From the NCBI RefSeq assembly GCF_030363035.1, contig NZ_JAUCMN010000001.1:372001-436000 (forward strand): 64,000 nucleotides of DNA, read 5' to 3'. Below the pieces are notes generated by a model. That model saw only the letters and a program-made list of their open reading frames with translations. It had not been told where the DNA came from and made no database searches. Both the position numbers and the translations under genes were made by a program. Position 1 is the first letter of the stretch. Each line of letters starts with the position of its first letter. Source of the DNA: Curtobacterium caseinilyticum (GTDB lineage: Bacteria > Actinomycetota > Actinomycetes > Actinomycetales > Microbacteriaceae). Below are positions 1 through 64,000 of the stretch, one piece after another.

Positions 1-443
1 CCGGTCGAGTTCGCGGAGGAGACCGCGAGCGGTCCGACCTCCTGCAGGAGTTCGAGGGCGATCCGCGAGTCGGGCATGCGCAGGGCGACGGTGCCCCGGG
101 TCTCCCCCAGGTCCCAGTCGAGCGACGGCTGCGCACGGAGGATCACGGTCAGGCCGCCGGGCCAGAACTCGTCGACGAGGTCCCGGACCTGCTGCGGGAT
201 GTCGGTCGCGAGCGCCTCGAGCGTCGGCGGGCCCGGGATGAGCACGGGCGGCGGCGACTGGCGGGTCCGGCCCTTCGCGTCGAGCAGGCGCTGGACGGCG
301 CTCGCACTGAAGGCGTCCGCCGCGACGCCGTAGACGGTGTCGGTGGGGACGACGACGAGTTCACCCCGTCCGAGCGCGGCACGTGCGAGCCGCATCCCGG
401 TCAGGAGCCCGTCGGGGTCGGTGCAGTCGTATCGGGAGGCCAT
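1..443 (-). CDS. tsaC: L-threonylcarbamoyladenylate synthase, Sua5/YrdC/TsaC family (C-terminus cut by window edge)
   Basis: Makes threonylcarbamoyl-AMP from threonine, bicarbonate and ATP, the first step of t6A formation at position 37 of ANN-decoding tRNAs; cytosolic. The 147 visible codons carry the YrdC-fold signatures: PTDTVYGVAADAF near residue 35, the KGR segment near residue 57, FWPGGLTVIL near residue 100 and an SSAN motif at the cut edge. The ATG at 443 is preceded by TATCAT nine bases upstream, fitting a leaderless transcript. The gene lies downstream of prfA-prmC as in related actinobacteria, but here a HAD gene on the other strand separates it from prmC. Family assignment is firm; only the start and core are visible. 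Confidence 0.93.
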   Translation of the reverse strand, partial: MASRYDCTDPDGLLTGMRLARAALGRGELVVVPTDTVYGVAADAFSASAVQRLLDAKGRTRQSPPPVLIPGPPTLEALATDIPQQVRDLVDEFWPGGLTVILRAQPSLDWDLGETRGTVALRMPDSRIALELLQEVGPLAVSSANST

Positions 444-479
444 GACTCGACGATGATAGTGCGCCACAATGGTCGCATC

Positions 480-1127
480 GTGAACGAGACGCCCGCGCCC
501 CGACTCCTGTTCCTCTTCGACATGGACGAGGTGCTCGTCCGGTACGACTGGCGGGTCCGCATGGCAGCCCTCGCCGAGTACACGGGGCACACCTTCGAGG
601 AGCTCCGACGCCGCTGGTGGGACTGCGGCGACGAGGCCCGCGCGGAGGCCGGGCACTTCACCGACGGTGACGCGTACCTGGCCGCGTTCGCCGAGGCGAT
701 GGGCTGCGCGGTGCCCGAGACCGACTGGGCCCGCATCCGTGGCGCGGCGATGACCGAGCTGCCCGAGCGGATCGAGGCCGTGCGGATCGCTGCCGAGCAC
801 GGCCGGGTCGGCCTGCTCACGAACAACGGCCCGCTGGCCGGTCGGTGGATCGGGCGCTGGGCGCCGTCCCTGCCCCCGCTCTTCGGCGAGCACCTCGACA
901 CGACGAGCAACTTCGGCGCACGGAAGCCCGAGCCCGAGGTGTTCGAGCGCGCCCTCGCCCACCACGGTGTCCCCGCCGAGCGCGCGTTCTTCGCCGACGA
1001 CATGCCGGTGAACGTCGAGGCCGCCCGTGCGCTCGGCATCCACGCGGTCCTGGTCGAGGAGCACACCGACCTGCGCGAGGCGGTGCGGGCGTTCGTCGCC
1101 GCGCAGGCGCGGGTCGCCACCGTCTGA
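480..1127 (+). CDS. HAD-superfamily hydrolase
   Basis: Phosphatase-like hydrolase of the haloacid dehalogenase superfamily, subfamily IA; substrate unknown. FDMDEV near residue 13 supplies the two catalytic aspartates (motif I), LLTNNG is motif II, the lysine of ARKPEPE is motif III, and FFADDMPVN is the acidic motif IV. I choose the GTG at 480 because CACAAT lies nine bases upstream as a -10 box. An in-frame ATG at 453 would leave only nine bases to the divergent tsaC start at 443. Convergent with prmC; an imperfect palindrome lies between their stops. Confidence 0.85.
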   Translation: MNETPAPRLLFLFDMDEVLVRYDWRVRMAALAEYTGHTFEELRRRWWDCGDEARAEAGHFTDGDAYLAAFAEAMGCAVPETDWARIRGAAMTELPERIEAVRIAAEHGRVGLLTNNGPLAGRWIGRWAPSLPPLFGEHLDTTSNFGARKPEPEVFERALAHHGVPAERAFFADDMPVNVEAARALGIHAVLVEEHTDLREAVRAFVAAQARVATV

Positions 1128-1137
1128 CCCACCGCTT

Positions 1138-1211
1138 CCGCAACACGCAACGCGAGCGTTTCCTCGCAGCGAGGTACCGCTGCGCGGATCCGTCGACGTT
1201 GCGTTCCGCGG
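1138..1211. repeat. Imperfect palindrome, copy 1 of a dispersed hairpin repeat
   Basis: Arms 1138-1171 and 1178-1211 pair imperfectly around a 6-base loop. It sits between the convergent stops of the HAD gene (1127) and prmC (1245), where it could end transcription from both sides. The same architecture and much of the same sequence (CCGCAA, ACGCAACG, CCTCGCAGCG) recur at 57586-57661. Confidence 0.75.
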
Positions 1212-1244
1212 GCAGGCCGGCCGGGAGGCGCGGGGAGCGCCCGA

Positions 1245-2120
1245 CTACCGGGTCGCGGTGGTCGTGCGGTCGCGACCCGTCAGGTCGACGTGGGTCTCCG
1301 GGGACCGGAACCCCCGCCGCGCGAGCACGTCGCGCACGCCGGCGCCCTGCTGCTCGGCGTGCTCGATGACGAGGAGCCCGCCCGGCACGAGGAGCCGCCA
1401 GGCCGTCTCGGTGAGGGCCCGGACGGCGTCGAGGCCGTCCGCTCCCCCGTACAGCGCGAGCGCCGGGTCGTGGTCGCGGACCTCGGGATCGACGGGCACC
1501 ATGTCGTCGGGAACGTACGGCGGGTTCGACACGACCACGGAGACCGTGCCGTCCAGCTCGGGCAGCGCGTCTGCGAGGTCGCCCTCGACGAGCCGGACCG
1601 TGCCACCGTGGGCGACCACGTTGCGCCGGGTCCAGGGCAACGCCTCGGGCGACCGCTCGACGGCGTACACGACCGCGTTCGGCACCTCGGTGTCCATCGC
1701 GATCGCGATCGCCCCGCTGCCCGAGCCCAGGTCGACCGCCACCGGTTCCGGCACGGCCGTGGCCCGGAGCGCGTCGATGCCGAACTGCACGACGCCCTCG
1801 GTCTCGGGTCGGGGCACGAAGACGCCAGGCCCGACCGACAGGGTCAGCGCGCGGAAGTGCGCCTCGCCCGTGATGTGCTGCAGCGGCTCGCGGGTGGTCC
1901 GACGGGCGACCGCGTGACGGAAGCGCTCGACGTGCTCCCCCGCGATCGCCCCGCCGGTCAGTGCGCGGGCCTGCACGGCACCGCGCGACGTGTCCGTCGC
2001 CCAGGCGAGCAGGAGTTCGGCGTCCACGCGCGGGGTCGGGACCCCGTGCGCGACGAGCGCAACGGTCGCTTCGTCCAGGAGGCGATCCGCTGCGGTCGTG
2101 GGCCGGGTGTCGGTGGTGAT
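1245..2120 (-). CDS. prmC: Peptide chain release factor N5-glutamine methyltransferase PrmC
   Basis: Transfers a methyl group from SAM to the glutamine of the GGQ motif of release factors; cytosolic. An N-terminal helical domain is followed by a Rossmann methyltransferase domain with the SAM loop DLGSGSGAIAIA and the catalytic NPPY in SNPPYVPDDM. It follows prfA, its substrate's gene. The start is problematic. A good ribosome site, GGGAGGC, lies just after the prfA stop, but the codon at the right distance (2120) is ATC, beginning ATCACCACC. No ATG, GTG or TTG occurs in frame near it. The only upstream in-frame start is an ATG at 2222 inside prfA, giving an unlikely basic 34-residue extension. 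Function is certain, start is not. Confidence 0.93.
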   Translation of the reverse strand: MTTDTRPTTAADRLLDEATVALVAHGVPTPRVDAELLLAWATDTSRGAVQARALTGGAIAGEHVERFRHAVARRTTREPLQHITGEAHFRALTLSVGPGVFVPRPETEGVVQFGIDALRATAVPEPVAVDLGSGSGAIAIAMDTEVPNAVVYAVERSPEALPWTRRNVVAHGGTVRLVEGDLADALPELDGTVSVVVSNPPYVPDDMVPVDPEVRDHDPALALYGGADGLDAVRALTETAWRLLVPGGLLVIEHAEQQGAGVRDVLARRGFRSPETHVDLTGRDRTTTATR

Positions 2121-2139
2121 CCGTGCCTCCCGTGCGGGT

Positions 2140-3222
2140 CTAGGCGTCCTGGTCGCCGATGGCGGCCAGGCGTGCCTCTTCGTCCGCCGAGATGGCGGAC
2201 TGGATGACGGGCTCGAGCGCACCGTTCATCACGCGGTCCAGGTCGTACGCCTTGTAGCCGGTGCGGTGGTCCGCGATCCGGTTCTCCGGGAAGTTGTACG
2301 TGCGGATGCGCTCTGAACGGTCCATGCCGCGGATCTGCGACTTGCGCGCGTCCGAGGCGATGGCGTCGAGTTCCTCCTGCTGGCGGGCCAGGATGCGGGC
2401 ACGCAGCACGCGCATGCCGGCCTCGCGGTTCTGCAGCTGCGACTTCTCGTTCTGCATCGCCACCGTGATGCCCGTGGGCAGGTGGGTGATGCGGACCGCG
2501 GAGTCCGTCGTGTTGACGGACTGGCCGCCGGGGCCCGACGACCGGTAGACGTCGATCTTGAGGTCGTTCTGGTTGATCTGGACCTCCTCCGGCTCGTCCA
2601 CCTCGGGGAACACCAGCACGCCGGTGGTCGAGGTGTGGATGCGCCCCTGCGACTCGGTCGCCGGCACACGCTGGACGCGGTGCACGCCGCCCTCGTACTT
2701 CAGGTGCGCCCAGACGCCCTGGGACGGGTCGGTCGCGTTCGACTTGATCGCGACCTGGACGTCCTTGTAGCCGCCGAGGTCGGACTCGGTGCGCTCGAGG
2801 AGCTCGACCTTCCACCCCTTCGTCTCGGCGTAGTGCGAGTACATGCGCAGGAGGTCGGCCGCGAAGAGCGCCGACTCCTCGCCGCCCTCGCCGCCCTTGA
2901 TCTCCATGATGACGTCACGGCCGTCGTCCGGGTCCCGTGGGATGAGCAGCCGCCGGAGGCGCTCCTGGCGCTCCGACAGCTGCTCCTGGAGCGCCGGGAC
3001 CTCGTCCGCGAACGCCTCGTCCTCGCGGGCGAGCTCCTGGGCGGCGGCGAGGTCGTCCCCCGCCGCCTGCCAGGCCTCGTACGCCGACTTGATCTGGTTG
3101 AGCTCGGCGTAGCGCCGGTTCACCTTCTTCGCGCGGGCCGCATCGGCGTGGAGCGCGGGGTCCGACAGCTGTTGCGTCAGGTCCTCGTGTTCCGCCAGCA
3201 GCCCAGCCACCGACTCGAACAC
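2140..3222 (-). CDS. prfA: Peptide chain release factor 1
   Basis: Recognises UAA and UAG stop codons and triggers peptide release on the ribosome. The 360-residue length is normal. It has the catalytic GGQ within [11 protein letters not shown] near residue 231 and the RF1-type codon-recognition tripeptide PAT in [10 protein letters not shown], which separates it from RF2 (SPF). It lies only 3 bp after the rho stop codon and just before prmC, so the three are probably one transcript on the minus strand. Confidence 0.98.
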
Positions 3223-3225
3223 GCG

Positions 3226-5400
3226 TTACTCCTGGTGGCCGCTGCCGTGGTGACCGTTGGTCGCCGGCACCGACTTCTGGATCTGGACCAGGAACTCGAC
3301 GTTCGACTGGGTCTCCTTGAGGTTCCGGAGGACCACGTCGAGCGCCTGCTGCGGGTCGAGCCCCGCGAGTGCCCGGCGCAGGCGCCAGGTGATCGCGACC
3401 TCGTCGGCGGAGAGCAGCTGCTCCTCGCGACGGGTGCCGGACGCGTTGATGTCGACGGCCGGGAAGATCCGCTTGTCGGCGAGGTGACGGTTGAGGCGGA
3501 GCTCCATGTTGCCGGTGCCCTTGAACTCCTCGAAGATCACCTCGTCCATCTTCGAGCCGGTCTCGACGAGCGCGGTCGCGAGGATGGTCAGCGAGCCGCC
3601 GTCCTCGATGTTGCGCGCGGCGCCGAAGAAGCGCTTCGGCGGGTACAGCGCCGCCGAGTCCACGCCACCCGAGAGCACGCGGCCGGAGGCCGGCGTCGCC
3701 AGGTTGTAGGCGCGGCCGAGGCGGGTGATCGAGTCGAGCAGCACGACGACGTCGTGGCCGAGCTCGACGAGGCGCTTCGCACGCTCGATGGCGAGCTCGG
3801 CGACCGTCGTGTGGTCCTCGGCGGGCCGGTCGAAGGTCGAGGCGATGACCTCGCCCTTCACCGAGCGCTGCATGTCGGTGACCTCTTCGGGCCGCTCGTC
3901 CACCAGGACGACCATGAGGTGCGCCTCGGGGTTGTTCTTCGCGATCGCGTTCGCGATGGCCTGCAGCACGACGGTCTTGCCGGCCTTGGGCGGCGAGACG
4001 ATGAGACCGCGCTGGCCCTTGCCGATCGGCGCGACGAGGTCGATGATCCGCGTCGAGATCTTCTGCGGCTCGGTCTCGAGGCGCAGGCGCTCGTTCGGGT
4101 ACAGCGGCGTGAGGTCCTGGAAGTCGACGCGCGCGGCGGCCTCGTCGGCGGTCTGCCCGTTGACGGTGTCGACCTTGACGAGCGCGTTGTACTTCTGACG
4201 GCTCTGCTGCTCGTTGTCCCGCGGCTGCTTGATCGCACCGACGACCGCGTCGCCCTTGCGCAGGTGGTACTTCTTCACCTGACCGAGGGACACGTAGACG
4301 TCGCTCGGGCCGGGCAGGTAGCCGGTCGTACGGACGAACGCGTAGTTGTCGAGCACGTCGAGGATGCCCGCGATCGGGATCAGGACGTCGTCCTCGGTGA
4401 TCTCCGGCTCGAAGTCGTCGTTCTGGCCGCCACGGCCGCGCTTGCGGTCGCGCTGACGGCGACCGCGGCCGCTCTCGGCCTCGTCGACGTTCTGCTGCTG
4501 GCCGTTCTGCTTCTGCTGGCCGTTCTGCTTCGGCTGCTGGCGGTCGTCCTGCTTGGCGTCACCGGACTTCTGCTCGTCCTGCTTGCCGCCCTGCTTCTGC
4601 TGCTGGCCGTTCTGCTGGCCCTGCTGCTGGCCGTTCTGCTGCTCGCCGTTCTGCTGCGCACCGTTCTGCTGCTCGCCGGCGTCCGCGTTCTGCCCGCGAC
4701 CGCGGCCGCGGCCACGGCTGCGACGACCGCGACGCGAGCCGCCCTCGCCCTGCTGGTCGGACTGGTCGTCCTGCTCGGGTGCGGACGTGGGCTGGTCGGC
4801 GGACGCGGTGCGTGCCTCCTGGCCGGCGTCCTGCTGCGCGTCGTCCTGCTGACCCTGCTGCTGGGCGTCCTGGCCACCGCGGCGGCCGCGACGACGGCCG
4901 GACTGCGCGGCCTCCTCGGCGTCCTTCTCGGCGCGGACCTGGTCGAGGCCCGCGAGGAGGTCCTCGGTGCCGGTGTGCCCGTGGTTGGTGTGCTCGGCGG
5001 CCGAGGTCGGCTCGGCGGTCACGGTGCCGCTCGACGAGGCACGGCGCGACCGACGACCACGCGCGGGCTGCTCGGGCTCGGCGGGGGCGTCGGCGGACGG
5101 TGCCGACGTGGTCGTCGGCTCCTCGGCAGCCGGGGACGTCGTCGGAGCGGCCAGCGTCGGCTGCTCGGTGACGACGGGCTCCTCGGCGACTGCGGCGGCG
5201 CCGGCGTCGGCGGAGTCGGTGACCGCAGCGTCGTCGGCGGCCGGGCGCTTGTCCTCGATCGACGCGATGAGGTCGCCCTTGCGGAGCTTGGAGAGCCCGG
5301 TGATGCCGAGCGAGGAAGCGATGCGCTGGAGTTCCGGCAGGCGGAGCGCGCGCAGGTCGCTGGGGATCTCCACCGCGGTGGAGTCGTTGACGTTCGTCAA
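3226..5400 (-). CDS. rho: Transcription termination factor Rho with long disordered Q/N-rich insert
   Basis: Hexameric RNA-dependent ATPase that terminates untranslated transcripts. Residues 1-50 form the Rho N-terminal helical domain ([13 protein letters not shown]). Residues about 55-330 are low-complexity, with acidic/Ala-rich, Arg-Gly-rich and a Q/N-rich stretch at about 237-304 (bases 4489-4692). An OB-fold RNA-binding domain follows from about 335, then the ATPase core with P-loop SPPKAGKT near residue 470, Walker [11 protein letters not shown] and the SALYPPKRF region. At 724 residues it is far longer than the 419 of E. coli Rho; insertions are usual in actinobacteria, but this Q/N composition is notable. 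The start is TTG at 5400 with GAAAGGAAA upstream. prfA begins 3 bp after its stop. Confidence 0.97.
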
Positions 5401-5578
5401 GGTGGGTGTTTCCTTTCGAACCGCAGAACGCGGAGAGTTTCCACCGTCCCGGCGCTGGGAATGCGCTGCGACCGTCGTTCAGACGACGGACCGGGATTCG
5501 GTGATCTGAAAGAGAGTGCCCCCGCGCACCGGACCCTGCGCCAGCGCTGATGGATCCGGTCCGGATCAGTCCGTGCGC

Positions 5579-6571
5579 CTACGCGGGATCGGCTTCGAGC
5601 GCCGAGTGCGGCACCACTGTAGCACCACCGAGGTCCACGGCCAGCATGAGCGCCCGCCAGTCCGACTGGGCGTGTCGCTCCACGAGGTCGGCCGCGGTGA
5701 GCCGCTGTGCCGGGTCGCTGCCGAGGACGAGGATGCTCGGTCCGGCGCCGGACACCACGGCGGCGAGGCCGTGCTGCCGGAGCAACCCGATCAGCGCGTC
5801 CGTCTCGGGCATCGCGCTGGCCCGGTACGACTGGTGCAACCGGTCCTCGGTCGCGGCGAGCAGCAACTCCGGGCTCTGGATGAGCGCGGCGACGAGCAGC
5901 GCCGAGCGGGACACGTTGAACGCGGCGTCCTCGTGCGGGACGCTGGCGGGCTGCAGGGACCGGGCGAGCTTCGTCGACAGCGTCGAGGTCGGCACGAACA
6001 CCACGGGCGAGACACCGCGGTGCACGAGCAGGCGCTTGACCGCGGGTCCCTCGGCCGTCATCCAGGCGATGGTGAGGCCGCCGAAGAGCGCCGGAGCGAC
6101 GTTGTCGGGGTGACCCTCCATCTCGGTGGCCAGGGTGAGCAGGGTCGAGGCGTCGAGGTCGACGACCCCCGCGAGCAGGCCCCGTGCAGCCATCAGGCCG
6201 GCGACGATCGCGGCTGCGGACGACCCCATGCCGCGGCCGTGCGCGATCGCGTTGACCGCGTGCAGCTCGAGCCCTGGTTGCTCCACACCGGCGTGCGCGA
6301 GCCCTCGGCGGACCGCCTGCACCACCAGGTTGGTGTCGTCGGTGGCGACCTCGCCGGCGCCGACGCCCTCGACCGTCACGGTGGCGCCGGGCTCGGGGCG
6401 GACGCGCACGACCACCTCGTCGTACACCGCCAGGGCCAGGCCGAGCGAGTCGAAGCCGGGACCGAGGTTCGCAGAGGTCGCCGGGACGCGCACGCGGACC
6501 GCCCGTCCGGCCGGTACAGCGATGCGGGCGGTCGTGCCCTCCCCCGGTCCGGACGAGCGGTCGAGGCTCAC
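5579..6571 (-). CDS. thrB: Homoserine kinase
   Basis: Phosphorylates homoserine to O-phosphohomoserine in threonine synthesis. GHMP-kinase fold: [20 protein letters not shown] near residue 30 is the N-terminal substrate motif, [15 protein letters not shown] near residue 113 the ATP-binding glycine/serine loop, and [11 protein letters not shown] near residue 275 the C-terminal motif. The GTG start at 6571 overlaps the thrC stop as GTGA, so translation is probably coupled. Last gene of the lysA-hom-thrC-thrB run. Length of 330 residues is normal. Confidence 0.96.
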
Positions 6572-7647
6572 GCGGGGCCGACCAGTCCGAGGACCTCCGC
6601 CACCGACTTCGTGTCGACGGGCACGCTCGTCGGGGCGACCTCGCCGCCGTCCTCCGTGCGCAGGGCCCACTGCGGGTCCTTGAGGCCGTGACCGGTCACC
6701 GTGATGACGACCTTCGCGCCCTGCGGCACGACACCGGCGTCGGCCCGCTCGAGCAGACCGGCGACACCGATCGCCGACGCGGGCTCGACGAAGACGCCGA
6801 CCTCGGCGGACAGGATGCGGTGCGCGGCGAGGATGCCCTCGTCGGTGATCGCACCGAAGTAGCCGTCGGTCTCGTCGCGGGCCTCGAGCGCGTACTGCCA
6901 CGAGGCCGGGTTGCCGATGCGGATCGCCGAGGCGATGGTGTCCGGGTGACGGACGACCTCACCGGAGACGATCGGAGCGGAGCCGGCGGCCTGGAAGCCG
7001 AACATGCGCGGCATCCGCGTCGAGCGGCCGGCGGCGACGTCCTCGCGGTAGCCGCGCGAGTACGCGGTGTAGTTGCCCGCGTTGCCGACCGGCAGGAAGT
7101 GGAAGTCCGGCGCGTCGCCGAGGACGTCGACGACCTCGAACGCGGCGGTCTTCTGCCCCTCGATGCGGTCGTTGTTCACCGAGTTGACCAGGTGCACCGG
7201 GTAGTTGGCGGCGAGGTCGCGTGCGATGTCGAGGCAGTCGTCGAAGTTGCCCTGGACCTGCAGCAGCTGTGCGTCGTGCGCGACGGCCTGGCTGAGCTTG
7301 CCCATCGCGATCTTGCCCTCGGGGACGAGCACCGCTGCGGTGATGCCCGCGTGCGTGGCGTACGCGGCAGCCGAGGCGCTCGTGTTGCCGGTCGAGGCGC
7401 AGATGACGGCCTTCGCCCCGTGCTCGACGGCCTTCGAGATCGCCATCGTCATGCCGCGGTCCTTGAACGACCCGGTCGGGTTCATGCCCTCGTACTTGAC
7501 GTAGACCTCGGCACCGGTCCGCTCGGAGAGTCGGCGCGCCGGGATGAGCGGGGTGCCGCCCTCGCCGAGGGTGACGACGGGCGTCGCCTCGGTGACGTCG
7601 AGACGGTCGGCGTACTCGCGCAGGACTCCCTGCCACTGGTGGGCCAT
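6568..7647 (-). CDS. thrC: Threonine synthase
   Basis: PLP enzyme that converts O-phosphohomoserine to threonine. The PLP lysine lies in [12 protein letters not shown] near residue 62; the phosphate-binding loop is [12 protein letters not shown], and [11 protein letters not shown] follows. 359 residues, the short class of actinobacteria and Bacillus. It ends in a 4-bp overlap with thrB and lies 46 bp after hom, so hom-thrC-thrB look like one operon. AAGGAGAG upstream of the ATG serves as ribosome site. Confidence 0.97.
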
Positions 7648-7693
7648 CAGGCTCTCCTTGTTCGTGTGTTGCTCGGGTTCCGCGGACCGGGGC

Positions 7694-9013
7694 TCACGCC
7701 CCGACGACCCGCAGGACGCTGGTGGTCTCGACGACGACGTCCTCGTTTCGGAGCGCGACGACCGTGGCGGCCAGGTCGGACTCGCGGGCGAGGTGCGTGC
7801 CGATGACGAGGGTGGCGGTGCCGGCCGTGCCGTCGCCCGGGTCGGTGGCCGCGGACTGCTCGACGGTCTCGACGCTCACGCCGTGCTTCGCCAGGACGCC
7901 TGCGACCGTGGAGAGCACGCCGGGGGCGTCCGCCACGTGGAGCGTGATCTGGTAGCGGGTCCGCACGGTGCCGATCGGGAAGACCGGCAGCGCCGACCGG
8001 GTCGACTCGGCGACGCCCGGACCGCCGATGACGTGCCGTCGGGCGGCGGAGACCAGGTCGCCGAGCACGGCGGACGCGGTCTCGACACCTCCGGCACCGG
8101 CGCCGTAGAACATGAGGTCGCCGGCGGCCTCGGCCTCGACGAACACGGCGTTCTTCGCACCGTGCACGCTCGCGAGCGGGTGCGACTCCGGTACGAGCGC
8201 CGGGTAGACGCGCGCGCTGACCCCCTCGACGCCGTCCGCGTCGGTCAGGCGCTCGGCGGTCGCCAGGATCTTCACGACGTACCCGGCCTTGCGCGCGGCA
8301 CGCACCTGCTCGATGGTGACGGCGGTGATGCCCTCGCGGTGGACGGCGGCGAGCGGCACCGAGGTGTGGAACGCGAGCGAGGCCAGGATCGCGGCCTTCT
8401 GCGCGGCGTCGTAGCCCTCGACGTCGGCCGTCGGGTCGGCCTCGGCGTACCCGAGCTCGGTCGCGGTGGCGAGGGCGGCCTCGAACGTCGAGCCCTCGCG
8501 GTCCATCAGGTCGAGGATGAAGTTCGTCGTGCCGTTGACGATGCCCATGATGCGCTCGATGCGGTCACCCGCGAGCGAGTCGTGCAGCGGGCGGATGATC
8601 GGGATCGCTCCGGCGACGGCGGCCTCGTAGTACAGCTGCGCGCCGACCTGCTCGGCAGCCGCGAACAGCTCCGGGCCGTGCGTGGCGAGGAGCGCCTTGT
8701 TGCCGGTGACGACGTCGGCACCGGACTGCAGGGCCTGGAGCACGAGGGTCCGGGCGGGCTCGATCCCGCCGATGAGCTCGACCACGATGTCCGCGCCGAG
8801 GATGAGCGACTGCGCGTCCGTCGTGAAGAGGTCCTTCGGCAGGTCGACGTCGCGCGGCGCGTCCACGTCCCGCACCGCGATGCCGACCAGCTCGAGGCCG
8901 GCACCGGCGCGCGAGGCCAGCTCGTCACCGTGCTCGAGGAGCAGGCGCGCCACCTGGGAACCGACGGAGCCGGCTCCGAGCAGCGCGACGCGGACGTTGC
9001 GGTATTCGATCAT
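7694..9013 (-). CDS. hom: Homoserine dehydrogenase
   Basis: NAD(P)H-dependent reduction of aspartate semialdehyde to homoserine, the branch point to threonine and methionine. The N-terminal Rossmann motif is [18 protein letters not shown]. The catalytic domain contains [23 protein letters not shown] and the substrate region [21 protein letters not shown]-terminal ACT domain (about residues 350-439, starting [15 protein letters not shown]) normally binds threonine for feedback inhibition. 439 residues, complete. It lies 47 bp downstream of lysA. Confidence 0.97.
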
Positions 9014-9060
9014 GTGGTGCGCATTCCTGTGGGACGGGTGTCAGCCCTGGTCGGTCGGGG

Positions 9061-10497
9061 TCAGCGGCCGGAGCCGGCGACGACCCCCGTGTCGCGGGCG
9101 AGCAGGTCGTCGATCGACTCGCCACGGACGAGGATACGGGCTGTGCCGTCCGCGACCGCGACGACCGGCGGGCGTCCGACGTGGTTGTAGTTGCTCGACA
9201 GCGACCAGCAGTAGGCACCGGTCGCGGCGACGGCGAGCAGGTCGCCACGGTGCACGTCACCGGGCAGGTACTCGTCGTGCACCACGACGTCGCCTGACTC
9301 GCAGTGCTTCCCGACGACCCGGGTCAGGACCGCGGGCGCGTCCGAGGTCCGCGCCAGCCGGGCTGTGTAGTCGGCGCCGTACAGCGCCGGGCGTGCGTTG
9401 TCGCTCATGCCCCCGTCGACCGAGACGTACGTCCGGGTGGCCGTGGCGCCGGGGACGCCGGTGTGGTCCTGGCCCGCGTCGACGTCGGAGAGCGTCACCG
9501 GCTTGATGGTGCCGACCCGGTAGAGCGTCACGCCGGCGGGGCCGACGATGTACCGCCCCGGCTCGACCGCGACCTCGGGCACCGGGATGCCACGCTCGGC
9601 GCAGGCCTCGGCCACGATGGACGCGAGGGCCTCGGCCACGTCCTCGGGCGCGAACGCCGAGTCGGCCTCGGTGTAGTCGATCCCCCAGCCACCGCCGAGG
9701 TTGAGCTCCGGCACCGGCCCGGACGCGACGAGCTCGGCGTGCACGTCCATGAGCCGCCGCGCGGCCTCGCGGAACCCGGACTCGTCGAAGATCTGCGACC
9801 CGATGTGCGAGTGCAGCCCGACGAACGCGAGCGACGGCTCGGCGCGGACGGCCGCGGCGGCGTCGACGGCCTCGGTCAGGGGGATGCCGAACTTCTGGTC
9901 CTCGCGTGCCGTGGCGAGGTACTCGTGCGTCGAGGCGTGCACGCCGCTGTTGATCCGGATGCGGACGCGCTGGACGGTGCCCGCGTCGGCAGCCGCCCGG
10001 GCGACACGCCCGATCTCCTCGTGGCTGTCGAGCACGATCGTGCCGAGCCCGACCTCGACCGCACGGGCGATCTCGGCGTCCGACTTGTCGTTGCCGTGGA
10101 AGCCGAGCATCGCCGGGTCCGCGCCGCCGGCCAGTGCGACCGCGAGCTCGCCGGCCGTGCAGACGTCGAGCCGGAGCCCGGCCTCGGTCATCCAGGCGGC
10201 GACCTGCGTCGTGAAGAAGGCCTTCGCGGCGTAGTAGACGTGGGCCCGGGTCCCGATGCGCCCGAACGCCTCGGTGAAGGCGGTGCGGACGCGGGCCGCG
10301 CGGGCCTGCACGTCGCGCTCGTCGACCACGTAGAGGGGCGAGCCGAACTGCTCGACGAGGGCGGAGGCGGAGATCCCGCCGATCGCGAGCTCGCCGTCGT
10401 CGGTGCGCGTCGCCGACGCCGGCCAGATCCGCGCGGTCAGCGCGGAGGCGTCGTCCGGGAACCGCAACCGCGGCGGGGCAAGGGGGTTCGCGCTCAC
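9061..10497 (-). CDS. lysA: Diaminopimelate decarboxylase
   Basis: Last step of lysine synthesis, decarboxylating meso-diaminopimelate with PLP. Fold-type III alanine-racemase-like barrel: the PLP lysine is in VYYAAKAFF near residue 88, ELNLGGGWGIDY binds phosphate, GRYIVGPAG and the active-site cysteine loop GKHCESGDVV follow. The frame stays open far upstream, but the GTG at 10497 is chosen because TAGGAT lies about nine bases before it, a leaderless promoter, and the protein then starts like its relatives. 478 residues. First gene of the lysA-hom-thrC-thrB run. Lysine made here could feed the Pls-like synthetase at 14.3 kb; that link is speculative. Confidence 0.96.
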   Translation of the reverse strand: MSANPLAPPRLRFPDDASALTARIWPASATRTDDGELAIGGISASALVEQFGSPLYVVDERDVQARAARVRTAFTEAFGRIGTRAHVYYAAKAFFTTQVAAWMTEAGLRLDVCTAGELAVALAGGADPAMLGFHGNDKSDAEIARAVEVGLGTIVLDSHEEIGRVARAAADAGTVQRVRIRINSGVHASTHEYLATAREDQKFGIPLTEAVDAAAAVRAEPSLAFVGLHSHIGSQIFDESGFREAARRLMDVHAELVASGPVPELNLGGGWGIDYTEADSAFAPEDVAEALASIVAEACAERGIPVPEVAVEPGRYIVGPAGVTLYRVGTIKPVTLSDVDAGQDHTGVPGATATRTYVSVDGGMSDNARPALYGADYTARLARTSDAPAVLTRVVGKHCESGDVVVHDEYLPGDVHRGDLLAVAATGAYCWSLSSNYNHVGRPPVVAVADGTARILVRGESIDDLLARDTGVVAGSGR

Positions 10498-10565
10498 GGG
10501 ACCCGATCCTAGCGAGCCGGGGCGTGCCTCCCGTCCGGTGTTACGCCCGCCGGCCGCGCTCCCCT

Positions 10566-11321
10566 TCAGTCGCAGGTACCGACCGTGCGGAGTCCCTGCT
10601 CCGTGAGCGGCAGCGTGTCGGCGGTGACGCGCACGGTGGCGTGCTGCGCGCTGATGTCGAGCGACCTGACGCGGAGCTGCTCGGGGAGGAAGCGGGCGGT
10701 GCAGACCTCGACCGGGACGTTCGTGACCCCGGGGATCGAGTCGACGCCGAGCCCGAGCGCCGAGTTCGTGATGCGGACGCTCCGCGGGGTGATCGTGACC
10801 CCCCGCCCGTCGGCCTGGGCGACGACCCGTCCCGTCGCCGCGTAGGTGATGTCGTAGCCGAGCACCGCGGTCGAGCCGGACAGCTCCACGCCGCCGTCGA
10901 CGAGCCGCATCCGGTCGAACAGCGGGCTGTACTTCGCGAGGTCCTTCAGGCTCGACGCTGCCAGGGTCACGTGCCCGTCCACGTCGTGCACGTCGCCCTT
11001 GCCGTCGACCGGGACGTCGTGCACGGTGACGTCGGCGGCGAGCGGGACCCCGTCGACCGTCAGCCGCTCCGAGGAGATGTCGACCCGGTCGAGCGTGCCG
11101 GCGAGGAGCTGCGGGACGACGATGCCGTCGGCGTGCGCGGTGACCTCGCCGGTCGCGCCCTCGGGCAGCGACTGCTCGACCTGGTCCGCGATGATCCGGT
11201 CCACCACGCTGCGCAGGACGAGCTCGGCGACGACGACCAGGGCGGCGAGCACGAGCACCACCACGACGAGGACGACGGGCCAGCGACGGCGCTTCCGGGT
11301 GGGTTCGGTGGCTGCGGACAT
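10566..11321 (-). CDS. LmeA-like phospholipid-binding protein (DUF2993)
   Basis: Membrane-anchored or exported protein of the DUF2993 family, whose mycobacterial member LmeA takes part in lipomannan maturation. One N-terminal membrane helix (about residues 15-38, WPVVLVVVVLVLAALVVVAEL) follows a basic stretch. The rest alternates short beta strands typical of the family (GTLDRVDISSERLTVDGVPL, SLKDLAKYSPLF). I start at ATG 11321; a GTG nine bases earlier is also possible. It lies between argS and lysA, separated from argS by a strong inverted repeat. Family call fairly firm, molecular role inferred. Confidence 0.78.
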   Translation of the reverse strand: MSAATEPTRKRRRWPVVLVVVVLVLAALVVVAELVLRSVVDRIIADQVEQSLPEGATGEVTAHADGIVVPQLLAGTLDRVDISSERLTVDGVPLAADVTVHDVPVDGKGDVHDVDGHVTLAASSLKDLAKYSPLFDRMRLVDGGVELSGSTAVLGYDITYAATGRVVAQADGRGVTITPRSVRITNSALGLGVDSIPGVTNVPVEVCTARFLPEQLRVRSLDISAQHATVRVTADTLPLTEQGLRTVGTCD

Positions 11322-11409
11322 GCGTCCCACCCTGCCAGGCTCCTCCGGCAGCCGGCCTGGAGGCGCGGGTGCGGCCCGGCGGGCGCGGCGGGCGGGCGGG
11401 CGCGACGGC

Positions 11410-11471
11410 GGAACCAGGTTCCGGACACAGCACCGTGGAAGAACGCGGTGTCGTGTCCGGAACCTGGTTCC
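11410..11471. repeat. Perfect 19-bp inverted repeat with structured loop
   Basis: Arms 11410-11428 and 11453-11471 are exact reverse complements (left arm GGAACCAGGTTCCGGACAC). The 24-base loop contains a further 5-bp stem (CACCG/CGGTG), and each arm holds its own near-palindrome GGAACC-A-GGTTCC. It lies in the 204-bp gap between argS and the DUF2993 gene. No T-run follows on either strand, so it is not a classical intrinsic terminator. Confidence 0.85.
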
Positions 11472-11525
11472 CGCGAGCCGGGTGCGCGCGTCGCGCGCCC
11501 CGCTCCGCCCCGCTGCGACCCTGCG

Positions 11526-13196
11526 CTACATGCGCTCGGGCGCGCTCACCCCGAGCAGGCCGAGGCCGTTGCGGACGACCTGGCCGGTGGCGTCGTTCAG
11601 CCACAGGCGCGTGCGGTGCAGGTCGGTCACGGCCTCGTCCCCGAGCGGCGTCACGCGGCAGGCGTCGTACCAGCGGTGGTAGAGGCCGGCGAGCTGCTCG
11701 ATGTAGCGCGCGATGCGGTGCGGCTCGCGGAGCTCGGCCGCCTGGCGCACCACCCGCGGGTACTCCGCCAGCGCCCCGAGCAGCGCCCCCTCGGTCTCGT
11801 GGGTGAGCAGCGACGCGTCGAACGCCGAGCGGTCCACGCCCGAGGCAGCGGCGTTGCGGGCCACGGACTGCGTGCGGGCGTGGGCGTACTGCACGTAGAA
11901 GACCGGGTTGTCGTTGGTCCGCTTCGTGAGCAGGTCGAGGTCGATGTCGATCGCGGTGTCGCTGGCGAACCGGACGAGCGCGTACCGGCCGGCGTCCACA
12001 CCGACGGCGTCGACGAGGTCCTCCATCGTGACGATCGTGCCGGCACGCTTCGACATGCGCATCGGCTCGCCGTCCTTGAGCAGGTTGACCATCTGCCCGA
12101 TCAGGATCTCGAGGTTCGTGCCCGGCTCGTCGCCGAAGGCCGCGCACATCGCCATCATCCGGCCGACGTAGCCGTGGTGGTCCGCGCCGAGCATGATGAG
12201 GTTCCGCTCGAACCCGCGCTCGCGCTTGTCGAGGTAGTACGCCAGGTCGCCCGCGATGTAGGCCGGCTGCCCGTCGGACTTGATCACCACGCGGTCGCGG
12301 TCGTCGCCGAAGTCGGTCGTGCGGAGCCAGAGCGCGCCCTCGGCCTCGTACATCTTGCCGAGCGACTGCAGCCGCTCGATGGCCCGCTCGACGGCCTTCG
12401 ACTCGTGCAGGGAGTTCTCGTGGAAGTAGACGTCGAAGTCGACGCCGAAGTCGTGCAACGACGACTTGATGTCCGCGAACATGAAGTCGACGCCCTCGCG
12501 GCGGAACAGCTCCTGCGCCTCGTCGCGCGGCAGGTCCGTCACGTCGGTGCCGGCCGGCAGCGTCGCGATCACGCGCGCGGCGATCTCGGCGATGTACGCG
12601 CCGCCGTAGCCGTCCTCGGGGGTCGGCTCGCCGAGCGCGGAGGCGACGAGGGACCGGGCGAAGCGGTCGATCTGCGCGCCGTGGTCGTTGAAGTAGTACT
12701 CGCGGGTGACGAGGCCGCCCTGTGCCTCGAACACGCGGGCGAGGCTGTCACCGACGGCGGCCCAGCGCACGCCGCCCATGTGGATCGGGCCGGTCGGGTT
12801 CGCCGAGACGAACTCGAGGTCGATGCGGACGCCGTCGTACAGGTCGCCACGCCCGAACGCCGAGCCGGAGTCGACGATGGTGCGGGCGATCGCACCGGCG
12901 GCCGCGGCCTCGAGCGTGATGTTGATGAAGCCCGGGCCGGCCACGTCGACCGACGCCACACCGTCGAGCTCGGTCAGCTCCCCGGCGATCTCGGTCGCGA
13001 GCTCGCGCGGGTTCGTGCCGAGGCGCTTCGCGAGCTGCATCGCGGCGTTCGACGCCCAGTCGCCGTGCGCGCGGTTCTTCGGCCGCTCGAGGGCCACGTG
13101 GGACTCCCCGATCGTCACGGTGTCGGACGCGCCTCGTCGCTCGACGATCCCGGTCAGGATCGACAGGTACGCGGCGGAGAGTTCGGCAGGAGTCAC
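11526..13196 (-). CDS. argS: Arginyl-tRNA synthetase
   Basis: Class I aminoacyl-tRNA synthetase charging tRNA-Arg. The N-terminal Add-1 domain (residues 1-110) recognises the tRNA D-loop. [20 protein letters not shown] carries the HIGH-type motif (HMGG) near residue 133 and MRMSKRAGT is the KMSKS-type motif near residue 378. The C-terminal DALR anticodon domain ends with [11 protein letters not shown]. 556 residues, normal. GTG start with TAGACT eight bases upstream suggests leaderless translation. A tRNA-Arg gene lies 0.8 kb away. Confidence 0.98.
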
Positions 13197-13267
13197 GAGG
13201 GTCGAGTCTACCGGGACGCCCAGCGGACTCGGGGCCGGGGCCGGACGTCGTGCAGCATCATGTCCGG

Positions 13268-13837
13268 ATGACCACCCGCAGCCGTGCCAGGGCGATCACC
13301 GTCGCCGCCCTCACCGTCTCCGCGTCCGCCGTGCTGGCCGGGTGCGCCGGGTCGGAGGACGCGGCACCGAGCGCGAGCGCGACGCCGATCGGCACGGCCG
13401 TGCGACAGACCTGCGACGAGCTGCTGCCGGCGAGTGCGCTGGCCGTCTACGGGACGACCCTCCGGCAGGACACCGACTGGCGCCCGGCGAAGGGCACCCC
13501 CGCGGCGACCATCGAGCGCCAGCGCGGCCGCGCCTGCCGGTTCGTCGCCACCGACGACCCGTCGACGACGGTCACGCTCGCCGTCGCGCACCTGCCTGAG
13601 AAGTCGCTCACGACGCTGAAGGACGCGCTGTACGAACGCGGTGGCTCGGTCCCGACCTACCGGGTGGAGGGGTACTACGCCCTCGACGGCGGAGTCGGTC
13701 GCGCGGACGCCTTCCCGGACCCGTACTGGATCACCACCGAGTCGACGCTCTACACCGAGCCCGGAGGGGCGCAGCCCGTCGTGGACGCTGTGCGCGCGGC
13801 GCTGCAGCCGACCGCGACGGCCAGCCCCGCGGGCTGA
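13268..13837 (+). CDS. Lipoprotein of unknown function
   Basis: Short signal peptide with lipobox: basic N-terminus MTTRSRARA, hydrophobic core, then LAGC with the lipidated cysteine near residue 23. The mature part (about 165 residues) has two further cysteines (QTCDELL and RACRFV) that could form a disulfide. I recognise no family; it looks like the small extracytoplasmic lipoproteins common in Microbacteriaceae. The ATG at 13268 is preferred over one 18 bases earlier because of CATCAT upstream and the shorter n-region. Convergent to nothing; a perfect hairpin follows. Confidence 0.75.
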
Positions 13838-13848
13838 GCCGCCGACCG

Positions 13849-13894
13849 CCGGACGGGAGGCGCGGCGCCGACCCGCCCCGCGCCTCCCGTCCGG
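13849..13894. terminator. Perfect 17-bp hairpin, GGACGGGAGGC family
   Basis: Arms 13849-13865 and 13878-13894 are exact reverse complements (CCGGACGGGAGGCGCGG on the left) with a 12-base loop. It begins 11 bp after the lipoprotein stop and lacks a T-run. The same stem core recurs after several other genes in the window. Confidence 0.75.
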
Positions 13895-13971
13895 TGGTCC
13901 GCACGACGTCGCCGCGACACGCGTTGTCGGGACCGGGTCGCGGGACCTGCTACGGTTGGTTCCACCCACGG

Positions 13972-14043
13972 GCCCCCATAGCTCAGGGGATAGAGCACTG
14001 CCCTCCGGAGGCAGGGGCGGAGGTTCGAATCCTCCTGGGGGCA
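13972..14043 (+). tRNA. tRNA-Arg (anticodon CCG)
   Basis: Complete cloverleaf of 72 bases without encoded CCA. Acceptor stem GCCCCCA/TGGGGGC with discriminator A, D-arm GCTC...GAGC, anticodon stem CTGCC/GGCAG with loop CTCCGGA (anticodon CCG, reading CGG), variable loop of 4, T-arm GGAGG-TTCGAAT-CCTCC. CGG is a frequent arginine codon in such GC-rich genomes. Confidence 0.97.
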
Positions 14044-14076
14044 CTCGGAAACTCCCGCGCAAGCGGACGTTCTGCT

Positions 14077-14236
14077 GCGCTCGATCGGCCGCGCGCGATG
14101 TTGCCTGCGGCGACCGTCCCCCAACGTCACGCCCGACATGCGAGTCACCTGCGCTCGATCTGCGTCGCGCGATGTCGCCTGCGGCGACCGTCCCCCGCTC
14201 GCACCCGACATGCGAGTCACCTGCGCTCGGTCTGCA
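14077..14236. repeat. Tandem ~72-bp repeat, 2.2 copies
   Basis: Copy 1 is 14077-14150, copy 2 is 14151-14220, and a partial third copy runs to about 14236. Each begins GCGCTCG, contains CGCGATGTCGCC-type sequence followed by the small hairpin GTCGCC-TGC-GGCGAC, and ends CCGACATGCGAGTCACCT. Located between tRNA-Arg and the Pls-like gene. The GCGATGTCGC words recall the palindromes at 35.75-35.85 kb. Confidence 0.8.
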
Positions 14237-14284
14237 CGTGCGGGTTTGCCAGCGCGACACCCGGCGTCACTATGATCCGCGCCG

Positions 14285-17200
14285 ATGAGCACCGGCACCA
14301 CCGACACCCAGGCGGGACTCGCCCGCGGGCAGCATGCGCCCGCGCCGCGCACCCTGCTCGACGTCCTCGAGGCGACCGCGGCGGCCCACCCGGACGCGCT
14401 CGCACTCGAGGACCCCGAGGGGACGATCGACTACGCATCGCTGCTCCGGCTCGTCCGCACACGCGCCGACGACCTCGCCACGCGCGGCGTGCGGCGCGGC
14501 GACCGGGTCGGCGTGCGCATCCCGTCCGGAGGCCGCGACCTGTACCTGTCGATCCTCGCCGTGCTGGCGGCCGGCGCCGCGTACGTCCCGGTCGACGCCG
14601 ACGACCCCGAGGAGCGCGCCGCCCTGGTCTTCGGCGAGGCCGGGGTGGTCGGTGTGATCGGTGCCGGCGGGGTCCTGCGGCAGAGCGGTGCGCCGGACGC
14701 CGAGCCGTCACCGGTCGTCGACCCCGGAGCCCGCGCCGAGGCACCGACCACCGAGGACGACGCCTGGGTCATCTTCACGTCGGGGTCGACGGGTGTGCCG
14801 AAGGGTGTCGCGGTGACGCACCGCTCCGCCGCGGCGTTCGTCGACGCCGAGGCCCGGATGTTCCTGCAGGACGCCCCGATCGGTCCGGGCGACCGCGTCC
14901 TCGCGGGTCTCAGCGTGGCGTTCGACGCCTCGTGCGAGGAGATGTGGCTCGCCTGGGGGCACGGCGCCTGCCTGGTCCCCGCGCCGAGGTCGCTCGTCCG
15001 GACCGGCGTGGACCTCGGCCCGTGGCTCATCGCGCACACGATCACGGTCGTCTCGACGGTCCCGACCCTCGCGGCGCTCTGGCCGGACGACGCCCTCGAG
15101 CAGGTCCGACTCGTGATCTTCGGCGGCGAGGCATGCCCGCCCGAGCTCGCCGCCCGCATCGCGTCCCGTGACCGGGAGCTGTGGAACACGTACGGCCCGA
15201 CCGAGGCCACGGTCGTCGCGTGCGGTGCGCTGCTCGACGGCTCCCAGCCGGTGCGCATCGGGCTGCCGCTGGACGGCTGGGACCTGGCGGTCGTCGACGA
15301 CCGGGGACAGCGCGTCGCCCCGGGTGGTGTCGGCGAGCTCGTCATCGGTGGGGTCGGGCTCGGCCGGTACCTCGACCCCGCGAAGGACGCCGAGAAGTAC
15401 GCGCCGTTCCCCGAGCTCGGCTGGGACCGGGCCTACCGGAGCGGGGACCTCGTCCGGTACGAGCCCGAGGGCCTGGTCTTCCAGGGCCGCGCGGACGACC
15501 AGGTGAAGCTCGGCGGCCGCCGCATCGAGCTCGGCGAGGTCGACGCGGCGCTGCAGGGCCTCGACGGCGTGGCGGGCGGTGCCGCCGTCGTGCAGCGGAC
15601 ACCGGCCGGCAACCAGGTGCTCGTCGGGTACGTCGCCCCGGTCGCGGGCACCACGATCGACACCGCGGCGGCGAACGCCCGACTGCGCGAGGAGCTGCCC
15701 GCCGCGCTCGTCCCGCTCCTGGCCGTCGTCGACGCGCTGCCGACCAGGACGTCGGGCAAGGTCGACCGCGCCGCACTCCCCTGGCCGCTGCCGGGTGCGA
15801 CCGACGCCGCCCTGCTGCCGGACACCGTGGCCTGGATCGCCGAACGATGGTCGGCGATCCTCGGCGTCCCCGTGACGAGCGTCGACGACGACTTCTTCGC
15901 GCACGGCGGCGGCTCGCTCACCGCAGCGCAGCTCGTGTCGGCGATCCGCGAGCGCTTCCCCACGACGACCGTCGCCGACGTGTACGACCACCCGCGCATC
16001 GGCGCCCTGGCCGCGGCCCTCGACGACGCCGGCCCGAGCGCGGCGGCACGACGCCCGGTGCGCCCGGTGCCCCCGACGACCGGGCTGCTGCTCACGCTGC
16101 TCGGCCTGCCCATCCAGCTGCTGCGCGGCCTGCGCGTCCTGACCTGGACCGCCCTGGTCGCCGCGGTGCTGCACGCCACGACCCTGCCCGTCGTCCCGGT
16201 GCTCCCGTGGTGGGCGCTGGTGGTCGCCCTGGTCCTGTTCGTGACGCCGATCGGCAAGATGGCGGTCACCGTCGTCCTCGCCCGGGTGCTGCTCGCGGGT
16301 GTCCGCCCCGGCGACCACCCGCGCGGCGGCTCGGTGCATGTGCGCGTCTGGCTCGCCGAGCGGATCGCCGAGGCCGTCGACGGCCCCTCGACCGCCGGCG
16401 CACCGTGGATCAGCTACTACGCGCGGGCGCTCGGTGCCCGCATCGGCCGCGACGTCGACCTGCACACCCTGCCGCCGGTCACCGGCATGCTCACGATCGG
16501 CAAGCGGGCGTCGATCGAGCCCGAGGTCGACCTCGTCGGGCACTGGGTCGACGGCGACCTCTTCCGGCTCGGCCACGTCCGCGTGGACGCCGACGCCGTC
16601 GTGCACAGCCGCTCGACGCTCCTGCCCGGCGCGCACGTCGGCGAGGGCGCGGAGGTCGAGGCCGGCTCCGCCGTCACCGGCAGGGTCCCCGACGGGGAAC
16701 GCTGGGCGGGCTCGCCCGCGGAACGCACCGGGTCGGCACGGCACGGCCGGGAGGCACGTCCCCCGGCCCGACGCCGTTGGCTCGTCGCGTACGGGGCCGC
16801 ATCGGTGCTCGTGGCCGGGCTGCCCGTCGCGGGCGTCGCCGCCGGGACGGCCGTGGCCGTCGCGCTCGTCGGGCCCGCCGGCACGCTCGGCGCGGCCGTG
16901 CTGCGCGGTCTCGCCGCCGTGCCGCTCGCGACGCTCGTCGCGGGCCTCGTCTACGCGGTCCTCGTGGTCGCGGCCGTCCGGCTGCTCGCACTCGGCCTGT
17001 ACGAGGGACGGCACCCGGTCCGGTCCCGACCCGGGTGGCAGGCGTGGTGCACCGAACGCGTGCTCGACGCCGCCCGCACCCTGCTCTTCCCGCTGTACGC
17101 CTCGCTCGTGACCCCGCTGTGGCTGCGGGTGCTCGGCGCGCGGGTCGGGCGGGACACCGAGGTCTCGACCGTGCTCCTCATCCCGTCGCTCACGCAGATC

Positions 17201-18232
17201 GCCTCGGGTGCGTTCCTCGCCGACGACACGATGGTGGCGACGTACGAGCTCGGGGGCGGCTGGATCCGGATCGGGCGGTCGAAGATCGGGCGGCGGGCGT
17301 TCCTCGGCAACTCCGGGATGACCGGCCCCGGGCGGTCGGTCCCCCGCGAGGCGCTCGTCGCCGTGCTCTCCGCCGTGCCGAAGAAGGCGAAGCGTGGCTC
17401 CTCCTGGCTCGGGTCGCCCCCGGTCCGACTCCGCCGCGCGACGACCGAGTTCGACGAGGAGCGCACGTTCCGCCCGCTCCGCCGGCTCAAGGTCGCGCGG
17501 GGCTGCTGGGAACTGCTCCGGCTGGTCGCGCCGATGGTGTCCGCGGCGATCGCCCTCGGCGTCGGCGGTGCGCTGCTCGCCCTCTGGTCGGCCGTCGGGA
17601 TCGGCTGGACCGTGCTGCTCGCCGGGCCCGTGCTCCTCGTCGCCGGAGCCGTCGCGGCCGCCGTGTCGACGCTCGCCAAGTGGGTCTTCGTCGGACGGAT
17701 CGAGGCGCGGGAGCACCCGCTGTGGTCGTCCTTCGTGTGGCGGAACGAGGTGCAGGACACCTTCGTCGAGACGGTGGCGCGCCCGTGGTTCGCCGAACAG
17801 GCCACCGGCACCCCGGCCCTCGCTGCCTGGCTGCGCAGCCTCGGCGCGCGGATCGGCCGCGGGACCTGGATCGAGACGTACTGGCTGCCGGAGGCCGACC
17901 TCGTGTCGATCGGCGACGGCGCGTCGGTCGCCCGCGGCACCGTCGTGCAGACCCACCTGTTCCACGACCGGGTGATGCAGCTCGACACCGTGCTGCTCGA
18001 CGCCGGGGCGACGCTCGGTCCCCACAGCGTCGCCCTGCCCGCCGCGGGGATCGGCGCGGGCGCCACCGTCGGTCCGGCGTCGCTCGTGATGCGCGGCGAG
18101 CAGGTCCCGGGCGGCACGCAGTGGGCGGGCAACCCGATCGCACCGTGGACGACCGGCCCGTCGGTGCCGGTCGCGGAGCGCACCGCCGGGACGGACCGGG
18201 ACGCCGTCGTGGCAGACTCGACGGCACCGTGA
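14285..18232 (+). CDS. Pls-like nonribosomal peptide synthetase: adenylation + carrier + six-TM/triple hexapeptide-repeat C-terminus
   Basis: Architecture of epsilon-poly-L-lysine synthetase (Pls) and its relatives, membrane enzymes that polymerise one amino acid into an isopeptide homopolymer. Residues 1-520 are an adenylation domain: FTSGSTGVPKGV (A3), FDASCEEMWLAWGHGACLV (A4), NTYGPTEATVVA (A5), YRSGDLV and FQGRADDQVKLGGRRIE (A7-A8), and the A10 lysine in RTSGKVDR. A carrier domain follows with DDDFFAHGGGSLTAAQ, phosphopantetheine serine near residue 543. The C-terminal ~720 residues hold three membrane-helix pairs (about 600-680, 832-910, 1075-1140), each followed by a left-handed beta-helix-like segment starting LGARIGRD, LGARVGRD and LGARIGRG. 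There is no condensation or thioesterase domain, as in Pls. TATGAT eight bases before the ATG suggests a leaderless promoter. Coupled to the next gene by a 4-bp overlap. Substrate unknown. Confidence 0.88.
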   Translation: MSTGTTDTQAGLARGQHAPAPRTLLDVLEATAAAHPDALALEDPEGTIDYASLLRLVRTRADDLATRGVRRGDRVGVRIPSGGRDLYLSILAVLAAGAAYVPVDADDPEERAALVFGEAGVVGVIGAGGVLRQSGAPDAEPSPVVDPGARAEAPTTEDDAWVIFTSGSTGVPKGVAVTHRSAAAFVDAEARMFLQDAPIGPGDRVLAGLSVAFDASCEEMWLAWGHGACLVPAPRSLVRTGVDLGPWLIAHTITVVSTVPTLAALWPDDALEQVRLVIFGGEACPPELAARIASRDRELWNTYGPTEATVVACGALLDGSQPVRIGLPLDGWDLAVVDDRGQRVAPGGVGELVIGGVGLGRYLDPAKDAEKYAPFPELGWDRAYRSGDLVRYEPEGLVFQGRADDQVKLGGRRIELGEVDAALQGLDGVAGGAAVVQRTPAGNQVLVGYVAPVAGTTIDTAAANARLREELPAALVPLLAVVDALPTRTSGKVDRAALPWPLPGATDAALLPDTVAWIAERWSAILGVPVTSVDDDFFAHGGGSLTAAQLVSAIRERFPTTTVADVYDHPRIGALAAALDDAGPSAAARRPVRPVPPTTGLLLTLLGLPIQLLRGLRVLTWTALVAAVLHATTLPVVPVLPWWALVVALVLFVTPIGKMAVTVVLARVLLAGVRPGDHPRGGSVHVRVWLAERIAEAVDGPSTAGAPWISYYARALGARIGRDVDLHTLPPVTGMLTIGKRASIEPEVDLVGHWVDGDLFRLGHVRVDADAVVHSRSTLLPGAHVGEGAEVEAGSAVTGRVPDGERWAGSPAERTGSARHGREARPPARRRWLVAYGAASVLVAGLPVAGVAAGTAVAVALVGPAGTLGAAVLRGLAAVPLATLVAGLVYAVLVVAAVRLLALGLYEGRHPVRSRPGWQAWCTERVLDAARTLLFPLYASLVTPLWLRVLGARVGRDTEVSTVLLIPSLTQIASGAFLADDTMVATYELGGGWIRIGRSKIGRRAFLGNSGMTGPGRSVPREALVAVLSAVPKKAKRGSSWLGSPPVRLRRATTEFDEERTFRPLRRLKVARGCWELLRLVAPMVSAAIALGVGGALLALWSAVGIGWTVLLAGPVLLVAGAVAAAVSTLAKWVFVGRIEAREHPLWSSFVWRNEVQDTFVETVARPWFAEQATGTPALAAWLRSLGARIGRGTWIETYWLPEADLVSIGDGASVARGTVVQTHLFHDRVMQLDTVLLDAGATLGPHSVALPAAGIGAGATVGPASLVMRGEQVPGGTQWAGNPIAPWTTGPSVPVAERTAGTDRDAVVADSTAP

Positions 18233-19554
18233 AGCCGAACCCCGACGCCGACCCGTACACCCCGCACAGCGGCGACCGGCGGTGGAGCGCCCTGCACTAC
18301 GACCTTCGCCTCGTTTACCGCGTCGCGACGAACCGCCTCGACGCCACCGCGACCGTGACCGGCCGGGCCGTCGAGCGCCTGGACCGGATCGTGCTGGACC
18401 TGCACGGGCTGCGCGTCGACCGCGTCGACGTCGACGGCACCCGCGCGGCGAAGGTGTCCTCGTCGACGCACAAGACCACCGTGACACCCGCCGAGCCGGT
18501 CGCCGCCGGCGTGGAGTTCTCTGTGCACGTGCGCTACCACGGCTCCCCCCACCCCCTGCGGAGCCCGTGGGGACAGATCGGCTGGGAGGAGCTGACCGAC
18601 GGCGTCATCGTCGCCTCCCAGCCGACCGGTGCCCCGTCGTGGTTCCCGTGCAACGACCGCCCCGACGACAAGGCGACGTACCGGCTCGAGGTCACGGCGG
18701 AGTCCGGCTACGACGTCGTCGCGAACGGCGACCTGCTCGGCCGTGATCGTGCACGTGCTGGCACGACGTGGACCTACGCCGTGACGGAGCCGATGGCGAC
18801 CTACCTGGCGACCGTGCAGATCGGCCGGTACCGCACGACCACGGTGCGCGGCACCCCCGCCGTCGCCGTGCACCACCCCGCCGACCTCGCCGCCCCGGTG
18901 CGGACGGACTTCGGCCGCGTGCCGGACATGATCGCGCTCTACTCGGAGCGCTTCGGGCCCTACCCGTTCTCGTCCTACGGCGTCGTGGTGACGGACGACG
19001 AGCTGGAGATCCCGCTCGAGGCACACGGCCTGGCCGTCTTCGGTCGGAACCACGTGGACGGCGAGCACGGGACCGACCGGCTCATCGCGCACGAGCTCGC
19101 GCACCAGTGGTTCGGCAACTCGGTCACGGTCGCGCGGTGGCGGGACATCTGGCTGCACGAGGGCTTCGCCTGCTACGCCGAGTGGCTGTGGTCGGAGCAC
19201 CGCGGCGGCGACTCGGCGGACACGCTCGCGGAACACCACCGCCGGCAGCTGCTCGCCAGCCCGCAGGACCTGGTCGTGGCAGATCCCGGTGCCGCGGACA
19301 TGTTCGACGACCGCGTCTACAAGCGCGGCGCCCTGGCCCTGCACGCCGTGCGGCGGACGTTCGGCGACGACGCCTTCACCACGGCGCTCCGGACGATCAC
19401 GTCGGCGCACCGACACGGCACGGTCCACCCCAGCGGCGTGTACGCGGCCGTGGCAGCGGCGGCCGACGTCCCCGTCCTCGCCGTCCGTCGGGTCACCGGA
19501 CCGTGGATCGACGAGCCCGGTGTCCCCGAGCTGCCGGTCCCCGGGACGGCCTAG
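18229..19554 (+). CDS. M1-family zinc metallopeptidase, candidate polymer-degrading partner of the Pls-like synthetase
   Basis: Gluzincin aminopeptidase of family M1: RLIAHELAHQWFGNSV near residue 287 gives the HEXXH zinc site, and WLHEGFA supplies the third ligand after exactly 18 residues. A Tyr usually acting in catalysis could be in DRVYKRGALAL. The N-terminal beta-saddle domain is present, but at 441 residues it lacks the large C-terminal helical domain of PepN. The GxMEN exopeptidase motif is replaced by IPLEAHGLAVF, so N-terminus recognition may differ. The GTG start at 18229 overlaps the Pls-like stop (GTGA). In Streptomyces, M1-type enzymes degrade epsilon-poly-lysine; that role is inferred here from the linkage. 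Its stop shares CTAG with the convergent XRE gene. Confidence 0.85.
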   Translation: MKPNPDADPYTPHSGDRRWSALHYDLRLVYRVATNRLDATATVTGRAVERLDRIVLDLHGLRVDRVDVDGTRAAKVSSSTHKTTVTPAEPVAAGVEFSVHVRYHGSPHPLRSPWGQIGWEELTDGVIVASQPTGAPSWFPCNDRPDDKATYRLEVTAESGYDVVANGDLLGRDRARAGTTWTYAVTEPMATYLATVQIGRYRTTTVRGTPAVAVHHPADLAAPVRTDFGRVPDMIALYSERFGPYPFSSYGVVVTDDELEIPLEAHGLAVFGRNHVDGEHGTDRLIAHELAHQWFGNSVTVARWRDIWLHEGFACYAEWLWSEHRGGDSADTLAEHHRRQLLASPQDLVVADPGAADMFDDRVYKRGALALHAVRRTFGDDAFTTALRTITSAHRHGTVHPSGVYAAVAAAADVPVLAVRRVTGPWIDEPGVPELPVPGTA

Positions 19555-19832
19555 ACCCCGGTCGCGCCCTTGCCGGCGGCGGCTGCGGTGACGGGGTGCA
19601 CCTCGGCCCAGAGCGCGTCGAGGGAGAGACCGACGACCCCGGAGACCGCGGCGATGGTGGCGAAGGACGGTGTCGCGATCCGGCCGGTCTCGATCTTGCG
19701 CAGCGTCTCCGGCGAGATCCCGGCGCTCAGGGCGACGTCGAGCATCGAGCGGTCGCCACGGGCGGAACGGAGCAGCGCGCCGAGGCGACGACCGCGTTCG
19801 AGCTCGTCCGGGCTGAGCGGGAGTCGGACCAT
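19551..19832 (-). CDS. XRE-family helix-turn-helix regulator
   Basis: Small DNA-binding protein of 93 residues. The helix-turn-helix spans about residues 15-70: LGALLRSARGDRSMLDVALSAGISPETLRKIETGR, typical of Cro/XRE domains. No effector domain. It is convergent with the M1 peptidase (stops share a CTAG) and divergent from map, 47 bp away, with a palindrome between them. TAGCAT seven bases before its ATG suggests leaderless expression. It probably represses itself and map; control of the Pls pair is possible but not shown. Confidence 0.85.
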   Translation of the reverse strand: MVRLPLSPDELERGRRLGALLRSARGDRSMLDVALSAGISPETLRKIETGRIATPSFATIAAVSGVVGLSLDALWAEVHPVTAAAAGKGATGV

Positions 19833-19845
19833 GCTGCCGATGCTA

Positions 19846-19869
19846 GTACCGGCCGGACAATACCGGTAC
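19846..19869. promoter_or_regulatory. Palindromic operator candidate between the XRE gene and map
   Basis: GTACCGG at 19846-19852 and CCGGTAC at 19863-19869 form a 7-bp inverted repeat with a 10-base spacer. It is the centre of the 47-bp divergent gap and lies between the two leaderless -10 boxes (TAGCAT for the XRE gene, TACGAT for map), so a bound dimer would cover both promoters. Confidence 0.6.
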
Positions 19870-19879
19870 GATCATCGGC

Positions 19880-20650
19880 ATGATCGAGATCCTCTCCCCC
19901 GCCGAGGTCGACCGCGCACGCCGGACCGGCGCGCTCGTCGGCACGATCCTGCAGGCCCTCCGCGCCCGGACGGCGGTCGGCACGAACCTGCTCGAGATCG
20001 ACCGGTGGACCCGGACGATGATCGAGGACGCGGGGGCGGTGTCCTGCTACGTGGACTACGCACCGTCCTTCGGGCGGGGGCCGTTCGGACACCACGTCTG
20101 CACCGCCGTGAACGACGCGGTCCTGCACGGCCTCCCACACGACCGCGTGCTCACCGACGGGGACCTGCTCACGCTCGACCTCGCGGTGTCGCTCGACGGG
20201 ATCGCCGCCGACGCCGCGATCAGCTTCGTCGTCGGCTCGGCGGACCCGGCTGACACCGCCATGATCGCGACCACGGAACGCGCCCTCGCGGCCGGCATCG
20301 CGGCGGCGCGGCCGGGTGCCAGGACCGGGGACCTCTCGCACGCGATCGGCAGCGTGCTCACCGCGGCCGGGTACGCGGTCAACACCGAGTTCGGCGGCCA
20401 CGGCATCGGCTCGACGATGCACCAGGACCCGCACGTGGCCAACACCGGGAAGCCGGGGCGCGGCTACACGCTGCGGCCGGGCCTGCTGCTCGCCGTCGAA
20501 CCGTGGGTGATGGCCGACACCGACGAGCTCGTCACCGATGCCGACGGCTGGACGCTCCGGAGCGCCACGGGCGGGCGGACGGCGCACACGGAGCACACGA
20601 TCGCGATCACGGAGGACGGCGCCGAGGTCCTCACACGACCGGCGGGCTGA
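19880..20650 (+). CDS. map: Methionine aminopeptidase type I
   Basis: Removes the initiator methionine from new proteins; di-metal enzyme of the pita-bread fold. Metal ligands visible: the two aspartates of LTLDLAVSLDGIAADAAI near residues 95-107, His in GGHGIGSTMHQDPHV near residue 173, Glu in LAVEPWV near residue 208 and Glu in HTEHTIAI near residue 239. HHVCTAVNDAVLHG matches the substrate-pocket histidine region. No N-terminal zinc-finger extension. 256 residues. Probably an accessory copy, since the housekeeping map is normally in the ribosomal-protein cluster. TACGAT seven bases before ATG. Its 3' end overlaps the convergent PPTase gene by 20 bp. Confidence 0.92.
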   Translation: MIEILSPAEVDRARRTGALVGTILQALRARTAVGTNLLEIDRWTRTMIEDAGAVSCYVDYAPSFGRGPFGHHVCTAVNDAVLHGLPHDRVLTDGDLLTLDLAVSLDGIAADAAISFVVGSADPADTAMIATTERALAAGIAAARPGARTGDLSHAIGSVLTAAGYAVNTEFGGHGIGSTMHQDPHVANTGKPGRGYTLRPGLLLAVEPWVMADTDELVTDADGWTLRSATGGRTAHTEHTIAITEDGAEVLTRPAG

Positions 20651-21218
20651 CCCGGTCGTCGACGAGCACCGGGAGTCCCCCGGCGGCCACCGCGAGCACG
20701 GTCCCCGGCGCGGGCCACAGGACGGTGACGGGCTGTTCCACCCCGCCGAACCGGGCGACCCCGCGGGCGAGGTCGACCTCGACGGCGACCGGGTCGACCC
20801 GCAGGCCTCGACCGTCCCGCTTGAGGACGGCCTCCTTGACGGCCCACGCGGCGGCGCGGTCACGGTCGTCGCGCAGCCGTCGTCGCTCGTCCGGCCCGGA
20901 GGCGTCGAGCGGGGCGGCGGCCACGCGGGCGACCTGCTCGAGGTCGATGCCGATCGAGGTGTCCCCGTCGACCGGTCCGGAGACCGCGGCGACGGCGGTG
21001 CTGCCGCCGGTCCGCGCGGCGCTCACCGGTACGGGTCGGCCGTCGGCAGTGGCCCACGGGCGGCCGTGCGCCCGCGATCCGCAGTGCGGACAGCTGCGAC
21101 CCACGCGCACCCCCGTGGTGTCGGTGGCCGCAGCTGACGCGACGGCGGTGAGCAGGGCCTCCCGGTCGGCGCCGGTGGGCACGATCGTCACCTGGACGGT
21201 GCTGGACGGACGGGCCAC
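20631..21218 (-). CDS. 4'-phosphopantetheinyl transferase superfamily protein
   Basis: Transfers phosphopantetheine from CoA to the serine of carrier proteins. Signatures: IGIDLEQV near residue 88 (magnesium aspartate and glutamate) and WAVKEAVLKRDGRGL near residue 125 (the WxxKEAxxK motif). A zinc-type CPHCG...HGRPW segment near residues 43-54 is usual in Sfp-like enzymes. 195 residues, short but with the core motifs. It lies 2.4 kb beyond the Pls-like gene, whose carrier domain needs such an enzyme; a role in activating it is a reasonable inference. It overlaps the 3' end of map by 20 bp, antisense. Confidence 0.87.
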   Translation of the reverse strand: MARPSSTVQVTIVPTGADREALLTAVASAAATDTTGVRVGRSCPHCGSRAHGRPWATADGRPVPVSAARTGGSTAVAAVSGPVDGDTSIGIDLEQVARVAAAPLDASGPDERRRLRDDRDRAAAWAVKEAVLKRDGRGLRVDPVAVEVDLARGVARFGGVEQPVTVLWPAPGTVLAVAAGGLPVLVDDRVSPPVV

Positions 21219-21258
21219 GTCGCGGGCCTGGCTGCGGCGCGGTCCGTCGACGATCGTC

Positions 21259-21462
21259 TCAGGCGTGCGTCAGCGCGATCAGCGCGACGTTCATGGTGCT
21301 GTAGGCACCCTCGGACCGCGTGGCCTGACGGACCCGGCCGCGGAGGACCTCGTAGCGGCCGTCCTGCTCGCGGACGAACCCGATGACGCCGCTCGCCGGC
21401 GTCGATACGCGGTGGAAGCCGTCCTCCAGTGGGACGACCTCGGTGCTCGTCGTACGCTCCAT
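21259..21462 (-). CDS. Small conserved-looking hypothetical protein
   Basis: 67 residues, ATG at 21462 preceded by a purine-rich ribosome site (GGAAGGGGAAAG). The sequence MERTTSTEVVPLEDGFHRVS and VREQDGRYEVLRGR shows alternating beta strands and balanced charges, unlike shadow frames nearby. I recognise no domain. It lies 40 bp downstream of the PPTase start, on the same strand, so it would be upstream of it in a minus-strand transcript. Function unknown. Confidence 0.62.
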   Translation of the reverse strand: MERTTSTEVVPLEDGFHRVSTPASGVIGFVREQDGRYEVLRGRVRQATRSEGAYSTMNVALIALTHA

Positions 21463-21668
21463 CGCTTTCCCCTTCCGCTCGTCGTCGAACGATGACCCCC
21501 ACCATACCCCGGTCCGGGGTACAAGTCCTCCACAAGCGGCCTCTCGCCGGGGGTTCTCCGAGCATCCATCCGCTGTCTGCGTGGCCTGGATAGCATCGGG
21601 GCCACGGCACCCGTGCGGGGGCCGGTGCGGGGGCTCCGGCGGGGCTCCCGTCGACGGATGGAGGACGG

Positions 21669-23723
21669 ATGCGAGCGGTCCACGACGGATCGGGCACGGA
21701 CGGACGAGCGGTCGGTCGACCGCTCCGACGATCCCGACGGACGGCGCACCGGAACCGTGGGCTCCTGGCCCGGACGACCGCCCGCATCGGCGTCCTGCTC
21801 CTCGCCGCCGGCGCGGTGCTGGCACCGGCCGCCGCAGCGCACGCGACCGACCCCGTCGACCTGGGTGGCGCGTACGTCGTCGACGAGGCCGACGCGCTCA
21901 GCAGCAGCCAACGCACTCAGGTCGAGCGGGCCGTCCAGGACCTCTACGACCAGACGCAGACGCAGCTCTACGTCGTGTACGTGCCGACCTTCACGAACCC
22001 GACCGACCACACCGCCTGGGGCGACGCGCTCATGGAGCGCAACCAGATCGACGCCGACAGCATCGTGCTGTCCGTCGCGGTCGACGACCGGATCGCCGAC
22101 ATCCAGCAGACCAACGAGACGGCGCTGACGAAGGGCGACGTCGAGACCGCCTACCAGCAGGACGCCGTACCGCAGCTCCGCGACGGCGACTGGTCGGGTG
22201 CCGCCGTGGCCTTCGCGGACGGACTCGTGCAGTCCCAGGCACCGGCGGACCTGACCTGGCTGTGGATCCTGCTCCTCGTGGTCGTCGTCGGCCTGGTCGT
22301 GGTCGTGCTCGTCGTCCGCACCCGGAACAAGCGGCGGACGGCCGAGGCGGACCGCGCCCAGCGCGAGTCCCTGGCGGGCCTGGAACGCAAGGCCGGCGCC
22401 GCACTCGTCACGATCGACGACGAGCTCCGGACCGCCGAGCAGGAGGTCGGCTTCGCCACCGCCCAGTTCGGTGAGGACGCCGCGAAGCCCTTCGCCGAGG
22501 CCGTCGCCGCGGCACAGCGATCCGTGCGTCAGGCGTTCTCGTTCCGGCAGCAGCTGGACGACGAGGTCCCCGACTCCCCCCAGCAGCGCGCGCAGTGGGC
22601 GAACCAGATCATCGCGATCTGCGAGCAGGCGCACGCGTCGATCGACGAGCAGACCGAGGCGTTCGACCGGCTCCGGTCCCTGGAGGACGGCGTCGAGGAC
22701 GCCGCCACCGCCCTCGCGACCGCGGTCGCCGCCGCGCCGATGGAGCTCGACGCCGCCCGACGTGTCCTCGAACGGGTCCGCGGCTCGTACGGGGGACGGA
22801 CCCTCGCGACCGTGTCCGACAACGTCGACCAGGCCGAGCGGGTCCTCGGCTACGCGACCGAGCGGTCCCAGGCCGCCACGGCCGCCATCGCCGCCGGCGA
22901 CAAGGGCGAGGCGGTCATCGCGGTGCGGGACGCCCAGCACGCCCTGGCCCAGGTGCAGCAGCTGACCGCGAGCGCGACCGGTGCCGAGCGGGCCTTCGCC
23001 GAGGCGTCCGCCCGGGCCGAGGCGATGCGCGTCGACATCGAGGGCGACGTCGCCGCAGCCCGCGCGATGCGGTCTGGCGACCCGGCGCTGGCCTCGGCGG
23101 TCACGCGGGCCGACGCCGTGCTGCGACAGGGTGCGGACCCGCGCGACCCGATCGCCGCGGTCGACCGGCTCACGAAGGCGAACGCCGACATCGACGCCGC
23201 GCTGGCCGCCGCACGTGGGGCGCAGGAGCAGCAGCAGCGGGCACAGCGGGCGCTCGACGACGCGCTGCGGGACGCCCGAGCGCGCATCAGCCAGGCGCGC
23301 GACTTCATCTCGATGCGCCGCGGTGCCGTCGGTCCCACCGCACGGACGCGGCTCTCCGAGGCGCAGCGTGCGCTCGAGGACGCCGTCGACCTCGCCACGA
23401 CCGACCCGGCCCGTGCGCTCCGGGCGGCGCGGTCCGCCGAGCAGTACGCCGCCGCCGCGATGGACGCGGCGAACGACGACATGGGCGGGTGGCCCGGTCA
23501 GGGCGGTGGCGGCGGGAACGGCGCGCAGCTCGGCGGCCTGGTCACCGGCCTCGTGCTCGGCGGCCTCCTCGGTGGTCGTGGCGGCAGCTACGGCGGCGGC
23601 TCGTTCGGTGGCGGGGGCTTCGGCGGCGGCGGCTTCGGAGGCGGAGGCGGCTTCGGCGGCGGCGGCGGCTTCGGTGGCGGAGACGGCGGCGGGGGCGGCT
23701 TCTCCGGCGGCGGTCGCTTCTGA
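21669..23723 (+). CDS. TPM-domain membrane protein with glycine-rich tail
   Basis: Exported N-terminus (signal-like helix about residues 38-60, cut after AAHA), then a TPM/YgcG-type domain, residues 63-190 (VVDEADALSSSQRTQVERAV... IVLSVAVDDRIADI). A membrane helix at about 197-218 follows. The cytoplasmic C-terminal half is a long alpha-helical, probably coiled-coil region rich in Ala, Arg and Gln. The last ~70 residues are Gly/Phe repeats (GGGFGGGGF). Such proteins are commonly linked to PspA in actinobacteria, as here, where pspA starts 126 bp downstream, suggesting a role in envelope stress. Ribosome site GGAGG before ATG 21669. Confidence 0.82.
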   Translation: MRAVHDGSGTDGRAVGRPLRRSRRTAHRNRGLLARTTARIGVLLLAAGAVLAPAAAAHATDPVDLGGAYVVDEADALSSSQRTQVERAVQDLYDQTQTQLYVVYVPTFTNPTDHTAWGDALMERNQIDADSIVLSVAVDDRIADIQQTNETALTKGDVETAYQQDAVPQLRDGDWSGAAVAFADGLVQSQAPADLTWLWILLLVVVVGLVVVVLVVRTRNKRRTAEADRAQRESLAGLERKAGAALVTIDDELRTAEQEVGFATAQFGEDAAKPFAEAVAAAQRSVRQAFSFRQQLDDEVPDSPQQRAQWANQIIAICEQAHASIDEQTEAFDRLRSLEDGVEDAATALATAVAAAPMELDAARRVLERVRGSYGGRTLATVSDNVDQAERVLGYATERSQAATAAIAAGDKGEAVIAVRDAQHALAQVQQLTASATGAERAFAEASARAEAMRVDIEGDVAAARAMRSGDPALASAVTRADAVLRQGADPRDPIAAVDRLTKANADIDAALAAARGAQEQQQRAQRALDDALRDARARISQARDFISMRRGAVGPTARTRLSEAQRALEDAVDLATTDPARALRAARSAEQYAAAAMDAANDDMGGWPGQGGGGGNGAQLGGLVTGLVLGGLLGGRGGSYGGGSFGGGGFGGGGFGGGGGFGGGGGFGGGDGGGGGFSGGGRF

Positions 23724-23773
23724 TCCGGCTGGCCCCGTTCCGATCCGACCGGACCCGACCGACGCCAGACAAC

Positions 23774-23821
23774 ACCAGCAGACCAGCAGACCAGCAGACC
23801 AGCAGACCAGCAGACCAGCAG
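23774..23821. repeat. (ACCAGCAG)6 octamer microsatellite before pspA
   Basis: Six exact head-to-tail copies of ACCAGCAG occupy 48 bp of the 126-bp gap between the TPM gene and pspA. It ends 28 bp before the pspA start. Copy number could change by slippage and alter spacing in the leader. Confidence 0.9.
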
Positions 23822-23849
23822 ACACAGACCTTCCACGAAAGGGAAAGCA

Positions 23850-24575
23850 ATGGCAAAGCAGACGATCCTCGGACGGATCTCCTCGCTCATCCGGGCGAAC
23901 GTGAACCAGCTCATCGACGACGCCGAGGACCCGCAGAAGATGCTGGACCAACTCGTCCGTGACTACACGAACAACATCGCGGACGCCAAGACCGCGATCG
24001 CCCAGACCATCGGCAACCTCCGCCTGCTCGAGCAGGACCACGAGGAGGACAAGCGGGCCGCGACCGAGTGGGGCCAGAAGGCCGCGAACGCGTCGGCCGC
24101 CGCCGACAAGTACCGCGCCGAGGGCAAGACCGCCGACGCCGACAAGTTCGACAACCTCGCCAAGATCGCCATCGGCAAGCAGATCGCCGCCGAGCAGGAG
24201 GTCAAGGACAACGAGGGCCCGCTCGCCACGCAGAACGAGCAGGTCGAGAAGCTCAAGTCCGGCCTCGCCGGGATGGAGCAGAAGCTCGAGCAGCTCAAGG
24301 CCAAGCGCGACTCGCTCGTCGCCCGGCAGAAGACCGCCGAGGCGCAGTCGAAGGTCAACGACGCCATCGGCAACATCGACATCACCGACCCGACGAGCGA
24401 CCTCAACCGCTTCGAGGAGAAGGTCCGACGCGAGGAAGCGAAGGTGCTCGGCCAGCAGGAGCTGCAGTCGTCGAGCCTCGACGCGCAGTTCGAGAGCCTG
24501 GAGGACGTCGGGCGGGACGCCGAGGTCGAAGCGCGTCTCGCGGCGCTGAAGAACGGCGGATCCTCGTCGATCTGA
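23850..24575 (+). CDS. pspA: PspA/IM30-family phage-shock protein
   Basis: Peripheral membrane protein that forms ESCRT-III-like assemblies and protects membranes under stress. 241 residues, almost wholly alpha-helical: start AKQTILGRISSLIRANVNQLID is the amphipathic membrane-binding helix 0/1, EDPQKMLDQLVRDY is the conserved family motif, and long coiled-coil helices run to about residue 225. Strong ribosome site GAAAGGGAAA before ATG. Follows the TPM-domain gene, probably co-transcribed. Confidence 0.93.
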   Translation: MAKQTILGRISSLIRANVNQLIDDAEDPQKMLDQLVRDYTNNIADAKTAIAQTIGNLRLLEQDHEEDKRAATEWGQKAANASAAADKYRAEGKTADADKFDNLAKIAIGKQIAAEQEVKDNEGPLATQNEQVEKLKSGLAGMEQKLEQLKAKRDSLVARQKTAEAQSKVNDAIGNIDITDPTSDLNRFEEKVRREEAKVLGQQELQSSSLDAQFESLEDVGRDAEVEARLAALKNGGSSSI

Positions 24576-24620
24576 CGCGGTTCCCCGGACGACGCCGGAC
24601 CGTGCTGACAGACTGAGACG

Positions 24621-25442
24621 ATGCAGTTCCTCGTCGTCGGTCAGTGGCAGGGTTCGGCGTCGTCGCGCGCGATGCGCCTCGGCGACGGAGCCCTGGCCAT
24701 CGCGGCCGACCTGCCCCGCGCCGTGACCACCGTCGTCGAGGTGCCCGCCGGTGCCGGCGATCGGCTCGAGACCGCGGTGGCGCGGTACACCTCGGTGCGG
24801 GCGGTCGCCGAGCGCGTCGCCGAGGAGACGGGTGTGGCGAGCGAGCCGGTGCTCGTCGTCGGCGGCGACGCATCGAGCGTGCTCGGGGCCACCGTGCTCG
24901 TCCGACCGGGCACGGCGTTCGTCCGCATCGCGGGGTCCAGCGGCTACCGGTCGCTCAACCGCGCCCAGCCCGTCGCCGCGGAGACCGCGGTGCTCCGCCT
25001 GCTCGTCGACCGGCCGGACGAACTGTTCCCGGACCTGCCCGTGCTCGACCCGTCGACCGTCGTGCTCGCCGGTGTCCGCGGGATCGACGACGCCGAGTCG
25101 GCCGCGCTCGACCGCCTCGGCATCACGCACCTCGACGTCGACGCAGCCACGCCCGACGCACTCGCAGCGGCCGTCGACGCGACCGGTGCCGACTCGGTGT
25201 TCGTGCACGTCGACCTGGACGTCCTCGACCCGGCCGAGGTGGACGGGCTGCTCGAGCCGGTTCCGTTCGGGCTCGACGCCTCCGGGCTCGTCGAGCGCAT
25301 CCAGGCAGCCACCCGGGGACGGCGTCTGGTCGGTGCCGCCCTGACCGGCTTCGCACCGGTGGACCCGGAGCGGGCCGTCGACGACCTCGGCGTGATCCTC
25401 CGCGCCGTCGGCGCCCTGACGACGGCGTCCCGCGCGGTCTGA
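24621..25442 (+). CDS. Arginase-family protein lacking most metal ligands
   Basis: Ureohydrolase fold without an intact manganese site. The third signature is kept (FVHVDLDVLDPAEVDGL near residue 197), but the first, normally GGDH, reads GGDASSVLG near residue 75. The second, normally DAHxD, reads RIAGSSGY near residue 97. So four of the usual six ligands are missing and hydrolysis of arginine or agmatine is unlikely. 273 residues, uninterrupted, with clean actinobacterial codon use, so it is not an obvious pseudogene. It could be a formiminoglutamase-like relative with another role. No operon partner: PspA upstream, divergent function downstream. Confidence 0.75.
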   Translation: MQFLVVGQWQGSASSRAMRLGDGALAIAADLPRAVTTVVEVPAGAGDRLETAVARYTSVRAVAERVAEETGVASEPVLVVGGDASSVLGATVLVRPGTAFVRIAGSSGYRSLNRAQPVAAETAVLRLLVDRPDELFPDLPVLDPSTVVLAGVRGIDDAESAALDRLGITHLDVDAATPDALAAAVDATGADSVFVHVDLDVLDPAEVDGLLEPVPFGLDASGLVERIQAATRGRRLVGAALTGFAPVDPERAVDDLGVILRAVGALTTASRAV

Positions 25443-25645
25443 GGACCGCCGCGACGCAGCGTCGCCCCGTCGTCGGCGCACCGTCGGAGACAGCGGCGCC
25501 CCGCGCCTCCGGCGGCGGACCGGCCCGCGCCTGCGCCGCCGTCCGTGACGGCGGTGACCAGCGCCTCCCGTCCGTCCCGACTGCGCCGTCCTCGGGGCGC
25601 ACCGCACTCGGCCGGTGTGCCGCCGTCTCGCGTACGTTCTGAGGC

Positions 25646-27049
25646 ATGACGGACTACGACCTCATCGTGATCGGAGCCGGCGCTGTCGGCGAGAACGTGG
25701 CGGACTACGCCCACAAGCGCGGCCTGTCGGTCGCCGTGGTCGAGGCCGAACTGGTCGGCGGTGAGTGCTCCTACTGGGCGTGCATGCCCTCGAAGGCCCT
25801 GCTGCGCAGCGGGCACGCGGTGGCCGCGGCGAAGCGGGTGGACGGTGCGACCCAGGCGGTCACCGGGCGCGTCGACGCAGCGAAGGTGCTCGCCCGCCGG
25901 AACTCGTTCACCTCGGACTACCAGGACGACAGCCAGGTCGCCTGGCTCGAGTCCGCTGACATCGCGCTGATCCGCGGCCACGCCAGGATCACCGGCGAGA
26001 AGACCATCGAGGTCGCCGGCGAGACCCACACCGCGAAGGCCGCCGTCGCGGTCGTCACCGGCTCCCTGCACCAGCTGCCCGACGTGCCCGGCCTGGCCGC
26101 AGCGGGCCCGTGGGGCACCCGTGAGGGAACCAGCGCGCAGGAGGTCCCGGAGAGCCTGCTCGTGATCGGCGGTGGTGTCGCCGGGTCGGAGCTCGCGACC
26201 GCGTGGGCCTCGCTCGGCTCCACGGTGACGCTCGTGGCGCGTCACGGCCTGCTCGGCGGCATGGAGCCGTTCGCCGGTGAGCTCGTCGCCGATGCGATGC
26301 GCGAGCTCGGCATCGACGTCCGCACCGGCGTCAGCCCGACACGCGTCGACCGCGACGAGCACGGCCTGGTCACCACGACACTCGACGACGGCACCACCGT
26401 CGTGACGAGCGAGGTGCTCGCCGCGACGGGTCGGAAGCCGCACACGGCAGACCTCGGCCTCGAGTCCGTCGGTCTCACCGCCGGTGACTGGCTCGAGGTC
26501 GACGACACCATGCTCGTGCAGGGCACCGACTGGCTGTACGCGGTCGGCGACGTCAACCACCGCGCGCTCCTCACCCACCAGGGCAAGTACCAGGCACGTG
26601 CCGCCGGCGAGGCGATCGCCGCCCGGGCACAGGGCCGTCCGGTGCACGCCGAGCCGTGGGGCGCGCACGTCGCCACCGCCGACCACGCCGCCGTGCCGCA
26701 GGTGACGTTCACCGACCCCGAGGTCGCGAGCATCGGCCTCACCGAGGACGCGGCCCGCAAGCAGGGCGTGAACGTCCGCGCGGTCGAGTACGACCTCGGC
26801 GCCGTGGCCGGATCGGCCCTGCAGGCGGACGGGTACACCGGTCGAGCGAAGATGGTCGTCGACGAGGACCGCGGGGTCGTCGTCGGGGTGACCTTCGTCG
26901 GACAGGACGTCGCCGAGATGCTGCACGCCGCCACGATCGCGGTCGTCGGCGAGGTGCCGATCGACCGGCTCTGGCACGCGGTCCCGGCCTACCCGACCAT
27001 GAACGAGATCTGGCTCCGCCTGCTCGAGACCTACGGCCGCCCGGAGTAG
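25646..27049 (+). CDS. FAD/NAD(P) pyridine nucleotide-disulfide oxidoreductase
   Basis: Flavoprotein of the dihydrolipoyl dehydrogenase/mercuric reductase family. FAD motif DLIVIGAGAVGENVADYA at residue 4; redox-active pair in GGECSYWACMPSKALLR near residue 41 (CxxxxC spacing preserved); NAD motif LLVIGGGVAGSELATAW near residue 172; second FAD motif LYAVGDVNHRALLTHQGKYQA near residue 297; C-terminal dimerisation domain with catalytic His in LWHAVPAYPTMNE. 467 residues. TACGTT seven bases before ATG suggests leaderless expression. The electron acceptor is unknown; it is not beside 2-oxoacid dehydrogenase genes, so a lipoamide role is not supported. Confidence 0.92.
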   Translation: MTDYDLIVIGAGAVGENVADYAHKRGLSVAVVEAELVGGECSYWACMPSKALLRSGHAVAAAKRVDGATQAVTGRVDAAKVLARRNSFTSDYQDDSQVAWLESADIALIRGHARITGEKTIEVAGETHTAKAAVAVVTGSLHQLPDVPGLAAAGPWGTREGTSAQEVPESLLVIGGGVAGSELATAWASLGSTVTLVARHGLLGGMEPFAGELVADAMRELGIDVRTGVSPTRVDRDEHGLVTTTLDDGTTVVTSEVLAATGRKPHTADLGLESVGLTAGDWLEVDDTMLVQGTDWLYAVGDVNHRALLTHQGKYQARAAGEAIAARAQGRPVHAEPWGAHVATADHAAVPQVTFTDPEVASIGLTEDAARKQGVNVRAVEYDLGAVAGSALQADGYTGRAKMVVDEDRGVVVGVTFVGQDVAEMLHAATIAVVGEVPIDRLWHAVPAYPTMNEIWLRLLETYGRPE

Positions 27050-27051
27050 GG

Positions 27052-27408
27052 GTGCGGAACCCGCTCCTCGACTCCCCCGTGTCCCGTGCGGGGTGGCTCT
27101 TCGCCACCGCGGTGGGGCTCGCGGTCGGCCTGCCGTTGTCGACCGGACGAGTCCGGGTCGAGCAGGGCCTGGTCGTCTGCACCGGCCTGCCGCGGTGGGT
27201 GTTCCGGCGCGGTGGCACGTGCGTCGGCTCGGTCTACCTGACCCGTGACAACGACGCGCCAGCGGTGCTCCGGCACGAGCGCGTGCACGTCGCGCAGTGG
27301 CGTCGCTACGGCATGCTCATGCCGCTGCTGTACGCGATCGCGGGGCGGGACCCGCTCCGCAACCGCTTCGAGGTCGAGGCCGGCCTGGAGGACGGCGGCT
27401 ACCGCTGA
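27052..27408 (+). CDS. Small membrane-associated protein with HExxH motif
   Basis: 118 residues starting at GTG 27052, three bases after the oxidoreductase stop, so probably co-transcribed. A hydrophobic helix covers about residues 13-30 (GWLFATAVGLAVGLPL). VLRHERVHVAQWRRYG near residue 73 is an HExxH pattern, and MPLLYAIAGRDPLRNRFEVEAGL follows. Similar short proteins occur in actinobacteria, sometimes labelled Fe-S oxidoreductase without good reason. Peptidase activity is not established; the motif may just bind metal. Confidence 0.7.
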   Translation: MRNPLLDSPVSRAGWLFATAVGLAVGLPLSTGRVRVEQGLVVCTGLPRWVFRRGGTCVGSVYLTRDNDAPAVLRHERVHVAQWRRYGMLMPLLYAIAGRDPLRNRFEVEAGLEDGGYR

Positions 27409-27762
27409 CCGACGGACGCCGGGGCCGCCGCGCGCTGCGGACGGGCCGCAGCCGTCACGCTCGGTCAGCTGCGCCGACGAGACCTGCCCACTCGGCGGAC
27501 GTGCGCGGCCCGTCCCGTCCGCTCGGTGCGAGTGCGACCCGCCCGTCGACGGACCGGAGGCGCAGGACGGGCTGGCCCCGCGCCTCCCGTCCGTCGTCCG
27601 GTCCGACCGGCGCGACGCGCCCGACCGCAGGCCGCGCTGGTCCCACGACTCGCCGCGCGCGCAGCGTCGAGGTCCCACTGGCGGGGCGGCACGGGCGCGA
27701 GAGGCCGGAATCGCGGAACCTCAGCGGGGGGCGGGCGGGGACGACGACGCCGCGCCGGCGCG
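27409..27762. other. 354-bp gap without a recognisable gene
   Basis: Lies between two convergent transcription units. I see no frame with believable protein sequence. It contains a GGACGGGAGGC-family inverted pair with one mismatch (about 27552-27593), which could act as the terminator, and a GC-rich remainder with no other recognisable feature. Confidence 0.6.
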
Positions 27763-28575
27763 TCAGGCCGTACGGCGCCGGGGCACCACGAGGGGCGTGC
27801 CCGTCTCGGGGTCGGGGACGACCACGCACGGCAGGCCGAAGACGTCCTCGACCAGCTGGGACGTCAAGACCGACGCGGGCGTGCCCTGCGCGACGATGGC
27901 TCCGTCCCGCATCGCCACGAGGTGCGTCGCGTAGCGGGCCGCCTGGTTGAGGTCGTGCAGCACGGCGACGACCGTCCGCCCGGACGCGTGCAGCGCCGAG
28001 GCCAGCTCGAGCACGTCGTACTGGTGCGCGATGTCGAGGAACGTGGTCGGCTCGTCGAGCAGCACGATGTCGGTCTCCTGCGCGAGCACCATGGCGATCC
28101 ACACCCGCTGCCGCTGCCCGCCGGAGAGCTCCCCCACACTGCGGTCGGCGAGGGACACGGTGTCGGTCTGCTCCAGGGCGGCCTGCACGGCGATCCGGTC
28201 CGAGCCGGACGACGGGTGCAGCAGGTCCTGGTGCGGGAACCGCCCGCGGGACACGAGGTCGCGGACGGTGATGCCCTCGGGCGCGATCGGGGTCTGCGGC
28301 AGCATGCCGACCCGCCGGGCGACGGCCTTCGGGCGGTACGAGGTGATCGGCGCGCCGTCGAGGAACACCGTGCCGGCGCTCGGCGTCAGGGTCCGTGCGA
28401 AGGCCTTCAACAGCGTGGACTTCCCGCACGCGTTCGGACCGACGATGACGGTGAGCTCGCCGTCCGGCACGTCGACGTCGAGCGCGGACACCACGACGCG
28501 GTCGTCGTACGCGAGGGTCAGGCCACGGGCCCCGAGCGCGGTCGTCGGCGGGGCCGCGGGCGCGACGGTGCTCAG
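27763..28575 (-). CDS. FepC-type ABC transporter ATPase (iron-siderophore uptake)
   Basis: Cytoplasmic ATPase of an iron-chelate importer. Walker A VGPNACGKSTLLK near residue 59, Q-loop LPQTPIAPEG, signature ELSGGQRQRVWIAMVLAQ, Walker B DIVLLDEPTTFLDIAHQ, H-loop VLHDLNQAARYA; these sequences are closest to FepC/FecE/FhuC. The conserved N-terminal strand (LGARGLTLAYDDR) lies upstream of the first in-frame GTG at 28494, so the true start must be further up. The only candidate is CTG at 28575, overlapping the previous stop as CTGA. Then the protein has 270 residues. The cognate permeases and binding protein are not in the window. Shares the IdeR-type box of the upstream gene. Confidence 0.9.
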   Translation of the reverse strand: MSTVAPAAPPTTALGARGLTLAYDDRVVVSALDVDVPDGELTVIVGPNACGKSTLLKAFARTLTPSAGTVFLDGAPITSYRPKAVARRVGMLPQTPIAPEGITVRDLVSRGRFPHQDLLHPSSGSDRIAVQAALEQTDTVSLADRSVGELSGGQRQRVWIAMVLAQETDIVLLDEPTTFLDIAHQYDVLELASALHASGRTVVAVLHDLNQAARYATHLVAMRDGAIVAQGTPASVLTSQLVEDVFGLPCVVVPDPETGTPLVVPRRRTA

Positions 28576-29498
28576 TGCTCCGCCTTGCCGTGCCGCCAGT
28601 AGCCCATGAACGCGACCTGCCGCCGGTCGAGCCCAACGCCGCGCACGAGGTGGCGGCGGAGTTCCTTGACGCAGCCTGCCTCACCCGCGATCCAGGCGTA
28701 CACGGGCCGTTCGTCGACGGGTGCCGGCACGTCCCAGAGCACCTGCTCGTCGACGTCGACCTCGGCGAGCTCGACGCGGGCCGGGTCGCCGGCGCGCGCC
28801 GACGCAGCGACCGCGACGTCGGACGCCCACGCGTGCACCTGGTCGGTCATCCGGACGCCGTGCGAGGCGCCGTTCCGGGCGATCCACCGCACCTCGACCC
28901 CGGCGGGCGCGGTCACGGGCAGCCGGTCGGCGTCGGTCGGCACCTCGATGAAGACGTGCCCGACGGTGGCGACGTCGAGGGCCTCGAGGATCGCGCAGAT
29001 GGCGGGCGCTGCGGTCTCGTCGCCGGCGAGCAGGATCCGCGTCGCCGTCCCCGGCGCGAACTCGGCGGCGCCGCTCGGGAGCTCGGCGGGCGACGACGGT
29101 ACGGCCGGCCCGACGATCCGCAACTCGTCGCCGACGCGGCACGAGGACACCCAGCGCGAGGCGGGTCCGGTGTCGCCGTGGGCGACGAAGTCGATGTCGA
29201 GCTCGTGCGCGTCCGGTCGGAAGGACCGCACCGTGTACGTCCGCAGCGGGTTCCGCTCGGCGTCGGGCAGCGCCCGCCAGGCGCCGTACCAGTCGTCGCC
29301 GTCGGGCAGGTCGGTGAAGCCGTGCCCGGGGATCGGGAGGACGACCTTGATGCGTTGGTCGAGCCCCACGGCCGAGAAGTCCGCGAGCGCGTCCCCGGCG
29401 AGTGTCACCCGGACGAACGAGGGCGTCAGCGCGGTCACGGCCGCCACGCGGACGGAGAAGACACGGTACCGGGCTGCCACGAAGAACGAGTATGGCAT
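28572..29498 (-). CDS. Siderophore-interacting protein (FAD-dependent ferric-siderophore reductase)
   Basis: Releases iron from imported siderophores by flavin-dependent reduction in the cytoplasm. FAD-binding segment RTYTVRSFRPDAHELDIDFVAHGDTGPASRW near residue 85 is the family hallmark (RxYTxR and HGxxGPA); the NAD-binding half has ILLAGDETAAPAICAILE near residue 155 and AWIAGEAGCVKELRRHLV near residue 270. 308 residues, normal for the ViuB/YqjH-type family. An iron-box palindrome abuts the ATG. It overlaps the downstream ATPase gene by 4 bp. Confidence 0.93.
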   Translation of the reverse strand: MPYSFFVAARYRVFSVRVAAVTALTPSFVRVTLAGDALADFSAVGLDQRIKVVLPIPGHGFTDLPDGDDWYGAWRALPDAERNPLRTYTVRSFRPDAHELDIDFVAHGDTGPASRWVSSCRVGDELRIVGPAVPSSPAELPSGAAEFAPGTATRILLAGDETAAPAICAILEALDVATVGHVFIEVPTDADRLPVTAPAGVEVRWIARNGASHGVRMTDQVHAWASDVAVAASARAGDPARVELAEVDVDEQVLWDVPAPVDERPVYAWIAGEAGCVKELRRHLVRGVGLDRRQVAFMGYWRHGKAEH

Positions 29499-29512
29499 GC
29501 CTTACCTAAGGC
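29499..29512. promoter_or_regulatory. IdeR/DtxR-type iron box
   Basis: GCCTTACCTAAGGC is a palindrome with 6-bp arms. Read on the minus strand it gives CCTTAGGTAAGGC, close to the TTAGGTnAGnC core of the DtxR/IdeR consensus. It touches the start codon of the siderophore-interacting protein gene, so bound repressor would block initiation when iron is plentiful. Confidence 0.75.
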
Positions 29513-29555
29513 TTCCAGGGGATCGGGGTACCGATCCCGGTGCGAGGATCGGACC

Positions 29556-30521
29556 GTGCACGAACCCGACGACGAATTCTCGGACCTGGCCGCCCTGGCG
29601 GCGGCGAGCGGCGTGACGGAGCCGCTCCGCGCCTCCCGACAGGTGGTCCGCACCGACGACGGACGCGAGACGGCCGCGATCCGCTGGGACACGGCGGACG
29701 GACGGGAGGCACGGGTCACCTACCTGCACGGGCTCGGCATCGACGCGCACAGCTTCGACCAGACCGCGATCGCGGTCGGGGAACCGGCGGTCGCCCTCGA
29801 CCTGCCCGGGCACGGTCGGTCGTCGTGGCGTGACGACGCGGACTACGGCGCGACCGTGACGGCGCCGCAGGTGATCGCCGCGCTCGATGCCCTCGCCGTC
29901 CCGCCCGGCGTCCTGGTCGGACACTCGCTCGGTGCCATCCTGGCGGCCCGGGTCGCGGCGACGGTCCCCGAGCGGGTGACCGGGCTCGTGCTCGTCGACA
30001 TGTCGCCGGACTTCGCGCAGCGGGCAGTCGACCGCATCGCCCGGGCGCTCGAGGACGAGGAGCCGTTCGCGTCCCTCGAGGAGGTCGTCGACCGCGCCGT
30101 CGAGGCCCGCGTCGGCGACGACCGAGCGGTCCTGCGGCGGGAGGCCCGGCACACCACCCGGCTCGGTGCGGACGGCCGACTCGTGCGGCGGCACCACTTC
30201 CCGCACCTGCCGGCCGGCCGCACCACCTCGGTGGGGCGCTTCGCCGACGCGTGGCCGGACCTCGAGGGGCTCACCGTGCCGCTGCTGCTCATCCGGGGCG
30301 ACCGCGGCTACGTGTCGCCGAAGCTGCACGCCGGGTTCACCGAGCGGCTGCCGGACGCCGAGGTCGTGACCGTGACCGCCCGCCACGCCGTGCAGAACCA
30401 GGCACCCCTCGAACTGGCGTCGGCGATCCGGGCATGGGGAGAGCGGCACGGACTGTTGCAGCCCCGTACGTTGTTGCACCCCGTCGAAGAACCGTCGCCC
30501 GACACCTCCGAGCGCCGGTAA
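29556..30521 (+). CDS. Alpha/beta-hydrolase fold protein
   Basis: Serine hydrolase of unknown substrate, 321 residues. Oxyanion-loop region TYLHGLGIDAHSFDQ near residue 60, nucleophile elbow VGHSLGAI near residue 123, acid probably in LIRGDRGYVSPKL near residue 248, and His in VTARHAVQNQAP near residue 277. An insertion of charged helices (residues 150-205) forms a lid. GTG at 29556 with GAGGAT upstream fits a leaderless start. It lies 60 bp before the substrate-binding protein gene of the ABC importer and could share its transcript. Confidence 0.85.
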   Translation: MHEPDDEFSDLAALAAASGVTEPLRASRQVVRTDDGRETAAIRWDTADGREARVTYLHGLGIDAHSFDQTAIAVGEPAVALDLPGHGRSSWRDDADYGATVTAPQVIAALDALAVPPGVLVGHSLGAILAARVAATVPERVTGLVLVDMSPDFAQRAVDRIARALEDEEPFASLEEVVDRAVEARVGDDRAVLRREARHTTRLGADGRLVRRHHFPHLPAGRTTSVGRFADAWPDLEGLTVPLLLIRGDRGYVSPKLHAGFTERLPDAEVVTVTARHAVQNQAPLELASAIRAWGERHGLLQPRTLLHPVEEPSPDTSERR

Positions 30522-30581
30522 CCTCGTGCGAGCGCGACGCGACGACCGTCGACGGCACGCGCCCGGAAGGAACCCACACCC

Positions 30582-32132
30582 ATGAGTCCGCTCCTCCCCC
30601 GTACCGGGACCCGCACCCGTCCCGGTACCCGTCGGGGAACCCGCTCGGTCCGCCTCGCCCTGGCCGCCACCGCGGTCGCCGTCGTGTCCGCGCTGACGCT
30701 CTCCGCCTGCTCCGGCTCCTCCGACGACCGCGGCGGCGCCGACGCCACCGTGCGCGTCGGTCTCGTGCTCGAGCCGACGAGCCTCGACATCCGCAAGCAG
30801 TCCGGTGCCGCGCTCGACCAGGTGCTCATCGACAACGTGTACCAGGGCCTGGTCGGCCGGACCGCCGACGGGGAGATCCGCGACGTCCTCGCATCGGCGC
30901 ACGAGGTGTCGTCGGACGGGAGGACGTACACGTTCACCCTGCGGAAGGGCACGACGTTCCAGGACGGCAAGCCGGTCACCGCCGCCGACGTCGTCTGGTC
31001 GCTGCAGCAGGTCAAGGGCGACGACTCGTACGTCGACTCCGCCAAGCTCGCCGGGGTCACCTCGATCACCTCGCCCTCGGACGGCGTCGTCGAGCTGCGG
31101 CTGGCGGAGCCCGACTCGGACCTGCTCTGGAACCTGACCGGTCGCGCGGGCCTCGTGCTCGAGCAGGCTGCGACCAACGACCTGTCCGACAGCGCGAACG
31201 GCACCGGCCCCTTCGAGGTCTCGTCGTGGAAGCAGGGCGACTCGCTCACCTTCACCCGCAACGACGACTACTGGGGCACCGCGCCGAAGGTCGGGAAGAT
31301 CGTCTTCCGCTACATCACCGACCCGTCGACGGCGGTCAACGCGATGGCGAACGGCGACCTCGACGTGCTCAACCCCGTCGACGGCACACTGCAGACCCAG
31401 CTGCAGGGCAACCAGGACGTCACGCTCCACCGCGGCAAGACGACGGACAAGTACACGTTGGCGTTCAACGACGCGGAGGCGCCGTTCACGGACGAGCGCG
31501 TGCGGCGCGCGATCCGGCAGGCGATCGACCCGAAGGCGCTCATCAAGGCCATCGGCGGAACCGGCGTCGAGCAGGGCGGGCCGATCCCGGAGCTCGACCC
31601 GGGCTACGAGGACCTGACGTCCATCGACGCGTACGACCCCGACAACGCGAAGAAGCTGCTCGCCGAGGCCGGCGAGTCGGACCTCGACCTCACGCTGACC
31701 TACGCGAACGTCTACCCGGCGGCCATCGGTGACGTGCTGAAGTCGCAGCTCGCCGACGTCGGCATCACGCTGAAGGTGCAGCGCGTCGACTTCGCCACCT
31801 GGCTGTCGCAGGTCTTCCAGGACAAGGACTTCCAGCTCTCGATGGTCGACCACGTCGAGGCGCGGGACTTCGGCATTTGGGCGAACCCGGACTACTACTT
31901 CGGCTACGACAACCCCGAGGTGCAGCGGCTCTACGCCGAGTCGATCGCGACGACCTCGCAGACCGAGAAGGAGCAGGCGCTGCGGAAGGCCGCGCGGATC
32001 GTCAGCGAGGACGCCGCCGGCGAGTGGCTGTACACCGCGACCGAGATCACGGCCGTCCGCGAGGGCGTCACCGGGTTCCCGGTCGACGGCGGCAACTCGC
32101 GGCTCGACCTGTCGAAGCTGGCCGTCGGGTGA
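30582..32132 (+). CDS. ABC transporter substrate-binding lipoprotein, family 5 (peptide/nickel type)
   Basis: Extracytoplasmic ligand-binding lipoprotein. Signal peptide with LSAC lipobox, cysteine near residue 44. Mature part is of the SBP_bac_5 family: LVLEPTSLDIRKQSG, LIDNVYQGLVGRTADGEI, YTFTLRKGTTFQDGKPVTAADVVWSLQ and the C-terminal DFQLSMVDHVEARDFGIWANPDYYFGYDNPE. 516 residues, normal. First gene of a complete importer with two permeases and two ATPases. Ligand unknown: peptides, nickel chelates or small sugars are all known for the family. Ribosome site GGAAGGAA. Confidence 0.93.
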   Translation: MSPLLPRTGTRTRPGTRRGTRSVRLALAATAVAVVSALTLSACSGSSDDRGGADATVRVGLVLEPTSLDIRKQSGAALDQVLIDNVYQGLVGRTADGEIRDVLASAHEVSSDGRTYTFTLRKGTTFQDGKPVTAADVVWSLQQVKGDDSYVDSAKLAGVTSITSPSDGVVELRLAEPDSDLLWNLTGRAGLVLEQAATNDLSDSANGTGPFEVSSWKQGDSLTFTRNDDYWGTAPKVGKIVFRYITDPSTAVNAMANGDLDVLNPVDGTLQTQLQGNQDVTLHRGKTTDKYTLAFNDAEAPFTDERVRRAIRQAIDPKALIKAIGGTGVEQGGPIPELDPGYEDLTSIDAYDPDNAKKLLAEAGESDLDLTLTYANVYPAAIGDVLKSQLADVGITLKVQRVDFATWLSQVFQDKDFQLSMVDHVEARDFGIWANPDYYFGYDNPEVQRLYAESIATTSQTEKEQALRKAARIVSEDAAGEWLYTATEITAVREGVTGFPVDGGNSRLDLSKLAVG

Positions 32133-32178
32133 GCCCGTCGCCACGTGACGACGGCCGGACCCCCGTAGCATCGGGGAC

Positions 32179-33132
32179 GTGACCCGGTTCCTCGTCGGGC
32201 GAGTGCTCCTGCTCGTCGTCGGCCTGCTCGTGGCGAGCATCATCGTGTTCGCCACGCTGCGGGTGCTCCCCGGCGACGTCGCGCAGGTCGTCGCCGGCAC
32301 GCAGTCGACCCCCGCGCAGGTCGAGCATCTCCGGCAGCAGCTCGGGCTCGACCGACCCGTCGTCGTCCAGTACCTCGACTGGATCGGCGGGGTGCTCCAC
32401 GGCGACCTCGGTCGCTCGCTCGTGACGAACGGCGCCGTCGGCCCGGAGATCGCCCAGAAGCTCGCCGTGACCCTGCCGCTCGCCGGGATGTCGCTCGTCG
32501 CCGCGCTCGTGCTCGGGGTGCCGCTCGGGGTCCTCGCCGCGGTCCTCCGACGGCGTGCCGGCGGCGCGGCGATCGGGTTCGTGGCGCAGGCAGTCGCCGC
32601 CGTCCCGGTGGTCTGGGCGGGCATGCTCCTCATCGCGCTCTTCGCCGTCACCCTGCACTGGCTGCCGACGCAGGGCTTCCCGCTCGACGGCTGGGACGAA
32701 CCCGGTCGGGCGTTCTCGTCACTCGTGCTGCCGGCCCTGACGATCGGCGCGGTCGAGGGCGCCGTCATCCTCCGCTTCACCCGTTCGGCCACGCTGTCCG
32801 TGCTCGACGCCGACCACGTGCGCACCGCCGCCGCGATCGGGCTCACCCGCACGCGGGCGCTCCTGCGGCACGGGCTGCCCTCGGTGGCCCTGACCGTGCT
32901 GGCGGTCCTCGGCGTGCAGATCGCCGGACTCCTGGTCGGCGCGGTCGTCGTCGAACAGCTGTTCTCGCTGCCAGGGGTCGGCCGCATGCTCGTCACCGAC
33001 GTCGGACGCCGTGACGTCACGAAGGTGCAGTCCGAGCTGCTCGTGCTGACCGGCCTGGTGCTGCTCGTCGGGTTCGCGGTCGACGTCGTGCACCGCTCGC
33101 TCGACCCACGCCAGCGCGAGGTGGGCGAGTGA
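32179..33132 (+). CDS. ABC transporter permease, DppB type
   Basis: Inner-membrane permease of the peptide/nickel importer family, 317 residues with six predicted helices. Start MTRFLVGRVLLLVVGLLVASIIVFATLRVLPGD is the standard DppB first helix. EAA loop region near residue 215 (DHVRTAAAIGLTRTRALLRHGLPSV) contacts the ATPase. GTG start; TAGCAT seven bases upstream may be an extra internal promoter. Overlaps the next permease gene by 4 bp (GTGA). Confidence 0.93.
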   Translation: MTRFLVGRVLLLVVGLLVASIIVFATLRVLPGDVAQVVAGTQSTPAQVEHLRQQLGLDRPVVVQYLDWIGGVLHGDLGRSLVTNGAVGPEIAQKLAVTLPLAGMSLVAALVLGVPLGVLAAVLRRRAGGAAIGFVAQAVAAVPVVWAGMLLIALFAVTLHWLPTQGFPLDGWDEPGRAFSSLVLPALTIGAVEGAVILRFTRSATLSVLDADHVRTAAAIGLTRTRALLRHGLPSVALTVLAVLGVQIAGLLVGAVVVEQLFSLPGVGRMLVTDVGRRDVTKVQSELLVLTGLVLLVGFAVDVVHRSLDPRQREVGE

Positions 33133-34052
33133 TCCGCCGCCTGCTCGCCCGACCGACCGGGTGCTTCGCCGTGGTCGTGCTCACGGTCCTCGTGGTGCTG
33201 GCCGCGGTCTCGCTCGTGTGGACGCCCCAGGACCCCTTCCGCACCGACCCGTTCCGGCAGTGGGCAGCGCCGAGCGCCGCACACTGGTTCGGCACCGACG
33301 CCTCCGGGCGCGACATCGCCAGCTACCTGCTCGCCGGCACCCGGACGACCGTGCTCGTCGCGGTCGGTTCCGGGGTCGTCGCCAGCGTGGTCGGGATCGT
33401 CCTGACCGCCGTCGGGTCGCTGACCGCGCGCTGGGTCCGCGAGGGCACGGCCGTCCTCCTCGACATCCTCGTCGCCTTCCCGACCCTGCTCACCGCGATG
33501 CTCCTGACGGCGGTGTTCGGCGGGTCGCTCGGCGTCGTGGTGGTGAGCGTCGGCCTGTCGTTCGGTGTGACGATCGCCCGGGTCGCGCGCGGGGAGATCC
33601 GCCGCATCGCCCGCAGCGACTACGTGGTGGCGGCACGGGCGTCCGGCGTCGGTCCGCTCGGCGTGCTCGTGCGGCACCTGGTGCCGAACGCGGCGCCGCT
33701 GTTCACGGTGCAGCTCTCGCTGGCGATGGCGACGGCCGTCCTGGCCGAGGCCGGCCTGTCGTACCTCGGCTACGGCGCCGGTTCCGACACCGCGTCGTGG
33801 GGCAACCTGCTCGCGGACCTGCAGACGTACATCGGGGTCCACCCGTGGAGCGCGACGTGGCCCGGTGCCGCCATCGCACTCGTCGTCGCCGCGCTCTCCC
33901 TGCTCGGCGACGCGGTGCGGGACGCGACGGACCCGCGCCTGACCACGGGCGACCGCGCGAGCGGCGGCCGGGCCGCGCCGGGTGACCCCGCGGCGGACGG
34001 CGCCGGCTCACCGCCGTCGACCACGACCACCACCCCCGGGGTGACCGCATGA
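33129..34052 (+). CDS. ABC transporter permease, DppC type
   Basis: Second membrane subunit, 307 residues. N-terminal helix about residues 13-33, then FGTDASGRDIASYLLAGTRTT, the conserved DppC periplasmic turn, and the EAA loop SDYVVAARASGVGPLGVLVRHLVPNAAP near residue 160. The last ~35 residues are Gly/Pro/Thr-rich and probably disordered. Translationally coupled at both ends (GTGA with the upstream gene, ATGA with the downstream gene). Confidence 0.93.
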   Translation: MIRRLLARPTGCFAVVVLTVLVVLAAVSLVWTPQDPFRTDPFRQWAAPSAAHWFGTDASGRDIASYLLAGTRTTVLVAVGSGVVASVVGIVLTAVGSLTARWVREGTAVLLDILVAFPTLLTAMLLTAVFGGSLGVVVVSVGLSFGVTIARVARGEIRRIARSDYVVAARASGVGPLGVLVRHLVPNAAPLFTVQLSLAMATAVLAEAGLSYLGYGAGSDTASWGNLLADLQTYIGVHPWSATWPGAAIALVVAALSLLGDAVRDATDPRLTTGDRASGGRAAPGDPAADGAGSPPSTTTTTPGVTA

Positions 34053-34903
34053 GCGACGACGCGACCGCCCCGAACGCACGACGCGACGACGCGTCCGCCC
34101 CGCCGACGCGACGCGACGGCCTCGAGGTGCGCGACCTGACCGTGCGCATCGCGGGGCGGACGGTGCTCGACCACGTGACGTTCACCGTGCCTCCCGGCCG
34201 ACGCGTCGGCGTCATCGGTGCCTCCGGTTCCGGCAAGTCGATGACCTCGCTCGCGCTCATGGGGCTCGAGCCGACGGGTGCCGAGGTCACCGGCAGCATC
34301 CGCCTCGACGGCACGGAACTCGTCGGCCTGCGCGACCGGGACCGCGCACGCCACCGCGGGTCCGACATCGGCATGGTGTTCCAGGAGCCTGCGACCGCCC
34401 TCGATCCGCTCCGGCGGGTCGGGGCGCAGGTCGCCGAGCCGCTGCGGCTCCACCGCGGGCTCGACCGTCGCGCTGCGGCCACGGCAGCCGTCGCGCTGGC
34501 GGACGCCGTCGGTCTGCCCGACCCGGCGTCACTGCTCCGCCAGTACCCGCACCAGCTGTCCGGTGGCCAGCGGCAGCGCATCTGCATCGCGATGGCCATG
34601 GCCGGCTCCCCCGCGTACCTCGTCGCCGACGAGCCGACGACCGCGCTCGACGTGACCACCGAGGCCCGCATCCTGGAACTGTTCGAGCGGCTGTCGACCG
34701 ACCGCGGCACGGGGATGCTCTTCGTGACGCACGACCTCGCAGTGCTCGCGCGCATCGCCGACACGGCGGTCGTGCTCGACCACGGCCGTGTCGTCGAGCA
34801 GGGCTCGGTCCGGACGCTCCTCGACGCGCCGCAGCACCCGACGACGGCGGCACTCGTCGACGCCGCCCGTGCCACCGCCCGCCTGACCGGAGGTTCCCCG
34901 TGA
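34049..34903 (+). CDS. ABC transporter ATPase, DppD type
   Basis: Cytoplasmic ATPase subunit, 284 residues. Walker A VIGASGSGKSMTSLALMG near residue 54, Q-loop MVFQEPATALDPLRR, signature QLSGGQRQRICIAMAMAG, Walker B AYLVADEPTTALDVT, H-loop FVTHDLAVLARIAD. The first ~25 residues are disordered. Unlike many DppD proteins, the C-terminal oligopeptide extension with the [4Fe-4S] cysteine motif is absent. Coupled to both neighbours by 4-bp overlaps. Confidence 0.94.
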   Translation: MSDDATAPNARRDDASAPPTRRDGLEVRDLTVRIAGRTVLDHVTFTVPPGRRVGVIGASGSGKSMTSLALMGLEPTGAEVTGSIRLDGTELVGLRDRDRARHRGSDIGMVFQEPATALDPLRRVGAQVAEPLRLHRGLDRRAAATAAVALADAVGLPDPASLLRQYPHQLSGGQRQRICIAMAMAGSPAYLVADEPTTALDVTTEARILELFERLSTDRGTGMLFVTHDLAVLARIADTAVVLDHGRVVEQGSVRTLLDAPQHPTTAALVDAARATARLTGGSP

Positions 34904-35682
34904 CCGACGCGCTGCGCGCCAGCGGCCTCCACCGCACCTACCGCCTGCCCCGCCGCGGCCCGTTCGAGCCGGGGCCGGTCCGCACCGCCGTCGACGGCGT
35001 CGACCTGACGGTCGCCGCCGGTTCGCGGCTGGGCATCGTCGGCGAGTCCGGGTCGGGCAAGTCGACGCTGGTCCGGCTGCTCGCCGGCCTGGAGGCACCC
35101 ACCGCGGGCACCGTGTCGGCCGGCGGTCGTCCGGTGCTCGCGTCGGCGTCCGCGGGCGCCATGCGCTGGTTCCGCCGCGAGACCGGGGTGGTGTTCCAGG
35201 ACCCCTACGCGTCGCTCGATCCGCGGATGCGCGTCGGCCAGGTCGTCGCCGAACCGCTCCGAGCGCTCCGGTTGCCCGGGTCGCACCGCTCGCTCGTGGC
35301 CTCGGTCCTGGAGCGCGTCGACCTGCCCGCCGACGCCGCCGACCGGTACCCGCACGAGTTCTCGGGCGGGCAGCGGCAGCGCATCGCGATCGCCCGTGCG
35401 GTGGTGCACTCGCCGCGGATCCTGTTCGGGGACGAGCCGATGAGCGCCCTCGACGTCGTCGTCCGCGCCCGCGTGATCGACCTGTTCCGCTCGCTCGCCG
35501 ACGACCTCGGGCTGACGCTCGTGCTCGTGTCGCACGACATCGGCGTGGTGCAGCGGCTGTGCGACTCCGTGGCGGTGCTGTCCGAGGGGCGGATCGTCGA
35601 GCAGGGGCCGGTGTCGCTGCTCGACGACCCTCAGCACCCGGTCACGCGGGCGCTGGTGGCGGCGGCGCCGACGCTGCCGTAG
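34900..35682 (+). CDS. ABC transporter ATPase, DppF type
   Basis: Second ATPase of the importer, 260 residues. Walker A IVGESGSGKSTLVRLLAG near residue 46, Q-loop VVFQDPYASLDPRMR, signature EFSGGQRQRIAIARAVVH, Walker B ILFGDEPMSALDVV, H-loop LVSHDIGVVQRLCD. The family-typical end VTRALVAAAPTLP is present. Last gene of the five-gene unit; a pair of 38-bp palindromes follows about 65 bp after its stop. Confidence 0.94.
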   Translation: MTDALRASGLHRTYRLPRRGPFEPGPVRTAVDGVDLTVAAGSRLGIVGESGSGKSTLVRLLAGLEAPTAGTVSAGGRPVLASASAGAMRWFRRETGVVFQDPYASLDPRMRVGQVVAEPLRALRLPGSHRSLVASVLERVDLPADAADRYPHEFSGGQRQRIAIARAVVHSPRILFGDEPMSALDVVVRARVIDLFRSLADDLGLTLVLVSHDIGVVQRLCDSVAVLSEGRIVEQGPVSLLDDPQHPVTRALVAAAPTLP

Positions 35683-35745
35683 GGGCGGGCGGGCTGGCGC
35701 GGCGGGCGCGCGGCCGCGTGGGCCGTCCGCGTGGGCGCATGGTTC

Positions 35746-35854
35746 GCGACGTTGCGCGTGTCGATCGACACGTGCAACGTCGCTCGATCCGCGTGCATCG
35801 GGTGCGCGTGCATCGTGCGACATCACACCCGTCGATCGACGCGTGCGATGTCGC
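35746..35854. repeat. Two adjacent 38-bp near-perfect palindromes
   Basis: Palindrome 1 (35746-35783) has 19-bp arms with one mismatch and centre TCGATCGA; outer ends are GCGACGTTGC and GCAACGTCGC. Palindrome 2 (35817-35854) has the same centre and ends GCGACATCAC/GCGATGTCGC with two mismatches. Between them GCGTGCATCG occurs twice. They lie in the 203-bp gap between the convergent dppF-type and amidase genes, where they may end transcription from both sides. Confidence 0.85.
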
Positions 35855-35885
35855 TACCGCGTCAGCACCCCGCGCTGGCCAGCCG

Positions 35886-37325
35886 TCACCACTGCGGCGG
35901 GTGCCGGCGCTCCCACCGCAGCCGGCGCTCGAGCTGCGCCCCGAGCGCGAGCAGCACGCGCTCCCCGCCCGGGCGCCCGATGAGCTGCACGCCCATCGGC
36001 AGGCCGGCGCCGTCCGGGTGCCCCTCGTCGGTGACGCCGACCGGCAGCGTGATCGCGGGCAGCCCCGACACGTTCGCCATCGACGTCCAGGGCGAGTAGG
36101 CGCACTGTCGCCGGAAGTCCTCCTCGGGATCGTCGCCGTACCACCCCAGCGGCCGCGGGGTGAGCGCGAGGGTCGGCGTGAGCACGGCGTCGAAGCGGTC
36201 GAACGCCCCGATCAGCCCGGCGGAGAAGGCGTCCAGCGTCGCCATCGCGTCGAGGACCCGCGTCGCCGTCAGCTGCCCTGCCCGCTCCACCAGCCACGCC
36301 ACGAGCGGGGTGAGCTGCGTCAGGTCGATGCCGGGCACGCGCGGCAGTCCCGCTGCGCCCGACTCCCACGCCACCCGGAACGCGTCGGCGTAGGCAAGCC
36401 GGGGCATCGCGACGTCCTCGACGCCGTGCCCGACCTCCCCGAGGACCCGCACGGCGGTCTCGACTGCGGCCCGCGCGGCGGGGTCGACCACGACGTCCAC
36501 CGCGTCGTCCCACGGTGAACCGTCGAGCAGCCCGACGACGAAGCGTCCCTCGCCCCGGACGGCGGCGGCCGTGAAGGGGCCCTCGCCGACGTCCGGCGTG
36601 ACGAGCGCGTACGGCGACGGCTCGGGCAGCCCGGTCGGTGCCACGAGGGCGTCGAGGAGCATCCCGGCGTCGGCGACGTTCCGGGTGATCGGCCCGGCGA
36701 CGCTCAGTCCGCCGAGGCCCGACCGTCCGGGCATCGACGGCACGCGACCCCGGCTCGGCTTGAGCCCGACGAGTCCGGTCGCGGCGGCCGGGATGCGGAC
36801 CGATCCCCCGCCGTCCGTCCCGACGGCCGCGGGGACCAGTCCCGCGGCGACGGCCACGGCGGTGCCGCTCGACGACCCGCCGGGGGCCCGCGTGGTGTCG
36901 TACGGGTTCCGCGTCGTACCGATCCGGGTCTCCGACGAGGATGACATGCCGAACTCCGGCGAGGTCGTCTTGCCGAGGCTCACCGTGCCCGATGCGGCGA
37001 GCGCCGCCACCAGCGGGTGGTCGACGGTCGCGGGCGTCGCGGGCAGTGCGGCGGAGCCGTGCCGGGTCGGGACCCCGGCTCGGTCGTACAGGTCCTTGTC
37101 GGCGGTCGGCAGGCCCCACAGCGGTCGCGAGGTCGGCACGAGCGATCCGAGGTGTTCCGCCCGTGCCCGCGCGGCGTCGGCGGTGACCGTGACGAACGCG
37201 CCCAGTCGAGGGTCGTGCCGTTCGATGCGTGCGAGGTAGTGCTCGGTCACCTCGAGCGCAGTCGCGTCCCCTCGACGGATCCAGTCCCAGAGTTCCTGCG
37301 CCGAGAGGTGGTGGAGTTCGAACAC
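35886..37325 (-). CDS. Amidase signature family enzyme
   Basis: Hydrolyses carboxamides with a Ser-cisSer-Lys triad; substrate unknown. The lysine is in GLPTADKDLYDRAG near residue 81. The serine-rich core TRAPGGSSSGTAVAVAAGLVP near residue 150 holds one catalytic serine, and TDGGGSVRIPAAATGLVGLKPSRGRV near residue 175 the other. 479 residues. I start at GTG 37325 because TAGGCT lies eight bases upstream; the frame is open further up. It is not next to gatB or gatC, so a glutamyl-tRNA amidotransferase role is unlikely. Confidence 0.92.
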   Translation of the reverse strand: MFELHHLSAQELWDWIRRGDATALEVTEHYLARIERHDPRLGAFVTVTADAARARAEHLGSLVPTSRPLWGLPTADKDLYDRAGVPTRHGSAALPATPATVDHPLVAALAASGTVSLGKTTSPEFGMSSSSETRIGTTRNPYDTTRAPGGSSSGTAVAVAAGLVPAAVGTDGGGSVRIPAAATGLVGLKPSRGRVPSMPGRSGLGGLSVAGPITRNVADAGMLLDALVAPTGLPEPSPYALVTPDVGEGPFTAAAVRGEGRFVVGLLDGSPWDDAVDVVVDPAARAAVETAVRVLGEVGHGVEDVAMPRLAYADAFRVAWESGAAGLPRVPGIDLTQLTPLVAWLVERAGQLTATRVLDAMATLDAFSAGLIGAFDRFDAVLTPTLALTPRPLGWYGDDPEEDFRRQCAYSPWTSMANVSGLPAITLPVGVTDEGHPDGAGLPMGVQLIGRPGGERVLLALGAQLERRLRWERRHPPQW

Positions 37326-37336
37326 GGTCCCCGAGC

Positions 37337-38257
37337 CTAGGCCTGCACGTGCGCGGCGAGCACGTCCCGCACCGTCGTCCAGTCGTGCGGCCCGTACCGG
37401 TCGTTCGCCACGTGGTGCAGCTCGGCCTCGCCGCTGAACATGCTCACGAAGTACTGCATCCCCTGCCACGCCGGGAACGGTTCGTCGTCGTCGGCCTTGG
37501 ACAGGCGCCGGCCCACCCTGGCCATCGCGGAGAGCGTGCCCGCGGTCCCGGCCCACTGCGTGCGGAACCGGGTGCCGGTCAGCTGCGAGAGGGTCTCCGC
37601 GACGCTCCTGGCTGTCACCCGGTCCCCTGCCACCTCGACGACCCGCGGGGCGTCCGGGTCGAGTGCGACGAGTGCGGTCACGCGTGCGGTGTCGTCCTTC
37701 GTGGTGAAGTCGAGCACCTGGTCCGGGGACGACCAGTACAGGACCGTCCGGCGGTCGAAGAGGATCATCGGCGCCTGGCCCGTGAGCATGTCGGTGAAGG
37801 CGCCGTTCAGCACCGAGGTCGCGCGGACCGGTGCCGCGTCGACGGTCGCCGCGAACTCGCGGCGGAGCTCGAAGTTGCGGTTGGTGCCGGGCGTGATCGA
37901 CCGGTAGTCGGCGGAGTAGTCCGAGGGCACGAAACGTGGGACACCGGCGTCGACCGCCGCCCGGAGCAGGGCGGTCTGTGCGTCGACGATCACGGAGCGG
38001 GTGCCGCTCAGCACGGAGACGACGACGTCGACCCCGGCGAGCGCCGTCACGAGTGCGTCGTGGTCGTCGTAGGCGGCGCTGACGACGGACACCCGGTCGG
38101 ACACCGCTGCGAGCCGGTCGGCGGCTGGCGAGGAGCCGGAGCGCGTCAGGGCGACGACGTGGACGTCGTGCGCATCGTGGGCGGGGTCGAGGAGCGCGCG
38201 GACGATGCGCGCGCCGAGGTCTCCGGTGGCGCCGGCGACGAGGACGGTGGTGGTCAT
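37337..38257 (-). CDS. NmrA-like NAD(P)-binding protein
   Basis: Atypical short-chain dehydrogenase of the NmrA/isoflavone-reductase class, 306 residues. N-terminal Rossmann motif VLVAGATGDLGARIVRALLD, then LAGVDVVVSVLSG and RFVPSDYSADYR. No classical YxxxK pair is evident, so it may sense cofactor rather than act as an enzyme. The ATG at 38257 is preceded by TAGCGT, and that start region is repeated exactly, in mirror orientation, before the divergent CPBP gene. Confidence 0.85.
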   Translation of the reverse strand: MTTTVLVAGATGDLGARIVRALLDPAHDAHDVHVVALTRSGSSPAADRLAAVSDRVSVVSAAYDDHDALVTALAGVDVVVSVLSGTRSVIVDAQTALLRAAVDAGVPRFVPSDYSADYRSITPGTNRNFELRREFAATVDAAPVRATSVLNGAFTDMLTGQAPMILFDRRTVLYWSSPDQVLDFTTKDDTARVTALVALDPDAPRVVEVAGDRVTARSVAETLSQLTGTRFRTQWAGTAGTLSAMARVGRRLSKADDDEPFPAWQGMQYFVSMFSGEAELHHVANDRYGPHDWTTVRDVLAAHVQA

Positions 38258-38382
38258 GACGTCGACGCTACGCACGACGGGCGGGGTCGGGTCCGGCTTG
38301 CATCCTTCGGTGGAACTCCCGGTGGTGCGTCCCTCCGCCGGTCGTCCCGGGTCGCAGACGTTCCTAGCGTCGACGTCATGAC
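38253..38382. promoter_or_regulatory. Mirrored leaderless promoters: perfect 18-bp inverted repeat
   Basis: GTCATGACGTCGACGCTA at 38253-38270 and its exact reverse complement at 38365-38382 carry the -10 box (TAGCGT), a SalI-like GTCGAC core and the ATG of the NmrA and CPBP genes respectively. The two genes diverge from a shared 120-bp gap. The identity over promoter and start codon suggests common control. Confidence 0.7.
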
Positions 38383-39349
38383 GAACACCACCGAAGTCCG
38401 GCCCGGCGCCGGCACCGTCGCACCCGAGCGGACGGGGGTCCGAGGCCTCGTCTCCCGCCACCCGCTCGCCTCCTTCGCCACCCTGGCACTCGGCCTCAGC
38501 TGGCTCGCCTGGGTGCCCTACATCCTCAGTCCGCACGGCCTGGGCGTCTGGGACCTGCACTTCCCGGAGTTCCTCGGCTCTGCGCAGTTCACCGGCGTCC
38601 TGCCCGGGGCGCTCCTCGGCCCGCTCGGCGGCGCCTTCGTCGTGACGGCGCTGGCCGACGGTCGGCCGGGCCTGCGCCGCTGGGTCGGGCGCCTCTGGCG
38701 CTGGCGGGTGTCCTGGTACTGGTACGCGCTGGCCCTGGTCGGCGTCCCGGCGCTCATCGTCCTGACGGGTCTGCCGTTCTCGGGCGGGAACGTCCAGGCG
38801 CCGACCGCCCTCGCCCTGCTCGCCCTCGTGCCGGGGCTCGTGGTGCAGCTGTTCACCACCGGCCTGTCGGAGGAGCCCGGCTGGCGTGACTTCGCCCTCC
38901 CCCGGCTGCAGGACCGCTTCGGCCCGCTCGGCGCGGCGGCGGTGCTCGGCCCGCTGTGGGCGCTGTGGCACATGCCGCTGTACCTGTCCGACTGGGGCGG
39001 GTGGCCGGACGCGCACTGGTCGGAACCGGTCGTCTTCGCCCTGTTCACGATCACCTTCAACGTCGTGATGACCTGGGTCTTCAACCGGACCGGTGAGAGC
39101 CTGCCGGTCGCACTCCTGCTGCACGTCGGCGTGAACAACACCATCTCGACCCTGTGGGCCGACATGTACCCGGGCATGACCGCGGGCACCATGATGCACG
39201 GGCTCGCGATCGTGTCGACGGTGGCCGCCGCCGTCCTGCTGGTCGCCACCCGGGGTCGGCTCGGCTACGACCGTCGGCCGGGAGGCGCGGATCGCCTCCC
39301 GACCTCGGCCTCCGCCCGCCTCGTAGGATCGAACGATGGCACCCGCTGA
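38378..39349 (+). CDS. CPBP-family intramembrane glutamic endopeptidase
   Basis: Membrane protein of the CAAX-protease/bacteriocin-processing (Abi) family, 323 residues, about eight hydrophobic segments. The three motifs are present: LSEEPGWRDFALPRL near residue 167 (EExxxR), LWALWHMPLYL near residue 198 (FxxxH-type) and LLHVGVNNTIST near residue 250 (HxxxN). Role unknown; such proteins process peptides or confer self-immunity in other bacteria. The ATG lies seven bases after TAGCGT. Its 3' end overlaps the histidine-kinase gene by 14 bp and contains a small GGGAGGCG hairpin (39279-39301). Confidence 0.88.
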   Translation: MTNTTEVRPGAGTVAPERTGVRGLVSRHPLASFATLALGLSWLAWVPYILSPHGLGVWDLHFPEFLGSAQFTGVLPGALLGPLGGAFVVTALADGRPGLRRWVGRLWRWRVSWYWYALALVGVPALIVLTGLPFSGGNVQAPTALALLALVPGLVVQLFTTGLSEEPGWRDFALPRLQDRFGPLGAAAVLGPLWALWHMPLYLSDWGGWPDAHWSEPVVFALFTITFNVVMTWVFNRTGESLPVALLLHVGVNNTISTLWADMYPGMTAGTMMHGLAIVSTVAAAVLLVATRGRLGYDRRPGGADRLPTSASARLVGSNDGTR

Positions 39350-40691
39350 AGCGAGTGCGGCTCGCGTCGCCGCCGACCCCCGCTCCGTGCGGGAGATCGA
39401 CGGCGACCGCCGCACGCGCCGCACCGACGTCCTGGTCGCGGTCGCCACCGCGGTCGTCTCGCTCGGTCTGTTGCTCGGGCTGCCGTACCTCGACGAGATC
39501 GACCCGGACACGGTCGGTCCGCACCTCGACGCCCCGACGGTCGGCGGTGCGGCCTGGCTGCTCCTCGCGCTCGGGCTGCTCGTGCAGTCAGCGGTCCTGC
39601 TCCCGGCGCGGCGGGCGCCCCGGATCGTCCTCGTGGCGGTCGCCGCGGTGCCGGTCATCGTGGTGACCGCCACCCGCGACAGCAGCGACCTGTTCGGCCT
39701 GACGGCGCTCCCGGTCGTGGTCGCCGTCGTCCTCGCAGCCGTGCGGGTACCGATCGGACGGCTCTGGCCGGCTCTGGTCGTCGCGGCGGGACTCGTGGCG
39801 ACGGGCACCGCGGCGAACTGGATCCTCCTCACCGGGGCGCTGTCCGGCCGGCCCGTGTCGGCCGCGCTGCTCGACGCCGCGCCGCAGGGTGTCACGCAGG
39901 CCATCGGCGCCGTGGGCCTCCCCCTCGTCGTGGCCCTCGTCGTCCGCGCCCGTCTCGACGTGCGTGCGGCACGCGAGGCGGAGGTCGCCGCCCGGACCGC
40001 CGAGGCCTCGGCCACGGTCCGCGAGCAGGACGCCCGCGTCGATGCCGCGGTATCGCGCGAACGGTCGGCGATGGCCCGTGAGCTGCACGACATCGCCGCG
40101 CACCACCTGTCCGGCATCGCCCTGATGTCGGCGGTGATCGACCGGCAGATCGACACCGACCCGGCCGCCGCGCACGAGGGCGTCCGTCAGGTGCGGGAGC
40201 AGAGCACGGCCGTCCTCGAGGACCTCCGTCGGCTGGTCGGCCTGCTCCGGGACGACGCGCCCGCCGAGCGGGCCGTGGAGACGATCGCCGGGGTGGTCGA
40301 CCTGGTGGAGCGGGCCCGGTACCGGTCGGACGTGCGACTCGAGGTCCTGCCCGGCGACCGACCGCTCGCCGAGGGCGTCGGTCCCCTGGCGCAGCTCGCC
40401 GCCTACCGGACCGCACAGGAGGCGCTGGCGAACGCCGCGTTGCACGCACCCGGAGCCGTCGTGACGGTGACCGTGGACGACCGCGGGGCCGAGCAGTTGA
40501 CGCTCCGCATCGAGAACGAGGCGCCCACCGCACCGGTCCCGGGGAGCACGGCAGCAGGCGGGAACGGGCTGCGCGGCATGCGTGAGCGGGCGGACCTGGT
40601 GGGGGCGCGCCTCCAGACCGGTCCGACGGCGACGGGAGGCTGGTCGGTGACGCTGGAGCTGACGCGCGAGTCGACGGAGGTCACCCCGTGA
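39336..40691 (+). CDS. Sensor histidine kinase, NarL/DesK class
   Basis: 451 residues. N-terminal half has six membrane helices (about residues 30-205) and no large sensor domain. A short coiled coil leads to the HisKA_3 dimerisation domain, RSAMARELHDIAAHHLSGIALM near residue 245 with the phosphorylated histidine. The ATP-binding domain has the N-box AAYRTAQEALANAALHAPGA near residue 355 and GNGLRGMRERADLVGA near residue 409. ATG with TAGGAT six bases upstream. Pairs with the next gene by a GTGA overlap. Confidence 0.94.
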   Translation: MAPAEASAARVAADPRSVREIDGDRRTRRTDVLVAVATAVVSLGLLLGLPYLDEIDPDTVGPHLDAPTVGGAAWLLLALGLLVQSAVLLPARRAPRIVLVAVAAVPVIVVTATRDSSDLFGLTALPVVVAVVLAAVRVPIGRLWPALVVAAGLVATGTAANWILLTGALSGRPVSAALLDAAPQGVTQAIGAVGLPLVVALVVRARLDVRAAREAEVAARTAEASATVREQDARVDAAVSRERSAMARELHDIAAHHLSGIALMSAVIDRQIDTDPAAAHEGVRQVREQSTAVLEDLRRLVGLLRDDAPAERAVETIAGVVDLVERARYRSDVRLEVLPGDRPLAEGVGPLAQLAAYRTAQEALANAALHAPGAVVTVTVDDRGAEQLTLRIENEAPTAPVPGSTAAGGNGLRGMRERADLVGARLQTGPTATGGWSVTLELTRESTEVTP

Positions 40692-41356
40692 TCCGGGTCC
40701 TGGTGGCGGACGACCAACCGCTCGTGCGGGCCGGGGTGTCGGCGCTGCTCGCGGCGGAGCCCGACGTCGAGGTCGTCGGCGTCGCGGCCGACGGCGGCGA
40801 GGCCCTCAGGCTCGCGCGGCGCACCCGGCCGGACGTGGCGGTGCTCGACATCCGGATGCCGGTGAGGAACGGCATCGAGGTCGCGCGGGAGCTCTGCGCC
40901 CCCGGTGCCGACCCCGCCGTGCCGGTGTTGATGCTGACGACGTTCGACCTCGACGACCTGGTGTTCGGGGCGCTCGAGGCGGGCGCGTCCGGGTTCCTGC
41001 TCAAGGACGCCGAGCCGGACGTGATCGTCGACGCCGTGCGGCAGGTCGCCGCGGGCAACGGCACGATCGACCAGACCCTCACGCGGCGGGTGCTGCGCGA
41101 GTTCGTGTCGCGGCGGAGCCTGCAGCCGGTGACGGGCGGCCGGGCCTCGGAGCTGCTGACCGCTCGGGAACGGGACGTGCTGCTGCTCCTGGCGCAGGGG
41201 ATGTCGAACGAGGAGATCGCGGCGGAGCTCGTGGTCGAGGTGTCCACGGTGAAGTCGCACCTGGCGCGGATGCTCCCGAAGCTCGGGGTCCGATCGCGCC
41301 TGCAGGCCGTGGTCTGGGCGTACCAGAACCGCGTCGTGGCGGTCCCCGAGGGGTAG
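40688..41356 (+). CDS. NarL/FixJ-family response regulator
   Basis: 222 residues. Receiver domain residues 1-120: acidic pair VADDQP near residue 7, phospho-acceptor aspartate in VAVLDIRMP near residue 54, Thr in MLTTFD, Lys in FLLKDAEP. C-terminal LuxR-type helix-turn-helix: LTARERDVLLLLAQGMSNEEIAAELVVEVSTVKSHLARMLPKLGVRSR, residues 153-205. GTG start overlapping the kinase stop. Target genes unknown; the neighbouring mirrored promoters are candidates. Confidence 0.95.
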   Translation: MIRVLVADDQPLVRAGVSALLAAEPDVEVVGVAADGGEALRLARRTRPDVAVLDIRMPVRNGIEVARELCAPGADPAVPVLMLTTFDLDDLVFGALEAGASGFLLKDAEPDVIVDAVRQVAAGNGTIDQTLTRRVLREFVSRRSLQPVTGGRASELLTARERDVLLLLAQGMSNEEIAAELVVEVSTVKSHLARMLPKLGVRSRLQAVVWAYQNRVVAVPEG

Positions 41357-41364
41357 CCGCCCGA

Positions 41365-41516
41365 CGTACCCGGCCCTTCCGCGCGTACCTGGCCCTTCCA
41401 GGCGTACCTGGCCCTTCCGCGCGTACCTGGCCCTTCCAGGCGTACCCGGCCCTTCCGCGCGTACCTGGCCCTTCCAGGCGTACCTGGCCCTTCCAGGCGT
41501 ACCTGGTCTTCCTGTT
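41365..41516. repeat. 19-bp tandem array, seven units plus one degenerate
   Basis: Unit CGTACCTGGCCCTTCCAGG, seven copies from 41365 to 41497 and a diverged eighth to 41516. Units come in two forms, ending in CAGG or CGCG; the first alternates with the second for most of the array. The CAGG form folds as CCTGG-CCCTT-CCAGG. An inverted fragment (CCAGGTACG) follows. It fills most of the 224-bp gap between the response regulator and the carbamoyltransferase-like gene, with no spacers. Confidence 0.92.
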
Positions 41517-41580
41517 CCACCAGGTACGCCCGGTTCCACTTGGCATCGCATCTGCTGTGGGAAGGAACGGGCGCGCAACG

Positions 41581-42396
41581 TCAGGCGAGGCAGTGTGCGA
41601 GGACCGCCTGCTGCACCGGCAGCAGCGCCCGTTTCGCGCCGTGCCCCACGAAGGCCGAGCTCGCGAGGGCATCGGCGGTCACCTCACGCCCGCGGACGAA
41701 CGGCGGACACGGGGCGAAGCGGACCCCGGCGGGAGCGAGTGCCAGGACGTCGACGGTGACCCGGTAGGGCTCGAGCGCAGCGGCGTGCCGACCGGGGCCG
41801 TCGGTCACGACGACGTCCGCGTCGGCCACCGCCCCGGCCAGGTCGTCCCTCCACCGCACGCCGGGCGCCGCCAGCCCCTCGGGGCAGCACTGGAGCAGGT
41901 CGAAGCCGAACAGCCGTGATGCCTCGGCCCACGCACGCGCGATGTTGCCGTCCGCGCCGACGAACCGCACCCGGAGCGACCCGACGTCGTGCCCACGTGT
42001 CAGTGCCCAGACATCCGCCAGCACCTCGCACGGGTGGTTCTCGCTCGTCATCGCGTTCACGACCGGCGCCGCGTCCACGGCCGCGAGCGCCTCGAGCACG
42101 GACAGCTCCGGATGTCTGACGACGAGCACGTCGACGAACTCCGCGAGGTACCGGGCGACGTCCTCGTGCGCCTCGTCCTTGTCGAGGGACTCCGGTGGGA
42201 ACACGATCGGCTGGAGACCGGCGAGCGCCGCGCCCCGCTCGAAGGACGCCCTCGTGCGCAGGCTGGCCGCGGGGAAGAACATCGCCGCGGCACCGTCCAG
42301 CACCGGGCCGGTCCCCTGCTCGTACTCGCGGGCGAGTCCGAAGACGGCGTCGGTGTCGTCGGTGGTCCAGTCGTCGAGTCGCAGGAGGTGGCGCAC
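41581..42396 (-). CDS. Ornithine/aspartate carbamoyltransferase homologue with altered active site
   Basis: 271 residues, shorter than ornithine carbamoyltransferase (about 310). The carbamoyl-phosphate loop, normally STRTR, reads SLRTRASFE near residue 45. HPCQ reads ENHPCEVLAD near residue 121. The ornithine-binding SMG motif is replaced by VVTDGPGRHA near residue 199, and HCLP by RFAPCPPF near residue 229. So the fold is clear but substrate use is not; it is probably not the biosynthetic ArgF. GTG start with TAGCGT six bases upstream. No arg genes nearby; the three genes upstream on the same strand are a HAD protein and a flavodoxin-fold reductase. Confidence 0.78.
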   Translation of the reverse strand: MRHLLRLDDWTTDDTDAVFGLAREYEQGTGPVLDGAAAMFFPAASLRTRASFERGAALAGLQPIVFPPESLDKDEAHEDVARYLAEFVDVLVVRHPELSVLEALAAVDAAPVVNAMTSENHPCEVLADVWALTRGHDVGSLRVRFVGADGNIARAWAEASRLFGFDLLQCCPEGLAAPGVRWRDDLAGAVADADVVVTDGPGRHAAALEPYRVTVDVLALAPAGVRFAPCPPFVRGREVTADALASSAFVGHGAKRALLPVQQAVLAHCLA

Positions 42397-42416
42397 GTCG
42401 TCACGCTAGGGGGCGG

Positions 42417-43118
42417 TCACCGCGGATCGCTGCCCGACTCCCCGTGCAGGGCAGAGAGCACGAGGGACCGGACGCCGCCGTCGCCGTCGCGTGCCGGATC
42501 GACCAGGACCGCGCGCATCCCCGCAGCTCGTGCCCCGTCGACGTCACGGTGCGGGTCATCGCCGACGAACAGGCACACTCCAGTCGGGACACCGAGCTCG
42601 TCGGCGACCCGCTCGAACGCACGTCGGTCCGGCTTGGTCGCCCCGATCCGCTCGGACGTGCACACGACGTCGACGAGGTCCGCGAGCCCCGTGGTGACGA
42701 GCTTGTCGCGCTGCTGCTCCTCGGTCCCGTTCGTCAGGACACCGATCGCCCTGCCGGAGTCCCGGATCTCCCGCAGGAGCGCCGCGCTCCCCACGAACGG
42801 ACGCCAGGCAGCGCGGTAGGCGGCGAGGTAGCGACCGAACAGCAGGTCGAGCTCACGCAGATCGCGCGGTGGCCGGATCCCTGCGACAGGCAGGACCTCG
42901 ACGAGCCGGGCCCGACGCTGCTCGGCGAAGTCGACCTCCCCGCGGCGCCACCGTTCCAAGTGCCGCTCCTCTGCCTCGGCCCAGGTGTCGAGCAGGGCGG
43001 GGGTCGCAGCGACGCCGACCTGGCGGAGGAAGTCCTCCACGGCATGAGCGCTCGCGCCTGCGTGGTCGATCAGGGTGCCGTCCAGGTCGAAGACCACGGC
43101 ACGGACGCCGTTGGTCAT
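42417..43118 (-). CDS. HAD-superfamily hydrolase, subfamily IA
   Basis: 233 residues. Motif I VVFDLDGTLIDH near residue 10, motif II VLTNGTEEQQ near residue 125, motif III lysine in GATKPDRRAF near residue 154, motif IV FVGDDPHRDVDGA near residue 178. The helical cap lies between motifs I and II. Substrate unknown. Its ATG overlaps the stop of the upstream reductase gene (ATGA), so they are co-translated. Confidence 0.88.
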   Translation of the reverse strand: MTNGVRAVVFDLDGTLIDHAGASAHAVEDFLRQVGVAATPALLDTWAEAEERHLERWRRGEVDFAEQRRARLVEVLPVAGIRPPRDLRELDLLFGRYLAAYRAAWRPFVGSAALLREIRDSGRAIGVLTNGTEEQQRDKLVTTGLADLVDVVCTSERIGATKPDRRAFERVADELGVPTGVCLFVGDDPHRDVDGARAAGMRAVLVDPARDGDGGVRSLVLSALHGESGSDPR

Positions 43119-43711
43119 CCCGGCACCGCGGCGACGACCCGCTCGACCGCCGTCACCACGGCCCGCTCGCGCACGGCGGGGTCCTCGTGCTCGGACTCGT
43201 GCACGAAGGCCGTCGTCCCGCGCACCGCGCCGCAGAAGTCCACCACGCCGTGCTCGAGCTGCGTCCGGAGTGCCTGCTCGTACCCGTGCCGCTCGTACAC
43301 CCCGGCATCGTCGCCGGCGATCGGCAGGAGGTGCACCGTGAGGCGCCCGAGTCGCCGGTCGATGCACCCGTCCTCCCCCACGCCGAACGCCCACCCGTTC
43401 ACGAAGACCCGGTCGAGCCACCCCTTGAGCAGCGCGGGCACCGACCACCACCAGACCGGGAACACGAGCACGACGTGGTCGGCCCGGTCGAGCCGGTCCT
43501 GCTCGGCGGCGACGTCGGGCGCCGGGTCGGTGCCGGTCCGGTAGGTGTGCCGGTCGGCCGCGGTGAAGCGGGGGTCGAAGCCCTCGGCGGCGAGGTCCGC
43601 GACCGTCACCGGGCCCGCGCCGGCGGCGTCGAGCGCCGCCTCGAGGCGGTGGGCGACGGCGAGCGTCAGCGAGTCGGGGTCCGGGTGGGCGGTCACGATG
43701 AGCGTCGACAC
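43115..43711 (-). CDS. Flavodoxin-fold NAD(P)H oxidoreductase (quinone reductase-like)
   Basis: 198 residues, NAD(P)H dehydrogenase (quinone)/MdaB-like fold. IVTAHPDPDSLTLAVAHRLE binds the FMN phosphate; VVLVFPVWWWSVPALLKGWLDRVFVNGWAFG near residue 80 is the family's flavin and substrate region. Probably FMN- or FAD-dependent two-electron reduction of quinones or nitro compounds. GTG start with CAGGAT six bases upstream. First gene of a unit with the HAD protein. Confidence 0.88.
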   Translation of the reverse strand: MSTLIVTAHPDPDSLTLAVAHRLEAALDAAGAGPVTVADLAAEGFDPRFTAADRHTYRTGTDPAPDVAAEQDRLDRADHVVLVFPVWWWSVPALLKGWLDRVFVNGWAFGVGEDGCIDRRLGRLTVHLLPIAGDDAGVYERHGYEQALRTQLEHGVVDFCGAVRGTTAFVHESEHEDPAVRERAVVTAVERVVAAVPG

Positions 43712-43749
43712 GGCTCGATCCTGCCAGCAGCGGGTGCACGGAAGCCCCG

Positions 43750-43795
43750 CCGGACGGGAGGCACGGTGCGGGCCGGCACCGTGCCTCCCGTCCGG
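43750..43795. terminator. Perfect 20-bp hairpin, GGACGGGAGGC family
   Basis: Arms 43750-43769 and 43776-43795 are exact reverse complements (left arm begins CCGGACGGGAGGCACGG) around 6 bases. It sits between the divergent starts of the reductase (43711) and the ABC-F gene (43832), so it is not at a 3' end here, which argues that the element does more than terminate. Confidence 0.8.
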
Positions 43796-43831
43796 CCCCG
43801 AGCCCCGACCAGGGCGTGGGACGATTGCCGG

Positions 43832-45496
43832 ATGACCGCCACGCTCGTCGCCAAGGACCTCGCCGGCGGGTACGCCGCCCGCACGCTCTTCGAGGGCCTC
43901 GACCTCACCGTCGCCCCCGGTGACGTGATCGGCCTGGTCGGCGTCAACGGCGCGGGGAAGTCGACCCTGCTCCGGCTGCTCGCCGGGGTCGACGAGCCCC
44001 TCGCCGGCACCGTGACGACGAACCCGCCGGACGCCTTCGTCGGCTGGCTCCCGCAGGAGCACGAGCGGATCGCGGGCGAGACCGTCGCCGCGTACGTCGC
44101 GCGCCGCACGGGCTGTGCCGACGCCACGGCCGACATGGACCGGGCCGCCGAGGCCCTCGGCGCCCCGGACGCCGGGGACGCCGCCGCCGAACGGTACTCC
44201 GTCGCGCTCGAACGCTGGCTGGCGTCGGGTGCCGCCGACCTCGAGGAGCGCCTGCCCGTGGTGCTCGGCGAACTGGGGCTCGACGTGACAGCGGACGGCG
44301 CGGGCGTCGGCCCGGACAGCCTGATGACGGCGCTCTCCGGCGGGCAGGCGGCGCGCGTGGGGCTCGCCGCCCTGCTGCTCTCGCGTTTCGACGTGGTGCT
44401 CCTCGACGAGCCGACGAACGACCTCGACCTGGACGGCCTCGACCGTCTCGAGCAGTTCGTCCGCGGCCTGCGCGGCGGAGCCGTCCTGGTCAGCCACGAC
44501 CGCGAGTTCCTCGCCCGCTCGGTGACCGCGGTGCTCGAGCTCGACCTCGCGCAGTCGTCGCACCGGCTCTTCGGCGGCGGGTACGAGGCGTTCCTCGAGG
44601 AGCGCGAGATCGCCCGCCAGCACAAGCGCGACGCGTACGACGAGTACGCCGCGACGAAGGCCGACCTCGTCTCGCGCGCGCGGACCCAGCGCGAGTGGTC
44701 GAGCCAGGGCGTGCGGAACGCCATGAAGAAGAACCCGGACAACGACAAGATCCGCCGAAAGGCCGCCAGCGAGTCGAGCGAGAAGCAGGCGCAGAAGGTG
44801 CGGCAGATGGAGTCGCGGATCGCCCGGCTCGACGAGGTCGAGGAGCCCCGCAAGGAGTGGCAGCTCGCCTTCACGATCGGCAGCGCCCCGCGGTCGTCGG
44901 CGGTCGTCGCGACCCTGTCCGACGCGGTCTACGAGCAGGGCGACTTCACGCTCGGCCCGGTGTCGCTGCAGGTCTCCGGCGGTGACCGCATCGGCATCAC
45001 CGGCCCGAACGGCGCCGGCAAGTCGACCCTGCTCCGCGCACTGCTCGGCCGGACGCAGCCCACGAGCGGCTCGGCGTCACTCGGGTCCAGCGTGGCGGTC
45101 GGCGAGGTCGACCAGGCGCGCGCCGCCTTCACCGGCGAGCAGCCCCTCGCCGCGGCGTTCGAGGAGCTGGTGCCGGAGATGACCACCGCCGACGTCCGCA
45201 CGCTCCTGGCGAAGTTCGGCTTGAAGGCGGACCACGTCGGCCGTCCCTCGTCGGCGCTGTCCCCGGGCGAGCGCACGCGTGCAGGTCTCGCCCTGCTGCA
45301 GGCGCGAGGCGTGAACGTGCTCGTCCTCGACGAGCCGACGAACCACCTCGACCTCGCCGCGATCGAACAGCTCGAACAGGCCCTCGAGGCCTACGACGGC
45401 ACCCTGCTGCTCGTCACCCACGACCGCCGCATGCTCGACACCGTCCGGCTGGACCGCCGGTGGCGGGTCGAGGCGGGCCGCGTCACGGAGGTGTGA
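43832..45496 (+). CDS. ABC-F family ATPase
   Basis: Soluble tandem-ATPase protein of the ABC-F group, 554 residues; members act on the ribosome, some giving resistance to antibiotics that bind the large subunit. First cassette: Walker A GVNGAGKSTLLRL near residue 39, signature LSGGQAARVGLAALLL, Walker B VVLLDEPTNDLDLDG. Linker of charged helices about residues 250-350 (AIARQHKRDAYDEYAATKADL, NPDNDKIRRKAASESSEKQ). Second cassette: GPNGAGKSTLLRALLG near residue 390, signature LSPGERTRAGLALL, Walker B VLVLDEPTNHLDL. GACGAT six bases before ATG. Specific role unknown. Confidence 0.92.
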   Translation: MTATLVAKDLAGGYAARTLFEGLDLTVAPGDVIGLVGVNGAGKSTLLRLLAGVDEPLAGTVTTNPPDAFVGWLPQEHERIAGETVAAYVARRTGCADATADMDRAAEALGAPDAGDAAAERYSVALERWLASGAADLEERLPVVLGELGLDVTADGAGVGPDSLMTALSGGQAARVGLAALLLSRFDVVLLDEPTNDLDLDGLDRLEQFVRGLRGGAVLVSHDREFLARSVTAVLELDLAQSSHRLFGGGYEAFLEEREIARQHKRDAYDEYAATKADLVSRARTQREWSSQGVRNAMKKNPDNDKIRRKAASESSEKQAQKVRQMESRIARLDEVEEPRKEWQLAFTIGSAPRSSAVVATLSDAVYEQGDFTLGPVSLQVSGGDRIGITGPNGAGKSTLLRALLGRTQPTSGSASLGSSVAVGEVDQARAAFTGEQPLAAAFEELVPEMTTADVRTLLAKFGLKADHVGRPSSALSPGERTRAGLALLQARGVNVLVLDEPTNHLDLAAIEQLEQALEAYDGTLLLVTHDRRMLDTVRLDRRWRVEAGRVTEV

Positions 45497-45565
45497 CGGG
45501 AGGGACGGGCGCGCCCCGCTCAGTGGCGACGCGGAGCGTTGCGCGGGGCGCGCCGACCGAGCCTG

Positions 45566-45607
45566 GAGGACGGTGGCGGGCCCGCCACGCGCCTCCCGTC
45601 CGTCCTG
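45566..45607. repeat. GC palindrome plus GGACGGGAGGC half-site
   Basis: GTGGCGGGCCCGCCAC at about 45570-45585 is a perfect palindrome, immediately followed by CGCGCCTCCCGTCCG, one arm of the hairpin family. It lies between the convergent stops of the ABC-F and P450 genes and may form the terminator. Confidence 0.55.
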
Positions 45608-45632
45608 ACCCCGTCTCCTGCCCCGCGTGCGG

Positions 45633-46949
45633 TCAGTGCGCCGACCGGTGGAAGGGGCACCCACCCGACCGTCCGGCGCCGGCGCCGCGGCGCGTCACCC
45701 GACCCCCCGACGCCGGCTTCGTCGGCATCCGCCGACGATCGACGGCGAGCCCCTCGTCGAGCACGTCGAGCCGCGGGTCGCTCAGCACCGCGACCGCGGC
45801 GGCCAGCGCTGCGACGGCGACCTTCTCCCCCGGGCACCGGTGCCCCGTCGCGACGTCCGCGCCGCCGTGCGGGACGAAGGTCCGGACGGCCTCGACGTCG
45901 TCCCAGTCGGCGACGCCGAGCCAACGGGCCGGGTCGAACCGGTCGGCCTCCGACCACGAGCGGTCGTCGGTGTCCGTGCCGAGGACGTCGAGCACCACCC
46001 GACCGCCCGCGCGCACGTGCTCGCCGTCGAGCTCGACGTCCTCCGTCGCCCATGCCGGCAGCACCGGCACGAACGGCGCGGTGCGGCGGATCTCCTGTGC
46101 GAACGCGACGGCGACGGGACCGTCGACCAGGGACGCCCGACCGATGGTCTCCTCGGCGATCCGGGCACGCCACTCCGGTCGGTCGTGCAGTTCCTTCGCC
46201 GCGAACGCCACGAACCGGGCGACCGCGACCGCCGGTCGGATCGAGTTCTGCAGCTCGATGCCGGCGGTCCTCGGCGGCAGCAGGGCACCCTCCTGGTCCC
46301 GGTGCCACGCCCACTCGTGCAAGGCGGTCCCCTCGGCAGGGTGGAGCCGACCACCGCGGACGGCCTCGACGAGCCGGGCGGCGTGCCGGTCGGACCAGTG
46401 CCGGTTCAGCACGGCGAGCAGGTACTCGGGCGAGTACGGCACGCCGAAACCGTCGACGACCTGCGCGAGCTTCGCCGCCCACCGGGTCTTCGCCGCGGCG
46501 GTGCCGGGCAGCCCCGCCCACCGCATCACGGCCCGGCCGATCGCCCCGACGGCGGCGTCGTACGCGCTCCGGTGTCCGCCGTCGAGCCAGGCGTCGAGCT
46601 CGCGGGACCACTCCTCGGACAGGAAGGGCGTGAGCCGGCGGACCTGCTCGTCCTCGTACGCGACGTCGACGAAGGTCGCCTTGCGGTGCCGGTGCTCGTC
46701 GCCGTCGAGCGAGTGCACCGAGCCGACGCCGAACAGGGTGCGCTGCACGAGTGCCGGCATCGCGCCGTGCCGGGCGGTCCGGTCGCCGTCGTAGAAGAGG
46801 TCGACGCCCTCCTGACCACGGACGAGCAGGGCGGGCTTCCCGAGCAGTCGGAACGGCACCGCGCGGGCACCGGGTCGAGTGCGTCGCCAGAGGTGGGCGC
46901 CGAAGCCGTAGCCGCGGGTCAGGAGTCCGAGGGAGTCGTCGATCGCCAT
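45633..46949 (-). CDS. Cytochrome P450, CYP152-like peroxygenase
   Basis: 438 residues. Heme-thiolate loop FVPHGGADVATGHRCPGEKVAVAAL near residue 360 with the cysteine near 371; GHRCPGE is typical of the CYP152 fatty-acid peroxygenases. The I-helix reads ELQNSIRPAVAVARF near residue 232, having Arg-Pro where ordinary P450s have the acid-threonine pair. That substitution is the mark of hydrogen-peroxide-using fatty acid hydroxylases, which need no redox partner. No ferredoxin or reductase gene lies nearby, consistent with this. Likely reaction: alpha or beta hydroxylation (or decarboxylation) of fatty acids. ATG with CACGAT upstream. Confidence 0.9.
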   Translation of the reverse strand: MAIDDSLGLLTRGYGFGAHLWRRTRPGARAVPFRLLGKPALLVRGQEGVDLFYDGDRTARHGAMPALVQRTLFGVGSVHSLDGDEHRHRKATFVDVAYEDEQVRRLTPFLSEEWSRELDAWLDGGHRSAYDAAVGAIGRAVMRWAGLPGTAAAKTRWAAKLAQVVDGFGVPYSPEYLLAVLNRHWSDRHAARLVEAVRGGRLHPAEGTALHEWAWHRDQEGALLPPRTAGIELQNSIRPAVAVARFVAFAAKELHDRPEWRARIAEETIGRASLVDGPVAVAFAQEIRRTAPFVPVLPAWATEDVELDGEHVRAGGRVVLDVLGTDTDDRSWSEADRFDPARWLGVADWDDVEAVRTFVPHGGADVATGHRCPGEKVAVAALAAAVAVLSDPRLDVLDEGLAVDRRRMPTKPASGGRVTRRGAGAGRSGGCPFHRSAH

Positions 46950-47072
46950 GCGCCCATCGTGCCGACCGCTCGGTGTCCGCCGGGTCAGGCGGGAACCGGT
47001 CCACCAGCTCCACGACACGCACGCCACGTGCCGTCGCAGGCGCGATGTGGTGCACTGGTGGTGGGAGGGGAC

Positions 47073-47978
47073 ATGCGACGCAGGACCTGGGGCATCACGA
47101 TCGGCGCGGTGGCAGCCGCCGCACTCGCCGCCGTCGGCATCGGAGCAGCGGTGCAGCCACCTGCACCCGTCGCGACCACGGCTGCGCGGAGCACGCCGAC
47201 CCCGACGCCGAGTCCCACGCCGACGCTCCCCGGGATCCCCGCGGCGCCGTCCGAGGCCGAGCTCGCCGCGCTCCCGCTCGCCTTCCACGACGCCGTCGTG
47301 CCGCAGCTCCTCGACGGCAGCCACGTCCGACCGGAGGACCGCTGGGAGATCGCGACCCCGGAGCAACCGCTCGTCGCCCTCTACGCCGAGGCGTCACCGG
47401 ACGCCCGACCCGTGGCCACCCTCGCCTCGACCGTCTCCACGATCGACACCCCGGCGGCGACGGCCGTGTGGGGCCGGTCCGAGGGCGAGGACGGCGGGAT
47501 GGTGCTCGTCTCGACCCCCGCCCGCAACCGCACGCCCGGCGACGGCGGGGACCCCACGGCGCCGAGCGCCACGTTCGCCTGGGCCCGTGCCGCCGACTTC
47601 TCGATCGCCCCGACGGACCGGATGATCCGCGTCGACGTCGCCGCGTCGACGGTGTCCGTCGTGCGGAAGGACGGCACCGTGGCCGCCTCGGAGCCGGGCC
47701 GCCTCGGCACGCCCGACGACCCCACGCCCACCGCGACCGCGACCTACGTCGAGGCCGCCTACGTCGACACGCGCGTCACCTACACGCAGGGCAACCCGAT
47801 CATCCTGACCGGCGCGCACTCGTCGCGGATCCCCCAGTACGGCGGCAACGCGGCCCTGACCGCGCTGCACTACTACCCGGACCCGACCGGCAGCTCGCAC
47901 GGGTGCGTCCGGATCTCCGCCGCGATGACGAAGACCCTCGCCGAGCTGCCGGTGGGGACCGCGATCTGGTTCAGCTGA
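47073..47978 (+). CDS. Exported L,D-transpeptidase (YkuD domain)
   Basis: Peptidoglycan-modifying enzyme acting outside the membrane. N-terminal signal or anchor helix (about residues 8-28), then a Thr/Pro-rich linker (TPTPTPSPTPTLP). The C-terminal YkuD domain has ILTGAHSSRIPQYGG and the catalytic motif SSHGCVRIS near residue 280, with its nucleophilic cysteine. The middle region (60-170) matches no domain I recognise. 301 residues. Ribosome site GGGAGGGG. Its 3' end overlaps the convergent gntK by 8 bp. Confidence 0.87.
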   Translation: MRRRTWGITIGAVAAAALAAVGIGAAVQPPAPVATTAARSTPTPTPSPTPTLPGIPAAPSEAELAALPLAFHDAVVPQLLDGSHVRPEDRWEIATPEQPLVALYAEASPDARPVATLASTVSTIDTPAATAVWGRSEGEDGGMVLVSTPARNRTPGDGGDPTAPSATFAWARAADFSIAPTDRMIRVDVAASTVSVVRKDGTVAASEPGRLGTPDDPTPTATATYVEAAYVDTRVTYTQGNPIILTGAHSSRIPQYGGNAALTALHYYPDPTGSSHGCVRISAAMTKTLAELPVGTAIWFS

Positions 47979-48489
47979 CCGGGTGCAGGCCCAGGCGGGC
48001 GACGACGTCGGCCGCTTCGTCCTGCGGCGTCCGGTCCGCGGAGACGGTGAGGTGCGCCTCGTCCGGCTGCGGCGGCTCGAGCGTCGCCAGCTGCGAGGCG
48101 AGGAGCGACGTCGGCATGAAGTGCCCCGACCGGGCGGACATGCGCTGCTCGATGAGCGCGGTGTCGCCGGCGACGTGCACGAACACCACGCCGGGGGCCC
48201 GCAGCACGTCTCGGTAGGAGCGCTTCAGCGCCGAGCAGGTGACGACACCGGGGACCCCGCCCTCCAGGTGCGACCGGATCCACCCCGCGATGGTCCCGAG
48301 CCACGGCCAGCGGTCCTCGTCGGTGAGCGGTGTCCCCGCCTGCATCTTCTCGACGTTCGCCGCCGGGTGCATCTCGTCGCCCTCGGCGAACGCCCACCCG
48401 AGCCGCTCGGCGACCGTCGCGGCGAGCGTCGACTTGCCGGAGCCGGAGACCCCCATCACGACGAGGACGCGGGCGTCCGTGGCCGCCAT
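47971..48489 (-). CDS. gntK: Gluconokinase
   Basis: Phosphorylates D-gluconate to 6-phosphogluconate, feeding the pentose phosphate pathway. P-loop VVMGVSGSGKSTLAATVAERLG near residue 10, GDEMHPAANVEKMQAGTPLTDEDRWPWL near residue 37 is the gluconate-binding signature, and TCSALKRSYRDVLR near residue 84 follows. 172 residues, normal. ATG overlaps the gntP stop by one base (TGATG), so the two are co-translated. Confidence 0.95.
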   Translation of the reverse strand: MAATDARVLVVMGVSGSGKSTLAATVAERLGWAFAEGDEMHPAANVEKMQAGTPLTDEDRWPWLGTIAGWIRSHLEGGVPGVVTCSALKRSYRDVLRAPGVVFVHVAGDTALIEQRMSARSGHFMPTSLLASQLATLEPPQPDEAHLTVSADRTPQDEAADVVARLGLHPVS

Positions 48490-50030
48490 CAGAGGAACAC
48501 CCCGGCGATGAGCACCCCGACCAGGCCGATGACCGAGATGAGGCACTCGAGCACCGTCCACGTCTTGAAGGTCTGCCCGACGGTGGTGCCGAGGTACCCC
48601 TTCACGAGCCAGAAGCCCGCGTCGTTGACGTGCGACAGGAACACCGACCCGGCGCCGATCGCGAGCACGAGGAGCGAGGTCTCGGGCGTCGACAGGTCGG
48701 CGGCGATCGGTGCCATGATGCCGGCCGCGGTCACCGTCGCGACGGTCGCGGACCCGGTGGCGACGCGCACCAGGGCGGACACCACCCAGGCGACGAGCAG
48801 CACCGAGATGCCGGACTCCTGCACCGCGTCGGCGATCACGCCGCCGATGCCCGTGTCGATGAGGACCTGCTTGAAGCCGCCGCCCGCACCGACGATGAGC
48901 AGCACGCCGGCGATCGGCGGCAGCGCGTCCTCGAGGGACTTCGCGACCGCGCTGCGGTCCATCCCCCCGCCGATCGCGAAGAAGACCATCGCGAAGACGG
49001 TGGCGATGCCGATCGCGATCATCGGCGTCCCGAGGAAGTCGAGGAGCGAGACCCAGCCGCCGGCGGCGTCCGGCGCGGTTGCCTCACGCACGGCCTGGGC
49101 GAGCATGAGGACGACCGGCAGCAGGATGCCGACGAGCGCCACCGCGAAGGACGGGCTGCGCGGTTCGCTGATGACGCGGGTGAAGTCGCTCTTGCCGTTC
49201 GGCAGCGACGCCGTGTCCTGCGTGGCGGGACCGCGGCGCGCCTGACGACCGGCGTGTGCAGGGTCGGACTGCCCGGAGCCTCGCGAGTCGAACATGTCGG
49301 GCACGGGGACGTCGACCCAGCGCGCGGCGAACCGGGCGAACACCGGACCGGCCAGCACGACGACCGGGATCGCCAGGACGATGCCGAAGGCGAGCGTCGT
49401 GCCGAGGTTCGCACCGACGGTCGACACCGCGACCAGCGGGCCGGGGTGCGGCGGCACGAAGGCGTGCATGGTGGACAGGCCGACCAGCGCCGGGATCGCG
49501 ATCTTCATGAGCGGGACCTGGCTGCGCTTGGCGACGAGCACGATGATGGGGATGAGGAGCACGAGGCCGACCTCGAAGAACATCGGCAGGCCGATCAGCG
49601 CGCCGATGAGCGCCATCGTCCACGGCAGCGCCGCCTTCGACGACCGCCGGACCAGGGTGTCCACGACGCGGTCCGCCGCCCCGGAGTCGACGAGCATGCG
49701 ACCGAACATCGCGCCGAGACCGACCAGGATCCCGACGCTCGTCATCGTCGCACCGAACCCGCTGCCGAAGCTCGTGACGGTCTTCTCGGGCGCCAGACCG
49801 GCGCCGATCCCCACCCCGAGCGCGCCGATCGTCAGCGCGACGAACGGGTGCACCTTGAGCCAGGTGATGAGCACGATGATCACCGCGATGCCGATCAGTG
49901 CGGCGACGACCAGCTGCGTGATCGAGCCCGACGGGTCGACGGTCTCGGTGCCACCGCCCTCTGCGGCGAGGACGGTCAGGCCGTGGAACGCGTCGACGGG
50001 CGCGGTCCCTCCGGTGGGTGCGTGAGGCAT
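48489..50030 (-). CDS. Gluconate:H+ symporter, GntP family
   Basis: Inner-membrane importer of gluconate, about twelve helices, 513 residues, longer than E. coli GntP (447) through an ~25-residue N-terminal tail and a cytoplasmic loop near residues 250-300 (GSGQSDPAHAGRQARRGPATQ). Family motifs: FGSGFGATMTSVGILVGLGAMFGRMLVDSGAA, MHAFVPPHPGPLVA and AGSVFLSHVNDAGFWLVKGYLG. ATG at 50030 with AGGGGCA upstream. First gene of gntP-gntK, divergent from a GntR regulator with an operator between them. Confidence 0.95.
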   Translation of the reverse strand: MPHAPTGGTAPVDAFHGLTVLAAEGGGTETVDPSGSITQLVVAALIGIAVIIVLITWLKVHPFVALTIGALGVGIGAGLAPEKTVTSFGSGFGATMTSVGILVGLGAMFGRMLVDSGAADRVVDTLVRRSSKAALPWTMALIGALIGLPMFFEVGLVLLIPIIVLVAKRSQVPLMKIAIPALVGLSTMHAFVPPHPGPLVAVSTVGANLGTTLAFGIVLAIPVVVLAGPVFARFAARWVDVPVPDMFDSRGSGQSDPAHAGRQARRGPATQDTASLPNGKSDFTRVISEPRSPSFAVALVGILLPVVLMLAQAVREATAPDAAGGWVSLLDFLGTPMIAIGIATVFAMVFFAIGGGMDRSAVAKSLEDALPPIAGVLLIVGAGGGFKQVLIDTGIGGVIADAVQESGISVLLVAWVVSALVRVATGSATVATVTAAGIMAPIAADLSTPETSLLVLAIGAGSVFLSHVNDAGFWLVKGYLGTTVGQTFKTWTVLECLISVIGLVGVLIAGVFL

Positions 50031-50128
50031 CTGTGCCCCTTCCTGGAGCCGCGGCCTCGCGGCTCCGTCGCCTTCGTGTGCGTGTCGTGACGCTCGGCGC
50101 AGCCGCCCTGCACGGCCCCGCCGAATAA

Positions 50129-50142
50129 TCTGATAAATCAGA
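50129..50142. promoter_or_regulatory. GntR operator candidate
   Basis: TCTGATAAATCAGA, an A/T-rich palindrome (6-bp arms, 2-base centre) standing out in very GC-rich DNA. It lies in the 250-bp gap between gntP and the FadR-type regulator gene, about 100 bp before the gntP start. Size and symmetry fit a GntR-family dimer site. Confidence 0.72.
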
Positions 50143-50280
50143 CTGTACCGCGAACCGCCGCGCGGCACGCACCATGCGGCGCAGTCTGCCGCTTCGATGG
50201 AGAGCGCGTCACGACGGCGCGTCACCCGTCCAGCCCGACTCCACCACCACCACCACCACCACCGTCAGACCGGAGGAACG

Positions 50281-50991
50281 ATGACCACCGCCCGCGGCCT
50301 GCACGCCCACGTGCTCGAGACGCTCGGGCAGCGCATCGTCGACGGGGCCGTGCCCGTCGGCGCGGTCGTGCGGCCGGAGCTCGTCGCGACCGAGTTCGGC
50401 GTGTCGCGCTCGGTCGTCCGCGAGGCGCTGCGTGTCCTGCAGTCGCTCGGGCTCGTCGAGCCGCGGCAGCGCGTCGGCACGCAGGTGCTGCCGACGTCGT
50501 CGTGGGAACTCCTGGCTCCGACGGTCATCCGGTGGCGCGGGGCGTCGCCGGCGTACTTCGTGCAGCAGCGGGAACTCCTGGAGCTCCGGCTCGGGGTGGA
50601 GCCGGTGGCCGCCGCGCTGGTCGCCGGTCGGGCCGGGGAGGCGGGAGCCGGCGCTGCGGTGCTCGACGCGGCCCGTGCCATGCTCGACGCCTGCGCCCGC
50701 GAGGACAGCCGCGCCTACCTGGAGGCCGACGTCCGCTTCCACCGCGCGCTCCTGACCGGCTCGGGCAACGCGGTGTTCACGCACTTCGCCGGCACCGTCG
50801 AGGCCCTCCTGCGCACCCGCACGTCGGAGTCCCGCGACACGATCACCCGCTGGACCCGGGACGCGGCGCTGCGGCACGAGGCGGTCGCGCTGGCCGTCGC
50901 AGGCGGGGACGTCGCGGCCGCCGGCGAGGCGGCGACCGCCCTGCTGCGCGTGACCCGCGACGAGTTCATCGCCGAGGCGCCCGCGACCTGA
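50281..50991 (+). CDS. GntR-family regulator, FadR subfamily
   Basis: 236 residues. Winged helix at the N-terminus: LGQRIVDGAVPVGAVVRPELVATEFGVSRSVVREALRVLQSLGLVEPRQRVGT, residues 14-68. C-terminal all-helical FCD ligand domain with probable metal-binding residues Asp/His in ADVRFHRALLTGSGN near residue 149 and His in ALRHEAVALAVAGGD near residue 203. By position it should control gntP-gntK, released by gluconate or its phosphate. Ribosome site GGAGGAA; a run of CCA triplets (about 50240-50264) precedes it. Confidence 0.92.
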   Translation: MTTARGLHAHVLETLGQRIVDGAVPVGAVVRPELVATEFGVSRSVVREALRVLQSLGLVEPRQRVGTQVLPTSSWELLAPTVIRWRGASPAYFVQQRELLELRLGVEPVAAALVAGRAGEAGAGAAVLDAARAMLDACAREDSRAYLEADVRFHRALLTGSGNAVFTHFAGTVEALLRTRTSESRDTITRWTRDAALRHEAVALAVAGGDVAAAGEAATALLRVTRDEFIAEAPAT

Positions 50992-51112
50992 CGTCCGGGC
51001 GGAGCGTGGCGGCCGGGAGGCGCGGCACGACCCCGCCACGCGCCTCCCGTCCGGGCGGAGCGTGGCGGCCGGGAGGCGCGGCACGACCCCGCCACGCGCC
51101 TCCCGTCCGGCC
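50992..51112. repeat. 56-bp tandem duplication containing GGGAGGCG hairpins
   Basis: Copies 50992-51047 and 51048-51103 are exact, with a partial third start. Each holds an inverted pair CGGGAGGCGCG/CGCGCCTCCCG. It lies directly after the GntR stop and before the convergent GNAT gene, so it may be a doubled bidirectional terminator. Confidence 0.85.
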
Positions 51113-51140
51113 GTGGGTCGCGAGCGGCGAGACGGGGGCG

Positions 51141-51749
51141 TCAGCGCCGACCGCGGGCGAAACGGCGCGGACCGCGCAGGCGGAGCCGCATGGTGACCGT
51201 GCCGAGCCAGCGGTCGTACTTGAAGCCGACCTTCCCCATGCGTCCGACCTCCTCGAAGCCGAGCCGCTCGTGCAGCCGGATCGACGCCTCGGCCTGGCGG
51301 TCGGCGATGACCGCGATGACCTCGCGGACGCCGGCGGTGCGGCACTCGTCGAGCAGGGCCTTCATGAGCGCGCGCCCGAGGCCCTTCCCGCCCGACGCCG
51401 CACCGAGGTAGATCGAGTCCTCGACCACGTGGTTCGACCGGTCACGGGGGTTCCACGGGTCGACGAGCGCGTACCCGAGGATCTGCCCGGACGGGTTCTC
51501 GGCGACGAGGAACGGCAGCCCACGCCGACGCACCTCGTCGTAGCGCTGCTTCCACCGGGCGAACGTGAACGCCGACGGGTCGAAGGTCACCGACGAGTTC
51601 CGGACGTAGTGCGTGTGGATCTCGCGCACGTCGGGCAGGTCCCGCGGCTCCGCGGCGCGGATCGTGTACGTGAACGCGGCCTCGGCGGGCACGGGCGCGC
51701 GCAGGTGGCGGGGCAGGACCCGCCGCCGCTGGTATTCCTCCTCGAGCAC
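51141..51749 (-). CDS. GNAT-family N-acetyltransferase, phosphinothricin-acetyltransferase-like
   Basis: 202 residues. IRAAEPRDLPDVREIHTHYVRNSSVTFD near residue 30 resembles PAT/MddA-type enzymes that acetylate phosphinothricin or methionine sulfone/sulfoximine. The acetyl-CoA loop GGKGLGRALMKALLDECR lies near residue 120, and ASIRLHERLGFEEVGRMGKVGFKYDRW near residue 155 is the family C-terminus. A basic tail (RGPRRFARGRR) follows. Natural substrate unknown. GTG start with TAGGCT six bases upstream. Confidence 0.87.
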   Translation of the reverse strand: MLEEEYQRRRVLPRHLRAPVPAEAAFTYTIRAAEPRDLPDVREIHTHYVRNSSVTFDPSAFTFARWKQRYDEVRRRGLPFLVAENPSGQILGYALVDPWNPRDRSNHVVEDSIYLGAASGGKGLGRALMKALLDECRTAGVREVIAVIADRQAEASIRLHERLGFEEVGRMGKVGFKYDRWLGTVTMRLRLRGPRRFARGRR

Positions 51750-51882
51750 GGTCCGAGCCTACGGGGCGGGTCGGTCGCGCGGGCGGCTCGCGGTGCCACG
51801 AGTCTCGCGCCCCGCGACGGTCCTCGCGCCCGGAGAGCCGCGATCCGTCGTCCAGTGCGAGGCTCGCTGCTCGGCCGGCAGG

Positions 51883-52563
51883 TCAGGCCGGCAGGGACCA
51901 GTCGACCGGCTCGGCGCCCTGCTCGCGGAGCAGCGCGTCGACCTGCGAGAACGGTCGGCTGCCGAAGAACCCGCGCGACGCGCTCAACGGCGACGGGTGC
52001 GCCGAGGCGACGACGGGGGTGTCGCCGAGGAGCGGGCGGACGGACGCGGCCTGCGCCCCCCAGAGCACCGCGACGAGCGGCGTCCCCCGCGCGACGAGGG
52101 CCCGGACGGCCTGGTCGGTGACGGCCTCCCAGCCCTTGCCGCGGTGGCTCCCGGCCGCCCCGGCCTCGACCGTCAGGACCCGGTTGAGCAGGAGCACGCC
52201 CTGCGACGACCAGGCGCGCAGGTCGCCGTGCTGCGGCGGCGTCACACCGAGGTCGTCGTGCAGCTCGCGGTAGATGTTCGCCAGGCTGCGGGGCACGGGT
52301 CGGACGTGCGGGTCGACCGCGAAGGAGAGGCCGATCGGGTGGCCGGGCGTCGGGTAGGGGTCCTGCCCCACCACGAGCACCTTGACGTCCGCGAACGGCT
52401 GCGTGAACGCGCGGAGCACGACGTCGCCGGCGGGCAGGTAGTGCCGACCGGCGGCGACCTCGTCGCGGAGCCAGTCGCCCATGCGGTGGACGTCGTCCTC
52501 GACGGGGGCGAGCGCCTCGGCCCAGCCGGGGTCGACGAGGGCACCGAGCGGACGGGGCTGCAC
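51883..52563 (-). CDS. ung: Uracil-DNA glycosylase
   Basis: Excises uracil from DNA (family 1). [22 protein letters not shown] near residue 72 has the catalytic aspartate, [23 protein letters not shown] the uracil pocket, and [21 protein letters not shown] near residue 190 the minor-groove loop with its histidine. 226 residues from GTG 52563. It lies 4 bp downstream of the stop of the peptidase-E-like gene, so probably co-transcribed. Confidence 0.96.
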
Positions 52564-52567
52564 GCGC

Positions 52568-53287
52568 CTAGGCGCCCATGGTGGCGACGGAGACGGTCTC
52601 GTCGCCGGCGACCACACGCCACACGCTGCCGGTGCCACGGACCTCGAGGGCACCCTCGCCGACGACCAGCGCGGTGTCCTCGTCGATCGCCAGGCCGGCG
52701 GTGACGAACTCAGCCTCGGCGGCGGCGATCAACCGCGCGAGCGTGCCCGCCTGGACCGCGTGGACGTCGATGGTCAGGTCGACGAGCCCGAGGCCCTCGC
52801 GGAGCTCGACCTCGTCGAGTCCCTCGGACGCCTCCTGCGGGCAGACCTCGACGCCGCCGATGCGCCACCCGCCGACGAGGGCGCGGTCGGCGGCCACCAT
52901 CGCGCCGGCCGAGTACCCCAGGTACGGCAGACCGTCCGAGACGAGCAGGCGGATCTGGTCGACCAGCGGCTGGACGGCGTCGAGGTAGGCCGGGGTGCGC
53001 CCGCCGCCGACGACGAGCGCGTCGACGTCGCTGAGGACGGACGTGGCGAAGACCTCGCCCGGGGCGACCTCGGTCACCAGGACCTCAGCCTGCCGGGCGC
53101 CACCGAGCACCTCGGCGACGTCGGCGGTCGAGGACGGCGAGGCACCCGTCGGACCGGCGACGGAGAGCAGCGCGATGCGGGGCACGCTCCGACCGACCGC
53201 GGCGGACCGGGCGGTGGCCTCGGCGAGGAACGGCGCGGCGACGTCCGCGGCGACGAGGGGCCCGCCGCCGACCAGGTGGATGCTCAC
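52568..53287 (-). CDS. Peptidase E/cyanophycinase-like protein (S51-type)
   Basis: 239 residues with the class I glutamine-amidotransferase-like fold. The nucleophile elbow is [18 protein letters not shown] near residue 124, with Ser where amidotransferases have Cys; this is the dipeptidase E/cyanophycinase feature. [19 protein letters not shown] near residue 88 is the conserved preceding strand. Substrate, probably an aspartyl peptide, is inferred. Its ATG overlaps the stop of the upstream phosphoribosyltransferase gene (ATGA). Confidence 0.85.
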
Positions 53288-53817
53288 GACTCAGCCGTCA
53301 CCGGGGCGAGGGCGCTCCACGGGAAGGTGATCCACCCGTCGACGCGGCGCCACACGTGGTCGGGCTCGAGCACGGTACCCGGCTTCGAGTAGAGGCAGGC
53401 GCTGCGCACGTCGGCGCCGGCGTTGCGGAGGATGTCGACGACCAGCCGCAGCGTGCGTCCGGAGTCGGAGACGTCGTCGACCACGAGGACGCGCTTGCCC
53501 GCGAGGCTCGGGGCGTCGAGCGCCGGCGACAGGATCACGGGCTCGTCCAGGCGCTGCTCGACGTCGGTGTAGAACTCGACGTTGATCGACCCGCACTCCT
53601 TCGTGCCGAGCGCGTACGCGACGGCACCGGCGATGATCAGCCCGCCGCGGGCGACGGCCACGACGACCTCGGGCTCGAAGCCGGAGGACAGGACGTCCTT
53701 GGCGAGCAGCCGCGCCGCGTCGCCGAACTCCAACCAACCGAGCACCTCGGGTCCGCTCGTCACGGTCACGGTCGAGGGAGCCTGCGCGGCTGACCCGGGT
53801 TCGCTGCTGATCGGCAT
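53284..53817 (-). CDS. Phosphoribosyltransferase-domain protein
   Basis: 177 residues. PRPP-binding motif RVLVVDDVSDSGRTLRLVVDIL near residue 109; VVVAVARGGLIIAGAVAYALG near residue 49 is the pyrophosphate loop. Similar to xanthine/hypoxanthine-type phosphoribosyltransferases of actinobacteria, with C-terminal FPWS as in that group. Purine specificity is a guess. ATG at 53817 with TACCGT six bases upstream; an upstream in-frame extension is encoded by tandem repeats and is unlikely to be translated. Confidence 0.87.
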   Translation of the reverse strand: MPISSEPGSAAQAPSTVTVTSGPEVLGWLEFGDAARLLAKDVLSSGFEPEVVVAVARGGLIIAGAVAYALGTKECGSINVEFYTDVEQRLDEPVILSPALDAPSLAGKRVLVVDDVSDSGRTLRLVVDILRNAGADVRSACLYSKPGTVLEPDHVWRRVDGWITFPWSALAPVTAES

Positions 53818-53869
53818 CCGCCCACGGTACCGGCAGGCGGGCCGCCGCCGCGACCCGTCACCCACCGCC

Positions 53870-53941
53870 GCGCGCGCCGGGACGGCTCCACGGGCGCGCA
53901 TCGGGACGGGTCCACGGGCGCGCGCCGGGACGGGTCCGCGG
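53870..53941. repeat. 24-bp minisatellite, three units
   Basis: Three near-identical 24-bp units (53870-53893, 53894-53917, 53918-53941), each containing GGGACGG and ending CACGG or CGCGG. It lies upstream of the phosphoribosyltransferase promoter in a 203-bp gap. In one reading frame it would encode 8-residue RARGPVPx repeats, but no start or ribosome site supports translation. Confidence 0.8.
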
Positions 53942-54020
53942 GCACGCGGGGCGCGCGCCCGGGTGGAGGGCTGCACCCGGAGGGCGGAGCGCGGGAGCAG
54001 GCTGGGCCGGGCAGCCCGGC

Positions 54021-54815
54021 TCAGCTCCGCGGGGTGAGGGGACCGCGGGCGAGCTTGTGCTGCGCGGACTGGGCGACCGGCCGCACGGTCACCAGGTCGA
54101 GGTTCACGTGCGACGGCAGCTCGACGGCGTGCACGATCGCCGCGGCGACGTCCTCGGCCACGAGCGGCTCCGGCACGTCCGCGTACACGGCCTCGGCCTT
54201 CTCGCGGTCGCCGCGGAAGCGCGTGAGTGCGAACTCGTCGGTCTTCACCAGCCCGGGCGCGATCTCGACCACCCGGAGCGGCTCACCGTTCAGCTCGAGC
54301 CGGAGCGCGGCGACCAGGGCGTGCTCGGCGAACTTCGCGGCGTTGTACCCGCCGCCGTTCTCGTAGGCCACGTGCCCCGCCGTGCTCGTCACCGTGACGA
54401 CGTCCGCGACTCCGGCGGCGGCCGCACGACGGCGGAGCTGCGGGAGCAGCGCGGCGGTGACCCGCTTCGTGCCGATCACGTTCACCTCGAACATCGCCCG
54501 CCAGTCGTCGACGTCGGACTCCTCGACGCTCGCCGACCCGAGGGCGCCACCGGCGTTGTTCACGAGCACGTCCGCCCCGCCCAGGTCCCCGACGCGGGCG
54601 GCGAGCGCCGCCACCGCGTCGGCGTCGGTCACGTCGGCCACCAGGAACGAGGCGCCGGTCTCCGCGGCGAGCGCCTCGAGCTTCTCCTGCCGACGGGCGA
54701 CGGCGAGGACCTGCCACCCGTGTGCGCGGAACAGCCGGACGGTGGCCGCGCCGATGCCCGAGCTCGCGCCCGTGACGACGGCGAGCCGCTCGGTGGTGTT
54801 GGGACGTGGTGCCAT
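54021..54815 (-). CDS. Short-chain dehydrogenase/reductase
   Basis: Classical SDR, 264 residues. Cofactor motif AVVTGASSGIGAATVRLF near residue 12; VNNAGG near residue 85; catalytic Ser in TVTSTAGHVAYENGGGYNAAKFAEHAL near residue 145 and the YNAAK pair. PGLVKTDEF follows. Similar to YdfG-type serine/3-hydroxy acid dehydrogenases. Substrate unknown. Divergent from the acyltransferase gene; two microsatellites lie upstream. Confidence 0.92.
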   Translation of the reverse strand: MAPRPNTTERLAVVTGASSGIGAATVRLFRAHGWQVLAVARRQEKLEALAAETGASFLVADVTDADAVAALAARVGDLGGADVLVNNAGGALGSASVEESDVDDWRAMFEVNVIGTKRVTAALLPQLRRRAAAAGVADVVTVTSTAGHVAYENGGGYNAAKFAEHALVAALRLELNGEPLRVVEIAPGLVKTDEFALTRFRGDREKAEAVYADVPEPLVAEDVAAAIVHAVELPSHVNLDLVTVRPVAQSAQHKLARGPLTPRS

Positions 54816-54831
54816 GGGTGCCTCCTGGTGC

Positions 54832-54913
54832 GGACGGGACGGGACGGGACGAGACGGGACGGGATGCCTGAGCCGAAGCCGAAGCCGAAGCCGGAGCCGA
54901 AGCCGAAGCCGAG
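54832..54913. repeat. Two adjacent microsatellites, (GGGAC)n and (GCCGAA)7
   Basis: A pentamer run GGGAC with one variant covers about 54832-54863, just before the SDR start. A hexamer run of seven GCCGAA units, two with one change, covers 54872-54913. Both lie in the 141-bp divergent promoter region of the SDR and acyltransferase genes. Confidence 0.88.
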
Positions 54914-54929
54914 CGTACCGATCCGGTCA

Positions 54930-54952
54930 GGTCACGATCCGGTAACGTGACC
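54930..54952. promoter_or_regulatory. Palindrome over the acyltransferase -10 box
   Basis: GGTCACG (54930-54936) and CGTGACC (54946-54952) form an inverted repeat that encloses TAACGT, the -10 box eight bases before the ATG at 54957. A protein bound here would block transcription. Regulator unknown. Confidence 0.55.
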
Positions 54953-54956
54953 GGCC

Positions 54957-56036
54957 ATGACCACGGACGCCGCTCCCCCAGCGCCCTCGACCCCCGGGGC
55001 GCCGCTCGAGCCGGGCCGTGCGCCGCGCCGGATCCCGATGTGGGACACCGCGCGCTTCGTGGCGGTCACGCTCGTCGTCGTCGGGCACGCGATCCAGCGC
55101 CAGACGGCCGGCAGCGAGCACGCCCTCGCCCTGTACACGTTCATCTACGCGTTCCACATGCCCGCCTTCGGCGTGATCAGCGGGTACTTCTCGTCGGCCG
55201 CGACCCCGACCGCGGCCCGCATGCGGCGCACCTTCACCGACATCGTGGTGCCGTACATCGTCATGCAGACGATCTGGACGGTGGTGCAGGCGATCGTCGA
55301 GGGCGGCAAGGAGTTCAACCCGACGAAGCCGACGTGGACGCTGTGGTTCCTGCTCGCGCTCGGGATCTTCCGGCTGATCCTGCCCTACATGGCGCAGCTG
55401 CGGTGGCCGCTCGTCTGGGCGGTGGTGCTGAGCATCGGCGTCGGGTACTTCGACAACGTCGACTCGACGCTGTCGCTCAGCCGGGCGATCAGCCTCCTGC
55501 CGTTCTTCCTGCTCGGCTGGCAGGTGAAGCAGTGGGGCGTCTTCGACCGCTGGTACCGGGCGCCCCGGCGGATCGTCGTCCGGACCAGGATCGCGGCGGC
55601 GCTCCTGTTCGCCGTCTGGGCGGCGGCGTGCGCGCTGTTCACCCCGCAGTTCGAGCAGTTCGACCTGCACCACTGGTTCTTCTACGACGACTCCTACTCC
55701 GGGCTCGGCGAGGACGCGTGGTGGGCCGGTGGCGTGCGCTTCGGGCTGATGCTGTTCGCGGCACTGCTCACGACGGCGTTCCTCCTGCTCGTGCCGCGGC
55801 GGACCGTCTGGCTGACGCGTTTCGGCGCGGCGACGATGTACGTCTACCTGCTGCACACGTTCGTCCTGTACCCGATCCGCGAGTCCGGGGTCCTGGCCGG
55901 TGAGCACTCCGCCTGGCCCTACGTGCTGCTCATGGTGCTGCTCGCCTGCGCGGTGAGCCTGTTCCTCGCGCAGCCGTTCGTCCGGCGCGGCATGCGGTGG
56001 CTGCTCGAGCCGAAGGTGGACTGGCTGTTCAAGTGA
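54957..56036 (+). CDS. Acyltransferase family 3 membrane protein
   Basis: 359 residues, about ten membrane helices. MWDTARFVAVTLVVVGHAIQRQ near residue 28 carries the conserved Arg and His of the family; FHMPAFGVISGYF near residue 67 is the second motif. Family members O-acylate sugars, peptidoglycan or other exported polymers using a cytoplasmic acyl donor. C-terminus ends in a basic amphipathic tail. Leaderless start likely. No partner glycosyltransferases nearby, so the acceptor is unknown. Confidence 0.9.
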   Translation: MTTDAAPPAPSTPGAPLEPGRAPRRIPMWDTARFVAVTLVVVGHAIQRQTAGSEHALALYTFIYAFHMPAFGVISGYFSSAATPTAARMRRTFTDIVVPYIVMQTIWTVVQAIVEGGKEFNPTKPTWTLWFLLALGIFRLILPYMAQLRWPLVWAVVLSIGVGYFDNVDSTLSLSRAISLLPFFLLGWQVKQWGVFDRWYRAPRRIVVRTRIAAALLFAVWAAACALFTPQFEQFDLHHWFFYDDSYSGLGEDAWWAGGVRFGLMLFAALLTTAFLLLVPRRTVWLTRFGAATMYVYLLHTFVLYPIRESGVLAGEHSAWPYVLLMVLLACAVSLFLAQPFVRRGMRWLLEPKVDWLFK

Positions 56037-56139
56037 CACCCCGCGCGGGCCGTCACCGCCGTCGGACCTCCAGGACACGTCCGGCCTGGAGGCACGGCTC
56101 GCCTTCGGCACGCGCGTTACGCCGCGAGGCGGGTGCGCT

Positions 56140-56157
56140 GGTGCCCGGCCGGGCACC
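56140..56157. promoter_or_regulatory. Perfect 18-bp palindrome upstream of metY
   Basis: GGTGCCCGGCCGGGCACC is self-complementary and lies four bases before TAGCGT (56162-56167), a likely -10 box about 80 bp ahead of metY. It occupies the spacer/-35 region. It may be an operator; it does not match the TAGAC-type McbR site, and I see no SAM riboswitch fold. Confidence 0.5.
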
Positions 56158-56247
56158 TGCGTAGCGTGACGGGCGTCGCAGCGCCGCCCCGGGCCTCCCG
56201 GTCGGCGCACGCGACCCGACGACGGACCGAACCCGACAGGAGCACCG

Positions 56248-57579
56248 ATGAGCACGAACGACGCCGCCGCCTGGCGGTTCGAGACCACGCAGGTCCACGC
56301 CGGCGCGCAGCCCGACCCGACGACGGGTGCGCGGGCCACACCGATCTACAAGACGACGTCGTACGTGTTCGAGGACTCGGACCACGCCCGCGACCTGTTC
56401 GCGCTGGCGAGGCCGGGCAACATCTACTCCCGGATCATGAACCCGACGAACGACGTCGTCGAGCAGCGGATCGCCGCGCTCGAGGGCGGCACGGGCGCGC
56501 TCCTGGTGTCCTCCGGCCAGGCGGCGGAGACGTACGCCGTGCTCAACATCGCCGGTGCGGGTGACCACATCGTGTCCTCGTCGTCGATCTACGGCGGCAC
56601 CTACAACCTGTTCAAGTACACGCTCGCGAAGCTCGGCATCGAGACGACCTTCGTCGAGGACCAGGACGACCTCGAGGAGTGGCGCCGCGCCGTCCGCCCG
56701 AACACGAAGCTGTTCTTCGCGGAGACCATCGGCAACCCGCGCATCAACGTGCTCGACATCGCGGGCGTGAGCAGCGTCGCGCACGAGTCCGGGCTGCCGC
56801 TCATCGTCGACAACACGATCGCGACGCCCTACCTGATCCGTCCGTTCGAGCACGGGGCCGACGTCGTGGTGCACTCGGCGACGAAGTTCCTCGGCGGACA
56901 CGGCACCGTCATCGGCGGCGTCATCGTCGACGGCGGCCGGTTCCCCTGGTCCGAGCACGCGGACCGCTTCCCGGAGTTCAACTCCCCCGACCCCTCGTAC
57001 CACGGCGCGGTGTTCGCGCAGGCGGTCGGCAACGAGCTCGCCTACGTGGTCAAGGCCCGCGTGCAGCTGCTCCGCGACCTCGGCGCGTCGAACTCGGCGG
57101 ACACCGCGTTCGCCCTGCTGCAGGGCATCGAGACGCTGTCGCTGCGCATCGAGCGGCACGTGTCGAACGCCCAGGAGATCGCCGAGTGGCTCGACCGGCA
57201 CCCGGACGTCGCCTCGGTGTCCTACGCGGGGCTGCCGACCTCGCCCTGGTACGCGGCGGCGACGAAGTACGCACCCCGTGGCGTCGGGGCGGTGCTGTCC
57301 TTCGAGCTGAAGGGCGGCGTACCGGCCGGTCGGGCGTTCGTCGACGAGCTGCGGCTCTTCTCGCACCTGGCGAACATCGGGGACGTGCGCTCCCTCGTCA
57401 TCCACCCGGCATCGACGACGCACTCGCAGCTGACGCCCGAGCAGCAGCTCACGACCGGGGTCACGCCGGGGCTCGTGCGGCTGTCGGTCGGCATCGAGAA
57501 CGTCGAGGACCTGCGCGCGGACCTCGAGGCCGGGCTCGCGGCCGCGCGGGCGGTCTCCCAGGAGGGCCTGCGCGCCTAG
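56248..57579 (+). CDS. metY: O-acetylhomoserine sulfhydrylase (aminocarboxypropyltransferase)
   Basis: PLP enzyme of the Cys/Met metabolism family: O-acetylhomoserine plus sulfide gives homocysteine. RFETTQVHAGAQPDPTTGARATPIYKTTSYVF is the family start, YSRIMNPTNDVVEQRIAALEGG near residue 66 binds PLP phosphate, and the PLP lysine is in VVHSATKFLGGHGTVIGG near residue 214. 443 residues, with the extra loop of MetY after the lysine (HADRFPEFNSPDPSYHG). Downstream of it is metX, which makes its substrate. Homoserine comes from hom at 7.7 kb. Ribosome site AGGAG. Confidence 0.95.
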   Translation: MSTNDAAAWRFETTQVHAGAQPDPTTGARATPIYKTTSYVFEDSDHARDLFALARPGNIYSRIMNPTNDVVEQRIAALEGGTGALLVSSGQAAETYAVLNIAGAGDHIVSSSSIYGGTYNLFKYTLAKLGIETTFVEDQDDLEEWRRAVRPNTKLFFAETIGNPRINVLDIAGVSSVAHESGLPLIVDNTIATPYLIRPFEHGADVVVHSATKFLGGHGTVIGGVIVDGGRFPWSEHADRFPEFNSPDPSYHGAVFAQAVGNELAYVVKARVQLLRDLGASNSADTAFALLQGIETLSLRIERHVSNAQEIAEWLDRHPDVASVSYAGLPTSPWYAAATKYAPRGVGAVLSFELKGGVPAGRAFVDELRLFSHLANIGDVRSLVIHPASTTHSQLTPEQQLTTGVTPGLVRLSVGIENVEDLRADLEAGLAAARAVSQEGLRA

Positions 57580-57585
57580 GCCCCT

Positions 57586-57661
57586 CCCGCAAGACGCAAC
57601 GTCGGCGGTTCCTCGCAGCGACATCACGCTGCGAGGTGCCGCCGACGTTGCGTTCTGCGGG
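57586..57661. repeat. Long palindrome, copy 2 of the dispersed hairpin repeat
   Basis: 35-bp arms (57586-57620 and 57627-57661) with only a few mismatches and a 6-base loop. It begins 6 bp after the metY stop and precedes metX. Same layout and shared blocks (ACGCAACG, CCTCGCAGCG) as 1138-1211. Confidence 0.85.
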
Positions 57662-57750
57662 CGTCGGGGCTCGGGTGCCGACGCCGACCACGCGCCCGAC
57701 GTGACGTAACACGGCGGAGGCGGGGCGCGCCTCCCGGCAGACTGGACGCG

Positions 57751-58950
57751 ATGGACTGGCAGACGACCCCCGAGGACTCGGTCCCGTCCACCCTCGTGCC
57801 CGGCACCGAGCTCGGCACGCTCGGCAAGCCGCCGGTCACCGGCGCCTGGCGGCCTGGTGACCACCCGGGTGCGCGGCACTTCGCGTCGCTCGGCGAGCAG
57901 TGGGTGCGCGGCGGGCGGATCCCCTCGGTGCGCGTGGCGTACGAGACGTGGGGCGAGCTGGACGCGACGCGGAGCAACGCGGTCCTCGTCCTCCACGCGA
58001 TGACGGGCGACTCGCACGTGACCGGGGAACCAGGGCCCGGACACCGGACCGCCGGGTGGTGGGGCGACGTCGTCGGGCCCGGGCGAGCCGTCGACACCGA
58101 CCGGTGGTTCGTCGTCGCACCGAACATGCTCGGCGGCTGTCAGGGCACGACCGGCCCCTCGTCGGTGGCCCCGGACGGCGTCGAGTGGGGCTCGCGCTTC
58201 CCCTTCGTCACCGTGCGCGACCAGGTCGCCGTGCAGGCGCAGCTGGCCGACCTGCTCGGCATCGACGCCTTCGCTGCCGTGGTCGGCGGGTCGATGGGCG
58301 GCATGCACGCGCTCGAGTTCGCCGTGTCGTACCCGGCGCGCGTGCAGCGGCTCGCCGTGCTCGCGACGACCGCGCAGACCACGGCGGACCAGATCGCCGC
58401 GAACTCCCTGCAGCGCGCGGCGATCCAGACGGACCCTGCGTACAACGGCGGCGACTACTACGAGGCCGACGCCGGCGAGGGGCCGCACCGCGGGCTGTCA
58501 CTGGCGCGGCGGATGGCGCTCATGACCTACCGTGCGCCCGACGAGCTGAACGGGCGGTTCGCGCGGTCGTGGCAGAGCGACGTCTCCCCGCTCGGCGACG
58601 ACGGCCGGTTCTCGGTGGAGAGCTACCTGGACTTCCACGGGAACAAGTTCACGCGGCGGTTCGACGCCTCGTCGTACGTGGCGCTCACCCACGCGATGGA
58701 CTCGCACGACGTCGGGGCCGGCCGGGGCGGGGTGGACGCAGCGCTCGGGACGGTGTCCGCACGGACGCTGGTGCTCGGGGTGACGAGCGACCGGTTGTTC
58801 CCGCTCGAGGACCAGCACCGGATCGCCGCCGGGATCCCGGACACGCTCGACGGGGACCGGGCGGCGGTGCTGGACAGCGAGTTCGGGCACGACGGGTTCC
58901 TCATCGAGCACGAGGCCGTGGGGGCGCACCTGCGGCGGTTGCTGGACTGA
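57751..58950 (+). CDS. metX: Homoserine O-acetyltransferase
   Basis: Acetylates homoserine with acetyl-CoA for methionine synthesis. Alpha/beta-hydrolase fold: VLVLHAMTGDSHVTG near residue 75 (oxyanion region), PNMLGGCQGTTGPSS near residue 124, nucleophile elbow VVGGSMGGMHALEF near residue 177, Asp in GVTSDRLFPLEDQ near residue 345 and His in GHDGFLIEHEAVG near residue 376. 399 residues. Follows metY after a palindromic repeat. Acetyl rather than succinyl use is inferred from the family and from MetY next door. Confidence 0.95.
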   Translation: MDWQTTPEDSVPSTLVPGTELGTLGKPPVTGAWRPGDHPGARHFASLGEQWVRGGRIPSVRVAYETWGELDATRSNAVLVLHAMTGDSHVTGEPGPGHRTAGWWGDVVGPGRAVDTDRWFVVAPNMLGGCQGTTGPSSVAPDGVEWGSRFPFVTVRDQVAVQAQLADLLGIDAFAAVVGGSMGGMHALEFAVSYPARVQRLAVLATTAQTTADQIAANSLQRAAIQTDPAYNGGDYYEADAGEGPHRGLSLARRMALMTYRAPDELNGRFARSWQSDVSPLGDDGRFSVESYLDFHGNKFTRRFDASSYVALTHAMDSHDVGAGRGGVDAALGTVSARTLVLGVTSDRLFPLEDQHRIAAGIPDTLDGDRAAVLDSEFGHDGFLIEHEAVGAHLRRLLD

Positions 58951-59057
58951 ACGGCGTCGTCCGTCGTCCACCCACGGGATCGCCGATCCGTCCGGCGGAC
59001 GCGACGTCGAGCAGCCGCGCGACCGCGCGACCGCGCAGCTGCGCCCGGCACGGGGCG

Positions 59058-59091
59058 GCGCGCCGCCGCGCCGCCGCGCCGCCGCGCCCGG
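59058..59091. repeat. Octamer microsatellite (GCGCCGCC)n
   Basis: About three and a half copies of GCGCCGCC in the 292-bp gap between metX and the histidine kinase gene. The rest of the gap has no recognisable gene; a region near 59155-59165 could carry the kinase promoter. Confidence 0.7.
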
Positions 59092-59242
59092 AGGATTTCT
59101 CGGGCCATCCGGAGACCCCCGCGCGCCGAACACCCCCCAACGGGTGGCCTGCGTGGAATGATGGCGTCGGGGCCCTGACCGGGGCTCGGTTTCCCACCGA
59201 TCACCCGCAGCACACGAACTGACCTCACCGACCAGGACATCG

Positions 59243-60400
59243 ATGGACTTCATCGCACAGGAACGCGACCGCTTGCTGCGGTCGACCACCCGTGTCGTCG
59301 GCGTCACGTGCGCCCTGGTCTCCGTCGTCGGCATCGTCAGCTCGCTCGCCGTGCCCCTGATCCCGCTGCTCGGCGGCCTCGCCTGCATCGCGGTGCTCGT
59401 CGCCGCCCTGCTGGTGTTCGGCACGAACGGCTCGGTCTGGTGGACCGCCCTCGCGCTCGCCGCGGGTCTCGGTGCCCTGGCGCTGCTGCTGTTCGGCGCC
59501 GACCCCGACGTCCGCGACGTCGTCGCGAGCGCCGTGGTCCCGCTCGCCGCCGGGTCGTTGTCCGCGCCCCTGATGGCGCAACGCGGTGCGCCGGTCGGCC
59601 TCGCGATGACGATCGTCGCCGGTGTCGCCGCGGTCGGGGTCGTCGTCTGGGCGTCGGGCAACCCGCTGTCCGGCGCGGCCGCGGGGGTCCTGCTCGGCTG
59701 GGTCCTCGTCGCCGTCGTGTCGGGGTGGATCGCCCGGAGCATCCCGCGCGTCGCCCGCCGGATCCAGAGCATCGGCACCGCGCACCGCGCCGAACGCCAG
59801 GCCAGCGAGACCGAGGCGCAGCGCCGCCAGGGTGCCCGCCTGCTGCACGACACCGTCCTCGCGACGCTGACGCTGCTCGCACACTCCGGCGTCGGCGTCT
59901 CCGAGCAGGCCATGCGCGAGCAGGCCGCCGAGGACGCCCGGCTCCTCCGCCACCTGCGCCTCGGTGCGACCCCGCAGCCGCAGCAGTCCGGTGACTACTC
60001 GCTCACCCGCGAAGAGGAGTCGCCCCTCGGCCAGACCCTCGAGTCGGTCAAGCAGCGCTTCGGCCGCATGGGGCTCGAGGTGAGCTGGCACGGCACCGGA
60101 CAGGTGCTCCTGCCGTCGAACGTGCTCGACGCGTTCCTCCTCGCGCTCGGCGAGTGCCTCGAGAACGTCCGCCGTCACGCAGGGGTCGGCGAGGCCCACG
60201 TCACGATCGTGCACGACCAGGAGACCGTCCGCGCGATGGTCACCGACTCCGGGGTCGGGTTCGACCTCGAGGCGGTGAGCGCCGAGCGTCTCGGCTTCAA
60301 GGAGTCCGTCGTGAGCCGACTGCGCGAGGTCGGCGGCGACGCCAAGCTGTTCTCCGCCCCGGGCTCAGGCACCACCGTCGTCCTGGAGGCTCCCCGATGA
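59243..60400 (+). CDS. Sensor histidine kinase, DesK-like
   Basis: 385 residues. About five membrane helices in residues 15-175, with no extracytoplasmic sensor. The dimerisation motif is RRQGARLLHDTVLATLTLL near residue 192, with the phosphorylated His followed by DT. ATP-binding domain: ALGECLENVRRHAGVGEA near residue 296 (N-box) and VTDSGVGFDLEAV near residue 332 (G1), then GSGTTVVLEAPR. Coupled by ATGA to the following membrane protein gene and presumably partner of the regulator at 61901. Confidence 0.9.
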   Translation: MDFIAQERDRLLRSTTRVVGVTCALVSVVGIVSSLAVPLIPLLGGLACIAVLVAALLVFGTNGSVWWTALALAAGLGALALLLFGADPDVRDVVASAVVPLAAGSLSAPLMAQRGAPVGLAMTIVAGVAAVGVVVWASGNPLSGAAAGVLLGWVLVAVVSGWIARSIPRVARRIQSIGTAHRAERQASETEAQRRQGARLLHDTVLATLTLLAHSGVGVSEQAMREQAAEDARLLRHLRLGATPQPQQSGDYSLTREEESPLGQTLESVKQRFGRMGLEVSWHGTGQVLLPSNVLDAFLLALGECLENVRRHAGVGEAHVTIVHDQETVRAMVTDSGVGFDLEAVSAERLGFKESVVSRLREVGGDAKLFSAPGSGTTVVLEAPR

Positions 60401-61719
60401 CCCGCGTCCCCGAGGACACCATCAGCCGCGGACTCCCGGGCGAGACCGTCCAGCAGGCACCTCGGACCCGACGCGAGGCCCGTGAGCGCTACCGCGGCAG
60501 CGAACGACGGCAGGCGCGGGGCCTTCCCTCGACCTCGACGGGTGCGCGCTCGCTGCGCCAGGCCGCGAAGCCAGGAGCATCGCTCGGAGCCGGGTACCTC
60601 GGCCTGGGCGCCGCTGTCCTCGCCGCCATCGAGGCCGTCGCCGGCATCGTCTTCTTCCTCGTCCGCGCGCCCGAGTACGCCGACCCGTGGCTCCCCGCGG
60701 CGGCGTGGGCCCTGTACCTGGTCGCGGCCGTCGGGGTCGGGCTCAGCCTGATGACCTACGGCGAACGGCTCACCGGGACGGCCTTCACGCTCATCTGCGT
60801 GGTCCTGGCGTGCGTGGTCGTCCTCGACTTCGTCGGCGTCTTCCCCGCGCACGACATCGCGCACACCGCCAGCGCCTCGGTCGCCGCGGGCTTCGCGCTC
60901 CTGCCCGTCGCCACGCTCCGCCCGGCGCGTGAGGTGGCGGCCGCCATCGCCGTCCTCGGACTCGCCTTCGTCGTGATGGCGGGGCTGTCGACGCCGATCG
61001 GCCCGGAGACGCTGCCGGCCATCGTCTCCCTGCTCGCGCTCGTCGTGGTACCGCCGTCGATCGCGCTGTTCGTCGTGCACCGGTTCCGCCAGCTCGTGCA
61101 GCGGGAGCTCGACCGCGTCCTCGTGCAGAGCAACGTCCAGGCACCGCAGTTCGCCGTCGGGATGCTCGCGTCCGACGAACTCGCCCGCCTCGACCTCGCC
61201 GCCGAGAAGCTCCTCGACGCCGTCGCCAACGGCTCCGACCCGCTGCCGCTGTCGGACGCCTCCGCCTCGGTGGCCGCCTCGCTCGCCACGGAACTCCGCC
61301 TGCACCTCATCGAGGGGCGCCGTGAGACCTGGCTCTACCACGCCATCACCGAGTCCGACCACCTCGGGCGTTCGGTGAGCGTCGCCGACCCGCAGTCACT
61401 GGCCGGGCACCTGACGCCCGCCCAGCGCGACGGGCTGCTCCAGGCGCTCTGGCAGATGGTCGGGGACGGCCGCACGACGCAGCCGGGCACCCCGGTCGTC
61501 TCGGTCACCCTCGGTCCGATCGGCTCCGACGGGCACCCCGTGTCCGACGAGCGGATGGACGTCCCGATCGTCTTCGAGTCGCGCGGGGTCCCCCGCCGTC
61601 GCCTCGGACCCACGGCGTGGAGCGCACTGGCGCGCATCGGTCCGTACACCGACTCGATGCGCGACGGCGTGCTCCGTGTCGTCTCGCACTGCGTCGTCGA
61701 CCGGCACCCGACGATGTAG
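60397..61719 (+). CDS. Membrane protein with degenerate kinase-like C-terminus
   Basis: 440 residues. A basic, disordered N-terminus (residues 1-60, rich in Arg), then six membrane helices (about 65-225), then a soluble domain of about 190 residues. That domain begins with helices where a dimerisation domain would be (DELARLDLAAEKLLDAVANG). Its segment TPAQRDGLLQALWQMVGDG sits where the N-box would be but lacks the Asn and Glu needed for ATP. I recognise no named family; a kinase-derived accessory protein is an inference from position and pattern. ATG overlaps the kinase stop. Confidence 0.75.
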   Translation: MTRVPEDTISRGLPGETVQQAPRTRREARERYRGSERRQARGLPSTSTGARSLRQAAKPGASLGAGYLGLGAAVLAAIEAVAGIVFFLVRAPEYADPWLPAAAWALYLVAAVGVGLSLMTYGERLTGTAFTLICVVLACVVVLDFVGVFPAHDIAHTASASVAAGFALLPVATLRPAREVAAAIAVLGLAFVVMAGLSTPIGPETLPAIVSLLALVVVPPSIALFVVHRFRQLVQRELDRVLVQSNVQAPQFAVGMLASDELARLDLAAEKLLDAVANGSDPLPLSDASASVAASLATELRLHLIEGRRETWLYHAITESDHLGRSVSVADPQSLAGHLTPAQRDGLLQALWQMVGDGRTTQPGTPVVSVTLGPIGSDGHPVSDERMDVPIVFESRGVPRRRLGPTAWSALARIGPYTDSMRDGVLRVVSHCVVDRHPTM

Positions 61720-61759
61720 CGCCGCCGCCTGACGCAGCGAGCGACCACCACGGGCCGCT

Positions 61760-61796
61760 CGACCAGCACCAGCACGACCAGCACGACCAGCACCAC
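61760..61796. repeat. Short GACCAGCAC nonamer repeat
   Basis: Three copies of GACCAGCAC with a partial unit in the 181-bp gap before the response regulator. The word resembles the ACCAGCAG octamer of the pspA leader. Beyond it lie a possible -10 box TAGGAT (61863-61868) and the GAAAGGA ribosome site of the regulator. Confidence 0.7.
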
Positions 61797-61900
61797 CGCC
61801 CGGCCGGGCCCGAACTGCCGGACACCCGCACCGCCTGCCCGACCAGAACGGCCCCTCCACCTAGGATCGGCCACGCACCTCCTTCGAGAAAGGACGCCTG

Positions 61901-62572
61901 ATGGCGACTCCAGAGGAACCGATCCGACTCGCGCTCGTCGACGACCACCGGATGCTGCTCGGCGCGCTGACGGAGTGGATCCGCAGCGCCGCGGACGACA
62001 TCACGCTCGTCGCGGCCGTGACGACCTGGCCGGAGCTCCTCACGAGCCCCGCGTTCCCGGTCGACGTCGTGCTGCTCGACCTCGACCTGAAGGACTCGAT
62101 CCCGGTCTCGCTGAAGATCTCGACGCTCAAGACCGCGGGTGTCAAGACCGTGGTGATGAGCACGTACTCGGAGCCGAACGTCGTCCGCGAGGCCCTGGCC
62201 TCCGGCGCCCTCGGCTACCTCGTGAAGAGCGAGGACGCGGACATGATCGTCGAGGCGATCCGTGCCGCACAGCGCGGGGAGCAGTACGTCTCCGCCGAGC
62301 TCGACCTCGCCATCAACAGCGGCGACGTCGGCGGCGTGCCGAAGCTCAGCGCGCAGGAGCGCCGGGTCATGGCACTCTACGGCGGTGGTGAGCCCGTGAA
62401 GAGCGTCGCGTACCAGCTCGGCATCTCCGAGGAGACCGCGAAGAGCTACCTCAAGCGGATCCGCGAGAAGTACCGCGTCGCCGGCTTCGACGTGGGCACG
62501 AAGGTCGCGCTGCGGAAGCGCGCCATCACCGACGGCATCATCGTGCAGGACGGCAGCCCGGTCGGGTTGTAG
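61901..62572 (+). CDS. LuxR/NarL-type response regulator
   Basis: 223 residues. Receiver: RLALVDDHRMLLGALTEW near residue 9, phospho-acceptor aspartate in VDVVLLDLDLKDS near residue 59, MSTYSE (Thr switch is here Ser-Thr) and LVKSEDAD with the lysine near 109. Output domain: LSAQERRVMALYGGGEPVKSVAYQLGISEETAKSYLKRIREKYRVAG, residues 149-196, a LuxR-type helix-turn-helix. Has its own leader, 181 bp after the membrane protein gene. A perfect hairpin follows. Targets unknown. Confidence 0.92.
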   Translation: MATPEEPIRLALVDDHRMLLGALTEWIRSAADDITLVAAVTTWPELLTSPAFPVDVVLLDLDLKDSIPVSLKISTLKTAGVKTVVMSTYSEPNVVREALASGALGYLVKSEDADMIVEAIRAAQRGEQYVSAELDLAINSGDVGGVPKLSAQERRVMALYGGGEPVKSVAYQLGISEETAKSYLKRIREKYRVAGFDVGTKVALRKRAITDGIIVQDGSPVGL

Positions 62573-62586
62573 TTCGGACCACACGA

Positions 62587-62630
62587 CGGACGGGAGGCCC
62601 GTGGCGGTGTCGCCACGGGCCTCCCGTCCG
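62587..62630. terminator. Perfect 20-bp hairpin, GGACGGGAGGC family
   Basis: Arms 62587-62606 and 62611-62630 are exact reverse complements with a 4-base GTGT loop. It begins 15 bp after the response-regulator stop, a good position for a terminator, but no T-run follows. Confidence 0.82.
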
Positions 62631-62722
62631 CCACGTGGCCACGACGCGACCTCGCGTGACGACGCGTGGACCCGTCACGCCCGTCGTCGCGCCGTCACCG
62701 GAGCACCCCGCGACCCGTGACG

Positions 62723-62787
62723 CCGTCGATGGAGCAGAAGACGTCGGGTCGGGTCCGTCCACGCGACGGTTGCTGCTCCATCGACGG
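62723..62787. repeat. Perfect 15-bp inverted repeat with 35-base loop
   Basis: CCGTCGATGGAGCAG at 62723-62737 and its exact reverse complement at 62773-62787. It lies between the convergent response-regulator and MFS genes, after the hairpin at 62587, and could be a second terminator or a regulatory RNA structure. Confidence 0.75.
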
Positions 62788-62833
62788 GGAGCACGTGCCC
62801 CCTCACGGGCGGATGCACGCGGGGACCGTCGGG

Positions 62834-64000
62834 TCAGACCGTGGGCACCGGCGCCGTGACCGGGCCGGTCGACGGCGACGAGGACCGCAGCGCCGCGCGT
62901 CGGTCCGTCCGCCGCTCGACGCCGTAGCTCACCATCGTGACGAGCAGGCCGAGCAGCGCGAGCACGATGCCGAGCCACGCCGGCGCGAGGAAGCCGAAGC
63001 CCGCAGCGATGACCGCACCGCCGAGGGCCGCACCGAGTGAGTTGCCGATGTTGAACGCCGAGTGGTTCAGCGCCGCCGCGATGGTCCGGGCGTCACCGGC
63101 GACGTCCATGAGCCGCGACTGCACCGCCGGCGGGATCGCCGAGGACGTCGCGCCGAGCAGGAACGCCCCGAGGAAGACGCCCCACACCCACTGCGCGGTG
63201 AAGACGGTCACGAGCAGTGCGCCGATGAGCGCGAGCATGCCGATGTAGATCGTGCGCTTGACGCTGTGGTCGGCCAGGTGGCCGCCGAGGACCCCGCCGA
63301 CGACCATGCCGAGGCCGACGACCACGAGCACGAGCGGCACCGCGGACTCGGGCAGCCCCGTCACGTTCTGCACGAGCGGCGAGATGTACGAGTACACCGC
63401 GAAGAACCCGCCGAAGCCGACGGCGCCGAGGCCCATCACGATCCAGACCTGCGGCGAGCGGAACGCGCGGAGCTCACGGCCGATCGTCGCGTGCGCGTCC
63501 GCGGGGCTGCGCGGCACGAAGGCCGCCACGGCGAGGAACGTCAGCGCGAAGAGGACCGAGACGACGCCGTACGCGATGCGCCACCCGGCGTTCTGCCCGA
63601 CCCATGTGATCGCCGGGACGCCGACGACGTTCGCGATCGACAGGCCGAGCATCACCATCGCGATGCCCTTGCCGCGCTTGCCCGGTCCCATGATCTCGCC
63701 CGCGACGATCGACGCGATGCCGAAGTACGCACCGTGCGGCAGCCCGGCGACGAACCGGGCGACGAGGACGAGGCCGAAGCTCGGCAGGACCGCACTGGCG
63801 ACGGTGGCGACGACGAAGCCGACGAGCAGCACGAGGATCAGGCCCTTGCGCGGGAAGGTCGCCGAGATCGCCGCGATCGTCGGCGCGCCCACCACGACGC
63901 CGAGTGCGTACGCGCTGACGAGCCACCCGGCGTGCGCCACGCCCGCGGCAGGATCGGCCGCGTACTGCGCGGGCAGCAGGGCCTCGGCGATGTTCGGCAG
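62834..64000 (-). CDS. MFS transporter, DHA1-type (N-terminus cut by window edge)
   Basis: Major facilitator drug/metabolite exporter. The visible 388 codons begin in the first transmembrane region (LPNIAEALLPAQ at the edge) and include motif A-like GAPTIAAISATFPRKGLI, FVAGLPHGAYFGIASIVAGEIM and GGHLADHSVKRTIYIG. About eleven helices remain visible. Resembles AraJ/Cmx/NepI-like exporters. The substrate cannot be told. The C-terminus is an Arg/Ser/Pro-rich cytoplasmic tail. Start lies beyond the window. Confidence 0.9.
   Translation of the reverse strand: MPNIAEALLPAQYAADPAAGVAHAGWLVSAYALGVVVGAPTIAAISATFPRKGLILVLLVGFVVATVASAVLPSFGLVLVARFVAGLPHGAYFGIASIVAGEIMGPGKRGKGIAMVMLGLSIANVVGVPAITWVGQNAGWRIAYGVVSVLFALTFLAVAAFVPRSPADAHATIGRELRAFRSPQVWIVMGLGAVGFGGFFAVYSYISPLVQNVTGLPESAVPLVLVVVGLGMVVGGVLGGHLADHSVKRTIYIGMLALIGALLVTVFTAQWVWGVFLGAFLLGATSSAIPPAVQSRLMDVAGDARTIAAALNHSAFNIGNSLGAALGGAVIAAGFGFLAPAWLGIVLALLGLLVTMVSYGVERRTDRRAALRSSSPSTGPVTAPVPTV

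Follow-up and report, generated by a model that had tools for sequence, protein, structure and literature searches.

Does the stretch of Curtobacterium caseinilyticum DNA analyzed here (the window, 64,000 nucleotides long) carry, around an apparent poly(amino acid) synthetase gene, the means to activate the synthetase and to degrade its product as well as to make it? Epsilon-polylysine is an antimicrobial polymer, and Curtobacterium is a plant- and soil-dwelling genus of leaves and litter. A sequence-only reading of the window had proposed a locus for synthesis, degradation, activation and control, formed by a Pls-like synthetase, an overlapping M1 peptidase, a phosphopantetheinyl transferase (PPTase) and an XRE regulator, with lysA about 4 kb upstream. 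The features that bear on the question are the following.

9061-12147, minus strand: open reading frame whose C-terminal part is lysA
11529-13196, minus strand: argS
13972-14044, plus strand: tRNA-Arg(CCG), the upstream border of the block, whose end bounds the empty sites described below on the left
14285-18232, plus strand: pls, epsilon-polylysine-type synthetase, 1315 amino acids (TIGR02353 and 7wew_A matches)
14366-15778, plus strand: adenylation domain of pls, residues about 28-498 (AMP-binding match and 7wew alignment)
15833-16021, plus strand: carrier domain of pls, residues 517-579 (PP-binding), with the motif GGGSLTA from residue 541
16094-18139, plus strand: C-terminal region of pls, three units of two membrane helices and one left-handed beta-helix domain
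18229-19554, plus strand: M1 metallopeptidase of the PldII type, 441 amino acids (PF01433, 93 bits; PF17900, 57 bits)
19551-19832, minus strand: XRE-family regulator, 93 amino acids, a passenger
19880-20650, plus strand: type I methionine aminopeptidase, 256 amino acids (TIGR00500, 226.6 bits; cut-off 171.35), a passenger
20631-21218, minus strand: Sfp-type 4'-phosphopantetheinyl transferase, 195 amino acids (PF01648, fold and invariant residues)

The open reading frame at 14285-18232 is a full synthetase of the Pls/PosA type and belongs to the TIGR02353 group. Its single in-frame start is the ATG at 14285, and a profile search matched residues 604-1285 to TIGR02353 at 700.3 bits (cut-off 423.1), which places the C-terminal region inside the group. 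Pfam recognized an AMP-binding domain (residues 28-359), a PP-binding domain (517-579), in which Ser544 is the presumed phosphopantetheine site, and one weak Hexapep match; it found no condensation or thioesterase domain, in keeping with the earlier claim. Hydrophobic residues cluster at 601-674, 831-909 and 1073-1137. The AlphaFold2 model of residues 590-1315, built from 42 sequences (mean pLDDT 90.9), has a long helix pair followed by a beta-helix, three times over, and its top Foldseek matches were serine acetyltransferases and other hexapeptide acyltransferases. Pfam, TIGR02353 and AlphaFold2 agree on the plan that had been proposed, and that defines Pls/PosA enzymes: adenylation and carrier domains, then six membrane helices alternating with three hexapeptide-like domains.

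The next gene is the short M1 peptidase gene of the earlier proposal, and it starts inside the pls stop, the two genes sharing GTGA at 18229-18232. In Streptomyces albulus, pldII is likewise reported to overlap pls by 4 bp and to form a single operon with it (PMC4361855; PMC9223678). The 4-bp overlap was present in only 24 of the 58 Curtobacterium rows. The zinc site consists of HEXXH at residues 288-292 and E311; when the window's own M1 was aligned with 207 M1 rows, H288, E289, H292 and E311 were each conserved in more than 98.5%. At 12 loci of a Streptomyces-like family (f37), whose genomes measure 6-11 Mb, the M1 beside pls shares 47-52% identity with the window M1. By its sequence the coupled enzyme likely hydrolyses the polymer. 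PldII is reported to be located outside the membrane (PMC9223678); no hydrophobic N-terminal segment was seen in the M1 sequence, which therefore fits simple export poorly. The role of the peptidase is also unsettled because the reports conflict on chain length: a review states that inactivating Pld and PldII left yield and chain length unchanged (PMC8506220), whereas repression is described as giving longer chains (PMC9223678).

The PPTase gene faces the pls-M1 pair from the minus strand, with its near end 2.4 kb past the pls stop. The protein matched PF01648 just above the cut-off (29.8 bits against 25), and a sequence search against the PDB gave no match. Its identity as an Sfp-type enzyme is settled by the predicted fold: the AlphaFold2 model (pLDDT 94.1) matched human AASDHPPT (E 3.6e-6) and Sfp (E 9.2e-6) in Foldseek, with modest TM-scores of 0.40-0.63 and 14-15% identity to the top matches. 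Residues G90, D92, E94, W125, E129 and K133, which we take to be the catalytic signature of the PPTase class, were invariant in 40 PPTase sequences, as were C43, C46 and H51. Thus, the protein shares the fold and the acidic-plus-lysine signature of Sfp/AASDHPPT-type enzymes and differs from them in its 195-residue length, its C43, C46, H51 pattern and its low identity. The enzyme likely charges the carrier domain of Pls. PF01648 matches occur at three places in the genome of the window: one resembles AcpS, another lies on contig C4 beside genes for a small carrier and for an acyl-CoA dehydrogenase, and the third is the linked PPTase. The same genome encodes four carrier domains, one of them in an A-T-TE synthetase on contig C8. 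The linked PPTase is therefore not the sole candidate for activating Pls, and the case for it is one of linkage and co-loss.

The linkage predicted from the window is real and wider than one genome. We found pls above the cut-off in 58 of 65 Curtobacterium genomes (the window's excluded), a tally that includes G045 (locus L231), with a frame break in pls. M1 was adjacent to pls in all 58, one copy being truncated by a contig end, and a facing PPTase was present in 56, among them G032, whose PPTase is split between two frames and possibly defective; the exceptions were G009, at a contig end, and G026. The genes thus remain linked in close relatives. At 75 pls loci from other genera (60 from a class-level search, in which six genomes already in the set were not repeated, and 15 from an earlier search), M1 was adjacent at 67 and a facing PPTase was present at 20, distributed over ten families (f1, 6/8; f45, 4/9; f16, 2/2; f18, 2/3; f14 and f6, 1/2 each; f12, f38, f54 and f9, 1/1 each). 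No facing PPTase was found in f22 (0/20), f37 (0/13), f35 (0/6), f7 (0/3) or f11, f41 and f58 (0/1 each). With 55 of these loci lacking it, the PPTase linkage is not universal. It can also be rearranged and persist, as in G069, where the gene lies upstream, and at the Pseudarthrobacter locus L284, where it lies on the other strand. Matches in open frames mostly shorter than 1200 codons did not count as full Pls and were excluded (G295, two; G276; G267; G337; G188; G321; G172; G329; G168, two; G199, three; and two in G076), L111, the second G076 match, was below the score limit, and the full-length pls loci of G133 and G274 stand outside the 75.

Two further comparisons place the PPTase beside pls and M1. 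In a best-match sample of 50 loci outside Curtobacterium, taken from the best 80 of 277 matches and overlapping the other genome set, M1 was present at all 50 and the PPTase at 30. The PPTase accompanied pls in Microbacterium (16/17) and Leifsonia (1/4) and also in Plantibacter, Cryobacterium, Agreia, Agrococcus, Agromyces, Arsenicicoccus and Terrabacter; none was found in Rhodococcus (0/7), Mycobacterium (0/4), Mycolicibacterium (0/2), Kribbella (0/1) or Lacisediminihabitans (0/1). In an all-against-all comparison of the neighboring ORFs (4123 ORFs from the 75 loci and the window, with pls and M1 masked), the PPTase was the most recurrent neighbor group (16 loci, 12 genera, 7 families), and a second PPTase group covered 3 loci in 3 families. 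Next came a group of apparent ABC transporter ATPases (8 loci, 7 genera, 7 families), more distant from pls. The PPTase is a conserved partner of the pls-M1 pair.

Presence and absence are shared as well. The seven pls-negative Curtobacterium genomes (G022 and G025, 73% and 65% complete; G040, G051, G055, G059 and G064, 99-100%) have no close M1 relative; six gave nothing nearer than a distant match (about 30%), which is present in the window genome as well, and the seventh gave none. An intact PPTase of the linked kind was found in none of the seven, G059 retaining a short remnant, and none had lost pls-M1 while keeping the PPTase. In G055, G025 and G059 the empty site runs from the tRNA-Arg side through XRE and methionine aminopeptidase matches free of in-frame stops to the next gene, without pls, M1 or a whole PPTase; the position of pls-M1 is a junction of about 80 bp in G055 and G059 and about 1.1 kb of unrelated sequence in G025. 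In G051 and G064 the same 2.8 kb stands in place of the block, with frames resembling MarR, Gfo/Idh and alcohol dehydrogenase proteins (named by eye). Parsimony placed four pls losses on a tree of the pspA region, which lacked a match in nine Curtobacterium stretches and from which G022 (a 3-kb contig) was excluded, and two on an argS tree, which was usable in 56 rows and included three pls-negative tips; support at several nodes of these single-gene trees was low, down to 0.066.

The alternative that survives best, though we consider it unlikely, is that the PPTase serves the cell at large and only happens to lie near pls, its linkage being conserved gene order. The opposite strand, which puts the PPTase outside the pls transcript, the many other-genus loci without it and the one Curtobacterium genome that kept pls in its absence are all consistent with such a view. 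Yet no XRE, methionine aminopeptidase, argS or lysA gene turned up at any of the 75 other-genus loci, nor a TPM gene at the 15 checked, while the PPTase is linked in ten families; for argS and lysA this negative is weak, as the other-genus stretches cover no more than about 4 kb of the DNA that precedes pls. The PPTase also disappeared together with pls-M1 although the gene pair between them stayed in place, and it is absent or broken in all seven pls-negative genomes, which still have other carrier domains (only one in G040). All seven still encode one or more PF01648 proteins; the linked PPTase had thus not been their sole enzyme of this family, and the remaining carriers did not need it. 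The exception, G026, points the same way. It keeps pls (94%) and M1 (86-88%) and has a 17-residue trace of the PPTase, and it alone among 16 genomes searched has a three-carrier NRPS frame (contig C31), followed about 3.3 kb later by a PF01648 gene. We infer that this second PPTase can stand in for the lost one.

A little less probable again is that co-loss came from a deletion-prone border region, or from shared or selfish inheritance, without functional coupling. The whole block is gone from G051 and G064, where 2.8 kb of other genes now stand, the loss events are few on either tree, and the G025 genome is only 65% complete, all of which would suit such an origin. In G055, G025 and G059, on the other hand, the intact-looking XRE-methionine aminopeptidase pair separates the two losses, and a single deletion does not explain them.

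We therefore read the locus, with a probability of about 0.82, as a locus for epsilon-poly-L-lysine that follows the published pls-pldII pattern and has a linked PPTase as its third gene. Family membership and structure suggest the following steps. Modification of the carrier serine by the PPTase would yield the holo carrier, onto which the adenylation domain would load L-lysine after activating it. The three hexapeptide-like membrane domains would then link the epsilon-amino group to the carboxyl of the next residue and release the cationic polymer outside, and M1 would trim or destroy polymer for self-protection. We also think it reasonably probable, if less so than the reading of the locus itself, that in many actinobacteria other than Streptomyces the synthetase, its degrader and a private PPTase form a self-contained cassette whose genes arrive, persist and disappear together as a functional unit. 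Such a cassette would let an NRPS-poor lineage run Pls, and its PPTase could be dropped only with another at hand. The bare pls-pldII pair was already known; as far as we searched, a PPTase that stays beside the pair and vanishes with it is new.

The predicted substrate is lysine. Read from the anchors FDASCEEMW, GGEA, TYGPTE and SGK, the pocket residues of pls are D214, A215, E218, S257, I278, G280, T302, V310, V311 and K492 (DAESIGTVVK). The best PDB match of the protein was the adenylation domain of an epsilon-poly-L-lysine synthase (7wew_A, 652 bits), and all ten pocket letters are identical between the two in the alignment, an identity with a solved epsilon-polylysine synthase that narrows the choice among lysine, ornithine, diaminobutyrate and arginine to lysine. 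The code was DAESIGTVVK or DAESVGTVVK in 127 of 133 pls rows. M1 adjacency accompanied the lysine code in 203 of 207 rows, a tally that includes duplicates of some genomes and the window, and none of the 4 rows with another code. A different cationic homopolymer (delta-poly-ornithine, gamma-poly-diaminobutyrate, poly-diaminopropionate or poly-beta-lysine) is quite improbable as the product. The TIGR02353 region is common to all such synthetases, pocket codes are predictions rather than proof, and single residues are reported to alter the preference of the ornithine enzyme PosA (PMC10522769). Yet the codes described for PosA (DMEHNGTVSK) and for the Streptoalloteichus poly-beta-lysine enzyme (DGESISVVNK) differ from that of pls, and alanine at pocket position 2 is given as the lysine type (PMC10522769). 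Further, a PldII-type M1 travels with the lysine code, and the three other synthetases known in 2021 are reported to have a different gene context (PMC8117764).

The window shares with the pls-pldII pair of S. albulus the domain plan, the pocket letters (7wew), the M1 as next gene and the 4-bp overlap; it differs in the PPTase that faces the pair, none being found at the 13 pls loci of the Streptomyces-like family, and in that the Curtobacterium product is a prediction. PosA, the delta-poly-L-ornithine synthetase of Acinetobacter baumannii, has the same TIGR02353 family and A-T-membrane plan, but with another pocket code and, as reported, in a single-gene operon without a peptidase (PMC10522769). 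Corynebacterium variabile is also a non-filamentous actinobacterium with the same gene pair, described in a paper that lists Microbacterium among the genera with matches (PMC8117764); a term search of its main text found no mention of a phosphopantetheinyl transferase or of Curtobacterium. Likewise, a literature search that covered few subscription-only papers found none linking a PPTase gene to pls. Since antiSMASH-type 'NAPAA' calls are on record for related genera, the bare presence of such clusters is routinely detected.

The C. variabile pls and peptidase genes reportedly gave epsilon-polylysine in S. coelicolor, but C. variabile itself gave no detectable polymer in culture despite having the gene, nor did C. 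glutamicum expressing C. variabile pls, in which the protein was present (PMC8117764). Because neither host gave polymer, the window locus may also be silent and may yield no polymer in laboratory culture. The failure of the coryneform pls outside Streptomyces (in C. glutamicum, with the protein present) was ascribed to unknown regulation (PMC8117764). Should many pls loci come with a PPTase gene of their own, failed expression would have a simple alternative explanation, incomplete activation of the carrier. The presence of pls in most Curtobacterium genomes makes a polycationic antimicrobial plausible as a core trait of the genus, and the pls-negative species offer a ready natural control.

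Of the synthesis-degradation-activation-control locus proposed earlier, the linkage of pls, M1 and PPTase stands, with their roles predicted, and the control element falls away. The XRE gene lies between M1 and the PPTase and its stop overlaps the end of M1, but its control of the cassette is very improbable, as it occurs at only 33 of the 58 Curtobacterium pls loci, always paired with the methionine aminopeptidase gene, and was retained in three genomes that lost pls. The methionine aminopeptidase gene, situated between XRE and the PPTase, had been overlooked in the sequence-only reading; both genes are passengers outside the cassette. The suggestion that lysA is a meaningful neighbor was not borne out either: it belongs to a divergent argS-lysA neighborhood on the other strand, it was reached in only 31 of 64 Curtobacterium stretches, and a role in substrate supply is unsupported, given the weak negative noted above. 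Plus-strand ORFs upstream (for example, 10524-13271), which have no family match and are antisense to argS and lysA, were taken as spurious. A 26-bp direct repeat is also present upstream.

Between M1, the PldII-type metallopeptidase gene, and the PPTase gene facing it, the window carries a gene pair that looks mobile:

19551-20650, genes for an XRE-family regulator and a type I methionine aminopeptidase

Across 58 Curtobacterium pls loci, the two genes inserted at this position were always either present together (33 of the 58) or absent together. The adenylation-domain frame of pls appears broken in loci L091 and L231 (Curtobacterium sp. Leaf183), which retain M1 and the PPTase gene, and two pls-negative loci share a 2.8-kb substitute for the entire pls block, with gene kinds named by eye:

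L293, 12392-15216, and L294, 12671-15483, MarR-, oxidoreductase- and alcohol-dehydrogenase-like frames

Upstream of pls, the gap after tRNA-Arg holds two copies of an exact direct repeat spaced 72 bp apart:

14132-14157 and 14204-14229 of the window, 26-bp repeat

Across 40 pls-linked PPTases, a Cys-x2-Cys-x4-His pattern (residues 43-51 of the window protein, gene 20634-21218) is invariant; it is a possible metal site.

Other carrier-domain genes were found in the window's genome and in G026, the genome that has lost its pls-linked PPTase:

G026 contig C31, 275641-285749, NRPS region: 3618-codon open frame with three carrier domains, then a PF01648 (PPTase family) gene
Window's genome, contig C4 (L113), 13545-16329, adjoining genes for a carrier protein, a PF01648 protein and an acyl-CoA dehydrogenase
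Window's genome, contig C8 (L114), 4672-7845, A-T-TE synthetase (1057 aa) adjoining a fatty acid desaturase frame

The contig C4 genes would constitute a second carrier system. Finally, four Pls-family proteins (L109, L201, L203 and L204) have the pocket codes DFEYNGTVTK (one), DFECLSAVTK (one) and DFEYIGTVTK (two); none of their genes adjoins a PldII-type M1 gene (0 of 4), and they possibly make other polymers.
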